Positions 1-64,000 of a stretch of 64,000 nucleotides of DNA are shown here, piece by piece. Below the pieces are notes generated by a model. The model ran no database searches. It had not been told where the DNA came from and was given only the letters and a program-made list of their open reading frames with translations. Location: positions 186,001 through 250,000 of the forward strand of contig NZ_SPQR01000005.1 in the NCBI RefSeq assembly GCF_004766055.1. The letters run 5' to 3'. The number at the start of each line of letters is the position of its first letter. Within the stretch, counting starts at the first letter, position 1. The stretch comes from Desulfosporosinus sp. Sb-LF (GTDB lineage: Bacteria; Bacillota; Desulfitobacteriia; Desulfitobacteriales; Desulfitobacteriaceae). The translations under genes and the position numbers were made by a program.

Positions 1-618
1 CATGAATTCATTGTTTGTGATTTTTTTCATTCTCACTTGATGTATGAAATTTTGTAGCGTGTCTTTCAAAGGCTAACTATGTGAAAAGACCAATTAAGGT
101 TGCGTCGTTGCATTTTCTTTTAATTTATTGCCTTGTTGCTTAGCTTTCTTTATGTGATACCAGGTGGATGCAAATAACACTACTGTAAAAAAGGCAACAC
201 TTATGCCTCTATCTATAATTATTCCCAAGCTCTTAGCCCCCTCTCAATTTCACTTATACGCAATAACATATCATTTTTTCCTTAGAAACAGCTTAGAAAT
301 AGATGTCATAGATCGTCTCAGGTTTCCTTTAGTTGCGAATATCCCATATTTCTAGAATTTCCACAGCACTTTGCCCAAGGAGCTTGTGGTGGTTGCCGGA
401 GTGATAATTTACGGTGCCCTATCGAATGCCGTGCCAAAACTTGTCATCGACAACATGGGCGGATTTTTGTTTTGAATGCAACGAGTATCCATGTGACAAC
501 AATTTGAAGGCAAGACAAGAGAAAAATGGCTGGAGCGAAACAATCGAATGAAGGAAATAGGCGTTGAGAATTAATATCTGGAACAAAGTAAATTGCCCAG
601 ATATTAAAAGCAAGTCTA

Positions 619-677
619 TTGACAGATGCCTTTATGTCCATACTTTCAATTAAATACCCTTAGGGGTACCAGGGTAT
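619..677 (+). promoter_or_regulatory. Promoter with CsoR-like palindrome
   Basis: TTGACA at 619-624 is followed at about 16 bp by a weak -10 (TACTTT, 641-646). Over the expected start lies a G/C-tract palindrome, ATACCCT (654-660) and AGGGTAT (671-677), with an inner TACCC...GGGGTA dyad. CsoR/RcnR-type metal or sulfur sensors bind dyads of this form, so that class is possible. A ribosome site (AAGGAGG, 726-732) follows, but only an 18-codon frame comes after it, so the gene once controlled may be lost. Confidence 0.3.
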
Positions 678-744
678 TACTCTTGCATTAATTAGCAGTA
701 GATCCTATTAGTTAAGTAAATTTACAAGGAGGAGTTAGTGTAAA

Positions 745-801
745 AATGTCGTTAACAACAGAGCCATGGCCGAAATGTTTTACATTTCGGCCATGGCTCT
801 G
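745..801 (+). repeat. Perfect 20-bp inverted repeat in an 18-codon frame
   Basis: Arms 759-778 and 782-801 are exact complements around a 3-base loop and give a very stable hairpin. No T-run follows on either strand, so it is not a standard terminator. An 18-codon frame starts at ATG 745, 12 bases after AAGGAGG, runs through the hairpin and stops at its end. It may be a truncated gene start joined to a palindrome, or a structured RNA. Confidence 0.4.
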
Positions 802-1001
802 AATAATTATACGATTACATGGCAATGTGTTTTATAAACTTACAACTTAATTAAAACTTACCAACTTAATTCCATTAATACAAACAAACAGTGTCGTGCG
901 CCAATTAAGTCGGTAACTAATATATCGACTATGAACATTGATATTAAGCTTAGATGTCAAATGTCATTTAAGAATAATGCGAAGCTGATAACTAAATTGG
1001 G

Positions 1002-1559
1002 TTAGTAAGCTAGTTTACTCTTTATAAATAATACTTTTATATCCTTATTTGTTGGATTTCTAAATTTATGCCTTCTGTTTGAAAGAATTCTTACAGTATC
1101 ACCTTCGAAGAGGAGAAATTCTTCATTTTGAAACTCGATATATGTTTCTCCTTCCAACACATAGGCTATTTCCTCTCCTTCATGCTGAGAAAATCCTCCA
1201 TAGGTTTCACTATTAGATTTTAGATTCATCAATAGTAGTTCGACGTTTGACTTTAACGGATTCGGAGTTAAAACGTCATATATAATATGTTTTTCATCTG
1301 GGTTGTATATTTTTTTTCGGTCTTCTTTTCTCAATATTAAAGACTCGTTATCTATCTCCTCTATAAATAGTGCAGACAAAGGAATTCCTAATACAGATGA
1401 AATAGATTTTAATGCACTTAAAGTAGGATTTCCCATATCTCTTTCTAACTGACTTAACAAAGAAGAACTTAATCCTGTTAGTTCAGCAAAATCTCTTATA
1501 GTTAAACTTTTAGCTCTTCTATGTTCAATAATTCTTTTGCCTATTTTCATATCGCCCAT
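1002..1559 (-). CDS. XRE-family regulator with C-terminal cupin domain
   Basis: Protein of 185 residues. The first ~60 residues form an XRE helix-turn-helix (TIRDFAELTGLSSSLLSQLE), and the last ~70 form a cupin barrel with the HEGEEIAYVLEGE motif. The pair is typical of small-ligand-sensing one-component regulators in the SutR/PuuR group. The start is set at the Met of MGDMKIG because AAGGAG lies 7 bases upstream; an 18-codon upstream extension has no ribosome site. The gene is divergent from the EamA transporter and shares its palindromic control region, so it most likely represses or activates that transporter. The ligand is unknown. Confidence 0.85.
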   Translation of the reverse strand: MGDMKIGKRIIEHRRAKSLTIRDFAELTGLSSSLLSQLERDMGNPTLSALKSISSVLGIPLSALFIEEIDNESLILRKEDRKKIYNPDEKHIIYDVLTPNPLKSNVELLLMNLKSNSETYGGFSQHEGEEIAYVLEGETYIEFQNEEFLLFEGDTVRILSNRRHKFRNPTNKDIKVLFIKSKLAY

Positions 1560-1592
1560 AGTCAATCTCCTTAAAATAAAACTATTTATTGT

Positions 1593-1711
1593 ATTATAGC
1601 ACAATTTGTTCAATATAATAAATATTATTCACTATATTGATATACCCTTTATGAATTGATATAATAAACCCCACTTGTTCATTATATTACACATTGTGCA
1701 ATGTAATGAAC
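1593..1711. promoter_or_regulatory. Divergent promoters and operator palindrome
   Basis: Rightward promoter: TTGATA (1637-1642), 17 bp, TATAAT (1660-1665), pointing to the EamA gene. Centred on the expected start is a palindrome with 17-bp arms (1677-1693 and 1695-1711), of which 15 positions match, beginning GTTCATTA and ending TAATGAAC. A related half-site, GTTCAATATAATAAA, lies at 1608-1622. Leftward, a TATAAT-like box (ATTATA at 1593-1598 on the + strand) faces the regulator. A repressor bound at the palindrome would block transporter transcription and could also regulate its own gene. Confidence 0.65.
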
Positions 1712-1734
1712 ACGGAAAGAGGGGGATATAAGAA

Positions 1735-2640
1735 ATGAAAAATGTAGCAGACAGAAAACCTTTGATTGCAGATATATCTCTTTTATTAGTTGCTTTAATC
1801 TGGGGAGGAGGTTTTATAGCTGCCAAAGTTGCATTATCTTGTATTACACCATTTTATCTACTGGCCTTTAGATTCATATGTTCTGGGTTACTTCTGAGCG
1901 CTATATTCTTTAAAAAAATAAGAAAAATTAATAAGCAAAGTATATTATCAGGTGTTGTCTTGGGAATAATTCTGTATGTTGGGCAAGCATTTCAAACTAT
2001 AGGACTAAAATATACCACAGCTGGAAGACAAGCATTTTTGATAGCATCCTATGCCGTATTAGTTCCCTTCATTTCATGGATGTTAACTAAAAAGAAACCT
2101 ACCATTCCATCTATATTATCAGGCTTTCTTACGTTAATTGGTATTGGCTTGTTAAGTTTACAACAAAATTTATCATTAACTTATGGAGACAGCTTAACAC
2201 TACTCTTTGCCGTTATGTTTGCGTTCCAAATAGTCTTCATAGGCATATACGCTAAAAATATTGACCCCATTCATTTAACCACTATCCAATTGCTAACAGC
2301 AGGTACTTTGGCATCAATTAGTGCACTAATATTTGAGCCAACTATTGAGTCTATAAATTATAAAAGTGTGACTGGTATCTTATATCTTGTAATATTTAAT
2401 ACAACTATTGCATTTTTAGTTCAAAATATCGCACAGAAATATACTTCTGATACCCACACTTCAATAATAATATCTCTAGAAGCAATATTTGGTTGCTTCT
2501 TATCTATCATTATATTGGGAGAGGCCTTTACTAAAAGGATGTTCATTGGCTCTATATTAATCTTTATTGCCGTAATTTTATCACAAGCTAGCAATAAGAT
2601 TCTGAATTTTAAAGGATATATAATTAAATTCTTAAGATGA
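1735..2640 (+). CDS. EamA/DMT-family transporter
   Basis: Protein of 301 residues, the usual length for the drug/metabolite transporter superfamily, with about ten hydrophobic segments arranged as two EamA repeats. WGGGFIAAKVALS near residue 23 is the typical first-helix motif, and the second repeat begins near residue 150. It is an inner-membrane carrier whose substrate (amino acid, metabolite or drug) cannot be read from sequence. A GGGGG ribosome site lies shortly before the ATG. Its expression is presumably set by the divergent XRE-cupin regulator. A strong hairpin terminator follows at 2712-2758. Confidence 0.85.
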   Translation: MKNVADRKPLIADISLLLVALIWGGGFIAAKVALSCITPFYLLAFRFICSGLLLSAIFFKKIRKINKQSILSGVVLGIILYVGQAFQTIGLKYTTAGRQAFLIASYAVLVPFISWMLTKKKPTIPSILSGFLTLIGIGLLSLQQNLSLTYGDSLTLLFAVMFAFQIVFIGIYAKNIDPIHLTTIQLLTAGTLASISALIFEPTIESINYKSVTGILYLVIFNTTIAFLVQNIAQKYTSDTHTSIIISLEAIFGCFLSIIILGEAFTKRMFIGSILIFIAVILSQASNKILNFKGYIIKFLR

Positions 2641-2711
2641 GATCTATTAATATATTTAGTGACAATCGTTGTTATTTATATGACAACATTAATTATAACT
2701 CAAAGTTGAAA

Positions 2712-2758
2712 AACGTTTTTAAGGACTGAGCATTATATACTCAGTCCTTAAAAACGTT
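2712..2758. terminator. Bidirectional hairpin, probably the original glmS terminator
   Basis: Perfect 19-bp stem (2712-2730 with 2740-2758) and a 9-base loop. On the minus strand the stem runs into CGTTTTTC, a terminator-like end; on the plus strand it ends the EamA transcript. If the transposon at 2823-16022 is removed in thought, this hairpin falls about 90 bp after the glmS stop on the same strand, so it was probably the glmS terminator before the insertion. Confidence 0.7.
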
Positions 2759-2817
2759 AAATTCTAGACAGCTATAGCTAAAAAACTCGTCTGCTAAAAC
2801 TCTTTTTCAAGATACCA

Positions 2818-2822
2818 CCAAC
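2818..2822. repeat. Target-site duplication, left copy (CCAAC)
   Basis: CCAAC directly precedes the TGT that opens the left end of the element, and the same five bases follow the ACA that closes the right end at 16022. A 5-bp duplication is the hallmark of Tn7-type transposition. Confidence 0.93.
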
Positions 2823-2935
2823 TGTTGTTTTACAATAAAGTTTGTTGTAAATAGCGTACATTTCTGGACCCATTTTTAAAATAAAGTTTGTTTATTTACT
2901 TTAATAATTCTATCATTTTTTATAATAAAGTTTGT
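2823..2935 (+). repeat. Tn7-like left end with three spaced TnsB-type sites
   Basis: Three copies of a ~22-bp site with core ATAAAGTTTGT lie at 2823-2845, 2871-2891 and 2914-2935, separated by gaps of about 25 bp. Classical Tn7 has the same design, with three separated TnsB sites in the left end and four overlapping sites in the right. Confidence 0.88.
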
Positions 2936-3164
2936 AGTAACTGAGATAAGATGATCAGTCCTTGTTGTAATCAATTGAGACTTTTGAGTATTAAGCACTC
3001 AATGTGCGTTGATGTTACTTCATTACCACCCAGACCGTTTCCCTAGATAAGCTAAAGAGAAAACACATGAAGCCTTTTAACTGAAGATTTAAAATATAAA
3101 ATAGCTTGAATAACAAAAATTGTGCTATCTGTTTCGAGAGCATCATTTAAGACTTCAACTTGAT

Positions 3165-4892
3165 TTAAACTTGTAGCATTTTTTTTACGGTCTCGATAAT
3201 AAATTTCATTGAATTAAATGCTGCTAATTCTTGATTTTCGTCAGTTTTGTCATATCCCCAATCACATATTGCTTTTACCATAATACAATCAACTTGGTTA
3301 CCAATTGCTACAGTTATTAAACCAGCACTTTCCATATCTCCGCCTATAATCTCTGACTCTTGCTCCTTTAGTGTATTTATAAAATCTTTTGAGTTAACAA
3401 GTGTTTCACCTGAAGCAATAACACCTATATGTACACCTGAGCTTGTCCAGTCAACCGCTGTCATGTCAGATATTTGCCTTAAATACGTTGAAACTTGTGT
3501 TTTATCACCTCTAGGAATAATTTTAGTTTCATTTACTTTTTTTATTTCATAATTCCATATTTGAGATGCGATTAGTACATCTCCTATCTTTTGTTTATCG
3601 GGATTCGCCCCGAAAGCAATACCGCCCATAATTATGTAATCTGGTTTGAATTTATCCATTGCTTTCGAAAGAGTCATTATTGAAGCCCCTGGCCCAGTTA
3701 GCCCCATTTGAGATTTGATAATATAAATATTCATGCTTAAAGTTATGATAGAATAATAACCAAAATCATCTGTTCTTTCATTAACTGTAAATTCATCTCT
3801 AAACATTTTCAAAGCATACCTAAGTTCAGTAATTGTTGTAACGACTACTAGTAAAGTTTTCTTTCCATTAACATCCATTGGTGATACCTCCATAAAAATC
3901 GGTTCTAATCTTCTGGCCTTATTTAAAATATTATCATAATAAAAGAGTAGATCAGTAATATTTAATGCAGGCTTAGTCGAATTTGTCGAGACATACTCAA
4001 TCAAGCCTAATCCATTATTATATCTGGCTCTCACTAAATTAGATTGTTCATTAAGTAATCCAATTCCGTTTGCAATCTTTTTCAAAATATAATACAGTTC
4101 TGGGAACATAGGATCGAGCTTAATTTCAATATATTTTTCTATAGGAAAACAACTTAGATCCAAGATCTTTTTATAAATTTTGTAACTCGTATCCCATTTG
4201 TTATTAGCTAAAAAATCATAGGCTTGTAATTGCGGTATATCAGTAATAATAGTTCCATTACCAGCATTTAGATACCTTTGTGTATATTTCTCGGAAATAA
4301 ACATTCTTAGTGAAAGCTCAATTTGCCTTTTAGAATGATAATCACTAATTTTCTCATTTAATAATTTATCAAATAAATGGATCGTTATTGCAGACTTTTG
4401 ATCACCTAATATCAAAAGTGGTACCTGCCCTTTAATGATATCAAATGCAGATGTACTAATCTTTTCTCTTAAAAAATCAAACTTTTCTTCCAAGAAATTT
4501 TTCCGTAGCAAATCAGTTGTTGAACCATTTAAAGTAATAACATTATTTCCCCAAGACGATATAGAATCATGGAAATACATTGGGTATCTATTTTGATCAT
4601 TTGCATATAATATCTGTCTACTTAATACAAAATCTTCGAGAGAACGATGATTTGTAAAAAACTGAACTATATCACATATATCTAATTGCCTTAAATATGT
4701 TGTCGTCTTTGGTAATTCTATATTACTCTCCCACAGGTGAGAATAGGAGGCATACGGAGGCCTTAGAGACATAAACATTGATTTCGCAACAATATCAAGC
4801 GCCAAATCATCAAACAACGTTAATTTAATTGACTCTCTTAGTTCTCTATCCAAAAAATGATAATAAATAGACTCAGAATTTCTTTTATTCAT
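3165..4892 (-). CDS. Large protein with C-terminal nucleoside phosphorylase/nucleosidase domain (cargo gene 2)
   Basis: About 575 residues. The last ~230 match the PNP/MTA-SAH nucleosidase superfamily: a first strand (KTLLVVVTT), the turn MGGIAFGANPDKQKIGDVLIA, and the nucleoside-binding GGDMESAGL near residue 517, followed by AICDWGYDKTD. The first ~340 residues are unfamiliar, mostly helical-looking, and may be a sensing domain. Family members hydrolyse or phosphorolyse purine nucleosides; related domains fused to sensors (for example DtcC of the Detocs system) cleave ATP during phage infection. ATG 4892 is preferred because it overlaps the upstream stop (ATGAATAA), implying translational coupling; a TTG four codons earlier is possible. 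No signal peptide is seen. A defence role is inference. Confidence 0.75.
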   Translation of the reverse strand: MNKRNSESIYYHFLDRELRESIKLTLFDDLALDIVAKSMFMSLRPPYASYSHLWESNIELPKTTTYLRQLDICDIVQFFTNHRSLEDFVLSRQILYANDQNRYPMYFHDSISSWGNNVITLNGSTTDLLRKNFLEEKFDFLREKISTSAFDIIKGQVPLLILGDQKSAITIHLFDKLLNEKISDYHSKRQIELSLRMFISEKYTQRYLNAGNGTIITDIPQLQAYDFLANNKWDTSYKIYKKILDLSCFPIEKYIEIKLDPMFPELYYILKKIANGIGLLNEQSNLVRARYNNGLGLIEYVSTNSTKPALNITDLLFYYDNILNKARRLEPIFMEVSPMDVNGKKTLLVVVTTITELRYALKMFRDEFTVNERTDDFGYYSIITLSMNIYIIKSQMGLTGPGASIMTLSKAMDKFKPDYIIMGGIAFGANPDKQKIGDVLIASQIWNYEIKKVNETKIIPRGDKTQVSTYLRQISDMTAVDWTSSGVHIGVIASGETLVNSKDFINTLKEQESEIIGGDMESAGLITVAIGNQVDCIMVKAICDWGYDKTDENQELAAFNSMKFIIETVKKMLQV

Positions 4893-6618
4893 TAGTATCG
4901 CCAAATAGCTTCAGTTGAGGGTCTATCGGATTTTCATTACTCTTAATAAATGAGATTAGATCTATCTTCTTAACTTGCTTTGCATGAACTTCAGGTTCAA
5001 AAACCACATCATCTTCTCGTATTTCAAATATTTCTTCAATCTTTGAGCCAATGGTGAAATATTTTATCTTTTTTCCATGCTTTTTAGCTAAAGCAATTTC
5101 AAATAATACTCCATCTGCAATTGGTCCAAAAACCCATAGTTCCTCACAGGTCTGGATCAATTGATTATTACCACGTCTTATAATATCCCTTGGTACCCTA
5201 TCACTCAGAAAATAATCAAATACTCTGAATGGGTTTATTGGTAAAAGCTCTTTTTTTAATACATATTCACAAATTATATCCCTGCAATAAAAATATACTT
5301 TTGATTGTGCCGTAAAAATCAATTTCATTGTATCTATCTTACTTTTTTTGATATTTAGAAACTTAATGCTGTTCTCAACTTGTTCTAGATCATCATTAAG
5401 TTCTTGAGCACAATAAATACCACTCACGAGTGCAGCTACAAGACCACGAAATTGTCCAGAACAGTCGCCAGGTACCCAGACTTTTTCATTAACCATTTTC
5501 AATTTCTGATAATCAAAAAGAGGATATTTTCCGATATACTCAATTTCCGGTCCGTAAACACTTGTATTATTTAATACTGCATCTTCGTTTAAATTAACAA
5601 GCATACCAATATATTCTTTTATAATAGAATCGCAATTTTTGCCAATAAACTTAAAATTATTATCCATATATTCGGATAAAGAAATCTTCTTCTTCGATAT
5701 ATTTTTTAATAGTTCATTTATTTCTTTTCCATAGGGGCTATTTTCTGTTTTGATTCGTATCAAAACACCTATATTTGAATGATTTGTTTTTTCGTCTAAA
5801 CTATATCCATTATATGAAACAAAATCGTCAAATTTAGATTCAAGAACAGACCCATCTTTACAGCAACAAAAAGTACGAATTTCAACACTATCATTAATCT
5901 TTTTTATAAATTTATAGTCAATTGATTTATCATTATACACATTTAATAAATCAGATAATGTTTCAATCCTAACTCCAGCTTCAACAATATAGTTATATTC
6001 CCTACTAATAAAGCCGACTTTTTCAAGTAGTATCGACCCATATTTCCCTGCAGAAAAAACAACATATTTAGCTTTATAACAACTCTGATCTTTTGTTTCA
6101 ATTATGTAGAAACCTTCTTCTTTACTAATAGAAATTACTTCAGAATTAAATTTAATGTAAGCATTTAGCCGAGAATATAAATAATTATTTAGCTCAACTC
6201 TTTGCTTGCTTGTTAAGTAAAAAGAATCATATTCCTTTCTTTCCCCAAATTCATAGAAATCCTTATTTAACCAAGATTCGTCCCATTGAAGAATATCTAC
6301 GTCTATCTCTTTCAAAATACTTTGAAATCGAGTATATGCTTCTTTGATCAATAGATTATTTGTCATTGTCCATAACTTTGTTGCAGCAGGAGGAAAAGAA
6401 AGCTTCCCATCAGAAAATAAGCCGCTGCCACCAAAACCTGAAGGCACGTCTGAAGCTATCTGGTATGATCGTTCATTAAGATGTTTACCCTTTTCTAAAA
6501 TAAGGAATTCTCGTTTTGACTTAATCAATTCATGAGCACTCATTAAACCAGCTGGCCCACCACCAATGATAATAACATCATATATATTTGAAGTAGTATT
6601 AATACTCTCGCCTCCCAA
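4885..6618 (-). CDS. FAD-dependent oxidoreductase fused to a nucleoside 2-deoxyribosyltransferase-like domain (cargo gene 1)
   Basis: Residues ~12-420 form a COG2509-like flavoprotein: Rossmann GGGPAGL at 19-25, FGGSGLFSDGKL at 62-73, and a C-terminal FAD contact, WVPGDCSGQFRGL, near 395. Residues ~425-535 are a separate domain with LLPINPFRVFDYFL and ELWVFGPIADGVLFEIALA (493 on), closely resembling DUF4406/DUF7768 proteins of the nucleoside 2-deoxyribosyltransferase fold. The fusion is unusual. The start is uncertain: TTG 6618 has no ribosome site, while GGGAGG at 6611-6616 lies 7 bases before an in-frame ATT at 6603, and no ATG precedes the Rossmann motif. The gene overlaps the phosphorylase gene by 8 bases, so the two products are probably made together. 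The substrate is unknown. Confidence 0.75.
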   Translation of the reverse strand: MGGESINTTSNIYDVIIIGGGPAGLMSAHELIKSKREFLILEKGKHLNERSYQIASDVPSGFGGSGLFSDGKLSFPPAATKLWTMTNNLLIKEAYTRFQSILKEIDVDILQWDESWLNKDFYEFGERKEYDSFYLTSKQRVELNNYLYSRLNAYIKFNSEVISISKEEGFYIIETKDQSCYKAKYVVFSAGKYGSILLEKVGFISREYNYIVEAGVRIETLSDLLNVYNDKSIDYKFIKKINDSVEIRTFCCCKDGSVLESKFDDFVSYNGYSLDEKTNHSNIGVLIRIKTENSPYGKEINELLKNISKKKISLSEYMDNNFKFIGKNCDSIIKEYIGMLVNLNEDAVLNNTSVYGPEIEYIGKYPLFDYQKLKMVNEKVWVPGDCSGQFRGLVAALVSGIYCAQELNDDLEQVENSIKFLNIKKSKIDTMKLIFTAQSKVYFYCRDIICEYVLKKELLPINPFRVFDYFLSDRVPRDIIRRGNNQLIQTCEELWVFGPIADGVLFEIALAKKHGKKIKYFTIGSKIEEIFEIREDDVVFEPEVHAKQVKKIDLISFIKSNENPIDPQLKLFGDTNE

Positions 6619-6661
6619 TAAAGCAATTGGAAATAAGTCTTACAAAGTGGAAGTTACCTTT

Positions 6662-6760
6662 TCAATTCATCACTAATTCTGGTGGAATTATACCTTCATA
6701 TTCTGGTGACGATGTTACCAAATCAACTCCCCTTACTTCAATTAAATCTAAAAGGAAGAT
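6662..6760 (-). pseudogene. C-terminal fragment of an unidentified cargo gene
   Basis: A ~32-codon frame with no start, ending ...EYEGIIPPELVMN and a stop at 6662-6664, lies just upstream of the FAD gene on the same strand. Its composition looks protein-like, but two TGA codons in a row precede it. It is best read as the tail of an older cargo gene removed when the present module arrived. Family not recognised. Confidence 0.35.
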
Positions 6761-6943
6761 TCATCATGTCTATGTCATGTTTGCTGAAAGGAGCATGGAT
6801 ATTTAAAGTGTTAACTCAAAAGTAGTTAGATAGGCCCCAATATTTAAATAAAATAGTTTACTCGATCTCAATTTCTTGCTCTTGATTTTCGATTTCTGCT
6901 TCGATAAGGGTTCTAATTGGTTCATAAATCAGTATATCTTGAT

Positions 6944-7099
6944 TTACTGCTTCTTCTCAAGCGAATTTGCAAGAATATCATGCCCATTTTTTCTTTCGCT
7001 CTTAATTATAAAAGGTGCAATTTTCTTTAAAGAATCAATATCTTCCAAGAAAATTGATCTAAACAATCTTTTGAGGAGATCAGCATTCATGTCATTCAT
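6944..7099 (-). pseudogene. Truncated N-terminus of an AAA-type ATPase-like gene
   Basis: A 51-residue frame with MNADLLKRLFRSI and IIKSERKNGHDILANSLEK. This resembles the small helical N-terminal domain that opens several AAA ATPases paired with subtilase-type partners in genome islands; the assignment is from memory of the pattern and is tentative. The frame stops before any Walker motif. A second frame (...YEPIRTLIEAEIENQEQ) follows to about 6860. A TATAAT-like box near 7185 and small hairpins lie upstream. It is most simply a decayed defence-type cargo gene. Confidence 0.4.
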
Positions 7100-7429
7100 C
7101 TCATTTCTAGCGTGTCAGTAATCATTAATTATATAGGAACACCACTAAGCGCAGAAGAGCGAGTTGCCTCTTCTTTACATCTATTATATATATAAAGGAA
7201 TATTTCAACAAATTCTCTAAATATTCCTGCCAAAAAACAAATATTTGAAAATAATAACAAAATCATTAATATTTAACCCCAACGAATTTTGTTCAATAGC
7301 TCTTTTAACTCGATTCATCCTGTATATATTTTCCATACTTATTAAACATTTAATTACATACTAGTCCGTGGAGTTGAGTTGGTGAAAGCAGCAGATAGGG
7401 CATGTCCAAATTTTAAAACTTTAATGTAG
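7100..7429. other. Non-coding stretch inside the transposon
   Basis: AT-rich sequence between the tnsE stop and the ATPase fragment. It holds a 9-bp inverted repeat (7197-7205 with 7219-7227), a small hairpin near 7151-7171, and a minus-strand 39-codon frame near 7220-7340 without a ribosome site. No further gene is recognisable. It marks the cargo/tns junction. Confidence 0.4.
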
Positions 7430-9169
7430 CTATATTTCAAGGAAATCTTCCTCTTCTATAAAATTTAAGTTCTCCCAAATAACTGCTGCCCAATCAATTA
7501 TACTCCACTTACTTAAATGCTTAACCTTAACAATTCTTAACACTGGATGATTAAGTATTTGACTCTTTCGCCAACTCCCGTAGTTGTTGATAAGGCCATG
7601 CAACAGTCCTTGTACTTCACTGAAGAGTTCGACCTCAGATAGCTTTCTTTTATCGCGAAGTTCAATTATTAGCGTTGAAAGTTGCACTTTTTCTGGTCGC
7701 TCTACCTCTAGAATGTACTTGGGTTTGTTCCTATGCTCAATTGTTACCAAAGCATATTTTCTTGGCCCGCCATCTTCATTTCGAGAAAACTGCCTTCCTG
7801 ATGGCAGCACATCTATTTTGGGTGGAGAAACCGAGATTACTGGGCTAAACCTGGCAATCACCTCTAACATGCCACGAAATTGCTCAAGACCATTGTCATT
7901 AAAACCTATAACTACATTTGGTCCCCGGAAATCCAAGGGACGCACTTCGCTGTTACCAGTATAAAAGACTTCTTCGCCTGAGAACATTACTTCTGGAATC
8001 TTTCCTGACTCTTTCTCTAAGTGGGCTAGTCGTTCCTTTTCACGAGCTTCCATTCCTGCCTTATCTTCGATTTCTCGTCTTTCCCGTTTACTAAACTGCC
8101 TATGATTTTCATGGTTATTCTTTTCTCTATAAGCATTAACCTCACGGTTTTGCCTAACTAGCTCGGGAAGTTCGGTAAATGATAAGACGTTATTAGAAAC
8201 CATACGTGTCACTGTCTTCGAATTACTTGTCGGATTATCAATTACAATCGATTTATCTTTGTTAATGCTTGAGCGTTTCTTCCTTTTAACAGCTGACCTA
8301 TGACCAATAATTTCAACGTTCTTTCTATCAGTAAAGGACTTATGCGCATACTCAATCTTTTTGTAGGGTAATTCTAAACCCTGTACTGAAACTATTTCTA
8401 AGACAATAATTGCTTGACCCTGTTGAATAGCCCTTACTTGCCATATGCAAGAACGATCCATCGGAGGAACTGCCGTAATTTTTTTGGAACCAATCAAATC
8501 CTCATCTGTTAAAGTAAAAAGGGCCAAAGGGAGGTTAATGTCACCGCGTGGGTAGACTCCATTATAAACTGAATTCCACACTTTCTTTGCTAAAGGATCA
8601 GTAATGAGCCATGCCACATGATTTACAGAAGAATCCATGATAATCTTCCTTGGCACATGTGGATCAAAGTTTATCTTTAATAACCCTTCAATTGATTTCA
8701 CATATGTAGCAACAAAGTCAATCCCGTTTGGTTCTAGTAGAGCTCTAGCCAAAGTTGCATTTGGAGTTAAAAAACTCCTGATAATTTCTACACAAGGAAT
8801 AATCACGTGCAATTCCTTGCATTGACAGACCCATACGTATTCTTCACTTGCCTCAGAATTCTTAAGCTCGATCAAACCCGACGGTAAATCTTGAACCCTG
8901 AGTAATTGGCCCTCTGATGGATTTGAAAGTGATAGACTAACTAATGTCCCCGATCTATGGAACTCACTCGGTAGACCCTTAATATAGAATTGTCCTATCC
9001 GGAAATATGGAAGTAAGCCCCATGAAATGTTAAGCAGTTTTATTGTTCCATTCTCACCTTCGAGAACTAACGGAACTTTCCATTCCTGATTCTGCTCTTT
9101 GAATGGGGATTTAATCCAAAGCAGTTGAACTGACTCACCCGGACTAAACGGCCAACCTTTAATGAACAT
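7430..9169 (-). CDS. tnsE: TnsE-like target-selection protein
   Basis: 579 residues, close to the ~540 of classical TnsE, and placed last in the tnsABCDE order. The N-terminal half (GWPFSPGESVQLLWI, ISWGLLPYFRIGQFYIKGLP) and the basic C-terminal half (ALVTIEHRNKPKYILEVERP) fit the family. A charged low-complexity linker (~290-395) contains the nuclear-type basic run KRKKRSS. Known TnsE binds 3'-recessed DNA and the sliding clamp and sends insertions into replicating conjugative plasmids. Identification rests mainly on position and overall pattern. It starts at ATG 9169, 46 bp after tnsD, with no strong ribosome site, so it may be expressed at a low level. Confidence 0.8.
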   Translation of the reverse strand: MFIKGWPFSPGESVQLLWIKSPFKEQNQEWKVPLVLEGENGTIKLLNISWGLLPYFRIGQFYIKGLPSEFHRSGTLVSLSLSNPSEGQLLRVQDLPSGLIELKNSEASEEYVWVCQCKELHVIIPCVEIIRSFLTPNATLARALLEPNGIDFVATYVKSIEGLLKINFDPHVPRKIIMDSSVNHVAWLITDPLAKKVWNSVYNGVYPRGDINLPLALFTLTDEDLIGSKKITAVPPMDRSCIWQVRAIQQGQAIIVLEIVSVQGLELPYKKIEYAHKSFTDRKNVEIIGHRSAVKRKKRSSINKDKSIVIDNPTSNSKTVTRMVSNNVLSFTELPELVRQNREVNAYREKNNHENHRQFSKRERREIEDKAGMEAREKERLAHLEKESGKIPEVMFSGEEVFYTGNSEVRPLDFRGPNVVIGFNDNGLEQFRGMLEVIARFSPVISVSPPKIDVLPSGRQFSRNEDGGPRKYALVTIEHRNKPKYILEVERPEKVQLSTLIIELRDKRKLSEVELFSEVQGLLHGLINNYGSWRKSQILNHPVLRIVKVKHLSKWSIIDWAAVIWENLNFIEEEDFLEI

Positions 9170-9215
9170 AACTCATGCTGCCCCCAACTCCTCATATATT
9201 TGCTTCAAGAATAGC

Positions 9216-11177
9216 CTAATTCAAATAATTACTGTCTCCGAAATCCTTTGTGTTTTGTAGAATACTATTACTTTCAATTAAAAGTTGAATCCGTTGAATA
9301 TCATCTTGAATAAAGCTCTCAACATTACTCAGGTATTCTGGTCTTATGCCTGCTTCCCGAATAACTTCCCATTTCTTCACAGAACCTTTACGCTGGAATA
9401 TTTCCTTTGTTACGCCAACGATACGCCGTCGCTGAAATTCGCTCACCGATTCTGAGACTTTCTCCAAAAAATCCGCTGTCCTTGGCAATTTGTCAATATG
9501 GCGCTGAATCACAGCCCGTTGACCAATTGATTTTGCTAAACGAGAAGAGGTAATTCTAACTGGCCGGGATAAGCTTAACAATTCATGATTGGCACCTTTG
9601 AGCTGGAAAAGTATTTCGATATCCCTAGTCTTCCAATCAACTCTTACCTTTGTGTCTTTTGCCAGTTTCTTCGTGAGTGGTGGGGGAAGATGTTCTTCTA
9701 ACCAATCGGGATTATTTCTATAAAACCAAGCATATTGTTTTTGTAAAGCAAAACGCATTTCAGTTCTGCAACATTCCGGGTTTTCTTTTAAAAAAACCGT
9801 AATGTCTTTAGCATAGCGTTTAAAAAAATCAGCCTTACTCTTGGATGGTCCTGGACTAACTGGTTGTTGTACCCTTATTTTACATCCAAGTTGTTCGGCA
9901 AGCCCTAATTTGTGAGCATATTTGACTATAGTGTTCGGGTCACAATTCATTATTCGTCCTATTTCCCTGAACACGACATTACCTTTTTTCAATAAGCTAT
10001 GTAGTTTTGCCTCCCATACTGGGCCAAAGTTTTTAATCCGCCCAATTCTATATTTATCCTCCGGCGTAAGATCTGGACCTCTTCGGGAATAGACAAACCC
10101 ACAATGACAGGCAAATGTACCCACTGGTTTGCGTGTTTTATAATCTGCGGAAATCTTACAATCAACTACTACTGGTTGTCTAAAGTGTTCGGCAGCGGGA
10201 TTTAAGCAATACCATGGAGGTTCACCAAAGACTGGGACTGGTCTAAAGTCATTCCGAAAAAATTCTTCAGCACTTCCACTTAGGAACATCATTAGCAGAA
10301 TATGGCGGATTGGATGTACAACTCTTTTCGGTTTTCTGGTAATAACCTTAAGCCAATTATATTCATTCCCCTTACCCAACCCTGACTCCATAATGGACAA
10401 AATACTACCACCATAAAAGCCATATATTGCAAAAGCTAGATCTTGTTGTGAAATGTGCCCTTTACTGGTCAAAAAGCCTTTGGCGTTCATCAAATGTAAA
10501 TACATTTGATGAACTCTTACCTGGCTATTGTCAATCAGATGATGATTCAGTAAATGATGTACCGATTCAGCAACCTGGTGAAGCTTTTGTTGAATATTCT
10601 CCTCCGACAAAAACTCAGGTTTTAAATCTGCTATTCGGTGATCAAACCTAATAAACTCAATTCGGCTGACTATATGGTACGATTCACGGTAATGCTTTAA
10701 CAAGCACCCATGTTTATAACAAACACTGACACCTTGAACATTATGGCTTCTTCGGAAGTACATTTCACCGTTGTCCTTGAAATCATTATCGGCGCAAATT
10801 GGGCAATATAACAGGCCTTCAGTTGAACAAACACTACCTGCCATCATACCAATCATAGCTTGAACATTACTTTTAGCGTCGGAGATCATTAAATTTAAAA
10901 TGCGTACCGCACGTTCCTTCGGTAGGAATGGACTATATAAGGGAAACAGAGTGTGGTTAAAAACTAACTGTTCTGGAGTACAGTCGGCTTCCCTATAAAA
11001 TTGGGCACAGAGATAGCCGATGTTAGTAGGGAAATGGATAGAAGGGATCTTGCTACGTGAACCGAAAACCTCAACTAAAGTATCTTTATAATCCGAATTC
11101 CCGGTTAAAAAATGATACCTTGCTATTAAACTGTATAATAATTCATCTTCGTAGGGAGTGGGGAAAAAGGGTCTCAT
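9216..11177 (-). CDS. tnsD: TnsD/TniQ-family target selector for attTn7
   Basis: 653 residues. The N-terminus (FFPTPYEDELLYSLIARYHFLTG) is the TniQ signature, and a CCCH zinc finger is formed by C125, C128, C153 and H156 (CPIC...CYKHG). The C-terminal part contains further helix-turn-helix-like segments (VFREIGRIMNCDPNTIVKYA) suited to reading DNA. TnsD of Tn7 binds the last codons of glmS and recruits TnsC, so insertion occurs just downstream. The observed position 21 bp past the glmS stop shows that this protein, or a close relative, acts that way here. It starts 3 bp after the tnsC stop. Confidence 0.93.
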   Translation of the reverse strand: MRPFFPTPYEDELLYSLIARYHFLTGNSDYKDTLVEVFGSRSKIPSIHFPTNIGYLCAQFYREADCTPEQLVFNHTLFPLYSPFLPKERAVRILNLMISDAKSNVQAMIGMMAGSVCSTEGLLYCPICADNDFKDNGEMYFRRSHNVQGVSVCYKHGCLLKHYRESYHIVSRIEFIRFDHRIADLKPEFLSEENIQQKLHQVAESVHHLLNHHLIDNSQVRVHQMYLHLMNAKGFLTSKGHISQQDLAFAIYGFYGGSILSIMESGLGKGNEYNWLKVITRKPKRVVHPIRHILLMMFLSGSAEEFFRNDFRPVPVFGEPPWYCLNPAAEHFRQPVVVDCKISADYKTRKPVGTFACHCGFVYSRRGPDLTPEDKYRIGRIKNFGPVWEAKLHSLLKKGNVVFREIGRIMNCDPNTIVKYAHKLGLAEQLGCKIRVQQPVSPGPSKSKADFFKRYAKDITVFLKENPECCRTEMRFALQKQYAWFYRNNPDWLEEHLPPPLTKKLAKDTKVRVDWKTRDIEILFQLKGANHELLSLSRPVRITSSRLAKSIGQRAVIQRHIDKLPRTADFLEKVSESVSEFQRRRIVGVTKEIFQRKGSVKKWEVIREAGIRPEYLSNVESFIQDDIQRIQLLIESNSILQNTKDFGDSNYLN

Positions 11178-11180
11178 AGT

Positions 11181-12848
11181 TTAAGCAAATTCCTCCACGT
11201 TCTTTATATACCCCGACTCATTCAGCAACTCGTAAACGTGCTTCTTTTTACCGATAGCTTGATGGAATATATGAATTAAGCCCTTACTCTCGACTGCTTT
11301 TTTGATCTTTTTGCCACCTGTACTTGCTTTAGCCGCCTTTGCATCATTTTCTTCCATAGCGGTTTTAATAGCAAGTTGCTTTATTTTTAAATAATCTTCA
11401 TTTACTCCAAGTTCATTAACTATTCGTGTAGCGATCCCTTCAAAGTCACGTTGATTCAGATTACTTAAAAAGCCTAATCCTGTAAGGTCGAACATCAAAG
11501 TCTGCACTTTGCTTTTATGCTCAATTGTATCAAGTTTTTCAAGGCTTTGAGTAATCGACGCGATCTTACCATTCAAATCCAATTTTTCCCGTTTAGAATT
11601 TATTATCTTTTCCATGTCTATAGCAACATCTTCGAGCTGTGCTAATCTCGCCCGATCATTATCTCGAAGTGCCCTTATTATGTCACTGACCATATAAAGA
11701 TCTTCGTTCGCAGTATTAAGAATTATCTTTTCGGTTATTCTTTCATCATCTGTAAATAAGGCTCTCTCTTGAGCCAGCAAAAATAGACTAACTGCAATAG
11801 CAGTAATACCCTGAGACTGTTCATACATCAGTTCAGCTAATTCGTTAGATAAAGGAGTATGGATTTTGAGCCATTGAAATTTCCACATGGTCTTTAAAAA
11901 TAAATCCCATTCCTCATCAGGCGCCATTCTATCCCAATAAATGCTTTTTTGACTTGCAGCTCGTCTACTTTGCCTAAGTTCTTTAGTTAGTACCTTTAAA
12001 GCTTTAAAAGTTCCGATAAGGATAATTGGAACACCAATTTTATTCTCTAAAGTGACTAAGAAATTCAGAAGTTCGTCTGGATCAGTCTTTTTACTGATAA
12101 GATGCTGCATTTCATCAATTGCGATTACACCGACCGAATGAATGGTAGCAAGACGCTCCATATCTATCATCATTTTCCCTCTGGAGTTTCTAGCATCACC
12201 GAATTTATCATAATAATTTGTCTCTAGAACATCATCAACAGCCTTAAAAAAAATCTGGCAGAAAGTTTTTAGCGAACCATCAAACGGGCAATCAAGTTTG
12301 AGCCAGACAATCTGAGTTCGGTTCAAAGCCATACCCTCATATTTCTTAGTATGTCGAATTACTTGAGGATACATTTTAAGTAGTTTTTCAATAGCTGTTG
12401 TTTTTCCGATACCACTAATACCAATGATACTTAAAGTAAGAGCACTCGACTTAATATCTTTAAATCCCTGAAAGGTAACAGATTCTATTAGTTTTTCATC
12501 CTGCTCGGATATTGAATGTATACGTTGGTTAAAGTCCTTCTGTTTAATAGGATTTCTAGCAATATAACCTCTTCTTAACATACTAGAAATGTTTCTCGCT
12601 AAGTCAAAGTGAATATTCCAAGGCATAGTAAAATGTTTAAGCCTCTGAATAACATCAAATCTTATCTCCTTCTGAAGTTCGAGATCCGAAGACGAATGGA
12701 GAGGCCTTGAAAACATGTATTCGAACAACTCTTCCTCAGTATAAACGTCTGGCAACGCCTCAACGAGTGGATTATTGTTATATTCTTGGAGCGGGTGTTT
12801 ACTATATATTGCATCTACTTCGAAACAGTTTTGCAAATTGTACTTCAT
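11181..12848 (-). CDS. tnsC: TnsC AAA+ regulator of transposition
   Basis: 555 residues. Walker A is GISGIGKTT (143-151) and Walker B VIAIDEMQ (about 241-248), followed by a sensor segment near VPIILIGTFKA. TnsC forms ATP-dependent filaments on DNA, connects the target selector (TnsD or TnsE) to the TnsA/TnsB transposase, and gives target immunity. The ATG lies one base after the tnsB stop, with AGGAAGGA about 9 bases upstream, so the two are co-translated. The Lys-rich tail (KKIKKA) is typical. Confidence 0.93.
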   Translation of the reverse strand: MKYNLQNCFEVDAIYSKHPLQEYNNNPLVEALPDVYTEEELFEYMFSRPLHSSSDLELQKEIRFDVIQRLKHFTMPWNIHFDLARNISSMLRRGYIARNPIKQKDFNQRIHSISEQDEKLIESVTFQGFKDIKSSALTLSIIGISGIGKTTAIEKLLKMYPQVIRHTKKYEGMALNRTQIVWLKLDCPFDGSLKTFCQIFFKAVDDVLETNYYDKFGDARNSRGKMMIDMERLATIHSVGVIAIDEMQHLISKKTDPDELLNFLVTLENKIGVPIILIGTFKALKVLTKELRQSRRAASQKSIYWDRMAPDEEWDLFLKTMWKFQWLKIHTPLSNELAELMYEQSQGITAIAVSLFLLAQERALFTDDERITEKIILNTANEDLYMVSDIIRALRDNDRARLAQLEDVAIDMEKIINSKREKLDLNGKIASITQSLEKLDTIEHKSKVQTLMFDLTGLGFLSNLNQRDFEGIATRIVNELGVNEDYLKIKQLAIKTAMEENDAKAAKASTGGKKIKKAVESKGLIHIFHQAIGKKKHVYELLNESGYIKNVEEFA

Positions 12849-12849
12849 G

Positions 12850-15045
12850 TTATTCTATGTCCTTCCTAAACTTTTCTTCAATCCTCTTCTCCATCATCTC
12901 CAACATTGATCTTTTAGCTGAAGTCTCGGGATCGATTCCGCGCGAAGGTATGTGGTTACTTGATTCACTATTATTAACTAAGAAGGGAATTACTTCACCT
13001 GATTTAGGTTGTGCCGCCCCAAGGTTGAACTGTTCTTCTTCTCTTCTTTGAGACTTTTCATCGGCCCTATTTGTAGAAATGTTCTTAGTCCTTTGAGCCT
13101 TGCTGGTCTTTGGTTTTGTCTTTTTTTGTTTATCAGTTTCTTTCTTTGCACTCTTCAAGATTGCTCTGGTTGCCATATCGTGATCAGCATTGTTTTGTGA
13201 TTCTTCATCTATGGCATCCTCTAAACGCTCTGCCAACAACTCGCTGTGAAATCGAGCTTCTTCCCAGTAAAGGTTGGCGTAATCCTCACTCTTCTCCAAT
13301 AAGTTAGCAACACTAAAGGATTTTCCGTCTTTGGTGGGTAAATATACTACACTAATATCCCTTGGGTCATATGCAATTACCTCACTACGCCTTTTTGGAT
13401 TAATAAACCAACCTTCCGCTAATGCCTTCTCGAAACTATAATAACGACCTTCAAACTTAATTCCTTGTCTTAAAATACTTGCTTTGGCTCTTGGTAATAA
13501 ATTCAATCTCACAATTTCACGAGGGAAACTGTGAAAACATCCCTTTTTATTTTCCATTCCCCAACGCCATATCACGATCGGCTTAGGTATTACTCCCGAA
13601 GCGTGTAATTCCGTGGACAACGGATACTTAGTCATGACGTGTTTGTTATGCCATATTACATCCCTTATCATTAACCCTGTGAATTCTTTAACAGTTAGTT
13701 CTGCTTTTAAACGATGGTCCTCTTCACAGCGTTGTCTATACTCTCGATCGATGGCACCGGGTAGCATATGTTTTATTCTGTCATTGACTGTTCGAAAATG
13801 CCTTTCCACGATTCCCTTTAAATCCCCGCGGTATGGGGGAGTAATATCCACCTCAACATTTAGATTATTTATTAAATTGTCAGCATTTAAGCCCTCCATT
13901 TCTCCACCATCAGCAATAATTCTTTCAGGCAGTCCTTGGCAGGGCCACTCTTCTTCCGAAATACGAATGTCGTACTTACTGCAAAACGCAACCTTATCAT
14001 CCACAATATTATCGATAAGCATCATGGCTCCGACCCATGAAGGTCCTTCTAAACCGACATATATCCCTGCAACCATTCTTGAATACGTATCGATAGCTAC
14101 ATATACAATTGGTCTTCCAATTATTTTGGTTCTATCAAGGCTGCTCACCAGATAGACGTCCGCAATTGTTGCGTCTACTTGATATTCAGATCCCGGCCCC
14201 GATACCTTTGATGTTGAATCTCCAAGCAATTCACGGAGTTTAAGGTTAAATTCCCTTTCACTATGGCGGTCAATGTAGTCCTGTTTTTCATCCTTTTCCT
14301 TCAAATACCAGTATCGGAATTGTGTGTATGTAGGTCTCCGATCCTTGCCCCATCTCTTTACCTTTTTCTCCCCGTTTTCTGTATAAGGAGTAGAGAAGTA
14401 TGTATCGAGGAGATAGTTATAAGCATCTGTTAAAGTTGGTTTTTGTTTAGTTCGATACTTTGTGTCAATGACTAGCCTGAATAAATTAAGTTCAGCTTTG
14501 CCAATGTTAATTCCCACTTTATCAGGATCACGGTATTTTGGCGGTCTACCTCTCTTTATTTCCGTACTCTTGCGGTTTTTACCTGGGTGCCCACAATTGT
14601 TGTAATCAAGTAACAGCGCATTTTTAGTCATACCTCGTTGCCAAAAACGCTTAATTATACGATCAACTTTATATTTAGGTAGTAGAAACTTGTCACACGC
14701 TTGTCGGACTAATTTAGATCTTGTACTTCTCGTTAACATCGCTATCGGCTCTTTAGCCCAAAGACATTGAACTAAATCCCAGTCTTTATCCCTAGCTTCT
14801 CTTAATGAAGAAGGAATATCTTCATCTCTCCAAGTTCTTGCGTAAGGGTCAGGGATAATAACTAGTTTTCCAGTATCCAAACCCATTTCAAGTTCATCTA
14901 CTGTTGTCATAAAAGGGAGAGACCCTTCGTCAGATAGATCCACAAGAAATGCATATTCCTCCTCTTTCCAGATTACTCTCTGGCGCTCGATCTTTTCATT
15001 GTCTTGACTCTTTACTCTTTGTATGACTGTATTAACTTGTATCAC
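12850..15045 (-). CDS. tnsB: TnsB DDE transposase
   Basis: 731 residues, near the 702 of Tn7 TnsB. N-terminal helix-turn-helix domains (~100-150) recognise the end repeats. The rve/DDE core has D291 (EYQVDATIAD), D379 (RIIADGGEME) and E414 (GIVERHFRTVND). A C-terminal beta-barrel and a charged Lys-rich tail (KKETDKQKKTKPK) follow; the tail of TnsB contacts TnsC. It joins the 3' ends of the element to target DNA. The GTG start overlaps the tnsA stop (GTGA), which suggests strict coupling of the two transposase subunits. Confidence 0.95.
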   Translation of the reverse strand: MIQVNTVIQRVKSQDNEKIERQRVIWKEEEYAFLVDLSDEGSLPFMTTVDELEMGLDTGKLVIIPDPYARTWRDEDIPSSLREARDKDWDLVQCLWAKEPIAMLTRSTRSKLVRQACDKFLLPKYKVDRIIKRFWQRGMTKNALLLDYNNCGHPGKNRKSTEIKRGRPPKYRDPDKVGINIGKAELNLFRLVIDTKYRTKQKPTLTDAYNYLLDTYFSTPYTENGEKKVKRWGKDRRPTYTQFRYWYLKEKDEKQDYIDRHSEREFNLKLRELLGDSTSKVSGPGSEYQVDATIADVYLVSSLDRTKIIGRPIVYVAIDTYSRMVAGIYVGLEGPSWVGAMMLIDNIVDDKVAFCSKYDIRISEEEWPCQGLPERIIADGGEMEGLNADNLINNLNVEVDITPPYRGDLKGIVERHFRTVNDRIKHMLPGAIDREYRQRCEEDHRLKAELTVKEFTGLMIRDVIWHNKHVMTKYPLSTELHASGVIPKPIVIWRWGMENKKGCFHSFPREIVRLNLLPRAKASILRQGIKFEGRYYSFEKALAEGWFINPKRRSEVIAYDPRDISVVYLPTKDGKSFSVANLLEKSEDYANLYWEEARFHSELLAERLEDAIDEESQNNADHDMATRAILKSAKKETDKQKKTKPKTSKAQRTKNISTNRADEKSQRREEEQFNLGAAQPKSGEVIPFLVNNSESSNHIPSRGIDPETSAKRSMLEMMEKRIEEKFRKDIE

Positions 15046-15899
15046 CCTGCAAACACCTCAATATCAGCCGATTTACCAACACTAATCTTTTGAGGAGTAT
15101 CAAATTTTAGTTTTACTGTATCGATATCCATGTTAATTTGTTTGGTATAGAGCAAGTGTTTAAATATTGAGAGACTTGTCCCAATTTCCAATGTCATTCT
15201 ACTGTCGAAGTCATGGGCCATATCGCGGATCACAACCCTATTGCCAGAAACGGTTTGCTTAAAGGCGCTTATAAGAGCGTTTCTATTTTTGACCGAAATA
15301 CTTCTTAACCCATCTAAGTTGGATAGGTCATGGCAACTCCGTAAATCATTTAAGTTTCTTGCTAATACCTGGTTTATCTCTAGTTCCGTAACAATGCCCC
15401 AATCAAGGCCTTTGGACTTCCAATAACGTCTTTCAATCTCAAATTTTTGAATAATTCGTTCGTCCATAAGCTCGCCCTTGGGTTTAACGGTTCTGATCAC
15501 ATCGACAGTACCATTTTCATCTTTTATCGTAATTCTAAAATCACTCGACATGACAATTGGATAATTACTTACTGGATCGGTTGGAGGTTCAATACCGCAT
15601 TCTTTTGCGATGGCAAGAGTCTCAGTCAATTCAAAGAGGGGAAACTGCTCACGAATATCAACCACTGAATCTCGATACTCCAATATAAGAAAATAATCTC
15701 GTTCGAGATTTGACAGTAAATGGTGTTCTCTTTTGATTTTAGTTCCGGCAATTCTGGATCTTCCGCCTTTTGACGGAACATCATGGATAGTCAACCACGG
15801 TTTATAGTTTTCACCATATCCAGAACCCCTGCCTTCTTTAATCCATTTAGCCTGCTTTTCAGGTGTTTCAACCCTATTTCTTTTTGCCAAAAAAAACAC
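15042..15899 (-). CDS. tnsA: TnsA endonuclease subunit
   Basis: 285 residues from GTG 15899. TnsA resembles a restriction endonuclease and cuts the 5' ends, making Tn7 transposition cut-and-paste. Likely catalytic residues are E66 (NLERDYF), D120 (SSDFRI) and K139 (TVKP), matching the spacing of E63/D114/K132 in Tn7. The GTG directly abuts AAAGGGG; a TTG at 15890 lies 8 bases after that site and is the better start, giving 282 residues. The ribosome site is buried in a hairpin with a U-run (15889-15930), so translation and transcription of the whole tns operon may be restrained. Confidence 0.93.
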   Translation of the reverse strand: MFFLAKRNRVETPEKQAKWIKEGRGSGYGENYKPWLTIHDVPSKGGRSRIAGTKIKREHHLLSNLERDYFLILEYRDSVVDIREQFPLFELTETLAIAKECGIEPPTDPVSNYPIVMSSDFRITIKDENGTVDVIRTVKPKGELMDERIIQKFEIERRYWKSKGLDWGIVTELEINQVLARNLNDLRSCHDLSNLDGLRSISVKNRNALISAFKQTVSGNRVVIRDMAHDFDSRMTLEIGTSLSIFKHLLYTKQINMDIDTVKLKFDTPQKISVGKSADIEVFAG

Positions 15900-15930
15900 C
15901 CCTTTCGATGTTATTCTACATCAAAAGGGG
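15889..15930 (-). terminator. Terminator-like hairpin guarding tnsA
   Basis: On the minus strand a 13-bp stem (15918-15930 with 15899-15911, one G-U pair) closes a 6-base loop and runs into TGTTTTTTTT. This is a textbook intrinsic terminator, about 120 bp after the glmS stop and at the tnsA start. It also hides the tnsA ribosome site in its 3' arm. It should stop glmS read-through from entering the tns operon and limit transposase synthesis. Confidence 0.75.
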
Positions 15931-15937
15931 GCTATTC

Positions 15938-16022
15938 AAACATTCTTTATTATAAAAATACAAACTATTTTATTAAAGTACAAACTTTATTATGAAACAA
16001 CAAACTTTATTATGAAACAACA
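15938..16022 (-). repeat. Tn7-like right end with four packed TnsB-type sites
   Basis: Read from 16022 inward, two identical 23-bp sites (16000-16022 and 15980-16002) overlap by three bases and begin TGTTGTTTCATAATAAAG. Two weaker copies follow (15960-15980 and 15938-15960). Four contiguous sites in the right end against three spaced sites in the left is the asymmetry that orients Tn7. Confidence 0.9.
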
Positions 16023-16027
16023 CCAAC
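16023..16027. repeat. Target-site duplication, right copy (CCAAC)
   Basis: Directly follows the terminal ACA of the right end and matches 2818-2822. The distance to the glmS stop codon (16049-16051) is 21 bp, close to the ~25 bp of Tn7 in E. coli. Confidence 0.93.
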
Positions 16028-16048
16028 AGGCGTTTATACAATAGCTTC

Positions 16049-17872
16049 CTACTCCACTGTCACGCTCTTTGCCAAATTCCTCGGCTTATCAACGTCACAC
16101 CCCCTGGCCACGGAGACATAGTAGGACAGAAGTTGCAGCGGTATGACTGTGAGGATCGGAGAAAGCTCATCCATGGTCTCTGGAATATAGATCACATGAT
16201 CGACCGATTTCGTCAAGCTGGTGTTTCCTTTATAGGTCAGTCCAATCACTTTAGCATCCCGGGCTTTTACCTCTTTGATATTAGAAATGGTCTTTTCGTA
16301 TACATCCCGTTGGGTTGCCAGCGCAATGACGGGTGTATTTTCTGTGATCAAGGCCAATGTGCCGTGCTTTAACTCGCCAGCTGCATAGGCTTCGGCATGG
16401 ATATAGGAAATTTCCTTCAACTTCAGGGATCCTTCCATCGCCACAGCCCAATCTAACGAACGGCCAATAAAGAAGGTATCTTCCACGTTGACAAACGACT
16501 TTGCCAACTCCTTGATGAGGCTCTCTTGATCCAGGATTTCTTGGGCTTGAGCGGGAATTCTCTGCAAAGCGGTAATAATTTCCCCAATCTTTTCGGAAGG
16601 TAAAGTTCCTTTGACCTGAGCAAGATAGAGTCCAAGTAAAACCATTCCTTCCAGCTGAGTCGTGTATGCTTTCGTAGACGCTACTGCGATCTCGGGACCA
16701 GCCCAGGTGAAGATGACATCATGGGCTTCTCGGGAAACCGTGCTTCCCACGACATTAGTTACTGCAACCACGCGCGCGCCGCGGTTTTTGGCTTCACGTA
16801 GGGCCGCCAAGGTATCAGCTGTTTCTCCAGACTGGCTCACTACCACGACCAAAGTATGCTCATCCACAAGGGGTGAGCGATAGCGGAACTCCGAGGCAAT
16901 GTCCACTTCAACTGGGAGGCGTGCCCAACGTTCAATCAAAGTCTTGCCGACAAGCCCAGCATGCCAAGCAGTACCACATGCAACAATATAAACCTTGTTA
17001 ATTTGCGCCAGTTCTTCAAGGGTTAGATCCACTTCTTGAAGAACGACTTTCTGTTCTTCCAAGCGGCTCAACATCGTATCCTTCAAGGCACGAGGTTGTT
17101 CATGAATTTCCTTAAGCATGAAATGTTCATACCCGCCCTTTTCTGCGGCCACGGCATCCCACTTGACGTTATAGACTTCTTTCGTATGAGGATTTCCTTC
17201 GAAGTCTGAGACTTTTACCCCATCTTCAGTGATAACTACCATTTCTCCATCATCTAAGATATAGACTTTGCGTGTCTGGTTCAAAATCGCTGTAATGTCG
17301 CTCGCCACGAAGAACTCCCCATCTCCAAGGCCTACAACCATAGGGCTATCTTTACGAGCGGCCACCAATTTATCAGGTTCCTGGCGTCTAAGCGCGACCA
17401 TCGCATAGGACCCGCGAACCGTTTTTAAGACTTTCCGAACTGCCCCCTCAAAGTCTCCCTCATAAAAGTCTTCAAGTAAGTGGGCTAGAACTTCCGTGTC
17501 AGTTTCTGATACAAAATGATGTCCCTTTTCGATGAGCTTGTCTTTTAATTCCAGGTAATTTTCAATGATTCCATTATGCACCACCACAAAATCCTGTTTG
17601 CAATCGCAATGGGGGTGAGCATTAAGGTGTGAAGGGCGGCCATGGGTTGCCCAGCGGGTGTGTCCGATTCCAATGCACGACTGGGAATAATTCTCCCCGA
17701 GTTCTTTTTCTAAAGCGACTAATTTACCTAAACTTTTGGAAATAACAAGTTCATTTTGATCTACGACCGCTACCCCTGCCGAATCATAACCCCGATACTC
17801 TAGCTTTTTTAAGCCCTCCACCAAAATAGGAATAGCCACCTGTTTTCCAATATATCCTACAATTCCACACAT
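16049..17872 (-). CDS. glmS: Glutamine-fructose-6-phosphate aminotransferase (isomerizing)
   Basis: 607 residues. It makes glucosamine-6-phosphate from fructose-6-phosphate and glutamine, the first step to UDP-GlcNAc. The N-terminal class II amidotransferase domain begins MCGIVGYIG, with Cys2 as nucleophile; two SIS sugar-isomerase domains follow, and the conserved end is DKPRNLAKSVTVE. That end region is the sequence TnsD reads, and the Tn7-like element lies just beyond it. GAGGAG precedes ATG 17872. The ribozyme at 18076-18216 and a hairpin terminator at 17972-18006 lie in the leader, so expression is probably shut down by glucosamine-6-phosphate. Confidence 0.98.
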   Translation of the reverse strand: MCGIVGYIGKQVAIPILVEGLKKLEYRGYDSAGVAVVDQNELVISKSLGKLVALEKELGENYSQSCIGIGHTRWATHGRPSHLNAHPHCDCKQDFVVVHNGIIENYLELKDKLIEKGHHFVSETDTEVLAHLLEDFYEGDFEGAVRKVLKTVRGSYAMVALRRQEPDKLVAARKDSPMVVGLGDGEFFVASDITAILNQTRKVYILDDGEMVVITEDGVKVSDFEGNPHTKEVYNVKWDAVAAEKGGYEHFMLKEIHEQPRALKDTMLSRLEEQKVVLQEVDLTLEELAQINKVYIVACGTAWHAGLVGKTLIERWARLPVEVDIASEFRYRSPLVDEHTLVVVVSQSGETADTLAALREAKNRGARVVAVTNVVGSTVSREAHDVIFTWAGPEIAVASTKAYTTQLEGMVLLGLYLAQVKGTLPSEKIGEIITALQRIPAQAQEILDQESLIKELAKSFVNVEDTFFIGRSLDWAVAMEGSLKLKEISYIHAEAYAAGELKHGTLALITENTPVIALATQRDVYEKTISNIKEVKARDAKVIGLTYKGNTSLTKSVDHVIYIPETMDELSPILTVIPLQLLSYYVSVARGCDVDKPRNLAKSVTVE

Positions 17873-17971
17873 ATGTGTTTTGCTCCTCTCATCATACCTA
17901 TTTTTTCAATTCTAATCAATTTCAGTACTTTCTTACGCGCTTAATGAACCACAATCCCCTTTGTGTCTACC

Positions 17972-18006
17972 GTAAAAAATAAAAGTCGCCCCTACACGGA
18001 CGACTT
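17972..18006 (-). terminator. Terminator-like hairpin between ribozyme and glmS
   Basis: On the minus strand AAGTCGTCC pairs with GGGCGACTT (9 bp, one G-U) around a short loop and is followed by TTATTTTTT. It sits after the ribozyme and ~100 bp before the glmS ATG, so transcripts must read through it to express glmS. An upstream hairpin (about 18024-18066, CAAGGGG with CCCCTTG) lies between the two. Confidence 0.65.
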
Positions 18007-18075
18007 TGTTGCTTCACATTTTAGGCAATACAAGCAAGGGGGTCAAATGCACACACTATCCCCTTGTCTTGTCAA

Positions 18076-18216
18076 CTTGCTCTTTGTCCCGAGAATTACT
18101 CCTCGGTTTTAAACAAGCTTACGGTGACAAGCCACCGAGAGGGATCCGCCGAATCTTTCGATAACCCTCTTCCTCGTCGACCTTAAATCAAAATAACGAC
18201 TAAGGTCCTGGCGCTC
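18076..18216 (-). ncRNA. glmS ribozyme (glucosamine-6-phosphate-activated)
   Basis: The minus strand carries the family's conserved blocks in order: AGCGCCAGGACC, GTCGACGAGGAAGAGGGTTATCGA, TTCGGCGGATCCCTC, a P3-type stem, and a P4 stem CCGAGGAG...CTCGG followed by GACAAAGAG. Cleavage is expected between A18215 and G18214. In known members the sugar phosphate is a cofactor for cleavage, and the cut mRNA is then degraded. Placement directly upstream of glmS fits. Confidence 0.95.
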
Positions 18217-18363
18217 TAATTTTATTGCCTTCTATGAAACAATCGTCCAACCATGAAGTATTGTATTCTATGATACTTAGCGTTCTTTTGCTACTTCACC
18301 TCCTTTCAATCCTCAATAACTGGCACCTAACAATAAACTGCTAATTATTGAGACAACTTTATT

Positions 18364-18678
18364 TTAGGCGTAATCTGCCATCATTTTCTTGACACATTCT
18401 TCACAATTTAGGATCTCTCGTGAGTTTGGTAATTTACTTCTAACTGGGCATTCTGGGTGATACTGCTCGCATGCTGCACCGCCTACTTTACCTCTTGAAG
18501 AGTGCATCATCGTGACTCCCCGATACATCACTTCACATCTTGCGATACTATCTGTCTCAAGTGTCCACTCATCAAAATCGGAGAGTGCTTCCGATACTGA
18601 ATTATATTGAGAATACTCCGCATTCTTCGCAGGTATCGGGCTTACAACGACCCATATCTTATTAGGATTGTCTTTCAC
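18364..18678 (-). CDS. Small Cys-containing protein of unknown function
   Basis: 104 residues, not recognised. The N-terminal half is a possible alpha/beta fold (IWVVVSPIPA, a SVSEALSDFDEWTLE helix), and the C-terminal half has four Cys in two groups (CEQYHPEC and CEECVKKMM), which could bind a metal. The GTG start has GGGAGG 7 bases upstream. It lies between glmM and the glmS ribozyme on the same strand, with a long structured leader of its own. No signal peptide or membrane segment is seen. Confidence 0.6.
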   Translation of the reverse strand: MKDNPNKIWVVVSPIPAKNAEYSQYNSVSEALSDFDEWTLETDSIARCEVMYRGVTMMHSSRGKVGGAACEQYHPECPVRSKLPNSREILNCEECVKKMMADYA

Positions 18679-18689
18679 TTAGTTGGCCT

Positions 18690-18950
18690 CCCTTAATTAT
18701 AGCACACATCTACTGGGACAAACTCACGGCATATTCGGTATCCTATCTTTCACGTAGTCTACGCAGTATTTCCTTATCAGATAGATTCTGCGTGTCCCCA
18801 CTTTTGCGATACTATTTCACATATGCCGTAATTTGCTCTTCCATGAGACGAGTGGCTTAATTATAATCTACAAAGCTCCTTAACATCGTCGTAAGGAGAA
18901 AATACCATTTAGCACATAAACTATTATACGTGATTTAAAGAGGTATGCAA
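18690..18950 (-). promoter_or_regulatory. Promoter and long structured leader of the 104-residue gene
   Basis: On the minus strand TTGCAT (18945-18950), 16 bp, TATAAT (18923-18928) forms a good promoter. The ~230-base leader contains a hairpin CTCCTT...AAGGAG and a ~104-base region closed by the exact 9-bp pair ACGGCATAT (18726-18734) / ATATGCCGT (18821-18829), with an inner CGCAG/CTGCG stem (18762-18792). This looks like a folded regulatory RNA, but it matches no riboswitch class I can name. Confidence 0.45.
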
Positions 18951-18956
18951 TGGTAT

Positions 18957-20294
18957 TTATACATCGCACTGGACAATGATGTCAATAACTCCTTGGGCTA
19001 ATTCCTTTAATTTTTGCTGATCAGTACCTTCAGCCATGACTCGAATTAAAGGTTCTGTCCCAGAGGGGCGTACCAACACGCGGCCTCGACCACCAAGGAT
19101 TTCCTCAGCTTCTTGTACTTTGGCAAGCACTCGTTCATCTTGCATCAAGCGTTCTTTATATTGAACCTTGGCATTGATAAGTACCTGGGGTAAGCGCTGC
19201 ATGGCAGAAGCAAGCTGAGAGAGCGGAACTTGTCGTTCCTTGACAACGGCCAACAAATGTAGAGCGGTTAATAAACCATCACCTGTTGTGTTTTGATCGA
19301 GGAAAATAATATGTCCAGACTGCTCTCCACCAAGCTTTGCTCCGGTTCTGAGCAACTCTTCCATGACATAGCGGTCCCCAACTTGCGTCTGATCGACCGT
19401 GATTCCTGCCTCTTTCAACGCAAGATGAAGGCCAAGGTTACTCATGACGGTGACCACTACAGAATTTTGAGCTAAGGTTCCTTTCGCCTTTTGGGCTAAG
19501 GCACAAATTACCATGATGAAATCCCCATCTAAGATGTTCCCTTGTTCATCCACCACAATAAGACGATCGGCATCTCCATCATTTGCCAGCCCCAGGTCGG
19601 CGTTATGTTCTAACACAGCCCTTTGCAACTGTTCAGGATGGGTCGAACCACAACCAGCATTAATATTCACACCGTCTGGCGTATTAAAAATAGGGACAAC
19701 CTCTATCCCTAATTCTCGCAAAACCTCGGGGCCAACATACGACGCTGCTCCATTAGCACAATCTAAAACGACTTTAAGCCCATCTAGACGTCCCACGGTC
19801 GATTTAAGGAAATCTATATAGCGACGTCCCGCATCGGGTACTTCAATGACCCGTCCGATCTCTCCGCCAATCGGAACCTCCCAAGGTTTCTCTTCGTTCA
19901 AGACAATCCGTTCAATTTCATCTTCAATGGAATCTGGTAATTTATACCCTGTCGAATCAAAGAACTTAATCCCGTTATCTTGGACAGGGTTGTGGGACGC
20001 TGAAATCACGACCCCTGCACTGACATCGAGGGTTCGTGTTAAGAGGGCAATTCCCGGTGTAGGTAAGACACCCACTCGCAAAACATCCGCTCCGACAGAG
20101 CAAATTCCAGCGACAAGTGCAGCCTCCAGCATATCTCCAGAAATCCTGGTATCTTTGCCGATCACAATTCTAGGATGTGGATGCTCCTTACTCAAGACGT
20201 AGGCGCCCGCTTGCCCAAGGCGAAAAGCGAGGCTCGATGTCAATTGGCTATTAGCAACACCACGTACCCCATCGGTCCCAAAGAGTCGACCCAA
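18957..20294 (-). CDS. glmM: Phosphoglucosamine mutase
   Basis: 445 residues, full length. It converts glucosamine-6-phosphate to glucosamine-1-phosphate. The phosphoserine loop is VISASHNP (Ser100), the metal loop [11 protein letters not shown] lies near residue 240, the sugar loop GGEQSGHI near 325, and the phosphate loop [14 protein letters not shown] near 410. The start is TTG, 8 bases after GGGAGG. It is the last gene of cdaA-cdaR-(FAD protein)-glmM, an arrangement that links c-di-AMP synthesis to wall precursor supply; in Bacillus GlmM binds and inhibits CdaA. Confidence 0.97.
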
Positions 20295-20384
20295 GTCTTT
20301 TCCCTCCCTTCATTTCTTATTATATTTAGTTCTCCTAGAAATGTTATCAAATCTCTAATACTATTTAGACACATCTTCTCTATT

Positions 20385-21983
20385 CTACCCTACCTGGGCA
20401 TATTGCGCCATAAGATATTCTGCCATTCTTATACCATCGACTGCGGCACTCGTAATTCCCCCGGCATACCCCGCTCCTTCGCCCGCCGGATATAGCCCTG
20501 CCAAGCTTAACGATTCTCCTTGCCCATTACGAACAATGCGAATGGGAGAGCTTGTCCTTGTCTCAACCCCTGTCAAGGTCGCCTTATCTCCGGCAAATCC
20601 TTTGATTTTACCATTAAAAACCCGAAGTGCTCGGCCTAGCACATCCCCTACCTGAGTCGGGAGGACGGTATGCAACTCACAAGGCACAATACCAGGAGTA
20701 TACGTCGCTGATAGGTCAAAGTGATCCGACACGCGACTTTCCAAAAAGTCCACAACTCGTTGTGCCGGGGCCTTATAATCTCTTCCTCCTGCCAAAAACG
20801 CCTTATGTTCCCACTCCCTTTGAAAGGCTAGACCTGCGAGTGGATGCGCTGTCGGAAAATCGTCCGCACCGACGGTCACCACAATAGCACTGTTAGCGAC
20901 CTTCGTATCCCGATCATATCCGCTCATACCATTCGTGACTACCCCGCCCTCTTCCGAAGCGGCTGCCACGACCTTTCCTCCGGGACACATGCAAAAAGCA
21001 TAGGCCCCTCGACCTGTCCTCACATCCTGATACGTCAGCTGATAATCCGCCGGACCGACATGAGGATGTTCTTCGATTCCGTACTGAGAGTAATTGATAA
21101 GGGACTGTGGATGCTCTACTCGCAGACCTATCGCGAACCCTTTTTTCTCCAGCATTACCTTTGAATCATATAAAAACTCATAAACATCACGAGCACTGTG
21201 CCCAATAGCAAGGATGACCGCCTCGGCAGGAATTTCTTCCCCGTCAACAATAACCCTTTGCAAACGTCCTGAGGACGACATTAACCCAGTGACTTTAGAC
21301 CGGAAGCGAACCTCGCCACCTAGCGACTCGATCTCCCTCCGAATTCCTTTGACGACATCTTTCAGAATATCCGTCCCGATATGCGGTTTGGCTAAATATA
21401 GGATCTCTGAGGGCGCACCGTGCTTGACGAAGGTTTCCAAAACCTCTGAAATCTTGCGGTCTTGAATTCGAGTTGTGAGCTTACCATCCGAGAAAGTTCC
21501 CGCTCCACCTTCGCCGAATTGCACATTGCTCTCAGTGTCTAACTTCCCTGTATCCCAAAATTCCTGAACTTTGCGTGAGCGTTCCTCAACAGGGTCCCCA
21601 CGTTCCAGCACAAGCGGAGCATACCCTCTTCGGGCTAAGGCTAATGCAGCGAAATACCCCGCTGGTCCAGCTCCGATCACCACAGGGCGAGATTTAAGCG
21701 TTTTAGTGGGCTCAGGCCAGAGCACAGGAACCTCCATTGGAACTTCCTTCAGACCTGGAACCCGGTCTAAAATTCGGCTTACTTCTGTGTTTGGAATGTC
21801 AAGGGATAACTGAATCGTATAGACGAACGCAAGATAGGGTTTTTTTCGGGCATCTAACGACCGACGCAAAAAACGAAGACCGTTGATTGTCTCTTCAGGA
21901 ACTTTTAGTTTACGAGCCATGGTAGTCTTTAACAACGCATCTTCTTCGACAGGGATTCTCAAATTCGTCCATAGTAACTCCAC
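20385..21983 (-). CDS. NAD(P)/FAD-dependent oxidoreductase, COG2509 family
   Basis: 532 residues. A ~95-residue N-terminal domain (KARKKPYLAFVYTI-like segment) precedes a Rossmann fold with GAGPAGYFAALALARRG, the FGEGGAGTFSDGKLTTRI motif, and a C-terminal FAD contact GLYPAGEGAGYAGGI. Members are soluble flavoproteins of unknown substrate, common in Firmicutes. It lies 4 bp downstream of cdaR and 90 bp before glmM on the same strand. The GGAGTFSDGKL motif is shared with the transposon cargo flavoprotein at 4885-6618, but that protein lacks this N-terminal domain and has a different C-terminus. Confidence 0.88.
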   Translation of the reverse strand: MELLWTNLRIPVEEDALLKTTMARKLKVPEETINGLRFLRRSLDARKKPYLAFVYTIQLSLDIPNTEVSRILDRVPGLKEVPMEVPVLWPEPTKTLKSRPVVIGAGPAGYFAALALARRGYAPLVLERGDPVEERSRKVQEFWDTGKLDTESNVQFGEGGAGTFSDGKLTTRIQDRKISEVLETFVKHGAPSEILYLAKPHIGTDILKDVVKGIRREIESLGGEVRFRSKVTGLMSSSGRLQRVIVDGEEIPAEAVILAIGHSARDVYEFLYDSKVMLEKKGFAIGLRVEHPQSLINYSQYGIEEHPHVGPADYQLTYQDVRTGRGAYAFCMCPGGKVVAAASEEGGVVTNGMSGYDRDTKVANSAIVVTVGADDFPTAHPLAGLAFQREWEHKAFLAGGRDYKAPAQRVVDFLESRVSDHFDLSATYTPGIVPCELHTVLPTQVGDVLGRALRVFNGKIKGFAGDKATLTGVETRTSSPIRIVRNGQGESLSLAGLYPAGEGAGYAGGITSAAVDGIRMAEYLMAQYAQVG

Positions 21984-21987
21984 GTAA

Positions 21988-23229
21988 TTATTCTGCTCCT
22001 TTTACTAAATGAGCTTTGAGATTATAGCTCACTTGTGGTGTTGTAGGCATTGTCACACCCGGTGGAAGTTGCCAGAAAACCTTAGTATTCGCATAACTTC
22101 CCGCCGCTTGACCGGAGGCGTCAACCCAGAGTTGAATCTGATCAGCTTTGACATCTTTCAAGATGTCAGAAAGACCTTCGACCACAATATTAACAGGGGT
22201 CGCTGCTGGGTCTTGTTCTAGACCTGCCCCAATATTTCGGATTTGAACCGGTACGTTGGGAATTTCTTTTTGAATGACTCCGGGGCCTATTTGGGCGATA
22301 ACACTTAAGGCTGTTCCGTCAGGAAAAGTGATCCCTTGTGGCAAGGTTACTTTATCGGAAGGGATCTGGAACACTTTATCCTCGGTAAGGTTACTAATAT
22401 CTACAGGACCAAGATTTAAGGAATCAAATCCTTTCAAGGCCTGAGTAGCACCCAAAACTTGCACACTGGCTGGAGAGGGTACTAAGGAACGTAAGACCTT
22501 GCCTTGTGCAGGTGTCCCGTTGCTCGTGGCTTTAAGGGGAACCATCTTCGACGAAAGACCTTTCAGCATTACAGGATTAATCACATCCACGCTACTCGGA
22601 GAAGCACTTAAAATGTCGACACTGGGGTTCGGTCCGAAAATGAGTTTACCCTCTTTATCACGAAAACTCACTGGGCGAGAAACTTGAATCGTATCAGTGG
22701 CACCTGTTGCACTGACTTCTACGGTTACTTTGTTGAGTGTGGCAAGTATAGAACTCGGTCCACGTACATTCACAGCCGTGGGTTTGACGAAGGGGGTTCC
22801 CATCTGATAACCTTCCGCTGGACTGCCCGTAACGAGGGCCTCGACCGGAATCATCTTCTCCTGCACAGTATCTAGTTGCAGCTTAACGTCAACAGGTTGA
22901 AGATCAACCACTTTTGTTCCTGGTGGAGTGTTGACTTTAATCGTATATGTGTGTTCCCCGGGTGTACCTCCAGATAGATCAATCTCCGCATATAAATCCT
23001 TTATATTGGCACTGGGATTGATCCCCTGTAAACGAATTCTGACTGAAGGAAGACGGGTCAAAACGACCATGTTTTGAGGCAGTCCATTGTCTACGAGCGG
23101 AATCGTGAGTGTTTGTTCACCGGTCAGCGTATCGGGTGAACCTTGATTCATCACAAAAAGCCAAAAGATGATCGCAAATAGGAACGAAATCCCCTTGACC
23201 CCGAGGTTGCGCCGAAACATTTTATGCAT
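21988..23229 (-). CDS. cdaR: YbbR-domain regulator of CdaA
   Basis: 413 residues. One N-terminal membrane helix (GISFLFAIIFWLFVMN) is followed by four extracytoplasmic YbbR domains, each with the pattern ...VNVRGPSSILATLNKV... CdaR partners with CdaA in the membrane and modulates c-di-AMP synthesis. The gene begins 6 bp after cdaA on the same strand. The identity is clear from the YbbR repeats and the neighbour. Confidence 0.94.
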   Translation of the reverse strand: MHKMFRRNLGVKGISFLFAIIFWLFVMNQGSPDTLTGEQTLTIPLVDNGLPQNMVVLTRLPSVRIRLQGINPSANIKDLYAEIDLSGGTPGEHTYTIKVNTPPGTKVVDLQPVDVKLQLDTVQEKMIPVEALVTGSPAEGYQMGTPFVKPTAVNVRGPSSILATLNKVTVEVSATGATDTIQVSRPVSFRDKEGKLIFGPNPSVDILSASPSSVDVINPVMLKGLSSKMVPLKATSNGTPAQGKVLRSLVPSPASVQVLGATQALKGFDSLNLGPVDISNLTEDKVFQIPSDKVTLPQGITFPDGTALSVIAQIGPGVIQKEIPNVPVQIRNIGAGLEQDPAATPVNIVVEGLSDILKDVKADQIQLWVDASGQAAGSYANTKVFWQLPPGVTMPTTPQVSYNLKAHLVKGAE

Positions 23230-23235
23230 GGGCCA

Positions 23236-24045
23236 TCACCTCCAAAATGAACTAAATGAAAAGGAGGTACTCTTTATTTCGAGTTCCCTCAGCAATAATT
23301 CCCGTAACATTTTATCATCGACAAAACGCGTAAGGGTTCCGTCAATTCCTACAGAGATCGCCCCTGTTTCCTCAGAGACCACGATAGCCAAAGAGTCGGT
23401 AATTTCCGTCAACCCTAAAGCAGCCCGATGGCGTGTACCTAAGTCTTTTTGAATATTAGGATTGACGGATAACGGGAGAAAACAACCAGCCGCTGCCACA
23501 CGATCCTGCCGAATAATCACAGCACCATCATGCAACGGGGTATTGGGAATAAAGATATTGACTAAAAATTCAGAGGATACCATTCCATCAATCTTGATCC
23601 CAGTTTCTACAAAATCTTGAACTCCTGTTTTCCGTTCGAGCACAATCAAAGCCCCGATACGAGTCTTGGAGAGAACTTGCGTACAACGCACTAATTCTTC
23701 GACCACTTGTTCCAGATTATCCACTCCAGGGGTTAAGGGATGGCGTGTAAAAAAGCTCCCTCTTCCTAGTTGCTCCAATGCCTTTCTAAGTTCAGGTTGG
23801 AAAACGACCGGTATCGCTACGACAAACATCTGTAAAAGTTTATCCAACAACCAACTAATAGTTCTTAGTTGGAAATATCTAGCAAGTAGCGAAACGGCCA
23901 GAAGGACCATAACTCCCTTGACCAACTGCACAGCCCGTGTACGCTTAATGAGCATGTAGAATTGGTAGAAGACCACTGCTACAACGATAATATCGATCGC
24001 ACTTCGCAACCCAAAATTTTGAAATTGAGATAAGAATTCTGCCAT
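23236..24045 (-). CDS. cdaA: Diadenylate cyclase CdaA
   Basis: 269 residues: three N-terminal membrane helices (~15-85), then the DAC domain with the DGA motif (173-175, LHDGAVII) and RHR motif (205-207, GTRHRAALG), both needed to bind and join two ATP into c-di-AMP. GGGGGGAG lies just before the ATG. It is first in the cdaA-cdaR-FAD-glmM run. c-di-AMP controls potassium uptake and turgor; a KimA-like permease occurs at 56269. Confidence 0.96.
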   Translation of the reverse strand: MAEFLSQFQNFGLRSAIDIIVVAVVFYQFYMLIKRTRAVQLVKGVMVLLAVSLLARYFQLRTISWLLDKLLQMFVVAIPVVFQPELRKALEQLGRGSFFTRHPLTPGVDNLEQVVEELVRCTQVLSKTRIGALIVLERKTGVQDFVETGIKIDGMVSSEFLVNIFIPNTPLHDGAVIIRQDRVAAAGCFLPLSVNPNIQKDLGTRHRAALGLTEITDSLAIVVSEETGAISVGIDGTLTRFVDDKMLRELLLRELEIKSTSFSFSSFWR

Positions 24046-24152
24046 GGTCTCCCCCCTTTCTGGTGCACAGTAAACTTGCTTTATTGGACTACTATACGTT
24101 TCTACATAAATGCGAGAAATCCTTGCCTTTATAAATATTTCTTTACGCTATC

Positions 24153-25181
24153 TCAAATGATCCCCATGCCAGCAAGAAGCCCAAAACAACCTGTCAACAT
24201 CATATCCCCATAGGGGGCAGCTTCATACCAACCCAGCGGTTTTGCCATACTTCTCCGAGGACCTGTTACTACGACAAAGTCCCAGCCTGGACGCATTTCC
24301 GGATGAAGAGTTGCGCCATGCCCACCCTGATCAAAAACTTCCGCATTGGTTAATTCTGCGGACTGAAAACGTTGAATCAAGTTGGCTAGAGACTCTAGAT
24401 TAAGCATACCTGTATGGTGCTCGAAAATTCCGTAAACCCGATTCCCGCGAATGGCTGCTGCAAGGGTGTGCGAATTGCCAATATTAACTGCCAAGATCCC
24501 TTGATCCAGATAGGGTTTTACCAAGGAGTCAGACATGATTCCCAAGAGCGCTGCGGTCCCGGTATCTGTCACGATAGCCTCGGGCATAATCTCTCGTACT
24601 GCACGCATCCGCGTGTAAACCTCCGGGATATTCTGGGTAAACACCAACTTGCGCAAGTCACCCCCCTGAATCACAAACTCCTCCCAGAGTCTAAAACGTA
24701 GAGTTCGGTTACTTTCGGTGACACTGAACCCGTGATCCTGTAAGGCAACAGCTAACCTTTGAGGGTATTCTAAGTCAAACGCTTCAATAGCCTGTCTCAA
24801 AGAAAACGTATCGATATCTCCTAACCAAATGGAAGTGATGAATTCAGATTCTGCAACTTCTTCGCGAAGCTGTATTCCCATCCCCTCTACTAGAGCCAGG
24901 TTATCGTTAAAGGTTAACGCTGCCTGTGGAGTTGCATAGGCTTTAAGACCCGATGTCAAATGCTTTTTCAGGGCTAGAGCGCACGCGCCACCACCCATCA
25001 AATGTCCCTGTAGGAAAACATCCTTGCCCTCATCTGTAGCTACACGAATTTGTGCCGCAACAGTCTGTGTTCGGCTGGGAACGATAAACTTTGGACAGTT
25101 TTCTATATTTTTCCCAGGTTGATAGAGAAGAATATCTTGGGTGCCGGACCCGACATCAATAATTAACACACTTTCTGTCAT
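24153..25181 (-). CDS. DUF1786 family protein (actin-like ATPase fold)
   Basis: 342 residues. The start MTESVLIIDVGSGTQDILLY is the phosphate-1 loop of the Hsp70/actin fold and is typical of COG4012/DUF1786. A second GxG segment (AVNIGNSHTLAA) lies near residue 225. The function is unknown; some databases call it a pyruvate formate-lyase activating enzyme-related protein without proof. GGAGGG lies 7 bases before ATG. It lies between the cda genes and the DUF362 gene, all on the same strand. Confidence 0.85.
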   Translation of the reverse strand: MTESVLIIDVGSGTQDILLYQPGKNIENCPKFIVPSRTQTVAAQIRVATDEGKDVFLQGHLMGGGACALALKKHLTSGLKAYATPQAALTFNDNLALVEGMGIQLREEVAESEFITSIWLGDIDTFSLRQAIEAFDLEYPQRLAVALQDHGFSVTESNRTLRFRLWEEFVIQGGDLRKLVFTQNIPEVYTRMRAVREIMPEAIVTDTGTAALLGIMSDSLVKPYLDQGILAVNIGNSHTLAAAIRGNRVYGIFEHHTGMLNLESLANLIQRFQSAELTNAEVFDQGGHGATLHPEMRPGWDFVVVTGPRRSMAKPLGWYEAAPYGDMMLTGCFGLLAGMGII

Positions 25182-25260
25182 TTACATACCCTCCACCAAC
25201 AAGACTTAACCACCTTATGCGTCTTTTTTGACAGTTATACCATCAGACCGGCTTCAACCG

Positions 25261-26409
25261 TTACTTAATCAATTTCCTCCCCAGCCAAGGCTTAAAGAGC
25301 TTGACCGCTTGATGGGGACAAAGCTCCTGACAGCAAAAACAGCGAATACACGCTTCTAAATCCACGACCGGGCGCTGATTCTCATCCAACGTCAAAGCCT
25401 TGGGAGGACAATTATTGATACAGTCCATGCACCGTTTACATTTCTCATGCTCGAAGACCGGACGAGGGCGCAAACGATTCAGCGTGAACCTCTTAATTTT
25501 ACGCGGCAAAGGAACCATATCTAAGAAATTTGTCGATATTGCTTTAGGAATCAGAAAGTCTTGAATCCGCCAAAGCGTGCGCGAATCCCCTTTTAATTGA
25601 AGTTCATTGAGCCGGCTTGTTAGACCACGAGCACGTGCTGCCATCAGGGTCGGAACTTTTTCTGGCTTTAATCCAATAAGATCCGCGGCTACAACATCTA
25701 GAGCGAAGGGGTCTGTACTCAAAATGAGCGCGCCAATATTGCGAGGTTTTCCTGCCGAAGGCCCATCCCCTTCCATCCCCACAATTCCATCCATAATACT
25801 TAAAGCTGGGCTTACCCAACTCGCAATATCGACTAGAAGATCGGCGAAATCTGGGATCTTAAACATTTTCAAATGGTATTCGGCCTTAAGTAACCCAGGG
25901 ATGACTCCAAAAAGAATTTTGACTGCACCCGTGAAGGTCATCATGCCATGAGTTTTCAACTTTGAAATAGGGATTACAACATCCGCATCGAGGACGCAGT
26001 TAGTGATGGTCAAACTTTTAGCAAGTTTTCCTTCGGGATACTGAAGGGTCGTTTGTCCAACATCTTCGTTGAGAATGGCTCCAGTTCGTTCCGCAACCTC
26101 ACGGAGGCCCGACCTTGTATAAATAGCCTGCAGCGCACTCACGGTGTAAGGTCCACCTGGGCTGTCCCCAATGATTGGTATCCCACCAGCTACCTGAACT
26201 AGGCGAACTACGGCTTCAACAACACTAGGATGAGTCGTGACCGCTTCTTCCGGCCGTTTTTTCATCAGCAGATTTACTTTGAGCAAAACCTTTTGCCCAG
26301 GCTTCACAAACTCCGACATGCCACCCAGTTCAGCCAAGCCTTCCCTTAAACTCATTTCCACATCGGCTGTATAATCGGGGCAATATTTCAAAACTACTTT
26401 TGCCTGCAC
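25261..26409 (-). CDS. DUF362 protein with two 4Fe-4S clusters
   Basis: 382 residues. The N-terminal DUF362 region has [21 protein letters not shown] and [11 protein letters not shown], and [15 protein letters not shown] mid-protein. The C-terminus has two ferredoxin motifs, [13 protein letters not shown] and [13 protein letters not shown], for two 4Fe-4S clusters. It is a cytoplasmic iron-sulfur protein common in anaerobes; the reaction is unknown. Its GTG start falls at the last base before the PIG-L stop region, implying co-translation with that gene. Confidence 0.88.
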
Positions 26410-27141
26410 TTAAGATTCCACCCTCTCCAAATCCTGAAAGATATCCTCTCCTCGTCCAGGCAACGCACTTAACGCCTGATCACATTGGAAATACTCACGA
26501 CTCAAATAATCCTGTTTTTGCTTCTCTTCCATTCCCTCAAACTTCAATCGAGAACCGAGCTGAGTTCGATGCTCGGAGATAGCCTCCCATTTCCGTTCTG
26601 CCCATGATGAAATCGAAATCACAAAATCCACGCCCTGAAGCTCGGCCTCAGGAAGTCTCCAGCCTGGCTTAACATAGCACAGACGAGACAGAGTATGGGG
26701 AGTACCCCACTCTGGCTCTAAAGACTCCCTCGCCAGGTTAATGGCGGCCTTAGTAAAGTGATGAATGGCTCGATGATCCCGGTGTCCAGATGCACCGTCC
26801 TCTCCAAACGTTATGATAACCTGGGGCCGAACATCGCGTATAATCCGGACAATTTTTCCTATAATTTCCAGAGGAGGTGCTTGAGGAACTTCCTTATCAA
26901 TATAACCTAAAAATATAACCTTGGAAATTCCCAAGACCTCTGCCGCGCGCAGCAGTTCCTGTTCTCGAAAAAGTCCGAGTTCTTCTTTTTTACAAAGTTC
27001 AGCAGTCTTACCAGCTTCTCCCTTGGTCGCAGCCACAAGGGTAATCTCTGCCCCTTGCTCAGCATATTTAGCAATGGTTCCACCCAAGGCAAAGGATTCG
27101 TCATCAGGATGGGCAAAGATAAGCAGCATCTTTTTTGCCAT
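26410..27141 (-). CDS. PIG-L/LmbE family deacetylase
   Basis: 243 residues. The zinc site motif AHPDDE (10-15, H11 D13 D14) and the second site ASGHRDHRAIHH near residue 120 identify the N-acetyl-glucosaminyl deacetylase family. Members include BshB of bacillithiol synthesis and other sugar deacetylases; no bshA or bshC is nearby, so the substrate is open. It is first in an apparent operon with the DUF362 gene. A ribosome site AAAGGGTG lies before the ATG. Confidence 0.88.
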   Translation of the reverse strand: MAKKMLLIFAHPDDESFALGGTIAKYAEQGAEITLVAATKGEAGKTAELCKKEELGLFREQELLRAAEVLGISKVIFLGYIDKEVPQAPPLEIIGKIVRIIRDVRPQVIITFGEDGASGHRDHRAIHHFTKAAINLARESLEPEWGTPHTLSRLCYVKPGWRLPEAELQGVDFVISISSWAERKWEAISEHRTQLGSRLKFEGMEEKQKQDYLSREYFQCDQALSALPGRGEDIFQDLERVES

Positions 27142-27517
27142 ACGTTTACTTCACCCTTTCAATTAGTCTTAGTCTTAACTAATTTGTTCAATATCTTATT
27201 ATCTTCATTTTATCATTCAACTCTTTATTAAAATGTCAATCATTATTATAGCCTTTTTTATGTCAAGAGGGAAATCGAAGCGCTTCAAAGATAAGAAGCC
27301 ATTTAACGGCTCCATGTCACAAATAATAATAGAGTAAGGGCGATCTCGCCCCCACTCCAGTCACCACTTTTGCCACTATTATAGAGTTGCACTATATAGG
27401 AAATTAGTTGTCAAGCTTCTCTTGGTATGTCCTATAAAAAGGCAGAACCTTCGTTCACCCAAGGCCCTGCCTTCCTGAGAACGCCCTTTTTACAAGCCCT
27501 TTCCCTTGAAATTAAGA
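27142..27517. other. Intergenic stretch upstream of the PIG-L gene
   Basis: AT-rich near 27170-27270, with TTGACA-like and TATAAT-like boxes on the minus strand that probably start the PIG-L/DUF362 transcript. A hairpin AAGGCAG (27439-27445) / CTGCCTT (27467-27473), with an inner CCTT/AAGG pair, runs into TTTTTAT on the minus strand and looks like a terminator of a lost gene. No coding region is recognised. Confidence 0.4.
27439..27473 (-). terminator. Orphan terminator hairpin
   Basis: Minus-strand stem AAGGCAG/CTGCCTT with an inner CCTT/AAGG pair, followed by TTTTTAT. No intact minus-strand gene precedes it, consistent with gene loss at this junction. Confidence 0.5.
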
Positions 27518-27670
27518 ATACGGCAACGGATCAGAGCTAGCCCAGCTCTATTCGAGACTGACCCCTTTGTTTACACCTCTTACTTTGAAGCGTTTGGTTT
27601 ATCTCCTCTTGAAGCGATGGCTTGCGGTGCAGCCGTAGTGACCATCGATTGTGGCGGAATTCGTGACTAG
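27518..27670 (+). pseudogene. Glycosyltransferase (GT4 type) fragment
   Basis: A ~50-codon frame without a start reads ...FETDPFVYTSYFEAFG LSPLEAMACGAAVVTIDCGGIRD then TAG. This is the donor-sugar binding motif (E-x7-E) of family 4 glycosyltransferases, normally ~100 residues from the C-terminus. Everything before and after is missing, so it is a remnant. It borders the galU remnant and the sugar operon. Confidence 0.8.
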
Positions 27671-27805
27671 TTGTAGTCTCTGAGTACTTGTTCTCTCTTG
27701 ACATAATTGTGTCGTCAGTGGTAATTCTGTTATTTATATCTGGTATATCTTTGGATTTACTCTTATATAATTTAGATAAAAGAACAAATTATTAGAGGCA
27801 ATGAT

Positions 27806-28144
27806 ATGCAGGAAATTCGTAAAGCAGTTATTCCGGCTGCAGGACTTGGCACGCGGTTTTTGCCGGCAACAAAGGCTCAACCTAGGGAAACGTTACCGAT
27901 TGCGGATAAACCTACAATTCAGTTTATTGTTGAAGAAGCTGCTCAATCGGGAATTGAAGACATTATAATCGTTACCGGTCGTAATAAACGTGCATTAAAG
28001 ACCATTTTGATCGTTCAATCGAACTGGAGATGTTCTTGAAAAACGCCCAAGAGGAAGCGCTTTTGAATACGGTTCAAAGATATTTCGCGGATGGCGAATA
28101 TTTTTTATGTTCGTCAAAATGAAGCTCTAGGATTAGGTCATTAA
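27806..28144 (+). pseudogene. galU: Broken UTP-glucose-1-phosphate uridylyltransferase
   Basis: The start is intact ([17 protein letters not shown], the nucleotidyltransferase signature), but the first frame ends after 77 codons. The sequence continues in a second frame ([20 protein letters not shown]), then a third (FYVRQNEALGLGH) and ends at 28144, about 110 residues into a ~290-residue enzyme. At least two frameshifts plus truncation. The normal PR(K/E) region reads QPRET rather than PKEM. It no longer makes UDP-glucose, so a second galU is expected elsewhere. Confidence 0.85.
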
Positions 28145-28164
28145 ATATTTTTGGAGGAAATGCT

Positions 28165-29145
28165 ATGAAAAAAACACTTGTCACCGGTGCTGATGGATTT
28201 ATAGGTAGTCATCTTGTAGAACAACTTATAAGGGAAGGTAAAAAAGTTAAGGCATTTGTTTATTATAATTCATTTAATACCTGGGGATGGCTTGATACAT
28301 TTCCCAAAGAGCTGTTAGAGGAAATTGAACTATTTGCTGGTGATATCCGTGATCCCAACGGAGTAAGAGAGGCACTAAGAGAGGTGGATGAGGTTTTCCA
28401 TCTTGCGGCCTTAATAGCGATTCCATTTAGCTATCATTCACCTGATACTTACGTTGATACTAATGTAAAAGGCACACTAAATGTGCTGCAGGCGTCTAAA
28501 GATCTGGGAACTAAAAGAGTCCTGGTAACCTCTACATCGGAAGTCTATGGCACTGCGCAGTATGTTCCCATCGATGAGAAACACCCATTTCAAGGTCAAT
28601 CTCCATATTCAGCTACAAAAATAGGGGCTGACAGACTAGCGGAGAGCTTTTATCGTAGCTTTGAAATGCCCATTACCATCATACGTCCATTTAACACTTA
28701 TGGACCGCGTCAATCGGCTAGGGCAGTGATTCCAACTGTTATTACCCAGCTTTTATCAGGAATGACTGAAATAAAGCTAGGTTCACTTACTCCGACTAGA
28801 GATTTTAATTATGTAAAAGATACAGTCCAAGGCTTTATTGACATAGCCAAGTCTGATAAAACCATAGGGCAAGAGATTAATATTGCGACCCAGCAGGAGA
28901 TATCAATCGGTCAGCTCGCTCAGGAGTTAATTGATCAGATTAACCCTAAAGCAAGGATTATCTGTGACGAGCAAAGATTCCGTCCAGAAAAAAGCGAGGT
29001 AAACAGACTATTAGGTTCAAACAAGAAAATCCGAGAACTTACAGTTTGGGAGCCAAAGTACAGTTTAACACAGGGGTTGGCTGAGACGATAGCGTTTCTA
29101 AAGGAGAATTTAAACCGATATAAAGCAGATATTTATAATATGTAA
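28165..29145 (+). CDS. legB: NAD-dependent 4,6-dehydratase, LegB type
   Basis: 326 residues, extended SDR family. TGADGFIGSHLVEQLI binds NAD, and catalysis uses the YxxxK in SPYSATKIGADRLAESFY. It is the first enzyme of the legionaminic acid pathway, converting a nucleotide-linked GlcNAc to the 4-keto-6-deoxy sugar; with a PtmE-type gene nearby the nucleotide is probably GDP. GGAGG lies just before the ATG. It leads an operon with legC, ptmE, an acyltransferase, legI and legG. Confidence 0.88.
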   Translation: MKKTLVTGADGFIGSHLVEQLIREGKKVKAFVYYNSFNTWGWLDTFPKELLEEIELFAGDIRDPNGVREALREVDEVFHLAALIAIPFSYHSPDTYVDTNVKGTLNVLQASKDLGTKRVLVTSTSEVYGTAQYVPIDEKHPFQGQSPYSATKIGADRLAESFYRSFEMPITIIRPFNTYGPRQSARAVIPTVITQLLSGMTEIKLGSLTPTRDFNYVKDTVQGFIDIAKSDKTIGQEINIATQQEISIGQLAQELIDQINPKARIICDEQRFRPEKSEVNRLLGSNKKIRELTVWEPKYSLTQGLAETIAFLKENLNRYKADIYNM

Positions 29146-29161
29146 AAAACTATGGGAAGTA

Positions 29162-30337
29162 GTGATATTAATGGATAAATTCATCCCATTATCAGTCCCC
29201 AACCTCAAAGGTAACGAACTGAAATACGTAACTGATGCAATTAATACAGAATGGGTGTCTACTTCTGGAGCATACATTGACGAGTTCGAATCGGAATTTG
29301 CTGATTATTTAAAAGTAGAATCGGCGGTTTCATGTCAAAGTGGAACTGCTGGCTTACATTTAGCATTAATTCTATCAGGTGTAGCAGCGGATCATGAGGT
29401 AATAGTGCCAACGCTAACATTTATAGCTACTGTAAATCCAGTAAAATATTTATATGCATATCCTGTTTTTATGGATTGTGACGATTCTTTGTGCATGGAT
29501 ATGGCTAAATTAAAGCTGTTTTGCCAGACAGAATGTACTTTTATCAATAACAAACTAATTAACAATTCTTCCGGGAGACATATAAAAGCAGTAGTTGTTG
29601 TCCATGTTTTTGGCAACATGGCAGATATGTCAGCGCTTATGGATATTGCCGAAAAATATAACCTCAAAGTGATTGAGGATGCTACAGAGGCTTTAGGAAC
29701 CTACTACCTTGAAGGTAGCTATAAAGGTAAATATGCTGGGACAATTGGCAATATAGGCGTATATTCCTTTAATGGCAATAAAATTATTACGACCGGTGGT
29801 GGGGGTATGATGGTCTCAAGTGATACAAGCATTATGAAAAGAGCCAAATATCTGTCTACACAGGCCAAGGATGATGCCGTAAATTTCTTACATAATGAAG
29901 TTGGCTATAATTATAGAATGACCAACCTTCAGGCTGCATTGGGGGTTGCCCAACTGGAACAGCTTGAGCACTTTATATCTGTAAAGAAAGAAAACTATAG
30001 AATATACAAAAGCAGTATAAATAATAAAATAAGCGGTTTGAAAGTAATGGATTTTCGAGAGGATGTAAGACCAAACTATTGGTTCTACTCCCTATATATA
30101 TTAAATTTAGACAAATATGATCGCAAGAAAATAATTGATTGTTTAGCTAATGATAATATTCAAACCCGACCTTTATGGGGACTTATTCACGAACAAAAGC
30201 CTTATTTGAATAACCAAACTTATATGATTAATAAGGCTTACGACTATTATAATCGCATTGTTAATATTCCTTGCAGTAGCAATCTGTCAGCTGAAAATGT
30301 GAAGAAGGTTCTTATTAAAATTTGTTCTATTTCATAA
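29162..30337 (+). CDS. legC: PLP-dependent aminotransferase, LegC type
   Basis: 391 residues, DegT/DnrJ/EryC1 family. The PLP-binding region EDATEALGT and the catalytic Lys in YSFNGNKIITTGGGGMMV are clear. It aminates the 4-keto sugar made by LegB. The GTG at 29162 or the ATG at 29171 (MDKFIPLSVPNLKGNE) could be the start; the ATG gives the usual family N-terminus. It lies 16 bp after legB. Confidence 0.88.
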   Translation: MILMDKFIPLSVPNLKGNELKYVTDAINTEWVSTSGAYIDEFESEFADYLKVESAVSCQSGTAGLHLALILSGVAADHEVIVPTLTFIATVNPVKYLYAYPVFMDCDDSLCMDMAKLKLFCQTECTFINNKLINNSSGRHIKAVVVVHVFGNMADMSALMDIAEKYNLKVIEDATEALGTYYLEGSYKGKYAGTIGNIGVYSFNGNKIITTGGGGMMVSSDTSIMKRAKYLSTQAKDDAVNFLHNEVGYNYRMTNLQAALGVAQLEQLEHFISVKKENYRIYKSSINNKISGLKVMDFREDVRPNYWFYSLYILNLDKYDRKKIIDCLANDNIQTRPLWGLIHEQKPYLNNQTYMINKAYDYYNRIVNIPCSSNLSAENVKKVLIKICSIS

Positions 30338-30432
30338 TCGTTCATTGATACGTTGGCAGGCGCTTCTGTCTTTTTCTAGATTTTTCCTTAATTCTAGCTC
30401 ACTTTTATTATAGCTTTCATATAATAAGAGGG

Positions 30433-31482
30433 GTGAGAATATTGAATATAGAGACATTATTTATCACTGAAGATCAAAGTGTTCTAGAGGCGATGAAACA
30501 GATAGATGCGACAGGTTATCAAATACTGTTGGTTTCTGAGAACAATATTTTGAAAGCAATTATTACTGATGGAGACATCAGAAGGCACATACTGCGCGGT
30601 GGGAAATTAGAGGACAGAGTAAAAGAAATTGCCAATTATAATCCAAAATTAATATTTGAAAAAGATAAGGATAAGGCTCTTGAATTAATGAAGAAATGGT
30701 CAATATTATCTCTACCGATTGTGAGCGAATCGCACGAAATACTATCCATTACTTTTCTAAAAGATTACGAGATTGGACGTAAATTTCCTGTTAGTGCACC
30801 TGTCGTAATAATGGCAGGTGGATTGGGAACGAGGCTATATCCGTATACCAAAATATTACCGAAGCCACTCATTCCAATTGGCGAAATACCGATTACTGAG
30901 CATATAATTAATAATTTTATGGAGTACGAGTGCAATGAGTTTCATTTAATCGTCAACCATAAAAAAAATATGATCAAGGTTTACTTTAGTGAAGCTGCAA
31001 AGGATTATAAAATCGAATTTCATGATGAGGAGATACAGTTGGGTACAGGTGGTGGGCTTAGCCTTCTTAAAGGGAAACTGGAGTCTACCTTTTTCTTGAC
31101 TAATTGTGATATCCTCATCAGAGCTAATTATAAGGAAATATATGATTTTCATAAGCAAAATGGAAATATGATTACAATAGTTGCAGCATATAAACATCTC
31201 ACTATTCCTTACGGAATAATCAATATGAATAACATCGGTGAAATAGCTTCAATGACAGAAAAACCCCAGTACTCATTTCTGACCAATACTGGCTTTTATG
31301 TTGTGGAAGCAGAAGTTCTAAATAGGATTGAGGATAATAAAGCTATAGGGTTTCCTGATATAATCGAACAGCAAAAAGGCCTGGGAGAAAAGATAGGAGT
31401 TTTTCCTGTTAGTGAAAGAAGTTGGCTCGATATGGGGCAGTTAGAGGAGTTGGAAGTCATGAGGAAAGAGTTGGGGGTGTGA
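30433..31482 (+). CDS. ptmE: CBS-domain nucleotidyltransferase, PtmE type
   Basis: 349 residues. Two CBS repeats (~1-115) are followed by a sugar-phosphate nucleotidyltransferase: MAGGLGTRLYPYTKILPKPL (~129) is the nucleotide-binding signature and NCDILIR the metal site. In Campylobacter PtmE makes GDP-glucosamine from glucosamine-1-phosphate for legionaminic acid. GTG 30433 lies inside the ribosome site GAGGGGTGAG, so TTG 30442 (MNIETLFI) is the more likely start. Confidence 0.82.
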   Translation: MRILNIETLFITEDQSVLEAMKQIDATGYQILLVSENNILKAIITDGDIRRHILRGGKLEDRVKEIANYNPKLIFEKDKDKALELMKKWSILSLPIVSESHEILSITFLKDYEIGRKFPVSAPVVIMAGGLGTRLYPYTKILPKPLIPIGEIPITEHIINNFMEYECNEFHLIVNHKKNMIKVYFSEAAKDYKIEFHDEEIQLGTGGGLSLLKGKLESTFFLTNCDILIRANYKEIYDFHKQNGNMITIVAAYKHLTIPYGIINMNNIGEIASMTEKPQYSFLTNTGFYVVEAEVLNRIEDNKAIGFPDIIEQQKGLGEKIGVFPVSERSWLDMGQLEELEVMRKELGV

Positions 31483-31486
31483 GTGC

Positions 31487-32128
31487 ACGAAAAAAATTGT
31501 TCTTGTAGGTGCTGGTGGACATGCGCTCAGTGTTATAGATAGCATCCAATCAAGTAGAGAATACGAAATCGTTGGAATTACAGATTCGGGCTGTGTTGTC
31601 GGTGAGAAGGTATTAAGCTATGAGGTTATCGGTAATGATGCCGTATTAAAGTCTGTATTCAATAGCGGTGTTAGGTATGCTTTTGTTACGGTTGGAAGTA
31701 TAGGAAATACTTTCTTGAGAGAAAAATTGCTTAATATGCTTAGGGATATAGGCTTTAATCTACCAGCAATAGTCGATACTTCTTCAAATATTGCAAGCGA
31801 TGTATCAGTTGGTGAGAGTGTTTTCATAGGAAAGAACACGGTTGTCAATGCGAAAAGCACTATTGGCGATATGGCGATCATAAATACAGGTGCTATCATT
31901 GAGCATGGTTGTTATATCAGCGAATTCACACATATAGCGCCAGGAGCTGTTATATGTGGTGATGTCAAAATCGGTGCCTACACGCATGTAGGCGCAAATG
32001 CTACGGTTATCCAAGGTTTAAATATTGGAGATAACAGTATCATAGGGGCTGGAAGTATTGTAATCCATGATGTGCCAAGTAAGGTTATTGCTTATGGTAA
32101 TCCGTGTAAAGTGGTGAGAAATAAATGA
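31487..32128 (+). CDS. NeuD/PglD-like sugar acetyltransferase with apparent ACG start
   Basis: 213 residues if read from ACG 31487: KKIVLVGAGGHALSVID is the normal N-terminal Rossmann-like domain of the family, and the C-terminal half is a left-handed beta-helix of hexapeptide repeats (VGESVFIGKNTVVNAKSTIG). In this pathway it would acetylate the amino sugar, as LegH does. No ATG, GTG or TTG exists in frame between the stop at 31460 and a TTG at 31715, which would remove the first domain. GGGGGT lies ~8 bases before the ACG. Either ACG is used or the start codon has mutated. It overlaps legI by 4 bases. Confidence 0.8.
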   Translation, partial: TKKIVLVGAGGHALSVIDSIQSSREYEIVGITDSGCVVGEKVLSYEVIGNDAVLKSVFNSGVRYAFVTVGSIGNTFLREKLLNMLRDIGFNLPAIVDTSSNIASDVSVGESVFIGKNTVVNAKSTIGDMAIINTGAIIEHGCYISEFTHIAPGAVICGDVKIGAYTHVGANATVIQGLNIGDNSIIGAGSIVIHDVPSKVIAYGNPCKVVRNK

Positions 32129-33123
32129 GCGAGATTTTTATTATCGCTGAGGCTGGAGTTAACCACAACGGCGATATTAAGCTAGCGAAGAAATTAATAG
32201 ATGCCGCAAAAAACGCAGGTGCTGATGCTGTAAAATTTCAAACCTTTAAAGCAGAATGTCTTGTGTCAAAAGTTGCACAAAAGGCAGACTATCAAAAACA
32301 AGCAACTAAGACGGGTGAAAGCCAGCAGGAAATGCTTAAAAAACTGGAACTATCTTTTAGCGATTTTAAGGATATTAAAAATTATTGTGAAGAAAAGGAA
32401 ATACTATTTCTCTCCACTCCCTTTGATTTTGATAGCATAGATTTCTTAGAAAGTCTCGGAATGCCAATATATAAGGTACCGTCAGGAGAGATAACTAACC
32501 TACCGTACCTGATTAAAATCGCAAGCACTGGCAAGCCAGTAATAATGTCAACGGGGATGAGTGATCTGGATGAGGTGGGGTTGGCAATAAAGGTACTCCG
32601 GGATTATGGTGCAGGAAAGATTACTTTGCTCCACTGTAATACGCAATACCCTACTCCATTTGAAGACGCTAACTTAAAGGCAATGTTAACTTTAAAGGAA
32701 CGTTTTGGCTTTGCAGTTGGCTATTCAGATCATACCTTGGGAGTTGAAGTTTCTTTAGCAGCCATAGCACTAGGAGCTAAAGTGATTGAAAAGCATTTTA
32801 CTCTTGATAAAAGTATGGAGGGACCGGATCATATGGCAAGTCTTGATCCGCAGGAACTCAAGGTTATGGTGACATCGATCAGAAATATCGAAGTTGCTTT
32901 AGGAGATGGTATAAAACGAGTATCCAAATCCGAAAATCCCAATAAAGAAGTAGCACGGAAAAGCATTGTTGCCAAGAGAGGTATAGTAAAAGGAGAAATT
33001 TTCACCGAAGATAATTTAACAGTTAAACGTCCGGGAAACGGTATTTCTCCAGTAAAATGGTTTGAAGTACTAGGGACGACGGCTGCACGTGATTTTTCCG
33101 AGGACGAGTTGATAGAGTTATGA
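32125..33123 (+). CDS. legI: N,N'-diacetyllegionaminate (NeuB-family) synthase
   Basis: 332 residues. The N-terminal TIM barrel starts IIAEAGVNHNGDIKLAKKLI, with KVPSGEITNLPYL and GYSDHTLGVEVS as substrate loops; the C-terminal ~65 residues are the SAF antifreeze-like domain (RKSIVAKRGIVKGEIF). It condenses a 6-deoxy amino sugar with phosphoenolpyruvate to the nine-carbon acid. Distinguishing legionaminate from sialate or pseudaminate synthase relies on the neighbours LegB/LegC/PtmE. ATG overlaps both adjacent genes (ATGA). Confidence 0.88.
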   Translation: MSEIFIIAEAGVNHNGDIKLAKKLIDAAKNAGADAVKFQTFKAECLVSKVAQKADYQKQATKTGESQQEMLKKLELSFSDFKDIKNYCEEKEILFLSTPFDFDSIDFLESLGMPIYKVPSGEITNLPYLIKIASTGKPVIMSTGMSDLDEVGLAIKVLRDYGAGKITLLHCNTQYPTPFEDANLKAMLTLKERFGFAVGYSDHTLGVEVSLAAIALGAKVIEKHFTLDKSMEGPDHMASLDPQELKVMVTSIRNIEVALGDGIKRVSKSENPNKEVARKSIVAKRGIVKGEIFTEDNLTVKRPGNGISPVKWFEVLGTTAARDFSEDELIEL

Positions 33124-34286
33124 AAAAATCGATTTGTATAGTGACTGGTTCACGAGCTGAGTATGGTCTTTTAAGGCCAGTAATTTATCAACTATCGCTT
33201 ACTAATAGTTTTTTTTTAAAAATTGTTGTAACGGGTATGCATCTGTCAGAGGATTTTGGTTTTACGTATAAGGAGATTGAAGCAGATGGTATCTCAATAG
33301 ATGCTAAAATTGATGTTTTGCAAAATGATGATTCAAATTATTCAATGTCCAAGGCCATTGGAATTGGAGTAATTGGTTTTGCAGAGTATTTTAAAAAATC
33401 CCGACCTGATTTGGTCGTCTTGTTAGGGGATCGCTTTGAAAGTTTTGCTGCTGCTACGGCTGCTGCAATTGCTTGTATACCAATTGCTCATCTTCATGGA
33501 GGGGAAACAACCGAAGGAGCGATGGATGAGTTTTTCCGCCATTCAATAAGTAAAATGAGTTATTTGCATTTTACTTCCACTGAGCAATACCGGCAGCGTG
33601 TTATTAATATGGGGGAGGCACCGAGTCGGGTATTCAATGTTGGTGCAACTGGTGTGGAAAATATTCTAAGTATGTCCCTTATGACCAAAGAAGAGCTGGC
33701 ACAGAGCATCAACTATGATTTGAATAGTCCGTATGCTCTTGTAACATTTCACCCGGCAACCTTGGAAAAAGATACTGCCACAAAGCAAATTGAAGTACTT
33801 CTATCAGCACTTGATGAGACCAATGGTTTAAATTATATTTTTACAAAAGCTAATGCTGATGCAAATGGCAGGGCAATAAATCAAAAAATAGATGCCTATT
33901 GTGAAAAAGAAGGTAATGCGATTGCCTTTACATCATTGGGTATATTGCGTTACCTTTCCGCGATGAACTATTGTGAAATGGTAATTGGCAATTCCTCTAG
34001 CGGAATCATTGAAACCCCAAGCTTTAGAAAACCCACGATTAATATCGGGGACAGGCAGAAAGGCAGGATTTGTGCCAAATCAGTCATATCTTGTGAACCT
34101 GAAAAGCACTCTATACTCAATTGTATTGCTAAAGCAAGATCGCATCAGTTTTTGCAAGAAATTTCTGAGCAAGTTAATCCCTATGGCAATGGGAAAACTT
34201 CCGAAAAAATTGTTGCGGTAATAAAGGATTTCCTAGAAAATAATAAGATAAATCTTAAAAAGCGTTTTTATGATGTAAAGGATTAA
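33120..34286 (+). CDS. legG: Hydrolysing UDP/GDP-GlcNAc-type 2-epimerase, LegG/NeuC
   Basis: 388 residues, GT-B-like 2-epimerase. It begins ICIVTGSRAEYGLLRPVI, with LLGDRFESFAAATAAA and HLHGGETTEGAMDE as the family signatures, and GNSSSGIIETPSF as the nucleotide-binding segment. It removes the nucleotide and inverts C2 to give the free sugar used by LegI. It is the last gene of the operon before a strong terminator; no CMP-legionaminate synthetase (LegF) follows. Confidence 0.88.
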   Translation: MKKSICIVTGSRAEYGLLRPVIYQLSLTNSFFLKIVVTGMHLSEDFGFTYKEIEADGISIDAKIDVLQNDDSNYSMSKAIGIGVIGFAEYFKKSRPDLVVLLGDRFESFAAATAAAIACIPIAHLHGGETTEGAMDEFFRHSISKMSYLHFTSTEQYRQRVINMGEAPSRVFNVGATGVENILSMSLMTKEELAQSINYDLNSPYALVTFHPATLEKDTATKQIEVLLSALDETNGLNYIFTKANADANGRAINQKIDAYCEKEGNAIAFTSLGILRYLSAMNYCEMVIGNSSSGIIETPSFRKPTINIGDRQKGRICAKSVISCEPEKHSILNCIAKARSHQFLQEISEQVNPYGNGKTSEKIVAVIKDFLENNKINLKKRFYDVKD

Positions 34287-34337
34287 GACAATGTTCCATG
34301 ATAACCAGATTATCGTATTCCTACGCTCAGCGGTTCT

Positions 34338-34382
34338 AAGGGCTTCCCATTAAGAAATACCCTTTCTTAATGGGAAGCCCTT
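34338..34382. terminator. Bidirectional terminator between convergent sugar operons
   Basis: Perfect 20-bp stem (34338-34357 with 34363-34382) and a 5-base loop, placed between the legG stop and the SDR stop. It abuts the SDR stop codon, and its ends are T-rich on the plus strand, so it serves both operons. Confidence 0.85.
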
Positions 34383-35186
34383 CTACCAAGCTGTCAATCC
34401 ACCATCTACAATAATATTTTGCCCATTAACATAGCTAGAGGCATCAGATGCCAGAAAAATCAAGGCACCGACCATTTCCTCGGCTTGAGCCATCCTGCCC
34501 AGAGGAACCCTAGCGCTGTATTTTTCCTGAAACAACCCATTCTGCCCTGAGGATATCCCTCCAGGAGTAAGGGTATTAGCCCGGACCCCTTTTGGGCCCC
34601 AGTAAGTGGCCAAGTACTTAGTCATCGCCACCACTGCGCCCTTAGAGACCGAATAGATCAAAGGGGTATTGATCGAACCGCCAAGGTCTTCATACCACGA
34701 ACCTTCATATATTCTTTGATCTGGCCCAACTACACCATAAATGGAGCTAATATTGATTATGCTTCCTTGCCCTCTTTCCGCCATGCTAGGTCCCAACTCC
34801 CGGGTAGTAAGAAACATTGCAGTAACATTTACAGCCATTACTTGGTTCCAATCCTCCAAGGGGAATCTCTCCAAAGGCGCAAAGAAGTTGGCCGATTTTG
34901 CGGCTGCATTGTTAATCAGCACATCCACCCTGCCATAAGTTTCAAGTATTTGCCCTGCCCAAATCTTAACAGAAGCCTCATCTGCCAAGTTTACCGCAAA
35001 TGCAAGAGCTTCATCGTGGCCTGTGCTAATTTCTTTTGCTAAGGCAATACATTTCTCCTTATCCAAATCAGCTATTGCCACCTTCGCTCCGGCTTCAACC
35101 AAGCGGCGACAGTATAAAGAACCCAGGATTCCTGTTCCGCCAGTTACGACTATAACTTTGTCGTTAAGATCAAATTTCTTGTTCAT
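34383..35186 (-). CDS. Short-chain dehydrogenase/reductase
   Basis: 267 residues, classical SDR. TGGTGILGSLYCR binds the dinucleotide, NNAAA follows strand 4, the serine is in INISSIYG, and the catalytic pair is YSVSKGAVVAMTKYLA. The C-terminus DGGLTAW is typical. The start is at MNKKFDLNDK because GAGGTAGG lies immediately upstream; a 20-codon extension is unlikely. It lies 14 bp after the nitrilase gene and is last in the minus-strand operon. It probably reduces or oxidises a sugar intermediate. Confidence 0.85.
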   Translation of the reverse strand: MNKKFDLNDKVIVVTGGTGILGSLYCRRLVEAGAKVAIADLDKEKCIALAKEISTGHDEALAFAVNLADEASVKIWAGQILETYGRVDVLINNAAAKSANFFAPLERFPLEDWNQVMAVNVTAMFLTTRELGPSMAERGQGSIINISSIYGVVGPDQRIYEGSWYEDLGGSINTPLIYSVSKGAVVAMTKYLATYWGPKGVRANTLTPGGISSGQNGLFQEKYSARVPLGRMAQAEEMVGALIFLASDASSYVNGQNIIVDGGLTAW

Positions 35187-35200
35187 ACCTACCTCACTGT

Positions 35201-35977
35201 TCATAATACTTGTTTGTAAAAAACAGTTTTCCGATCTTTCTTGCAAGGGAAATCCATCCTGTATTGTTCTACTTTTGCTCTGTCTAGAGTTGCAATCAGT
35301 AACCCTTCCTGCTCTTCCATCTCCATAACGATATTTCCTTCCGGGTCTACCACCATGCTATTTCCGGAATAACAAAGCCCTCCCTTGTTCCCGACACAGT
35401 TGACTCCTGCGACAAACACCTGGTTTTCTATCGCTCTTGCCCTAAGAAGAGTTCGCCAATGCTCACTCCGAGTCTGTGGCCAGTTAGCAGGTACAATAAT
35501 TAATTGAACATGATCGGACACAGCCTGGAAGATTTCTGGAAATCTAAGATCATAGCAAATAAAGCCCGAAATATCAAATTCGTCGGTCCTAAAGGTTGCT
35601 AACTCTTCTCCACCGTAAAAATATTTGTCTTCCTCACTATACGAAAAAGGGTGGATTTTGGCATAATCGAATATCAACTTTCCCTCTGGTGAAACTACAC
35701 TGTAACGATTTCGCGCCTTATCCAGATACTTTTCTACCCAGCCGAAACCGATGTATAGAGCATACTTATGGGCCAAACCCTCGAAATATTTTACGCTCTC
35801 CCTACATAATTCGGCAGTTATGCTCGTTTTCATAGAAAAACCAGTAAGGGTCATCTCGGGAAACAATAGTAGCCGCACTTGATTATCCACTGCTAATTTT
35901 GTAAATTCTAGGACCTTAGCCTTGTTAAGCTCCTTGTCTTCCCAGGCTATATCCAACTGACACAGTCCAATTTTCAT
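35201..35977 (-). CDS. Carbon-nitrogen hydrolase (nitrilase superfamily)
   Basis: 258 residues. The Glu-Lys-Cys triad can be seen: E in LLLFPEMTLTGF, K in DYAKIHPFSY, C in GFICYDLRFPE. Family members are amidases, such as omega-amidases; the substrate here is unknown. Within a sugar operon it may act on an amide or carbamoyl-type substituent (inference). It lies 2 bp after the aminotransferase gene. Confidence 0.85.
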   Translation of the reverse strand: MKIGLCQLDIAWEDKELNKAKVLEFTKLAVDNQVRLLLFPEMTLTGFSMKTSITAELCRESVKYFEGLAHKYALYIGFGWVEKYLDKARNRYSVVSPEGKLIFDYAKIHPFSYSEEDKYFYGGEELATFRTDEFDISGFICYDLRFPEIFQAVSDHVQLIIVPANWPQTRSEHWRTLLRARAIENQVFVAGVNCVGNKGGLCYSGNSMVVDPEGNIVMEMEEQEGLLIATLDRAKVEQYRMDFPCKKDRKTVFYKQVL

Positions 35978-35979
35978 AG

Positions 35980-37281
35980 CTAATTCTTCTTTCTGAAGAC
36001 GGGTTTTATAGCACGCCCGTCGAGGTATTTTTCCACACCGTCTGTCAAGGCATTTTTGTACACATCCATACTTTTTCGGCCAGCTTCTAGAGCCAAATCT
36101 ATTAACTCGTCAGTATGAGCATAACTCAAGGCAACCCAAGGCATAAGCACCCCATTTTTAATCATTTCCTGGATGAATAAGGTCCTAAATTCCAAAGAGA
36201 CCTGGCCTTGTTGATCCTTAGTGATAAAGTTAGGCGAACAGGGCACGCCTATAAATTGAAGTTTGTCCCCTATACCGTTCTGGGTGGCAATTTGGTTCAT
36301 GCCCTCACAAAGACGCTTCCCCGAGCTCCAGAGTCTTCTTGTTACGTCAAGTTCTTTATATACATTGATCGTTTCCAATAAAGCACCTAGACCACACATT
36401 TCGGCTCCATGAGTCGTTGAAATCAAAAACACCCGATCCTTATCGTGGAGTAATCCACCAAGTTCCATAATTTCCCTTTTTCCGCATAGGGCAGCCACAG
36501 AAAATCCATTGGCCATACCCTTCCCGTAGGTTACCAGGTCGGGCTCGACATCATAGTATTTGCATGCTCCCTGCAAGTGCCATCTAAAACCCGTAATCAT
36601 CTCGTCTATAATGAAAACTGCCTTGTTTTCTTGACAGAGGTCTTTAATCTTATTTAAAAACCTATCTTTTGGCTCCTCGGTGGTCGCAGGTTCTAAAATT
36701 ACGCAAGCAATCTCACCCGGATATTCAGTGAACAACTTCTCTAATGATTCTATGTCGTTATAGTTAAAATTCAGGGTACGGGATTTATAAACATCAGGTA
36801 CGCCCGAGTTCATTACTGTATCCCCGATAAACCAGTCATCATATGAAAAGAAAGGATGTTGCGCGCATTTCGCCACATACTCCTTGCCGGTGTACGCCCT
36901 AGCCAATTTTATCCCGGCTGATGTTACTGTAGAACCGTTCTTGGCGAATTTGACCATCTCTACCCACGGTATCAACTGACACAGAGCCTCGGCGGCTTCA
37001 ACCTCAATTTTGGAGGCCCTAGTCAAATTGTTACCCTTGTGTATCTGCTCTATGGCAGCATTGGAAATCCGCTCAAAATTATAACCAAGCGTAACAGATC
37101 TTAACGCCATGCCAAAGTCCAGGTACTTATTGCCCTCAATATCCCAAACATAGGCGCCTTGGCCTTTTTCTAAAACAGGGGGAGCATTTAAAGGGTAGCT
37201 GTCGTCCGCCCGGCTGTAGGTATGGGACCCTGCTGGAATGTATCTGTGGGCTTTTTCCTGGTAAATTCGATTATTACTCAT
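35980..37281 (-). CDS. Class III aminotransferase (glutamate-1-semialdehyde aminomutase-like)
   Basis: 433 residues. The PLP Lys is in LVTYGKGMANGFSVAALCG; the aspartate contact is FIIDEMITGF. It resembles glutamate-1-semialdehyde 2,1-aminomutase (HemL), but the setting, among a cytidylyltransferase, oxidoreductase and SDR, points to amino-sugar synthesis. It overlaps the cytidylyltransferase gene by 8 bases. Confidence 0.85.
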   Translation of the reverse strand: MSNNRIYQEKAHRYIPAGSHTYSRADDSYPLNAPPVLEKGQGAYVWDIEGNKYLDFGMALRSVTLGYNFERISNAAIEQIHKGNNLTRASKIEVEAAEALCQLIPWVEMVKFAKNGSTVTSAGIKLARAYTGKEYVAKCAQHPFFSYDDWFIGDTVMNSGVPDVYKSRTLNFNYNDIESLEKLFTEYPGEIACVILEPATTEEPKDRFLNKIKDLCQENKAVFIIDEMITGFRWHLQGACKYYDVEPDLVTYGKGMANGFSVAALCGKREIMELGGLLHDKDRVFLISTTHGAEMCGLGALLETINVYKELDVTRRLWSSGKRLCEGMNQIATQNGIGDKLQFIGVPCSPNFITKDQQGQVSLEFRTLFIQEMIKNGVLMPWVALSYAHTDELIDLALEAGRKSMDVYKNALTDGVEKYLDGRAIKPVFRKKN

Positions 37282-38041
37282 TTTGGCTTAGCTCCTTTGT
37301 AACATTTTTATTAAAGTTGTGCCAGTATTCTATATTTATAGCTTCGTTCAACCTAAACATTTTCCTCGAAATCACCAATTCTACAACATCTCTATCTGAG
37401 ATCTCAATAACACCCTCACCTAGTGCCTCGATGAGAACCTTAAAAAAGTCAAAATCCATTTCATAGTCGAGGGTAAAGCGAAGCCGGTCATTGTTTTGAT
37501 GAAGACCCATATCGATATTGACTATTTTTTCAGTATCAAAAATCCTTCCCCAACCAGTTTCCAAAAAATCCTTACTATAACTTACCAAGGATTCCTCCAG
37601 GAAGTTCGTAGTATACCCGGTGCTATTCATCCCAAATGGCAAATTTGTAGTCTTCACATACTCTGCGCCAGAGTTCAGGGATTCATAAACACGCCTCGCC
37701 CCAGTCACAGAACATAGGATATCGTCACCATCAATTGAAATAATGCTGTCAAACCCCAGTGCCTTTGCAGCCTGAAGATGTCTCAAGGGGATATTATTAG
37801 GTGACCCATAAAAGACCCTTACTCCAAACCGTTCTAGAGCCTCAAATTCCCGGTTTTCCACTTCATCCGAAGTCGTAATAACAACCTCTACATGGGCATC
37901 CCCTATTTCCCGCTTGAACTCGGCAGTTAGCCTCTTAATCAAATAAACTATTATTGCCTTGCCGTTAACCTCAAGCAGATGCTTTTTCTTGAGTCTTGTG
38001 GAACCAAGCCTAGCCGTAATAAAGATACCTGTTTTCATCAC
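37274..38041 (-). CDS. SpsF-like cytidylyltransferase
   Basis: 255 residues. ITARLGSTRLKKKHLLEVNGKAI is the CTP-binding signature of the CMP-sugar/SpsF family; SIDGDDILCS supplies the metal-binding aspartates. It would activate an acidic sugar as a CMP derivative. It could be the missing activating enzyme for the legionaminic-type acid made by the facing operon, or act in its own pathway. It overlaps both neighbours by 4-8 bases. Confidence 0.8.
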   Translation of the reverse strand: MMKTGIFITARLGSTRLKKKHLLEVNGKAIIVYLIKRLTAEFKREIGDAHVEVVITTSDEVENREFEALERFGVRVFYGSPNNIPLRHLQAAKALGFDSIISIDGDDILCSVTGARRVYESLNSGAEYVKTTNLPFGMNSTGYTTNFLEESLVSYSKDFLETGWGRIFDTEKIVNIDMGLHQNNDRLRFTLDYEMDFDFFKVLIEALGEGVIEISDRDVVELVISRKMFRLNEAINIEYWHNFNKNVTKELSQNE

Positions 38042-39051
38042 TCAAACCTCACATAAACTGAGCTATTATCTGCTTCCTCAATTGCATAAAGCAATTCTAA
38101 AACCTTATGATCATGTTCCATGGAGTTGACAAAGTGGTGTTTACCCTCTACTGCTTCAACAAAGCACCTAATCTCCTCAATGTACATGTTTTCTCCAATA
38201 TTTTGGTTATAACCTATTGCCGCGCCTTCCATTATATAAGTTCTTTCTTCCCAGCTTGTTGTTTCGGGATCATACAACTTTATATAATTAAAATCCCAGT
38301 CCCAAATCAATTGCTTCTTGTTTCCATTGATCATAAGCCTTCTAGTAGCGTGCCTTGAAACCACGTCAACCGTAATAGATGCCAGAAAGTTCTCATAGTC
38401 TAGCAAAAAGTTGTAGGTATCATCGATAGTATCAGCACCTGCTATTTCAATGGTTTTTCTAAAATTACCGCACACCCTTTTAGGAAACCCAAATAGTTTT
38501 GTTACCCAAGTCAGTTCAAATGGTACAATTTCGCGTCCTCCACCCGTAATTGGATTGGACACGTAGTAGTCGTTTACCTTTTCATAGCTATGCCAATCAG
38601 GCAAGTATTGGCCAGAGTGAAGTACGACATTGGATATTTTTCCAAGCTCCCCTGAATTTAAAATCTGAGAAATTATGACTATGGCTGGGTGAAAAAGTAA
38701 GGTAGCAGATGGGGCCGCAACTAAAGCCTTTTTAGCCAATTTTTCCTTTATAAGTTCCATGTCCGTATCCACAACGCTTGCTTCCACAAAAAACGGTAAA
38801 CTGAAGGTAATTGCTTGTTTAATATACTGGTGGTGTAGATCTGGGGGAACCGAAATGATTAAAGCATCTGGTTGAGCCTCATTAATTGCCATTAAGAAGT
38901 CCGTAAACGTTTCGAGCTTGTAGTTTTGTTCAACCTCTGCCCGTCTGTCTTCCCTGGTGTCAAAGCCGAAGACCTGGTTATACCCAAGGGCTTTTAAACA
39001 CCGTATCCTTCTCTTACCCATAGAACCTAAACCGACAACCAAAAATTTCAT
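38038..39051 (-). CDS. Gfo/Idh/MocA family oxidoreductase
   Basis: 337 residues. The N-terminal Rossmann fold KFLVVGLGSMGKRRIRCL binds NAD(P); VSVPPDLHHQYIKQA and the C-terminal alpha/beta domain (PITGGGREIVPFELTW) fit the family. The substrate is probably a nucleotide sugar or free sugar. The start is at MKFLVV, which has AAGGGG ~7 bases upstream. The operon continues with four overlapping genes. Confidence 0.86.
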   Translation of the reverse strand: MKFLVVGLGSMGKRRIRCLKALGYNQVFGFDTREDRRAEVEQNYKLETFTDFLMAINEAQPDALIISVPPDLHHQYIKQAITFSLPFFVEASVVDTDMELIKEKLAKKALVAAPSATLLFHPAIVIISQILNSGELGKISNVVLHSGQYLPDWHSYEKVNDYYVSNPITGGGREIVPFELTWVTKLFGFPKRVCGNFRKTIEIAGADTIDDTYNFLLDYENFLASITVDVVSRHATRRLMINGNKKQLIWDWDFNYIKLYDPETTSWEERTYIMEGAAIGYNQNIGENMYIEEIRCFVEAVEGKHHFVNSMEHDHKVLELLYAIEEADNSSVYVRFE

Positions 39052-39149
39052 AATTCTAGCCCCTTCCAGCACACTAATACCTTACAATACAAGCGCATGG
39101 GAGGCATCCTCGCCGGTAGATTCAGCCTTCCATGCGCCTCTATTTCTTT

Positions 39150-40415
39150 CTATTCGGGAGATTCTATTCCCAATACCCGCTCCAAATAGTTCTTATTGTA
39201 CAGAACCGCTTCATTTTTAGGAGAATAATTTCTGGCAATCTCATTATGCTCATAGGCCAACTCATGGTTTCCTAAGCGATCATAACAAACACACAACTGT
39301 ACATGAGGTAACCACATCAATCTGCTATCACTAGGCTTTTCTAATTGAACAGCCAACTTGTACCAGAAAATTGCCTGTTCATATTGCTCAATATCCGAAA
39401 AATATAAACCTAAATGACAACAAAAGTCAGCTCTTGGAGGAGCATATTCAAAGGATTTAAAGATATATTTAAGCTTTTTGTCCTTTTCTCCTAATGCCAG
39501 ATAATAATCATACAGTTTTTCACAAATAGAAATCTTTTCTTCAACCCCACCCTGTCCTGTCTTCAAAAATTCCTGATACGCTTCAATTGTCCGCTGATTG
39601 CTTTCTATTATTAATTCCCTTAGTTCTACTCCGGACAGACAGTCATGGACTCCTAGTTCATCTTCAACAAATTTTTTCTGTTCCTCACTTATGGCTTGCG
39701 TTAGACCCCTAAACAATTCTGTGGCATAAATACCAATTGGGTAATCCTGATAACTATATTTACGAGGCATAAGCGGTTCTCCACTATTCTCCAAATGGGC
39801 TGGCTCCCCAAAGATGAAAAAGGGAATACCCATTTCTACAGCGTAAAAAGAATAAGAACCCACTTGATTAGAGGTTGCATATTTGTGACTTCTGAGGATA
39901 TCGTAAAATTTCTGGACATGTTCAAATCCTAGCACGGTGCCTTCCCCGGCACTTACAACATTGAATCCGTGTTTTTTATATACTGCATCCTTCTGTCTTT
40001 CTAAATCATGAACGTGCAAACATATTGTTATCGGATGATACTCGGTCGGAAGACTTTTCAGTTGCTCACAATACTCATCTATATCGAATACTGCGTCAAT
40101 TAGTGGAGTGGAATGTGCAGGAAAGGCTACTGTGCCATTAGCAGCTATATCCTTTTCAATTTGCCTTAATTTACGATAGTGTACAAAAGGCGCACCCATG
40201 ATTGCTGCAGGAATACTACTTACTTCATTCCACTCTTGTAGACGTCTTTTACTCCAAACTAACATTAGGGGCTGATCGGTCCGAAGATCGTATGGATTAG
40301 GCTCCGGTAAAGGATTCCACCCATGCTCATAGCGACATAATAGAGGTAACTTTGATGGGCCGCTAACGTATTCACTTATAATCGCATAAAGTCCGTACCA
40401 TGAATATAGATTCAT
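39150..40415 (-). CDS. Putative glycosyltransferase with C-terminal TPR domain
   Basis: 421 residues. The first ~265 residues are unfamiliar, but ITICLHVHDLERQKDAVYKKHGF and SNQVGSYSFYAVEMGIPFFIFGEP resemble the nucleotide-sugar binding half of GT-B enzymes. The last ~150 residues are TPR-like (KLKYIFKSFEYAPPRADFCC, YEQAIFWYKLAVQLEKP) and closely match the C-terminus of the next gene (40550-41656). The shared tail suggests that both enzymes bind the same partner. It likely modifies a surface protein or glycan. Confidence 0.6.
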   Translation of the reverse strand: MNLYSWYGLYAIISEYVSGPSKLPLLCRYEHGWNPLPEPNPYDLRTDQPLMLVWSKRRLQEWNEVSSIPAAIMGAPFVHYRKLRQIEKDIAANGTVAFPAHSTPLIDAVFDIDEYCEQLKSLPTEYHPITICLHVHDLERQKDAVYKKHGFNVVSAGEGTVLGFEHVQKFYDILRSHKYATSNQVGSYSFYAVEMGIPFFIFGEPAHLENSGEPLMPRKYSYQDYPIGIYATELFRGLTQAISEEQKKFVEDELGVHDCLSGVELRELIIESNQRTIEAYQEFLKTGQGGVEEKISICEKLYDYYLALGEKDKKLKYIFKSFEYAPPRADFCCHLGLYFSDIEQYEQAIFWYKLAVQLEKPSDSRLMWLPHVQLCVCYDRLGNHELAYEHNEIARNYSPKNEAVLYNKNYLERVLGIESPE

Positions 40416-40506
40416 AATTTACCACCTATTTATTTTTTTCCGGGGTTATTATACATTATGTTTTCATCTTCTCATGTGTGCGCTTTCTAAAGGCACTTTA
40501 CGGGAT

Positions 40507-40533
40507 GAGCCCCTTAATTTTGCCAAGGGGCTC
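40507..40533. repeat. Hairpin between the two TPR glycosyltransferase genes
   Basis: A 9-bp stem GAGCCCCTT (40507-40515) / AAGGGGCTC (40525-40533) without a T-run on the minus strand. It may set relative expression of the two genes or stabilise the mRNA. The arm is part of the terminator stem at 41745-41778. Confidence 0.45.
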
Positions 40534-40549
40534 CAGTTCAAAGATTTCC

Positions 40550-41656
40550 CTAATCTTTTTCCGTATTCTCTAAATGCAATACACCCTTTAAATAGTTCCT
40601 GTTATAAATAATCTTCGGATCGTCTGGAATATAATTTCCAGCTAGTTCATTATGCTGATATGCTAACTCATGCTTGCCTAAGCGGTCATAACAAACGCAT
40701 AACTGTAAATGTGGTAACCACGTCCAACAAGATTCAATCATAGGTCCCCAGCAGTCAACAGGCTTTTCTAATTGAGTAGCTGTTTTATACCAAAAAGCAC
40801 CCTGATCATATTGCTCAGCACACAAAAAGTAATAACCTAGGCGACAGCAAAACTCAGCCCTTGGGGTGGTATATTCAAAGGATTTTAGGATATATTCGAG
40901 TTCTTTATCCTTGTCGCCTAACCTCTGATAACAATCTGCGAGTTTCCCACAAGCTGCAAGGATATCCTCGACCCATCCCTGCTTTGTTTTTAGAAACTTT
41001 TGATAAGTTCCGATGGCTCGTTTATCGAATCCATGGTCGTAAAGTTCGTTGGCATAATAAAATAAATCCCTCGGAGAAAATGATTCCCCTCTGGCCTTAC
41101 GTTTCTCATATATTTTTAGGTTACGATCAGAATGATCACTGTCCGAGCCCATGTGTGTTACACAAATATCTGAGTTTAAAACAGGTCCATATACATCTAA
41201 ATATTCATGCACCGCCCCAACCCAATGAAAGTTCTTGCTCCTTTTTACCAAGCGGTTTCTCCTTAAACTAAAGGTAACCGCTCCGGACTGATCGAACGTT
41301 AAAAGATAAGGCATGTTCACAACGTCTATCTGCGGATCTAAAGTTTTCTTTAACTTGAGGAACCGCTCGCGATCCAAGTCCGCTAAAACATCATCGGCAT
41401 CCAGCCAAAGAATATAGTCATTGATTGCTTTGCTGAAAGCGAAATTACGAGCGGCTGCGAAATCATCAATCCAAGCAAAATCAAAGATGGTATTAGTATA
41501 TTCTCTAACTATTTCTTTTGTACGATCCGTTGAACCAGTATCAACGATGACTATTTCATCTGGGACACCTTTAACAGAATCTAAACAACGGGCAATCGTG
41601 TTCTCCTCGTTACGGACAATCATACATAAACTAATTTTTATTTCCTTATCTTCCAT
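40550..41656 (-). CDS. Family 2 glycosyltransferase with TPR tail
   Basis: 368 residues. The GT-A domain begins ISLCMIVRNEENTIARCLDSV, with IVDTGSTDRT and the DxD-type metal site WLDADDVL. From ~215 a TPR region follows (YQKFLKTKQGWVEDILAACGKL...). This GT2-TPR combination is common next to surface or spore glycoproteins in Firmicutes. It is first in the minus-strand sugar operon and immediately downstream of the collagen-like gene, a plausible acceptor. Confidence 0.85.
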   Translation of the reverse strand: MEDKEIKISLCMIVRNEENTIARCLDSVKGVPDEIVIVDTGSTDRTKEIVREYTNTIFDFAWIDDFAAARNFAFSKAINDYILWLDADDVLADLDRERFLKLKKTLDPQIDVVNMPYLLTFDQSGAVTFSLRRNRLVKRSKNFHWVGAVHEYLDVYGPVLNSDICVTHMGSDSDHSDRNLKIYEKRKARGESFSPRDLFYYANELYDHGFDKRAIGTYQKFLKTKQGWVEDILAACGKLADCYQRLGDKDKELEYILKSFEYTTPRAEFCCRLGYYFLCAEQYDQGAFWYKTATQLEKPVDCWGPMIESCWTWLPHLQLCVCYDRLGKHELAYQHNELAGNYIPDDPKIIYNRNYLKGVLHLENTEKD

Positions 41657-41737
41657 TTTTCAATCTCCTCTAAAAAACGATTATTATCTATATATTCAAA
41701 CCAAAACTGGAATGGAAGTTTTCTATTCTACCAAAGA

Positions 41738-41778
41738 GTAAAAAAAGAGCCCCTTGGTGCTGGCACCAAGGGGCTCTT
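41738..41778 (-). terminator. Terminator of the collagen-like gene
   Basis: Minus-strand stem of 15-16 bp (41745-41760 with 41763-41778) followed by TTTTTTT. It lies 39 bp after the collagen-like stop. Confidence 0.88.
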
Positions 41779-41816
41779 GATATTAAAGGGCGTAGTTTCT
41801 AGTCAGTTTACCCGCC

Positions 41817-44333
<2,517 letters not shown>

Positions 44334-44934
44334 TGACTCCCCTCCTTAATTATTTGTAATAAATTTACAATAGTTGGTTTAAACTCCTTGACTACAGCTG
44401 TATGGAGGTTCTGTATGACACAGTCATCGCTAATGATTGTTATTGCGGTCTAACGCCTGCAACTGTAGTGCTTCAAAAAAACCTCTCGTTAAACACGCAT
44501 ACGGACAGTGCCCCCATAATCCCGGGTTACTTTATTGTATTTTTCTTGTCCGCCAATTGTTACAAATTTCCATTCCATATAACAAAAGCTGCTAATTATT
44601 TTCTAATTAACAGCTTTTGTTCTTGGCGATGGAGTGCCATTTGAAAGAGCATCTGAATTTAGCACATTGTAACGAGTTAGATGCTTGCGAAGTTTTCCTC
44701 TTGCTGGGCGTCGATAGTACCTTCCAGGTTAAAAGATGGTATTGTATTGTTCATGTCCCCTTGATGTTACCTTTAGCTTTGGCCTTGGGTCATGATCCAA
44801 AGTGGCTTGAAAAGACATAAGAAGAATCATTTGCCTAAAACGACAAAATCCGCGACTTCTTGCTATTCGAAGCCACGGATCTGTCGTTCCTTGCTAATTG
44901 CCCTTTTACACACTTCAAGTTAAAAGCCTTAGTG
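44334..44934. other. Intergenic stretch upstream of the collagen-like gene
   Basis: A long hairpin occurs at about 44582-44620 (ACAAAAGCTG with CAGCTTTTGT, plus an inner TAATTA pair). Plus-strand frames of 60-80 codons lack ribosome sites and known motifs, so I do not call them. The minus-strand promoter for the collagen-like gene should be near 44350-44420; no canonical -35/-10 is evident, which would fit a sporulation sigma factor. Confidence 0.4.
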
Positions 44935-45255
44935 TTAACTCGAAAGATTTTTGTCCTTACTAAACGAATGGAAAAAGTCATGAGCAAAGTTTGCTCCCTT
45001 TCCAATCACAAGCCCTGTTATCGCTACACCAATCATAGGGTTCATGATTTTAACATTTAATAGCATAAATGCGTCAATATTTGCCTGAAAGGCAAAGAGT
45101 AAACCACATGCTAAACTCAGTACTTCTAACGTCAAAGGCCTAAACTTATCTGGCAAAAAGGGAATAGAATAAATAACATCTTTAAAAATGTCAACCAATT
45201 TCTCTACCACAACGGCTAAGAGAAAAACCAAAGCAAGCCCATCCACAGCCTTCAC
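44935..45255 (-). CDS. Small membrane protein of unknown function
   Basis: 106 residues with three hydrophobic segments (LALVFLLAVVVEKLVDIF, TLEVLSLACGLLFAFQA, MIGVAITGLVIGKGANF). The size and layout are holin-like, but no phage genes are nearby. GTG 45255 is assumed; a second GTG four codons later (MDGLALVF) has AGAGGTG 6 bases upstream and is as likely. Confidence 0.6.
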   Translation of the reverse strand: MKAVDGLALVFLLAVVVEKLVDIFKDVIYSIPFLPDKFRPLTLEVLSLACGLLFAFQANIDAFMLLNVKIMNPMIGVAITGLVIGKGANFAHDFFHSFSKDKNLSS

Positions 45256-45368
45256 CTCTATTAATCCAGCTTCTCCCGTTGAATATATTCCATTATATTC
45301 CTAAGGCTTTGAAAGGTTCTTTGGCTTTCAAGTTAACTCTATTTCACCTACTAATGCTTTAAAACGTC

Positions 45369-45414
45369 AAGAGCCTTCCACCACTTTCATGCGTGAAAGT
45401 AGTGGAAGGCTCTT
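45369..45414. terminator. Terminator of the homocysteine operon
   Basis: A 21-bp stem with one G-U pair (45369-45389 with 45394-45414) and a 4-base loop, 40 bp past the UPF0280 stop. Plus-strand TTGTTTTG also follows it. Confidence 0.82.
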
Positions 45415-45453
45415 GTTTTGCTTTCGGATAAATGCAACAATTTATCATTATGC

Positions 45454-46200
45454 TTATGAAGTCATTGGAGTTAATTTTACATTTCCTCGAACAGCCAACC
45501 GATCGTCGTTAATGATCAATACACCCGTTATCCCCTTGATTTCCGAGGCAAATTCAAGGGCTCGTTCTAAATCATCCATTGTCTGAACAAGGTTCCCACA
45601 TGCCGTTGCTACCGCATCTGCCAAAGCGACCGAGGGGGACAGTACAACAACAGCGTCGGCTAAGCCAAAGCTCAACGAATGACCCACTTTTCCAGACGAA
45701 GTACAAATTCCCAGCGGGGTTTGATCCGGCCGGATCTCAAGAGCCACCCGATTAGACAGGGGCGAATTTCCTGCAAAAATCCCGACTTTACGAATACAAC
45801 TCGTACGCAAGAAGATATCCCCACCGTTTTCCACAATCACGTCCTTGGAGCGTTTGGCAATCGCTTTCCCGACCCACTCTGCCACGGCCCCTGCAACCGC
45901 AGCCATCGGTCCCACACCTGCAAGTCGCCCGGCTTCCGCCATAGTTTGAACCATTAAAGGAGCATCTGGCAAAACAGAGTATGGGATTAGAGCGTTCAGG
46001 AAACCGGGATCCCTCTGAACATAGTCTTCAAGAGGCCTTCGGCAGGCCTGAATCGTCTCTTCTACCCACTTCACAAGTTGAGCTGAAAACCGGTCTTTGC
46101 GAACCCCGATGTCCAGGTCAGTTTCTTGCACTGCCAGTTGAAAATGCACCAGATCCGCCTGGCGATGCTGTTGCCGGTAAATACGTTCCGTAAAATCCAA
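45454..46200 (-). CDS. UPF0280 family protein (COG2122)
   Basis: 248 residues. The central region (AEAGRLAGVGPMAAVAGAVAEWVGKA, VENGGDIFLR, SGKVGHSLSFGLADAVVV) is the family signature and resembles the FAD-binding ApbE/thiamine-type fold. In methanogens the COG2122 protein works with DUF39 and NIL-ferredoxin proteins in making homocysteine from sulfide and aspartate semialdehyde at low sulfide. The TTG start directly follows the stop of the NIL-ferredoxin gene. Confidence 0.9.
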   Translation of the reverse strand: MDFTERIYRQQHRQADLVHFQLAVQETDLDIGVRKDRFSAQLVKWVEETIQACRRPLEDYVQRDPGFLNALIPYSVLPDAPLMVQTMAEAGRLAGVGPMAAVAGAVAEWVGKAIAKRSKDVIVENGGDIFLRTSCIRKVGIFAGNSPLSNRVALEIRPDQTPLGICTSSGKVGHSLSFGLADAVVVLSPSVALADAVATACGNLVQTMDDLERALEFASEIKGITGVLIINDDRLAVRGNVKLTPMTS

Positions 46201-46602
46201 TTACAAATGAACCTCCATGGCCCGCATCGGGCAAACTTTCGTACAAAGGCGACAAACAATGCATTGGTCTCCATCAAAGCGGACTTCCATAGATGGGCGT
46301 TCCATATATAAGGCTCCGGTCGGGCAAAGCCCAGTGCATGCACCGCACATGACACACTTTTCTTCATTTCGCACAATTTCTTGTTTGAGATCCTGTACGG
46401 AGACCCCCAGATTACGCAAATAGTTTAGTCCTTCTTCACTTTGATCTCCAGTGACCTCCAAAATCATCGTTCCTTCTTTTTGAGGGTTAACGTCTGCTTT
46501 CACAATATTAACCACCAAATCGTAGTCTTTAACCAAACGATATACAATCGGTTTCACCGAGATATCTGTCCCAAAACGCAAAACAATTCTCTTCGGCGAC
46601 AT
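46201..46602 (-). CDS. NIL-domain 4Fe-4S ferredoxin
   Basis: 133 residues. The N-terminal NIL domain (IVLRFGTDISVKPIVYRLV) also occurs in methionine importers. Two cluster motifs follow: CVMCGACTGLCP and CIVCRLCTKVCP. It is expected to pass electrons to or assemble with the DUF39 protein in homocysteine synthesis. It lies 4 bp after that gene. Confidence 0.92.
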   Translation of the reverse strand: MSPKRIVLRFGTDISVKPIVYRLVKDYDLVVNIVKADVNPQKEGTMILEVTGDQSEEGLNYLRNLGVSVQDLKQEIVRNEEKCVMCGACTGLCPTGALYMERPSMEVRFDGDQCIVCRLCTKVCPMRAMEVHL

Positions 46603-46606
46603 TGAA

Positions 46607-47803
46607 TCAGGCCTCCTTTATACTGTGGGCTACGATGCCATCAGAGGGTGAGGGGAGGGTTTTAACGGGTTCGGTCAATAAAAATTCACCTTTTTGAATC
46701 CAGTCCTTTAACGTTGAGGCGATCTCCCGGGCTCGGGGCATACTTGACAAGGGCGCCGTGGTGATCTCCTTGCCATTCACCCGAATCTTGCCACTTTTGA
46801 GTTCTGCGTAACTGACATACCCTAGGTTGCCTGGTGTAAACGAAGGATACGCTGCGCCATAATCGACAACAGGGGCGAATAATTCGTCATCTCTCTTAGC
46901 TGCATACCTGGCGATTTCTTCATTGAGAATAGGAATGGGAACTCCAATCCCAACACTGAGTGTTGCGCCATATCCCAGATAACTAGTACCTACCAGCCAC
47001 CTTGGGCTCATCTGCTTCAAATCCCCCGTGACAGCGAGGGTTCCTCCTGAACTGCCAAGTTCCTTGCCATCGACATCGATCATCGACGGAAAATGTTGTG
47101 TGCCGTTCCAAGCGACATACCCGACTCCGCCCCCGAGGAAAATCTTCGTGCCCACTCCAATTGTCTTGAAATGAGGATCCTTCAAAAGTGGGCTCAGCTC
47201 ACCCGATGTTGAAAAGTTGGCATTTTCCATATGAGGTTTAAGCATGCCCATATAAGTATAAATTACCCGATCAGTCAGGTTCACCGCACAGTTGTAATTC
47301 TGATAGGCGTTCCGGGGATTAAAAAGAATCGCTTCATTAATATCATCCAATGAAATAGTGGTTTCTAGATTTCGGCGCGGGTAACAGTCTGTTCCATAAG
47401 CCACTGCTTTTAGTTTGACGGGTTTACGGGCGACGAGATCTTGGATAACATGCCCCCCGCCATAGCGAAATTCGCCAGGATAGTTACTGTTTAACGGGTC
47501 ATCTTCCTGTATTTCAGCCGCACCAATATATGCATCAACAGCTGCTATACCCGCATAAGCTGAGACTCCATTCAGCCAAACTTTCTGCATCTTCATACGG
47601 GGCGTCGTATGTCCAAAACTTAGAAAGGCACCCGACGAACACATTGGTGCAAAGGTTCCAGTCGTTACCACATCTACTTCTTGAGCTGCTTTGGAGAGAC
47701 CTTTTTCCTCTACCAGAGCGATCAGTTCTTCTGCCGTCACAACAACGGCATGACCTGCTTTAATCTTGGCATTGATCTCCGAGTACGTCTTTTCAACACC
47801 CAT
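46607..47803 (-). CDS. Homocysteine biosynthesis protein (DUF39)
   Basis: About 398 residues from the Met of MGVEKTYSEINAKI, which has GGTGGAG upstream; an 18-codon extension is unlikely. DUF39 signatures are GTFAPMCSSGAFLSFGH and the Cys-bearing ATDCYPRRNLETTI region. The family converts aspartate semialdehyde and sulfide to homocysteine, bypassing homoserine activation. It heads the three-gene operon and is preceded by a SAM-I riboswitch with a terminator, so methionine/SAM sufficiency turns it off. Confidence 0.93.
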   Translation of the reverse strand: MGVEKTYSEINAKIKAGHAVVVTAEELIALVEEKGLSKAAQEVDVVTTGTFAPMCSSGAFLSFGHTTPRMKMQKVWLNGVSAYAGIAAVDAYIGAAEIQEDDPLNSNYPGEFRYGGGHVIQDLVARKPVKLKAVAYGTDCYPRRNLETTISLDDINEAILFNPRNAYQNYNCAVNLTDRVIYTYMGMLKPHMENANFSTSGELSPLLKDPHFKTIGVGTKIFLGGGVGYVAWNGTQHFPSMIDVDGKELGSSGGTLAVTGDLKQMSPRWLVGTSYLGYGATLSVGIGVPIPILNEEIARYAAKRDDELFAPVVDYGAAYPSFTPGNLGYVSYAELKSGKIRVNGKEITTAPLSSMPRAREIASTLKDWIQKGEFLLTEPVKTLPSPSDGIVAHSIKEA

Positions 47804-47933
47804 GTTATCTCCACCTCCAGATTTGTTACCTTTATGCGTTAGCCGTGAGAAGGCCAAGTGTCCCTGTAGCCAAGGACAGCGAGAAGGGACCCACCGAAAT
47901 TGTTGTTTGTCGATTGATATTGAGTTTGATAAT

Positions 47934-47967
47934 AGAAAAAGACCCCTTCCAAGATAGAAGAGGTCTT
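47934..47967 (-). terminator. Riboswitch-controlled terminator
   Basis: Minus-strand stem AAGACCTCTTC / GAAGGGGTCTT followed by TTTTTC, 21 bp after the riboswitch aptamer and ~130 bp before the DUF39 start. It is the expression platform of the SAM-I riboswitch. Confidence 0.9.
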
Positions 47968-47987
47968 AAATTACATCATCGACACTC

Positions 47988-48120
47988 CTCTCATCTGCCA
48001 GAAGAATCCTCTTCTGCAAGAATTAGCACCATGCTTTGCGCAAGCCATAAATATTACAACATACAAAGCGGGTTGCCGGGTTTCATTGGGCTAGTCCCTC
48101 CACCACTCCGGATAAGAGTA
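47988..48120 (-). ncRNA. SAM-I (S-box) riboswitch
   Basis: On the minus strand the aptamer shows the S-box order: CTCTTATCCGGAGTGGTGGA, GGGACTAGCCC, ATGAAACCCGGCAACC, GGTGCTAATTC, GGCAGATGAGAG. P1 is CTCTTATC/GATGAGAG. SAM binding should favour the terminator at 47934-47967 and shut off homocysteine synthesis. Confidence 0.97.
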
Positions 48121-48559
48121 TACCTTATTCAATTCATACGCTGAGTCTAACATTTGTATTATATCATGTCAATACAAATTTGCGTATATTAATACAGATA
48201 AACTACTAACCAAGTTATTAATGCTTAAATCATTGCTTGACCTTATTTAATTTAAGTTTCACTCTTTTATCACCAATGTTTTCACACTATTCCCACTAAT
48301 ATTGTTCACTTACGTGAACCTTCAACTGAAAATTTGTGGAAATTGAAGATTCATTATATCCCAAAAAGTGGGCATTGAATCTCTTCTCATTTCGTGCTAA
48401 ATTTGTATTGTACAAGTTATCTAAAAGAAATTATAGACATTAGCGCAAAAATTAAACCTCCGGACGCGGGGGTTTCTTTCTTTTTAAACGAAGAAATCAT
48501 AACCTTTTACATTTAAGGGTATTCTAAATGTGTTGCAACATTTAAAGGGAGGGATACCA
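48121..48559. other. Intergenic control region
   Basis: Contains the minus-strand promoter area of the homocysteine operon (48130-48200, AT-rich), a palindrome GTTCAC-TTAC-GTGAAC at 48304-48319 that could be an operator, and a plus-strand terminator at 48454-48480 with no obvious gene before it. A small transcript from about 48400, or an attenuator ahead of the small genes, is possible. Confidence 0.45.
48454..48486 (+). terminator. Plus-strand terminator ahead of small genes
   Basis: Stem AAACCTCCG (48454-48462) / CGGGGGTTT (48467-48475, one G-U), followed by CTTTCTTTTT. No coding gene precedes it on this strand; it lies 75-85 bp before the first small ORF. Confidence 0.7.
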
Positions 48560-48685
48560 TTGGAGCCACGCGAACCGAGTAAACGACCATTTCCTAAACG
48601 TGAAGTAATGCCATGTAATCATCAGGCTGACCAAGACGGACGAACGGACTATGGTCGAGATAAGGAAACAACATACAAAGGATAG
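48560..48685 (+). CDS. Small basic peptide (41 residues)
   Basis: TTG start with GGGAGGG 6-7 bases upstream. The sequence is charged and proline-rich (REPSKRPFPKREVMPCN, DQDGRTDYGRDK) and resembles no family I know. Its hydrophilic, disordered character and its position beside another tiny gene recall small spore-associated proteins (inference). Confidence 0.5.
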   Translation: MEPREPSKRPFPKREVMPCNHQADQDGRTDYGRDKETTYKG

Positions 48686-48771
48686 ACTAAACAACGACAA
48701 TCCCTTTTCTTAGTGCATTAATATCTCGGCATAGGGAAACCTAGTTTAAGGCTTCAAAGGAGGTATTTTAA

Positions 48772-48867
48772 ATGTCAAATAGAACGACCGATAAAGCACA
48801 GACAGGAAAACCAGACAGAGGGAAAAATTCCCCCTTCAAGAAGAAAACACCTCAAAGCCGGGCATAA
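48772..48867 (+). CDS. Small basic peptide (31 residues)
   Basis: ATG with an ideal AAAGGAGG site 8 bases upstream, and a terminator overlapping the stop codon. The sequence is Lys/Arg-rich (KPDRGKNSPFKKKTP). The strong signals at both ends make it a real gene despite its size. Function unknown; possibly a minor acid-soluble spore-type protein. Confidence 0.6.
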   Translation: MSNRTTDKAQTGKPDRGKNSPFKKKTPQSRA

Positions 48868-48880
48868 GCCCGGCTTTTCG
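48855..48880 (+). terminator. Terminator of the 31-residue gene
   Basis: AAGCCGGGC (48855-48863) / GCCCGGCTT (48868-48876), 4-base loop, then TTCG. The stop codon is in the loop. Confidence 0.8.
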
Positions 48881-48961
48881 TTTGAAAGGATTCTATAGAA
48901 GGAAACTTTCTGGTATAATGACTATAATTATACTTAATTCAAGACGCGCCTATTATTCTAA

Positions 48962-50661
<1,700 letters not shown>

Positions 50662-50671
50662 TTTCCCTCCT

Positions 50672-50726
50672 TTAAAAAAAAGAGGCTCTAAAAGGCGTTT
50701 ATGAAAACGCCTTTTAGAGCCTCTTT
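50672..50726 (-). terminator. Terminator hairpin in the amt leader
   Basis: Perfect 22-bp stem (50679-50700 with 50705-50726), 4-base loop, then TTTTTTT on the minus strand, ending only ~5 bases before the amt ribosome site. It lies downstream of a good promoter, so it can act as an attenuator of amt. It can also end the upstream amidase transcript. Confidence 0.85.
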
Positions 50727-50752
50727 GCTCTTCGATCGCTGCAAGTATTTTT

Positions 50753-50781
50753 ATTATAGCTTCCTTGATTAAAAGTGTCTA
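50753..50781 (-). promoter_or_regulatory. Promoter of amt
   Basis: TAGACA (TGTCTA at 50776-50781), 17 bp, TATAAT (ATTATA at 50753-50758). The transcript would begin near 50745 and meet the 22-bp hairpin within 20 bases. Confidence 0.65.
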
Positions 50782-50821
50782 GATCTTTCTACTGTTATAC
50801 AGTATACACAAAGATTCTCCA

Positions 50822-51637
50822 TTAGACTAGATATTTAGCAACCGCTGCTGCAGTATCGTATTTGTTCGTCCCGGAGAGTAAAATTTCGCTAGGATGCTTT
50901 GTCGTTGGTCCACCAATAACGATTAACATTTTGGCAGTCATAGCTTCCTTCGGCACTGATTGATCCAAAGGTCGTACAAATATAGCACAGTTACCATTCT
51001 TAGCAGCGACATCCGCCCCGCACCAATAGTCTTCTTTGCTAAATAATAGCACGGCAACTTCTAACACATCGTTTCCTCCTACCCTATATTGTACTCCAAA
51101 ATAATCACAGATTCCTCTAGCATGCGCAACCGCCAGTGCAAGTCGAAAACTCGGATCCTTTAACTTCACTGCATCATCCATATTATCAATAAACCCATTT
51201 TCGGTTAAAATTGCGGGCATGCTTGTTTCCTTAAGCACCAAAACATTCTGTACTTTTACTCCGCGATTCAACCATGCCCCGGTTTGAACTAGGTAAGTCA
51301 AAACCTTGTTTGCTGCTGTTTCCGCACGTCCGCCTAAACCCATGACTAAGATCTCTTCCCCTGTCCCCCCACCCGAATTTACATGAACCGCCACAAACAA
51401 GTCTACCTGGTTCTTCTCGGCAATATCCACACGGGCCAGGAGTTCACCATTAAGATTTCCTTCCAAATGGCCAGGTGCATAGTCTCCATCGCGTGTGAGG
51501 TTGGTGCTTATACCATTGTACTCAAGTAACGGTTTTAGTTTTAGACAAATATCCAGTGTTATGTCCTTTTCTTGCAATCCGTAACCGACGGCTCCTGAGT
51601 CATATCCACCATGACCAGGATCTAGGCATACCTTCAC
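50822..51637 (-). CDS. N-acetylmuramoyl-L-alanine amidase with wall-binding tail
   Basis: About 271 residues from GTG 51637, which has AAGGAGGGG 5 bases upstream. The Amidase_3 zinc site is visible: DPGHGGYDSGA (His), E in the ETAANK region, and HVNSGGG (His). The last ~85 residues (LIVIGGPTTKHPSEILLSGTNKYDTAAAVAKYL) resemble a cell-wall-binding CWB2 repeat. It cleaves peptide side chains from peptidoglycan. No signal peptide is seen, as in CwlC-type enzymes that lyse the mother cell. Confidence 0.88.
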   Translation of the reverse strand: MKVCLDPGHGGYDSGAVGYGLQEKDITLDICLKLKPLLEYNGISTNLTRDGDYAPGHLEGNLNGELLARVDIAEKNQVDLFVAVHVNSGGGTGEEILVMGLGGRAETAANKVLTYLVQTGAWLNRGVKVQNVLVLKETSMPAILTENGFIDNMDDAVKLKDPSFRLALAVAHARGICDYFGVQYRVGGNDVLEVAVLLFSKEDYWCGADVAAKNGNCAIFVRPLDQSVPKEAMTAKMLIVIGGPTTKHPSEILLSGTNKYDTAAAVAKYLV

Positions 51638-51687
51638 CTCAACCCCTCCTTCTTCTATGTTATTCAAAGTGATCGGACAAAGTGACA

Positions 51688-51728
51688 AAAGAACGTGAAA
51701 ATGGTTTGAACCACTTTCACGTTCTTTT
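51688..51728. terminator. Terminator after the Cys-repeat gene
   Basis: Stem AAGAACGTGAAA / TTTCACGTTCTT with an inner TGGTT/AACCA pair. The minus strand ends CTTTTG and the plus strand CTTTTTG. It lies 24 bp after the Cys-repeat gene and within the possible upstream extension of the amidase gene, which supports the shorter amidase start. Confidence 0.75.
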
Positions 51729-51751
51729 TGTATTAGACATTCTGTTTAAGT

Positions 51752-52423
51752 TTATAAGTATTTTCCACAGTTTAGGCAGCGCGCTTGTTTTTTTGCCATG
51801 ACATCAAGAGAATTTCTGCAATATGGGCACGCCTCTAAGTCTTCTAGTTTCTTTATTTTATGAATGTAGCAATTCTGAGAATAGCCATTGCAGCGGCTGA
51901 TGTCAACCCCTTTTTTAGTATCAATCCCCGCAGGATTATTAGGGTTATTACAGACAACTCTAGTGCGATCGAAATACACGCATTTTCCTTTAAGAACCCC
52001 ACCGTTTATGACACATTTCTCTGAATAGCCATTACAGCGACTTGGCTCAACACCGCTTTTTGTTCCAATGCCGACATAATTTTTGGGGTTGTTACAAATG
52101 ATTTTAGCATAGTCATAATAACCGCATTTTCCCTTAGGTACTCCACCGTTTAGCATGCAATTCTCGGAATGGGCACTACATCGACTGGAATCAACACCAC
52201 TCTTTGTCCCGACCCCCCCAGGATTTTCGGGGTTGTTACAACTAGCTTTAGAATTGTCATAATAACCGCATTTCCCTTTTGGGTCGCCGCCATTCAACAT
52301 ACAATTCTCAGAAAGTTCATTGCACCGAATAGAGTCAACGCCGCTCTTTGTACCAATTCCCGCTGGATTTTTGGGGTTACCGCAAACGACTTTGGAATTG
52401 TCATAAAAACTACATTTACTCAT
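51752..52423 (-). CDS. Cys-rich tandem repeat protein with zinc-ribbon end
   Basis: 223 residues from MSKCSFYD (AGGAG upstream); a 36-codon extension is unlikely. Four ~45-residue repeats each follow C-x(6-8)-C-N/G-N-P...G-x-x-T-K-x-G-V-x-x-x-R-C-x(6)-C, giving four Cys per repeat. The last ~35 residues are a zinc ribbon (CPYCRNSLD...CLNCGKYL). No signal peptide is seen. The role is unknown; repeated Cys clusters could bind metals or carry disulfides in a spore layer. Confidence 0.75.
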   Translation of the reverse strand: MSKCSFYDNSKVVCGNPKNPAGIGTKSGVDSIRCNELSENCMLNGGDPKGKCGYYDNSKASCNNPENPGGVGTKSGVDSSRCSAHSENCMLNGGVPKGKCGYYDYAKIICNNPKNYVGIGTKSGVEPSRCNGYSEKCVINGGVLKGKCVYFDRTRVVCNNPNNPAGIDTKKGVDISRCNGYSQNCYIHKIKKLEDLEACPYCRNSLDVMAKKQARCLNCGKYL

Positions 52424-52788
52424 TTTACTCCTGGTTAAGAAAACTTGGACAAACCTAACCTTTTCCTTTCCTAAATTTTGAACCTTCTCCAAGTTTTTCG
52501 GCCAAACTTTTAGTGTATTCCCATGTATCATGGGAACATTGACACACTATTTGGGTGGACACAGTTCATCAATGTGCCATTCCTTGTTAGCTTTAGACTT
52601 CTATCCAGTTCTTTATCCTATGTGTTAGAGAGCTAAGCTGTTCATCCCCCAACTTGGTCCTAGTTGATTAATGAATTATCCCTTTTTAGATTCCCCTCAA
52701 GATAACCTATTAAAGTTTTTCTCTACAAATCCTATAATACCTCCAGAAATAGGAATAAAAAAAAGCGCCTGTATCATCAGGACTTCTG
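52424..52788. other. Intergenic stretch
   Basis: No gene recognised. A T8 run after a weak CCTG/CAGG hairpin (about 52757-52785, minus strand) probably ends the Spo0E-like transcript. The remainder is the upstream region of the Cys-repeat gene. Confidence 0.4.
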
Positions 52789-52968
52789 TTAACGACCTAC
52801 CTTATCTTCTTTATTCAGTAGCTTTTCTTGGTACTTGTCTAAAACAGAATCCAGCTCTTGGCTTGCTGCCACAACTTCTGGATCCGAGTATGCTTTACCC
52901 TCTTTAATCTTGATTAGCTTAGAACGCAATTCTTCGATTTTCTCTATTAGTTTTTCGAGTTCAGACAT
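52789..52968 (-). CDS. Spo0E-family aspartyl-phosphate phosphatase
   Basis: 59 residues. Two helices joined by a short loop, with the family motif SQELD (EVVAASQELDSVLDKYQ), which dephosphorylates Spo0A~P and restrains sporulation. GGAGGG lies 7 bases before ATG. It supports a spore-forming host. A minus-strand terminator and possible small RNA gene lie directly upstream (53014-53100). Confidence 0.85.
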   Translation of the reverse strand: MSELEKLIEKIEELRSKLIKIKEGKAYSDPEVVAASQELDSVLDKYQEKLLNKEDKVGR

Positions 52969-53013
52969 TCACAAACCCTCCATTAACTTCTTAAGATTAG
53001 TATACTCAACGAT

Positions 53014-53100
53014 AAAAAATCCCCTCACTAGGAGGGGACGTGAAGAAGGAGAATCAGAGAAAGGACTGAGTGATATGTAAACCGCTGAACTAGCGAGTAA
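53014..53100 (-). ncRNA. Candidate small RNA A (paralogue of 55240-55325)
   Basis: Minus strand: a GCGGTTTACATAT segment, a pyrimidine-rich stretch (CTCTGATTCTCCTTCTTCAC), then a terminator CCCCTC-CTAGT-GAGGGG with T6. The same order and near-identical terminator recur at 55240-55325. The exposed CUCC sequences could pair with ribosome binding sites. No promoter of high quality is visible. Confidence 0.35.
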
Positions 53101-53282
53101 TCATCAATTGGTCTTATCTTATAAAAAATTTGTTACTATTTTGTGATCCTTATATGGAGATTTTGTTAAACCTTATAATGGGAATCTGTAAATATACAAG
53201 CATTCACGCAACCCGGACAAGTGGCATATTATGTACCAAGTAACAGATAAATTATATGTTTATTTGAAAAGGAGGAAGAATC

Positions 53283-53396
53283 ATGGGAGACCTAGAAAGC
53301 CATCGCCATCGTAACCGCTTTCCTTTGGGGCCTATTGTCGCTTTAGAATTAGCTGTTATAATAGCTTTGCTCATCGCAATCATATTTGTCCTTTAG
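53283..53396 (+). CDS. Small membrane peptide (37 residues)
   Basis: ATG preceded by AAAGGAGG. A basic head (SHRHRNRFP) leads into one hydrophobic helix (IVALELAVIIALLIAIIFVL) to the end, giving a single-span membrane peptide. The strong ribosome site and downstream hairpin (53409-53443) support a real gene. Function unknown. Confidence 0.65.
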   Translation: MGDLESHRHRNRFPLGPIVALELAVIIALLIAIIFVL

Positions 53397-53408
53397 GATC
53401 AAAATACT

Positions 53409-53443
53409 GGCAGCAGCTACAGAAATGTCCTGTAGCTGCTGCC
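53409..53443 (+). terminator. Hairpin after the small membrane peptide
   Basis: Exact 14-bp stem GGCAGCAGCTACAG / CTGTAGCTGCTGCC with a 7-base loop; no T-run follows, so it may stabilise the mRNA rather than terminate. Confidence 0.6.
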
Positions 53444-53597
53444 AAGCGCCTTAAATAAGCCCTTACGGGCTTAGCTTTTTAAGGAACCCAGGATTACCCA
53501 TTATATCCAAAAGCAATCCAGTGACGTTTCACAATATGGGTACCATTTAAGAACAAAGCAAAAACCCCACAATCGCTTGCGGGGTCTAAGTTTCCTA

Positions 53598-53672
53598 TGG
53601 AGCCGATGGTCGGAATCGAACCGACGACCTGCTCATTACGAGTGAGCTGCTCTACCTCTGAGCCACATCGGC
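53598..53672 (-). tRNA. tRNA-Thr (anticodon CGT)
   Basis: 75 nt including an encoded CCA. Acceptor GCCGATG/CATCGGC, D-arm GCTCAGAGGTAGAGC, anticodon stem GCTCA/TGAGC with loop CTCGTAA (CGT, reads ACG), T-arm with GGTTCGATTCC. All cloverleaf parts are intact. Confidence 0.95.
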
Positions 53673-53919
53673 ATTTCATGGACGAGAGTAATCTTACTTC
53701 ATTTTTGCCGTTTAGTCAAGCAGTAATGTGGAAGGCATGAGTATTTAAAAGAGCTATTTGAAAATTCTTTTCCTGAAAATCAGCTAAAAACCCTTGGAAA
53801 GGCCAGTTAATCGGTAATAATCAAAAGGAAATAATGGCATTAGGCTACCCGGAAATCAGAGAAACATGGGTTTAGAAGGGTGCCAAACTTCAGTTACTAT
53901 TCGTATTACAGCGTTACTC
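53673..53919 (+). other. Possible gene remnant
   Basis: Protein-like frames (LKELFENSFPENQLKTLGKAS, then NQKEIMALGYPEIRETWV after a shift) suggest the C-terminal scar of an unknown gene. No start, ribosome site or family is recognised. Confidence 0.25.
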
Positions 53920-54511
53920 TCACTTGACTGTGTTTATCACCGTAACTAATCGATTATACATGTAATCTGACATTAGCTTATTATCCGTGTTATTTGGATG
54001 AAGTCCATCATCAACAATGCACGCAAGGTAACTTGATCTTGGGGAAATGCACTCCACAAATCTAATAAGTTTGACCCATTCTTAGCAGATACATTAATAA
54101 TTGCTGTTCTGATACCCAAAAATAAAGATTCGTCTAAAGAAACCTTAGGAGGTTCAACAATGCAAAATATATCTGTGTTAGGAGCTTTACTTTTAATGTC
54201 ATGGATTAACTGTGTATATTTCACCGATCTGGCATGCCGAAATTTCTATCTATTCTTCCTACGCAAATGAATACAGCGTCCGTAGTACCTACTATCTCTG
54301 TTGCTCTCTTTAAGCAATAATCTATAAGATTTCCTGATGAAGCTTTGTTGTCCCACACTATTTTGTTTGAATATGTGTTAAATAAAGATGTTTCAAGAAC
54401 AGAATTCCATCCAGTTTTAAAGGAATCTGAAGCACCTTGACTAACAGCAATTGAGTCCCCAAGGATCATAGCGTTAACTGTACCGCTTTTTAGCTTGCTA
54501 ATGCCTGTCAA
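53920..54511 (-). pseudogene. Frameshifted SGNH/GDSL hydrolase
   Basis: The first frame (54221-54511) holds block I, MILGDSIAVSQGASD (catalytic Ser), and ends shortly after VFICVGRID. The second frame (53973-54224) continues KYTQLIHDIKSKAPNTDIFCIVEPP, and a third recovers DDGLHPNNTDNKLMSDYM, block V with catalytic Asp and His, to a stop at 53920. Two frameshifts split an otherwise complete ~195-residue esterase/lipase-fold protein. The usual GxND of block III is degraded. Confidence 0.82.
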
Positions 54512-54680
54512 GGTATGAACTTTAGTAACTGTTGCAATATGGATAAAATTTTACTTTACTCATTTTGTCTAGGCGCGCTTGATTTGTTACGAGGCTAGCA
54601 CACTGATTGTATTAATTACCATATATTGTATAAAGATTTTATGGAAGTTCTGACTATGAATATCAGGAGGTGAACGGGTT

Positions 54681-54977
54681 TTGAGAACAGGTCTTACCCA
54701 TGTGCACAGTTTTTCTTTTGTGACATCAGTCAATGATCAACACTCTCACACTATTGCAGGGCAGACTAGTTTGGGAGCAGCATACGGTGTCTCTCATGTC
54801 CACTGTTACAAGGGGACCACTTCGTGGAATAGTGGGCATGTGCATTACTATTCCAATATCACTGGCCCTGCAATTTATCTGGCAGATGGTTCTCATGTGC
54901 ATTGTCACAGAGGAACAACAGCTATGGAGAATAACCATAGTCACTCTTATTGTGGCACTGATTATCCGTCTTGTTAA
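54681..54977 (+). CDS. YmaF-family His-rich protein
   Basis: 98 residues with repeated H-x-H units (THVHSFSFVTSVNDQHSHTIAG, HVHCYKGTTS, SHVHCHRGTT, NHSHSYCGT), the YmaF pattern. Each ~22-residue repeat has two or three His and could bind metal. AGGAGGTGA lies upstream of the TTG start. A terminator follows at 55005-55034. Function unknown; family members are found in spore formers. Confidence 0.85.
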   Translation: MRTGLTHVHSFSFVTSVNDQHSHTIAGQTSLGAAYGVSHVHCYKGTTSWNSGHVHYYSNITGPAIYLADGSHVHCHRGTTAMENNHSHSYCGTDYPSC

Positions 54978-55004
54978 TGGCATTTTAAAATTCTTAAGCT
55001 AGGT

Positions 55005-55034
55005 AAAGCCGTCCATATCTTATGGGACGGCTTT
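55005..55034 (+). terminator. Terminator after the YmaF gene
   Basis: 10-bp stem AAAGCCGTCC / GGACGGCTTT, followed by TGTC. Confidence 0.75.
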
Positions 55035-55035
55035 G

Positions 55036-55149
55036 TCAACAGCTCTCCTTTACATCTTCCACAAAAACACTTACACGTCGCCAGCTCAAACTTGATCTCG
55101 AATATATTTTCTTCATTAATTCTATTTGTTCAAGTACGTCTTTAGCCAT
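55036..55149 (-). repeat. Dispersed small coding-like repeat, copy 1
   Basis: A 37-codon minus-strand frame (MAKDVLEQIELMKKIYSRSS LSWRRVSVF...) whose second half is clearly related in DNA to 61925-62010 (shared CCA-CTCAAACTT-ATCT pattern). Copy 2 carries stops in the equivalent frame. No ribosome site is seen, so this is either a small gene family in decay or a non-coding repeat. Confidence 0.35.
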
Positions 55150-55606
55150 AACGTTTTCGCTATTTCTTTGTAAACGCCCGAAATAACGACAATACTCCGC
55201 AAATAGCAAAGATCGCTAGTAGCGGCTTATTTAATTACTAAAAAAACCCCCTCGCTAGGAGGGAGTAAAGGAATGAGAAGCGTGAAGTATATTAACCGCT
55301 AATGCGGTTAATTATCGGTTATATTAGAGTGAATTGATTTTGGCCTCATCTCTGGAGAGCCACGCTCTTGATATAGAAGGCACAATGCCGATCAATAATA
55401 GAAGGATAATTAATTTCATTTTTAAGCCACCTTTGCTAAAACTCATTAATACTAGCGGTTGTCTTTTGAATAACCCTGATTTACAACCAACTGTGACCTT
55501 TGCCTATACTTTAATACAAATATTGGGATTTAGCAAATTCATTCTAATTAAGTAGGGCATAGATTCTACTTATGTGAGGTACTGAGAAATTACAGCTTTG
55601 GACAGT
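55150..55606. other. Intergenic stretch
   Basis: Contains candidate small RNA B (55240-55325) and a 73-codon plus-strand frame at 55334-55555 without ribosome site or motif, which I do not call. Confidence 0.35.
55240..55325 (-). ncRNA. Candidate small RNA B (paralogue of 53014-53100)
   Basis: Minus strand: hairpin AACCGC-ATTA-GCGGTT, a linker with pyrimidine-rich CTTCTCATTCCTTTACTCCC, and a terminator CCCTC-CTAGC-GAGGG followed by T7. The two-stem design and terminator match copy A 2.2 kb away, suggesting a small RNA family or a mobile terminator cassette. Confidence 0.4.
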
Positions 55607-55753
55607 CTATAGCGAAGCAAAAAAAAAACGACTTTTATCGTTCTTTTGCTTATTGTCGCTATTCTTATCATCAATATCATCATCCATGTGTGACCCATGG
55701 TTAAACACTAGCACTAAAACAAGTAAGACTATATAGATAAGTATGCATTTCAT
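55607..55753 (-). CDS. Small secreted or anchored peptide (48 residues)
   Basis: ATG with AAGGGG ~8 bases upstream. A hydrophobic N-terminal segment (ILIYIVLLVLVLVF) is followed by a very acidic then basic tail (HMDDDIDDKNSDNKQKND). It could be a signal-anchored peptide. No family recognised. Confidence 0.45.
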   Translation of the reverse strand: MKCILIYIVLLVLVLVFNHGSHMDDDIDDKNSDNKQKNDKSRFFFASL

Positions 55754-56268
55754 AAGGATTCCCCTTTTCAGCTTCTTAGCATATTTCTATAAATACTATT
55801 ATCTACATATTACTTGTTAATACAACTTTTCCAACATGGGTCTTTAGCGAAGTCGTTTTAGTGAACTACATGGATCTATTGTTCATTAGCGAGTTTTGCC
55901 TGTTTCATTTTTGATATTGTTTGTGTTCCATTCCCAGGGGTACTCCGTACTCCTATTTCTGTTGCTCAAATACAGCAGGTAGTGAGTAGTTTTGTAAGAA
56001 TGAGCTTTGATTAATCTTTATCTTTTCTTTATACTGCTTACTGCAATCTTTACACCGTTTTTATAGGGGTTCGATCTATAATGAATCTGCATTAGAGTTA
56101 CAGATCTTCGAGGGTTAATCAAGTGCATCTCCAAAAGTCAGTTTTTGTAGATAATAAATTTTCTTAAGTTTAAGAAGATACAGGAGGATGGAATGACTAC
56201 CGGTTAAGAAACTTTTTAGTAAACATTTAGTCTATAAATCTTGTTGAGAGAAGGAAGGTTAGCTCCTG
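55754..56268. other. Intergenic stretch upstream of the permease
   Basis: No gene recognised. As the permease is KimA-like I looked for a ydaO/c-di-AMP riboswitch and found none of its conserved blocks. A ribosome site GAAGGAAGG lies near 56254. Confidence 0.4.
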
Positions 56269-58218
56269 ATGTCCAATTTTAAGAAACTTTTCTCCCTAAA
56301 ACTTCGCACTCTCATTTTTGGTCATCCACTATCGTCACAAAATGCCGAGGAGGCAAAAGTTGGCGTTGGTGGAGGGGTTCCAGTTTTCGGTTCAGACATT
56401 ATTTCGTCTGAGGGATATGCTCCTGACGAGATCCTATATGTCCTGCTTCTGGCTGGAACGTTGGGATATGCATATATTTTAAAGATTTCGTTGGTTATCG
56501 TGGTGCTGGTGATCAGTATTTTCCTTGTTTACCGCAAAGCGATCCAGAAATACCCCGAGGGCGGGGGATCTTACACCATCGCTAAAGCTTATCTCGGTGA
56601 AAATTTTGGCCTAATCGCCGGTGCGAGCTTGACGCTTGACTATATTCTGACAGTAGCTGTCAGTGTAAGCTCTGCAATCGAAAACTTAACGGGAATTATC
56701 CCATGGTTAGCCCCTACCGAACACAAAGTTATAGCAGACTGTTTGGTCATCATGTTCATGGCATGGATTAATTTACGAGGATTAAAGGAATCGGCACGCT
56801 TATTCTCCATCCCGGTGTATCTTTATATTGCGACCTTAGCACTTTTAATCGGAACTGGCTTAGTGGAGATTATGGTCCACGGTGTAACACCAACGGCGGT
56901 AGCAACAGGGAAACTTGCATCATCCTCTGTCGGTGGAATGACCTGGTTTATCTTAGCTCGGGCGTTCGCAGGGGGAACAACGGCTTTGACAGGGTTTGAA
57001 GCAGTGAGCAATGGGGTTACCGCGTTCAAGAATCCTGCCCAAAAGAAGGCTATTAAAACCTTGTTAATTTTAGCCATTATTGTTTCTCTTGGGTTGATAG
57101 GATTGACATATTTAGCGGGCGCTTATCACCTAGTTCCAGCAGAAGGAAATACCATCCTTAATCAGTTAGGGTTAATAATATTTGGGAAAAGTATTCCATA
57201 TTTCGTCCTAATGGGGACCGCCGCAGCTATCCTGGTCATTGCCTCAAGTACCCCATATGCTGGGTTACCCATCTTATTAAGCTTAATGGCACGAGATGGA
57301 TACACACCGAGATATTTTAAGAACTTAGGGGATCGTTTGGTTTATAGCGTCGGAATTTGGACGTTGTTTATCGTTTCCAGTCTACTCATTATTGTGTTTC
57401 ACGGAGATACTCATACGATGCTTCCTCTTTACGCAATTGGCGTGTTTATTTCGTTTACCTTAACTGGCGCGGGGCTTGCTAAGCATACTTGGAAGGAAAG
57501 AGGAGTAAATTGGCAGTCCGATTTTGTCATATTTAGTTTTGGAGGGATCGTTTCGTTCCTAGTTTTACTCGTCTTCATTACCACCAAGTTTAAGCAAGGA
57601 GCTTGGATTATTCTGCTGATCATGCCGCTCCTCGTTTTGATGTTCCGTTGTATCCGTTATGTTTATCAGGGGGAGATCCAGAATTTAGAAGTTACCCAGG
57701 AAGCCTTAGAAGACTTTCACAGGCATGTAAAGAAGGTAAAACGTCGGAGATCAGAAGCTGAGCTGGCAGATTATAAAAATAAGATTATTGTTCCAGTTTA
57801 CGATTTAAATCTAATTGTTTTAAAGACCTTAAAATATGCATATGCATTAACCCCTCAAGTCACGGCGGTTCATATCGCCTCAGACCAAAGTCGAACAAAG
57901 AAGTTGCTCAAGCATTGGACTGAACATCAAATAGAAATTTCTTTAGAAATTGTAGAGTCTCCTTATCGAGCTACTGTCCAAGATTTATTGAAATACATTG
58001 ATAAAGTTGAGAAGAATGGGCATTTCGACACAATTACCGTAGTGATTCCGGAATATGTTCCTGAAAAATTATGGCATAATATCCTGCATAATCAGACTGG
58101 GCAATTGATGAAGTTGATGTTACTTTTCCGCAAAAGGATCCTAGTAACAAGTGTTCCTTATCATCCCGTACCGAAAAAAGTATTACATGCCGACCTAAAC
58201 GTTAATCCCAAAAACTAA
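56269..58218 (+). CDS. APC-family permease, KimA-like potassium transporter
   Basis: 649 residues. The N-terminal GVPVFGSDIISSEGYAPDEIL matches the APC/KimA opening (SSDALSSVAYATEQIL in KimA), followed by ~12 membrane helices (to ~465) and a ~180-residue cytoplasmic tail (NKIIVPVYDLNLIVLKTLKYAYALTPQVTAVHIAS) like a universal-stress-type domain. KimA imports potassium by proton symport and is inhibited by c-di-AMP. The adjacent KdpD/KdpE pair supports a potassium role. Amino-acid transport is the alternative. Confidence 0.75.
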   Translation: MSNFKKLFSLKLRTLIFGHPLSSQNAEEAKVGVGGGVPVFGSDIISSEGYAPDEILYVLLLAGTLGYAYILKISLVIVVLVISIFLVYRKAIQKYPEGGGSYTIAKAYLGENFGLIAGASLTLDYILTVAVSVSSAIENLTGIIPWLAPTEHKVIADCLVIMFMAWINLRGLKESARLFSIPVYLYIATLALLIGTGLVEIMVHGVTPTAVATGKLASSSVGGMTWFILARAFAGGTTALTGFEAVSNGVTAFKNPAQKKAIKTLLILAIIVSLGLIGLTYLAGAYHLVPAEGNTILNQLGLIIFGKSIPYFVLMGTAAAILVIASSTPYAGLPILLSLMARDGYTPRYFKNLGDRLVYSVGIWTLFIVSSLLIIVFHGDTHTMLPLYAIGVFISFTLTGAGLAKHTWKERGVNWQSDFVIFSFGGIVSFLVLLVFITTKFKQGAWIILLIMPLLVLMFRCIRYVYQGEIQNLEVTQEALEDFHRHVKKVKRRRSEAELADYKNKIIVPVYDLNLIVLKTLKYAYALTPQVTAVHIASDQSRTKKLLKHWTEHQIEISLEIVESPYRATVQDLLKYIDKVEKNGHFDTITVVIPEYVPEKLWHNILHNQTGQLMKLMLLFRKRILVTSVPYHPVPKKVLHADLNVNPKN

Positions 58219-58409
58219 CTTCAACTAGAATCACTCTCTGAATTCATGAAAGCCTTTGCCTCCAAGTTTGGAAACAAAGGCTTTCTATTTTATGGCGTGT
58301 TTATAATCTTTATATTTTCAACTCCTGTTGTATGGCCTATTTAGTGGGTAATAAATCCACTATAATAAGGCTATATTCTGCGTGAAGAGTAAGTCTGGAC
58401 AGGTATCCT

Positions 58410-61175
58410 TTGCAAGAAGACCTGAAACTCAGGACAGAATATGACGACAAGACGACAATGAGAAATGTACGCGAGACTGCGAGGGTGATAAATATGTCGA
58501 AGGGGAAACTTACGGTTTTTTTAGGAGCTGCCTCAGGAGTCGGAAAAACTTATGCTATGTTAGAAGCGGCCCAGGGTAGATTGTCGGAAGGCATGGATGT
58601 TGTTATAGGTCAAATAGAGACTCATGGGAGACCTGATACCGACGCGATGCTTAAAGGATTAACGCTTATTTCTTCGAGGTCTCTGCATTATGAGGATAAA
58701 ATCGTTTACGAGATGGACTTGGATGCTGTATTAGCCCGTTGTCCTCAAATCGTATTAATCGACGGACTGGCCCACACCAATGTAATAGGTTCTCGACACA
58801 AAAAGCGATACATGGATGTTCAAGAACTATTAGCCTCGGGTATCAACGTTTATACCACGTTAAATATTCAACACTTAGAGACGTTGAATGATATTGTTGC
58901 CCAGATAACAGGGGTTACCGTTCGGGAGACAGTTCCTGATCAAGTTTTAGATACAGCGGCCCAAATCCAATTGATTGATATCCCGCCCGAAGAGTTAATT
59001 CAAAGGTTTAAAGATGGTAAGGCCTTTGTCCCTGACCAGGCTACAGAAGATTTAAAAAAATTCTTTCGACCTGGAAATATTAACGCATTAAGAGAATTAG
59101 CCCTTCGGTATACTGCCCAACGTGTGGACCGTCAGTTAGAATCCTATATGCAATCTCACGGAATAGACGGACCCTGGCCAACGGGAGAAAAGATTTTGGT
59201 ATGCATAAGCTCAAGTCCTTTCTCGGCTCAGTTGATTCGTATTGCAAAAAGAATGGCTGAGAGAGTACAAGGGGAATGGTTTGCAGTTCATGTAGAAACC
59301 CTCGACCGCTTTCCCATAAGTGAGGCTGAAAAAGACTCTATGGTCAAAAACTTTCGTTTAGCTGAGGAATTGGGGGCTGAAATTATTGGTCTAACCGGGA
59401 ATAACGTAGTCGAAGAGATTCTGGAGCTGGCTAGAAAACGTAATGTTTCTCAGATAATTATAGGTAAACCTGAACGCACGCGCTTCTGGGAAATCATTCG
59501 CGGCTCGATTGTCGACAAAGTTATTCGGCATAGTCACGGAATTAGTATTCATGTTATCCCAGGGAGCCAACAGGAGACAGAATCTGGCCGTATCAATGTA
59601 GTATCAGAGAAAGAAGAAGACATAGGAGCGAGAACCAAACGGAGGAGTTTATACCCGGTATTTCCTTACATAGCGTCCAGCCTGATGGTAATAGTTATAA
59701 CTTTTGGAATTACTTTGATTAGTACGTTTCTAGGACTTGTTAATATCTCTTTGCTCTATCTCCTACCCGTCTTATTAAGCGCAGCACGTTGGGGAACATT
59801 TCCTGCCATTTTTACTGCGATTATGGGAACGTTAACGTTTGATTTGTTTTTTGTTCCACCCATTTTTAGTATTACAGTAGCAGATCTTCGATATTTTATT
59901 AGCTTTGCTATTTTTATCTTAGTGGGTTTAATTATAGGAACACTTTCAGTTCGATTAAAAAAACAAATAACTTATTCACGAAAGCGGGAAAATAGCATTT
60001 CATCGCTTTATGCTCTAAGCCGAGATATCGCTGCCGCAGATAACCTAGATGCCGTATTAGAGTGTATTGTCAATAATGTCTCCAATACTTTGGATGGGCA
60101 AGTGATGGTGCTTATACCCAATGAAAAAGCTCAATTAGTGCTCAGAAAGGTTTCGGGACTTAATAATTTCTACAATACTAATGAACTGGCTGTTGCTACC
60201 TGGGTATATGAAAGAGGACAAAAAGCGGGGAAGGGAACGGAAACTTTTGGTGTCGCTGCAGCACTTTATTTGCCACTAAACACAGAGCAAGGAACGCATG
60301 GGGTTTTGGGTATTTGTTTTAACGAAACCGTGTCGCAATTTGACGCCGAGCGTATTCGATTATTAGAAGCCTTTACTGGGTTAGCTGCTATGGCCATCAA
60401 CAAAGTTAAATTAGCTGATCAAGCTAGAGAATCCCTTGCTATGGTGGAGTCTGAACGATTGCGAACGGCACTATTTAATTCACTCTCTCATGATTTGCGC
60501 ACGCCGCTGTCTTCAATTATTGGCGCGGTTACCGGACTCCTAGAAGATAAAAATGTTGTTTATAGTCCTGATGTCCGAAACGAGTTATTACAAACGATTC
60601 TGCAGGGAGCGGAACGAATGAATCGATTTGTAAGTAACCTGTTAGATATGGCCCGACTAGAAAGCGGTATGCTTAGATTAAATAAAGAATGGTGCGATCT
60701 ACAAGATATTATTGGGGTTTCCATTAACAGGCTTGGAGTCTCTTTAAATCGTCGTCCTATAGACATCGAAATACAGGATGAATTACCATTGGTGCAAGCA
60801 GATGGGATTTTAATAGAGCAAGTATTTATTAATTTGTTGGACAACGCGATAAAGTATTCCGAAAAGGGTAGTAAAATTTCCGTCTCTATTAAGCAGCAAG
60901 AAGAGCGACTAGAGATCGTAGTAGCTAATCGAGGTCAGAGTATTCCAGAGACGGATTTGAGTAAGGTTTTTGATAAATTTTACAGACTGAACTCTCCCCT
61001 CCAAGTGAGTGGAACTGGGCTTGGTTTAGCTATTTGTAAAGGGCTAATTGAGGCTCATGGCGGAGATATATGGGCAGATAATAATAAACTTGGTGGAGTG
61101 ACTATCACGTTTAATTTGCCGTTAAACAATCAGTTTACGGGTAAAGTCCCTGCAATGATGGAGGAAGGAGATTAA
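58410..61175 (+). CDS. kdpD: KdpD-type sensor histidine kinase
   Basis: 921 residues. Domains in order: KdpD N-terminal domain with Walker A GAASGVGKT (39-47); a universal-stress domain (~260-390); four membrane helices (~415-520); GAF-like domain (~540-670); HisKA with SHDLRTPLSSIIG (phospho-His near 690); HATPase with GTGLGLAICKGL. It senses potassium limitation or turgor and phosphorylates the adjacent regulator. TTG 58410 has a weak site; ATG 58497 (MSKGKLTVFLGAA) with GAGGGTGA upstream is a good alternative. No kdpFABC genes are in view. Confidence 0.9.
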   Translation: MQEDLKLRTEYDDKTTMRNVRETARVINMSKGKLTVFLGAASGVGKTYAMLEAAQGRLSEGMDVVIGQIETHGRPDTDAMLKGLTLISSRSLHYEDKIVYEMDLDAVLARCPQIVLIDGLAHTNVIGSRHKKRYMDVQELLASGINVYTTLNIQHLETLNDIVAQITGVTVRETVPDQVLDTAAQIQLIDIPPEELIQRFKDGKAFVPDQATEDLKKFFRPGNINALRELALRYTAQRVDRQLESYMQSHGIDGPWPTGEKILVCISSSPFSAQLIRIAKRMAERVQGEWFAVHVETLDRFPISEAEKDSMVKNFRLAEELGAEIIGLTGNNVVEEILELARKRNVSQIIIGKPERTRFWEIIRGSIVDKVIRHSHGISIHVIPGSQQETESGRINVVSEKEEDIGARTKRRSLYPVFPYIASSLMVIVITFGITLISTFLGLVNISLLYLLPVLLSAARWGTFPAIFTAIMGTLTFDLFFVPPIFSITVADLRYFISFAIFILVGLIIGTLSVRLKKQITYSRKRENSISSLYALSRDIAAADNLDAVLECIVNNVSNTLDGQVMVLIPNEKAQLVLRKVSGLNNFYNTNELAVATWVYERGQKAGKGTETFGVAAALYLPLNTEQGTHGVLGICFNETVSQFDAERIRLLEAFTGLAAMAINKVKLADQARESLAMVESERLRTALFNSLSHDLRTPLSSIIGAVTGLLEDKNVVYSPDVRNELLQTILQGAERMNRFVSNLLDMARLESGMLRLNKEWCDLQDIIGVSINRLGVSLNRRPIDIEIQDELPLVQADGILIEQVFINLLDNAIKYSEKGSKISVSIKQQEERLEIVVANRGQSIPETDLSKVFDKFYRLNSPLQVSGTGLGLAICKGLIEAHGGDIWADNNKLGGVTITFNLPLNNQFTGKVPAMMEEGD

Positions 61176-61177
61176 AC

Positions 61178-61861
61178 ATGGAAATCAAAGGTGCAAGGAT
61201 TTTAATAATTGATGACGAAACACAGATTCGTAGGTTTTTGCGTGTTGCCTTAACAAGTCATGGATATGTTGTGAAAGACGCCAAGACAGGCAATGAAGGT
61301 CTGGACGCGGTAGCAATGTTCAACCCTGATTTAGTTATTCTGGATTTAGGATTACCCGATATTGATGGACTAGAAGTGGTTCGTCATTTGCGAGAATGGT
61401 CTAAAGTACCAATTATCATCCTTTCGGTAAAAGAGCAGGAAAACGATAAGATTACTGCTTTGGACAATGGAGCAAATGATTATGTGACTAAACCCTTTGC
61501 AATGGGAGAATTATTAGCTAGAATTCGGGCGGCAATGCGTCATACGGTTGGAGTCGAAGAACAGCCTATTTTAAAATTCGATGATTTAACCCTTGATTTA
61601 GTTCACCGTCGGATCAGCAGGGATAATTGCGAAATCAAGCTAACCCTGACTGAATATGAGATAGTAAAGTATCTGGCGATTAACGCAGGAAAAGTAATTA
61701 CACATAAGGCTTTGCTTCATACTGTATGGGGGCTGGCGTATGAAAATGAAGTACAGTACCTAAGAGTTTATATTGGCCAAATAAGGAGAAAACTAGAGAT
61801 TGATCCCTCTCGCCCAAGGCATATTATCACGGAATCTGGAGTAGGATATCGTTTACTCTAA
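61178..61861 (+). CDS. kdpE: KdpE-type response regulator
   Basis: 227 residues. The receiver domain has D12-D13, phospho-acceptor D56 (VILDLGLPD) and KPF; the OmpR winged helix follows (LTEYEIVKYLAINAGKVIT, VYIGQIRRKLE, GVGYRL). It starts 2 bp after kdpD with GGAGGAAGGAG upstream, so the pair is co-translated. Its likely target is the upstream permease or a kdp operon elsewhere. Confidence 0.92.
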   Translation: MEIKGARILIIDDETQIRRFLRVALTSHGYVVKDAKTGNEGLDAVAMFNPDLVILDLGLPDIDGLEVVRHLREWSKVPIIILSVKEQENDKITALDNGANDYVTKPFAMGELLARIRAAMRHTVGVEEQPILKFDDLTLDLVHRRISRDNCEIKLTLTEYEIVKYLAINAGKVITHKALLHTVWGLAYENEVQYLRVYIGQIRRKLEIDPSRPRHIITESGVGYRLL

Positions 61862-62239
61862 TAATAGATGATTAGCTGCAAAACTAGGGTTCCCTATTTC
61901 ACGACCTGTCGAGAGAAAACCTGAAAGGAGAGCCATTGAGCTCTCCTTTTCTCACATCTTAAATAGAAACACTGACATGTCACCAACTCAAACTTAATCT
62001 TAAACGGCCTCAGTTCTCCCTTAATCTCACATAGATTGAAGTCAAAATATATCCACGAAAAACGTTTTTCAAGGTTTGATTTATGCATTAATTCTTAAGG
62101 AATGTCTGTTAATCTGGTTTAAACTCAATGTATTCTCTCTTAGTAATTTTTGGAGTAATGTCCAATAACATCTTGTTGAACACATAGTTAATACACAGTA
62201 AGGTAATATAGGAAACCACATTTTAAAGGAGCGTATATA
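61862..62239. other. Intergenic stretch with dispersed repeat copy 2
   Basis: Minus-strand sequence 61925-62010 is related to 55036-55120. In the frame equivalent to copy 1 it reads ...LRLSLSW(stop)HVSVSI(stop)DVRKGEL, so it is decayed. A hairpin GAGAGCCATTGAGCTCTC lies near 61927-61944. The promoter for the secreted protein should be near 62190. Confidence 0.4.
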
Positions 62240-62674
62240 ATGTTACTCATTAAGAAAATTGCTATTACAACGACACTCATAGTTGGACTATCCGCAGGAG
62301 TAGTACTCGCTGACGATCCAAGTTTTGTTAATGCTTTAGTTCAAAGCCTTACAGCAAAGATTACAGCATTGGTCACTCCAAATGTTCAATCGGCCACGGG
62401 GTCTTTGAATGACACTAGCAATCAATCCGAGCAGGACATCCAAAATTATAACAATCAATACATGCAAGACGTGACAAGTATTCTTTCTCAATTCACATCC
62501 AATTATGCTACTCAAAAGCAAAACGACCTGAAAGGTCAAGTTCAGACTTACAAGGCACAGATGGATGCACAAAAACAGCAATTGATCCAAAACGCCGAGA
62601 ATAGCATTCAGCAACAAATTGATACTCAATATAATAATAATAAAAATAAAATTCTGAACGACTTGTCCAAATAA
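62240..62674 (+). CDS. Secreted coiled-coil protein
   Basis: 144 residues. A Sec signal peptide (MLLIKKIAITTTLIVGLSAGVVLA, cut after ADD-type site ~25) is followed by a Gln/Asn-rich helical region (~60-140) with heptad-like spacing, recalling OmpH/Skp-type or YtxH-type coiled coils. AAAGGAG lies before the ATG. It is a single-gene transcript with a strong terminator. Function unknown. Confidence 0.75.
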   Translation: MLLIKKIAITTTLIVGLSAGVVLADDPSFVNALVQSLTAKITALVTPNVQSATGSLNDTSNQSEQDIQNYNNQYMQDVTSILSQFTSNYATQKQNDLKGQVQTYKAQMDAQKQQLIQNAENSIQQQIDTQYNNNKNKILNDLSK

Positions 62675-62694
62675 TAAGTAAAAGTCTATATACG

Positions 62695-62743
62695 GATTTT
62701 AGCCCATTCCTGTTGGGACCAGGAATGGGCTAAAATCTTTTTA
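62695..62743 (+). terminator. Terminator of the secreted protein gene
   Basis: Exact 18-bp stem (62695-62712 with 62720-62737), 7-base loop, then TTTTT. Confidence 0.92.
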
Positions 62744-63382
62744 CAGAGGTCTTTCCAAGATCGAGCTGGTAGTGGCCGGGAACCGCGTAGACAATTTGGG
62801 GAAGCTTGTAAATGGGGACAGTTGTCTCCAAATTGAACTTAAAGACAAACGCTAAAAACCGCATGAAGTAAGGATTCTGACCATCGGTTCCGGTAGAACA
62901 CAATAATTGCGGTGTCTGTGTTTATCTTGGAAATACTCTGAAACATAAATCGTCCCAAATATTGCCATATCCGAGTCCCTTAAGCTAAACTATGTAGTAT
63001 AAATACATAACAAATCAACATCAGCACATAATAACACTCATTACCTGAAGAGGAGATGAGCTAATGAAACGAACAAATAGGCTCAAAAATCAGCTGAGTC
63101 GCCGGTCAAGTACTATAGTAAACGCATTAAAAAGAATAGCTCAGTTGCCAAAGACCTAAATAATTAAAAAACTCAAGTAGTTCTGCAAATTTAGGACTTT
63201 ACAAAATGGTTAATAAATACGCAAAAAGGCCCGGCAAATAGCCCGAGGCCTTTGTTAATGCGCTTTACGCAAGTCGACTGTAGTAATATTGGCTGTACCT
63301 TTAGACCAATTCGAAAAGCGTTTTTGCGTGCGCGAATCAAAGAACTACTTAAAAATTATCATAAGGACTGTAATTGAGCAGC
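62744..63382. other. Intergenic stretch with one possible small ORF
   Basis: An inverted repeat CAATTTGGGGA (62792-62802) / TCTCCAAATTG (62825-62835) could be part of a repeat element. A 31-codon frame at 63064-63159 (MKRTNRLKNQLSRRSST...) has GAGGAG 8 bases upstream and is basic like the 31-residue peptide at 48772; it is a weak candidate gene. Confidence 0.35.
63225..63253. terminator. Terminator-like hairpin
   Basis: AAAGGCC (63225-63231) / GGCCTTT (63247-63253) with an inner GG/CC pair; TTTG follows on the plus strand and CTTTTTGC on the minus strand. It probably ends the GntR-type gene's transcript or that of the small ORF. Confidence 0.55.
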
Positions 63383-64000
63383 CTAGTAGCCCTCGCCCCT
63401 TGACCCTTCTAAATGCTTTTTCATAAGAATCCTTGCTTGTTCTGAGTTGTGATTCACAATAGCATCATATATGGAGATATGCTCTTGAATCGTGCATAGT
63501 CCCCCGATATCATGGCTAAAACGGAGTGTTCCAACTTTCTTAATGAGTTCTAAAATATGGACTACAAACGTTTGTAGCAGTCGATTCATCATCGAATTGT
63601 GAGAAGCTTGAGTCACCAAAAAGTGAAAACGCATATCCGCTTTAGCATAAGCATCCAGATTGTCTAAATTAGAATTCATCTCACGAAGGGCCTGGGAAAT
63701 TCGCTGCAAGTCTTCTTCTGAGGCACGTAACGCGGCTAAACCCGCACATTCAACTTCAAGGGTAATCCGGGTCTCCCAAAGTTCCTCTATTCTTGTTGGC
63801 TCGACCGATAAAGCTAGTGCCAAAGGGCTGATTACTTCATTTAGCTGAGCATCGCGGATGAACGTACCATCTCCCGGCTTGATTTCAACCCATCCTAAGA
63901 ATTCCATGGTTCTTAAGGCCTCACGCAACGTTGTTCGGCTAACCCCTAACTCGCCTGCCATTTCACGTTCACCCATCAGTCGATCACCAGGACGGAGCTT
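63383..64000 (-). CDS. GntR-family regulator with FCD domain (partial)
   Basis: The gene runs off the right edge. The visible 206 residues start within the winged helix (LRPGDRLMGEREMAGELGVSRTTLREALRTMEFLGWVE), missing about 20-25 N-terminal residues. The FCD ligand domain follows (ELWETRITLEVECAGLAALRA, DMRFHFLVTQASHN), with His residues suited to a metal-bound organic acid. Typical of FadR/LldR-like regulators of carboxylate use. Its target genes lie outside the window. Confidence 0.9.
   Translation of the reverse strand, partial: KLRPGDRLMGEREMAGELGVSRTTLREALRTMEFLGWVEIKPGDGTFIRDAQLNEVISPLALALSVEPTRIEELWETRITLEVECAGLAALRASEEDLQRISQALREMNSNLDNLDAYAKADMRFHFLVTQASHNSMMNRLLQTFVVHILELIKKVGTLRFSHDIGGLCTIQEHISIYDAIVNHNSEQARILMKKHLEGSRGEGY

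Follow-up and report, generated by a model that had tools for sequence, protein, structure and literature searches.

The window, a 64,000-nt stretch of the Desulfosporosinus sp. Sb-LF genome, contains at positions 2823-16022 a Tn7-like transposon of 13,200 bp with CCAAC on either side (Table 1). Seven intact genes lie within it, each read from the minus strand: tnsA, tnsB, tnsC, tnsD, tnsE and two cargo genes. The element begins with TGTTGTTT at 2823 and ends with AAACAACA at 16022, with 24 of the first 26 positions shared between the two ends. At the left end, a 23-nt unit recurs in three spaced copies starting at 2828, 2874 and 2918; the right end is built from four abutting 20-bp units (15940-16019), a periodicity matched by none of 1000 shuffles. 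Repeated TnsB-type end sites and a 5-bp duplication, both of them features of the family, are present here. The original prediction took the near identity of the ends as a hint of recent insertion, a reading we reject because TnsB needs the ends as binding sites and thereby keeps them under selection. The genome holds a single copy of the element, which gives no direct sign of recent movement. Outside the left end, a 22-nt inverted repeat (95% complementary, 3-nt loop) at 2712-2758 forms a terminator-like hairpin.

Table 1. Features of the element and its flanks, in window coordinates
Feature	Position	Strand	Evidence
Probable right-end remnant of an older Tn7-like element from another family, just outside the left end	2795-2817	.	
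Target-site duplication CCAAC, left copy	2818-2822	.	sequence
Left end: the terminal TGTTGTTT, then TnsB-type sites at 2828-2850, 2874-2896 and 2918-2940	2823-2940	+	
Cargo gene 1, 579 aa: N-terminal half without assigned domain, C-terminal PNP_UDP_1 (MTAN-like)	3165-4904	-	PF01048 5.9e-14; PADLOC PDC-M60C 1.8e-22
Cargo gene 2, 577 aa: FAD-dependent oxidoreductase, C-terminal DUF7768	4885-6618	-	Pyr_redox_3 6e-13; PF24963 9e-8; phrog_355 3e-6
51-aa stub similar to the N-terminal part of IetA, the AAA ATPase in the IetAS defence pair	6944-7099	-	IetA profile 0.0016
tnsE, 579 aa	7430-9169	-	PF18623 8.3e-7, above cut-off; profile match 5d17/5d16 5.7e-7
tnsD, 653 aa; CCCH zinc motif C125, C128, C153, H156	9216-11177	-	PF15978 1.3e-100; 8glu 1.7e-29
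tnsC, 555 aa; Walker A at 143, IDE at 244	11181-12848	-	8glu 3.8e-73
tnsB, 731 aa; D291, D379, E414	12850-15045	-	Tn7 TnsB 7pik 5.4e-106
tnsA, 285 aa; E66, D120, K139	15042-15899	-	structure match 1t0f 6.8e-41
Right end: four TnsB-type sites of 20 bp each, directly adjoining, with the terminal TGTTGTTT (minus strand, inward)	15940-16022	-	
Target-site duplication CCAAC, right copy	16023-16027	.	sequence
glmS; TnsD presumably recognises its 3' end (attTn7 rule, available text of PMC2918618)	16049-17872	-	

The first four tns genes are tightly packed, with a 4-nt overlap between tnsA and tnsB and gaps of 1 nt between tnsB and tnsC and 3 nt between tnsC and tnsD, and their products all match Tn7 structures. 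TnsA and TnsB make up a heteromeric transposase with its catalytic residues in place, alongside the AAA ATPase TnsC. We checked TnsB for disabling changes at D291, D379 and E414, which we take to be the DDE triad; the three residues are as given in the original prediction, align with the Tn7 chain and are invariant among four TnsBs. In TnsA a threonine replaces the glutamine of the Tn7 chain two residues ahead of the conserved lysine. TnsD is a target selector of the TniQ/TnsD type with a long C-terminal domain, and its CCCH motif has its equivalent in C124, C127, C152 and H155 of Tn7 TnsD, according to the available text of PMC2918618. The fifth protein is divergent, reaching 29.4 bits against Pfam TnsE_C (cut-off 26.7 bits), a weak score, and 22-26% identity to the other Gram-positive TnsEs aligned. 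A single-sequence search of the PDB with it matched no solved structure; the structure match in Table 1 was obtained with a profile built from the window TnsE and six others. It aligns over its full length with these six relatives, with 17 columns invariant over the seven TnsEs, and carries a long charged linker that is absent from all six. The Pfam score, the alignment and the profile match together identify it as TnsE.

The right end of the element lies 26 nt from the glmS stop codon, and the insertion past glmS is at a fixed distance with the right end proximal. A comparable offset of 24-26 nt, with a recognisable end, was found in 42 of the 48 glmS-adjacent relatives among the best-scoring TnsB loci described below, the other six being off this pattern; for Tn7 itself, the accessible part of PMC2918618 places the insertion point ∼20 bp beyond the stop. 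The original prediction of a complete five-gene Tn7-like transposon in a Firmicute attTn7 site is hence borne out by the genes, both ends and the position next to glmS, and the anatomy it gave (CCAAC, three plus four end sites, tnsABCDE order and a glmS-proximal right end) was right wherever we checked it. It made no mention of the two cargo genes or of the gap of 811 bp, containing a gene stub, downstream of tnsE.

To place the element among its relatives we scanned genome_contigs (84,980 species genomes) with a TnsB alignment, which returned 262 confirmed stretches, the best 80 of which gave 79 loci; these represent the best-scoring TnsBs and are no sample of Tn7-like elements overall. Using a profile built in this analysis, we found tnsE in 57 of these 79 best-scoring loci, and in 55 of the 66 whose sequence continues for 6 kb or more downstream of tnsB. 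In 48/79, glmS is no more than 400 bases away from the tnsA frame, and 40/79 combine this adjacency with tnsE. The TnsB tree comprises the window and 74 of the 79 loci, five having been omitted for their short TnsB frames, and 66 of the 74 are from Bacillota. Within it, the window pairs with locus L099 (TnsB identity 54-55%, support 100), and the two are placed inside a clade of 61 rows, most of them Bacillota. Counted by genome, TnsE_C occurs in 4 of 398 genomes of the phylum, our own included, and in 1 of 82 of the class, and at the protein level TnsE is present in 1 of 29 genomes of the genus and in none of the other 28. Set against 57/79 loci, these low counts indicate that TnsE is rare per genome and usual in this transposon lineage, and its absence from the other 28 genus genomes fits a horizontal arrival of the element. 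No match to TnsE was found in a scan of viral contigs, and our literature search found nothing joining TnsE with Desulfosporosinus.

The retention of tnsE in a Gram-positive host, which the original prediction singled out, is therefore not special, and the available part of a review agrees, describing TnsE as "almost universal" in glmS-targeting elements. The portions seen of two surveys assign tnsE to the full operon in Tn7 relatives (2023; PMC10293859) and to two of four clades (2021; PMC8649781), and Tn7-like tnsABCD sets have been published for a Bacillus cereus island since 2008 (PMC2359905, accessible text). The element is ordinary for its family, and many Firmicutes carry relatives. Related elements also occur on plasmids: among Gram-positive plasmids, annotated TnsE is found on Exiguobacterium p1 and on the Staphylococcus plasmid pLEW6932 (NC_009130.1), the latter with a full tnsABCDE set. 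The pLEW6932 element has the same five-gene order (TnsB 41% and TnsE 22% identical to ours) but is plasmid-borne and surrounded by arsenic and other metal-related genes. In another relative, L100, tnsC-D-E lie ∼5 kb away from tnsB, with an extra TnsD-like fragment in between. Tn7 of E. coli has the tnsABCDE order, a 5-bp duplication, and three left and four right sites, all of which the window element shares, as it does the right end by glmS and homology of TnsA, TnsB, TnsC and TnsD across long stretches; the window element differs in being far diverged, in its cargo and in its end sequence TGTTGTTT.

L099 (JAQUIZ010000038, from a Fermentimonas sp. MAG, a label that may be a binning error) has the closest TnsB among the best-scoring loci, and resembles the window element in having tnsE and in what comes after it. 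Directly 3' of tnsE it carries a full ietA and ietS (14457-15467 and 15491-18076), in contrast to the 51-aa stub of the window, and there is no glmS on the stretch of L099 examined. To the left of its tnsA, genes at 780-5390 resemble BREX PglZ and BrxL on visual inspection. An IetA relative also sits just past tnsE in three further loci of the best-scoring 79. The only PADLOC match of the stub at E ≤ 10 is to the start of IetA (0.0016, profile positions 3-47); tblastn returned six plasmid records, all of AAA or ATP-binding proteins (best 9e-5), and in Pfam there was a sub-threshold iSTAND match and nothing else. Aligned pairwise with the gap, the L099 IetA scored at best 21.2 bits, with shuffles reaching 22.7, and given this the assignment of the stub rests on the profile match, the plasmid tblastn and its position. 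From these, the 51-aa frame is probably an ietA remnant. Complete ietA and ietS genes are absent from the window, and we do not count the element as a member of IetAS; we found no literature joining IetAS with Tn7-like elements.

Cargo genes 1 and 2 overlap each other by 20 nt. The DUF7768 domain of cargo gene 2 resembles nucleoside 2-deoxyribosyltransferases, and the PADLOC profile that matches cargo gene 1 is a candidate-defence profile. Matches to cargo gene 2 occur in 133 of 398 phylum genomes, our own included, and apart from the gene itself none of the listed matches covers both of its parts. Cargo gene 1 is matched in 15 other genomes of 299, in its C-terminal part only, and a scan of genome_contigs with its N-terminal half gave 50 pattern matches and no confirmed relative; its fold, predicted for the gene alone, had a mean pLDDT of 30, too low for use. 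No equivalent of the pair was seen in the 79 best-scoring loci, where gene 2 had one weak match (L168), and neither gene had a match in viral contigs, nor cargo gene 2 in phage records. Among the neighbours of their plasmid relatives, no paired PNP and FAD genes are named. A role in defence would be a guess from the domains and the mobile setting, and we regard as doubtful the more specific idea that ietAS gave way in this element to an undescribed anti-phage module for nucleotide processing, made up of the overlapping genes.

Beyond the left end, the flank read outward from glmS begins with GTTGG and continues with TGGTATCTTGAAAAAGAGTTTTA, which has the form of a Tn7-like end. We lean towards reading it as the right end of an older element that was pushed outward by the present insertion, with our confidence held down because the match is short. 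With up to two mismatches, the 22-mer of this flank is found in 2 of 29 genus genomes, including our own, and controls gave zero; in the other genome, G020, it sits in a repeat array just downstream of glmS, and in G015 a similar end, the variant TGATATCTTGAAA, likewise lies past glmS. The alternative, that the left flank is simply the native intergenic sequence and that a simple empty site once existed, draws on the match to the G020 array being limited to ∼20-25 bp and on the finding that no second site nearby rose above shuffled counts. We consider it the weaker of the two, though far from negligible, given the 22-mer just past glmS in G020, the G015 end and the lack of left-flank synteny near glmS in the relatives. 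Searches of the 28 other genus genomes with the left-flank DNA, by flank blast and with the 22-mer pattern turned up no empty site. Arrays with a 20-21-bp period (p ≤ 0.01) lie just past glmS in 12 of 27 scored genus genomes, window included, a count that leaves out two arrays at lags 18 and 23 as well as G005 (broken glmS end) and G024 (no flank). Such arrays (L007, L011, L013 and L022, for example) often have no tns genes in the stretch examined, and across 28 genus flanks, several of them short, TnsA-, TnsB- and TnsD-like genes were seen in four, the window's included, and a TnsD fragment in a fifth, G008. The remnant ends and arrays around glmS suggest that attTn7 is a repeatedly hit site in the genus. 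Separately, 71 nt following the EamA gene (2634-2704) are 92% identical to G015 C3:106578-106649, which is off the glmS contig of that genome.

We conclude, with a probability of roughly 0.93, that the element is a cut-and-paste transposon, structurally complete and belonging to the common tnsABCDE lineage of Firmicutes. Points against this reading are the failure to find an empty site, the divergence of TnsE, the threonine in TnsA and the single genomic copy. Genes, motifs, ends, duplication and position are observed directly, and activity, end binding and the TnsE route are taken by analogy from the family. On this basis, the seven end sites would be bound by TnsB, the element would be excised by TnsA and TnsB, and TnsC would connect these to the target selector. 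TnsD would read the 3' end of glmS and direct insertion ∼26 bp beyond the stop codon, in fixed orientation and with a 5-bp duplication, and TnsE presumably opens a second route, leading into plasmid-like DNA undergoing replication; targeting of conjugative plasmids through TnsE is plausible. The single genomic copy, and the decay within the element implied by the degraded gap and gene stub after tnsE, could instead fit a complete-looking relic, now immobile through point changes or absent expression, which we think unlikely because all five tns frames are open with their key residues retained, the 5-bp duplication is perfect and the ends are conserved. It is more improbable again that 7430-9169 encodes a TnsE homologue past selecting plasmid or replication targets, leaving the TnsD route as the only one used: its weak TnsE_C score and unshared charged linker would allow this, but the protein aligns over its full length, keeps the 17 columns invariant over seven TnsEs, and has a counterpart of similar length (566 aa) in the nearest relative.

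With the transposon described here, the tnsABCDE group of Firmicutes gains a divergent, structurally complete member. According to the available part of a review, mechanistic studies of TnsE are confined to prototypic Tn7, and a new TnsE-bearing element is useful for this reason. In the cargo position after tnsE, uncharacterised genes appear to have taken the place of a known defence pair.

What the first reader, a model, noticed from the sequence alone, without database searches (positions are those of the whole stretch)
3165..6618. Two-gene nucleotide-directed module as Tn7-like cargo: candidate new defence system
Seen: the only intact cargo genes are an FAD-dependent oxidoreductase with a nucleoside 2-deoxyribosyltransferase-like tail and a 575-residue protein with a C-terminal PNP/MTAN domain; their frames overlap by 8 bases. 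Known: PNP-type domains act as ATP-cleaving effectors in Detocs and some CBASS/Avs systems, and Tn7-like elements often carry defence genes. Inference: the ~340-residue N-terminus of the PNP protein is a sensor or partner-binding part, the flavoprotein modifies or reports on a nucleotide, and the pair depletes or alters nucleotides on infection.
Basis: partly seen in the sequence, partly recalled or inferred. Interest (0 to 1): 0.87.

Follow-up and report, generated by a model that had tools for sequence, protein, structure and literature searches.

The report
Transposon-borne flavoprotein–nucleosidase defence module
A transposon at a standard bacterial landing site carries just two cargo genes, which belong to a rare three-part module (a flavin enzyme, a nucleotide-binding domain and a nucleosidase) that moves between distant bacteria on transposons, phages and plasmids and is most likely an undescribed way of stopping phages by destroying nucleotides.

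Summary
The two genes overlap by 8 bases and are the only intact cargo of a complete 13.2-kb Tn7-like element (2823–16022) inserted beside glmS, with a perfect 5-bp target duplication (CCAAC).

The pair is conserved. I found 22 loci of the PNP protein in five phyla. Seventeen keep all three components: flavoprotein, DUF7768 (NDT-like) domain and PNP protein. The arrangements differ: FAD–NDT fusion, NDT–PNP fusion, three separate genes, or a permuted order. Carriers include a second, very different Tn7-like element, a phage contig, recombinase-bearing islands and a plasmid.

In a tree the PNP domains lie with Detocs and NLR-like immune effectors, apart from housekeeping MTANs, and keep the nucleosidase residues. 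In one Lachnospiraceae genome the NDT–FAD pair is followed by a SIR2 protein instead of the PNP, which suggests interchangeable effectors.

Best reading: an abortive-infection defence module in which the FAD–NDT unit senses or signals and the PNP cleaves an adenine nucleotide. Defence is inferred from genomics only. Substrate, trigger and the flavoprotein's job are unknown, and a nucleotide-metabolism role is not excluded. It is not Detocs or CBASS. Novelty: new variant of a known kind.

The parts
2818..2822 (.). 5-bp target-site duplication CCAAC, distal side
2823..16022 (.). complete Tn7-like element, 13,200 bp
   Evidence: matching ends TGTTGTTT...AATAAAGTTTGT on both sides, TSD on both sides, tns genes inside
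2828..2940 (.). three repeats (TTTTAnAATAAAGTTTGT) at the distal end, presumed TnsB sites
   Evidence: function inferred from Tn7
3165..4892 (-). PNP protein, 575 aa: conserved N-terminal domain (about residues 8-282) plus MTAN-type nucleosidase domain (about 343-575)
4885..6618 (-). flavoprotein fused to NDT-like DUF7768 domain, 577 aa (FAD part about 10-417, NDT-like part about 432-545; conserved E493, D502, E507)
7430..9169 (-). TnsE-type protein
   Evidence: TnsE_C PF18623 8.3e-7
9216..11177 (-). TnsD/TniQ target selector
   Evidence: PF15978 1.3e-100, PF06527 1.4e-19
11181..12848 (-). TnsC ATPase
   Evidence: PF13401 1.6e-20, PF05621 3.1e-10
12850..15045 (-). TnsB transposase
   Evidence: PF09299 3.1e-6, order and size
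15042..15899 (-). TnsA endonuclease
   Evidence: PF08722 1.2e-19, PF08721 2.4e-13
15940..16019 (.). repeats (ACAAACTTTATTATGAAACA) at the glmS-proximal end, presumed TnsB sites
16023..16027 (.). 5-bp target-site duplication CCAAC, glmS side
16049..17872 (-). glmS (attachment-site gene); insertion about 22 bp beyond its stop codon
   Evidence: identified by reading its sequence, no family search run

Best explanation
The two genes encode a mobile anti-phage (anti-MGE) module of the abortive type. The PNP protein is the effector: its C-terminal domain hydrolyses the N-glycosidic bond of an adenine nucleotide (ATP/dATP by analogy with Detocs; NAD or a signal nucleotide is possible). Its N-terminal ~280-residue domain holds it off or docks it on its partner. 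The partner is the flavoprotein with its NDT-like domain, which either senses infection through bound FAD and a nucleotide or makes or removes a regulatory nucleotide, and so licenses the effector. Shown: co-conservation, fusions, mobility, conserved catalytic residues, grouping with immune PNPs. Inferred: defence, effector role, regulation. Unknown: trigger, substrate, flavin chemistry.
For: (1) 17 of 22 PNP loci keep FAD, NDT-like and PNP parts together, as FAD-NDT fusion, NDT-PNP fusion (L080), three genes, or NDT-FAD-PNP order. (2) An independent search with the NDT-like domain found three Micromonosporaceae loci, all three with FAD and PNP. (3) Carriers: the window's Tn7-like element; a second Tn7-like element with TnsD/TnsC only 24%/37% identical; a contig with a phage terminase; loci with serine or tyrosine recombinases; a Rhizobium plasmid. 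(4) Sporadic: one carrier each (the known one) in 398, 294 and 395 genomes of three groups, yet five phyla. (5) The family's PNP domains plus Detocs and an NLR-like PNP are split from 18 MTANs with support 100/99; E356, E521, D544 in 20/20; K540, C543 and Q554 shared with Detocs. Defence PNPs degrade (d)ATP (table in PMC10952713). (6) L062: NDT-FAD followed by a SIR2 protein matching LmuA 3.6e-45 and ThsA. (7) Defence-type neighbours: PDC-M46A/B in L027, AriA-like ATPase in L030, a IIG-like methylase in L035, DUF4062 in L042 (a defence NADase family per PMC13174449). (8) Known immune systems are carried by 26% of Tn7-like elements (PMC8649781).
Against: No experiment. No control was run for the defence-gene neighbours, so enrichment is not shown. 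The SIR2 swap rests on one locus, whose FAD protein is only distantly related (about 24% over 266 residues). Some loci lie among apparent housekeeping genes (L029, L038, L040). L037 pairs the PNP protein with a GHMP kinase and a P-loop kinase, R. etli with HD, DNA methylase and P-loop genes, and flavoprotein relatives sit in metabolic-looking clusters (L022, L023). Tn7-like elements also carry metabolic genes. The tree is unrooted with long branches. NDT-like catalysis was not tested.
Confidence: 0.62

Rival explanations
1. A mobile nucleotide salvage or repair module: the flavoprotein, NDT-like domain and nucleosidase together process damaged or unusual nucleosides or SAM by-products, giving a metabolic benefit rather than immunity.
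For: All three parts are related to nucleotide or redox enzymes; relatives of the flavoprotein lie beside hpt, NUDIX, HAD and a transporter or a nucleotidyltransferase and a thymidylate-kinase-like gene; R. etli has HD and P-loop genes downstream; L037 has GHMP and P-loop kinases. Tn7-like cargo includes metabolic genes.
Against: Rare, patchy and carried by at least eight loci with mobile-element hallmarks; no constant metabolic partner across loci; PNP domain sides with immune effectors, not MTANs; SIR2 in the PNP position in L062.
Confidence: 0.2
2. A toxin-antitoxin-like addiction module that stabilises mobile elements: the PNP protein is toxic and the FAD-NDT protein neutralises it; phage defence is at most a by-product.
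For: Overlapping genes with the partner first, fusions and mobility.
Against: A flavoenzyme of over 400 residues is an unusual antitoxin; loci with the PNP protein but no partner (L037, L042) argue that the PNP protein alone is tolerated.
Confidence: 0.12
3. A biosynthetic module making a modified nucleoside or small molecule (as in hypermodified-base or nucleoside-antibiotic pathways).
For: Variable extra enzymes (kinases, NUDIX, HD, DNA methylase, radical SAM) near some members.
Against: The extra enzymes differ at every locus; the core trio has no such partners in the window, L027, L029, L032 and L060.
Confidence: 0.06

Closest known systems
Detocs (DtcC, receiver-PNP effector)
   Same: PNP domain of the same type; shares K540, C543 and Q554 and the catalytic residues; the PADLOC model PDC-M60C, which looks like DtcC, matches only the PNP part
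   Different: No receiver domain, no histidine kinase or phosphorelay gene; different N-terminal domain; partner is a flavoprotein with an NDT-like domain
CBASS Cap17 and PNP-NLR (NACHT) effectors
   Same: PNP domain as effector; an NLR-type PNP from Pantoea is the best-scoring outside domain
   Different: No CD-NTase, SLOG or STAND ATPase in the module
MTA/SAH nucleosidase (MTAN)
   Same: Fold (VIA Z 29) and catalytic residues
   Different: Far below NCBIfam MTAN cut-offs (53.7 vs 169 bits); separate in the tree; fused to an uncharacterised N-terminal domain
VP0956-type flavoproteins (PDB 3nlc)
   Same: Closest fold by a wide margin (Z 29.9, 367 residues); GG-GxF/YSDGK-type motif as in the chromosomal relative at 20385-21983
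   Different: Only about 24% identical to that relative; lacks its N-terminal extension; fused or linked to the NDT-like domain
DUF7768 / nucleoside 2-deoxyribosyltransferase-like proteins
   Same: Above the PF24963 cut-off; conserved ExWxFGxxxDGVxxE motif
   Different: A distinct rare subfamily with its own TAxSK and NPF motifs
Thoeris ThsA / Lamassu LmuA / Kongming KomC SIR2 effectors (for the L062 variant)
   Same: SIR2 NADase-type domain in the place of the PNP
   Different: Fused to NUDIX-like and radical-SAM regions and paired with NDT-FAD

Membership tests
Tn7-like transposon | TnsA, TnsB, TnsC, TnsD core | tested here: met
Tn7-like transposon | 5-bp target duplication, repeat-bearing ends, insertion downstream of glmS | tested here: met
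   glmS identified by reading
Detocs | receiver domain fused to PNP | tested here: not met
   Pfam finds only PNP_UDP_1 in the protein; PADLOC match covers the PNP part only
Detocs | histidine-kinase sensor and relay genes alongside | tested here: not met
   element holds only tns genes and the pair
Detocs | ATP nucleosidase activity on infection | not testable with these tools
   catalytic residues present
CBASS with Cap17 | CD-NTase gene | tested here: not met
   none in the element
MTA/SAH nucleosidase (housekeeping) | score above the family cut-off | tested here: not met
   53.7 bits vs 169; 36.8 vs 73.8
PNP_UDP_1 superfamily | score above Pfam cut-off and catalytic Glu/Glu/Asp | tested here: met
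   52.5 vs 25.1 bits; 20/20
DUF7768 (PF24963) | score above Pfam cut-off | tested here: met
   32.8 vs 26 bits
Nucleoside 2-deoxyribosyltransferase | transferase or hydrolase activity with Glu nucleophile | tested here: inconclusive
   an invariant Glu lies in the fitting place, but no PDB sequence match
FAD-depend_C (PF21688) / VP0956 flavoproteins | score above Pfam cut-off | tested here: inconclusive
   19.9 vs 27 bits; fold match Z 29.9 to 3nlc
anti-phage defence system | reduces phage infection | not testable with these tools
   only genomic context available

The most novel reading that the evidence does not exclude
The flavoprotein-NDT pair is a new kind of immune sensor or signal-making core that reads the redox or nucleotide state of the infected cell and drives interchangeable effectors: a PNP nucleosidase in most bacteria and a SIR2-NUDIX-radical-SAM protein in one.
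Probability: 0.3. Interest if true: 0.88.

Novelty: new variant of a known kind. Interest (0 to 1): 0.72.

Why it matters
Flavin enzymes are not, to my knowledge, known as core partners of nucleotide-depleting immune effectors. A compact two-gene module in a naturally delimited transposon, with relatives in five phyla and recognisable catalytic residues, can be cloned and tested directly. It would add a new regulator to the family of PNP effectors and, if the SIR2 variant is real, a new interchangeable sensor core.

Tried and rejected
Single-protein searches of genome contigs and viral contigs found nothing, nor did the two-row alignment in viral contigs; the alignment with the R. etli relative was needed for genome contigs. 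Annotated phage records have no homologue. The N-terminal domain gave no significant sequence match in Pfam or the PDB; fold searches of the whole model were filled by MTANs and other nucleosidases, so the fold of the N-terminus stays untested. From the order of helices and strands residues 28–80 could be a winged helix; not tested. The NDT-like profile has no PDB match. PDC-M60C was considered as a system name and rejected because only the PNP part matches. Viral locus L065 looked like a chance or partial match. L079 has an NDT-like domain on a degenerate FAD fold among apparent housekeeping genes and was left out of the count. Generic DUF7768 proteins (L067–L072) were not followed. No paper naming this module was found in the open library; DUF7768 is not mentioned at all. 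Most subscription papers are not held; the primary Detocs paper was not among the search results.

Full report
What is there. On the minus strand of the window lie a flavoprotein gene (4885–6618, 577 aa) and a PNP-domain gene (3165–4892, 575 aa) whose frames overlap by eight bases, ATGAATAA. Pfam finds an FAD/NAD Rossmann fold and a C-terminal DUF7768 domain in the first, and PNP_UDP_1 in the C-terminal part of the second. They are the only intact cargo of a Tn7-like element that can be delimited to the base: 2823–16022, with CCAAC on both sides, related terminal sequences and repeats, and tnsA, B, C, D and a tnsE-type gene, inserted about 22 bp beyond glmS (glmS by reading). The module is 30.8% G+C, the tns genes 38.9% and the chromosome to the right 43%, so the cargo looks foreign even to its transposon.

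The pair is conserved. The PNP protein was first matched end to end by one plasmid protein, in Rhizobium etli, which has a (frameshifted) flavoprotein gene directly downstream. An alignment of the two N-termini then recovered 16 further loci in Clostridia, Bacteroidota, Chloroflexota and Actinomycetota. With a phage contig and three Micromonosporaceae loci found independently through the NDT-like domain, there are 22 loci including the window and R. etli. Seventeen hold flavoprotein, NDT-like domain and PNP protein. They are FAD–NDT fused plus PNP (window, L027, L029, L032–L035); three genes in the order FAD, NDT, PNP (L036, L038, L040, L041, L060, L081, L082, and L039, whose FAD lies at the end of another contig, L063, an inferred join); FAD plus an NDT–PNP fusion (L080); and NDT, FAD, PNP (L031 with L061, joined across a contig break by inference). 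R. etli has FAD but no NDT-like part; L028, L030, L037 and L042 lack both at the PNP locus. Fusion of the middle domain to either neighbour is strong evidence that the three act together.

It is mobile and rare. Only the already known carrier was found among 398 genomes of the window's phylum, 294 of one actinobacterial order and 395 Bacteroidota. Mobile-element hallmarks supported by a search or record are: the window's Tn7-like element; the L031/L061 element, whose TnsD and TnsC are 24% and 37% identical to the window's; a phage terminase upstream of the trio in L060; serine recombinases in L027 and L037; tyrosine recombinases in L041 and, more weakly, L034; and a plasmid. In the PNP tree neither Tn7 carrier groups with the other, so separate capture is likelier than one old cargo, but this was not tested formally.

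The PNP domain looks like an effector. Its fold is MTAN (Z 29, 2.5 Å over 219 residues), but it scores far below MTAN cut-offs. In a tree of 43 domains, 18 MTANs are split with support 100/99 from the family, four Detocs-type receiver–PNP proteins and one PNP–NACHT protein. The residues corresponding to the catalytic Glu, Glu and Asp of MTAN (E356, E521, D544) are kept in all 20 family rows, and K540, C543 and Q554 are shared with Detocs but not MTAN. Immune PNPs degrade (d)ATP in CBASS, Detocs, Argonaute, DRT8 and NLR-like systems (table in PMC10952713). The substrate here is not known.

The partner. The AlphaFold model of the flavoprotein is good (pLDDT 85) and its FAD part matches PDB 3nlc (VP0956) far above anything else (Z 29.9 against 19 for the next). 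The GxGxxG region, the GG-GxF/YSDGK motif and a TFCxC motif are conserved. The NDT-like domain keeps 26 invariant positions, among them E493, D502 and E507 of the window protein, placed as the nucleophile region of deoxyribosyltransferases would be; that assignment is from general knowledge and was not confirmed by a structure match.

Possible effector exchange. In Lachnospiraceae 28-4 an NDT-like gene (53% identical to that of L061) and a divergent FAD gene are followed after 57 bases by a 924-residue protein with SIR2, NUDIX-like and radical-SAM regions. Its SIR2 part matches LmuA (3.6e-45), ThsA and Dsr1 and, in the PDB, KomC and ThsA; its radical-SAM part matches viperins weakly. This is one locus. 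The same genome has an interrupted copy of the PNP gene elsewhere, on the same scaffold stretch as an AriA-like ATPase and PDC-S02.

Neighbours. Defence-type genes near other members are PDC-M46A/B immediately upstream in L027 (4e-148 and 2e-201), a type IIG-like methylase in L035 and a DUF4062–NB-ARC protein in L042; DUF4062 was recently reported as a phage-defence NADase (PMC13174449). No matched control was computed, so this is context, not enrichment. Against defence, L037 carries GHMP and P-loop kinases plus a second copy of the N-terminal domain, R. etli carries HD, methylase and P-loop genes, and stand-alone relatives of the flavoprotein sit in metabolic-looking clusters.

Conclusion. 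The most economical account is an abortive-infection module in which a flavoprotein–NDT unit controls a nucleosidase effector. Steps shown: gene content, co-conservation, mobility, catalytic residues, kinship with immune PNPs. Steps inferred: defence, effector role of the PNP, control by the partner. Unknown: trigger, substrate, flavin chemistry and the N-terminal domain's fold. The known systems were tested and it is not Detocs or CBASS; it may work like them at the effector. No name for this module was found in PADLOC 2.0.0 or the open literature searched, which is not proof that none exists.

Noticed in passing
L062:3290-7944 (Lachnospiraceae 28-4): NDT-like gene, divergent FAD gene and a SIR2-NUDIX-radical-SAM protein in one apparent operon; the radical-SAM part matches viperins weakly.
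   Followed up: partly
L037:9995-14315: PNP protein followed by a GHMP (beta-RFAP synthase-like) kinase, a protein with only the N-terminal domain, and a P-loop kinase.
   Followed up: partly
L079:5004-5987: NDT-like domain on a degenerate FAD fold lying between an Mrp-type ATPase and a kinase (both by eye) in a chromosomal setting; perhaps a domesticated relative.
   Followed up: no
L021:9827-14088 (R. etli pA): Flavoprotein gene is frameshifted as sequenced; HD, DNA methylase and P-loop genes follow in the same direction.
   Followed up: partly
L042:8498-15269: Two small nucleotide-binding (NDT-like by eye) proteins and a NUDIX gene before the PNP gene, and a DUF4062-NB-ARC protein after it.
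   Followed up: partly
L060:10323-11243: PIN_8-domain gene downstream of the phage-borne trio.
   Followed up: no
window 6930-7110, minus strand: Remnant of a gene between the flavoprotein and tnsE, about 50 codons open, resembling the end of a longer protein.
   Followed up: no
window 41817-44333: Long collagen-like Gly-Ala-Thr repeat protein with large overlapping ORFs on both strands caused by the repeat.
   Followed up: no
window 2712-2758: 22-nt inverted repeat with 3-nt loop just outside the element, a likely terminator of the neighbouring transporter gene.
   Followed up: no
L087:5545-8184: ABC-three-component genes next to a Detocs-type operon on an Agrobacterium plasmid.
   Followed up: no
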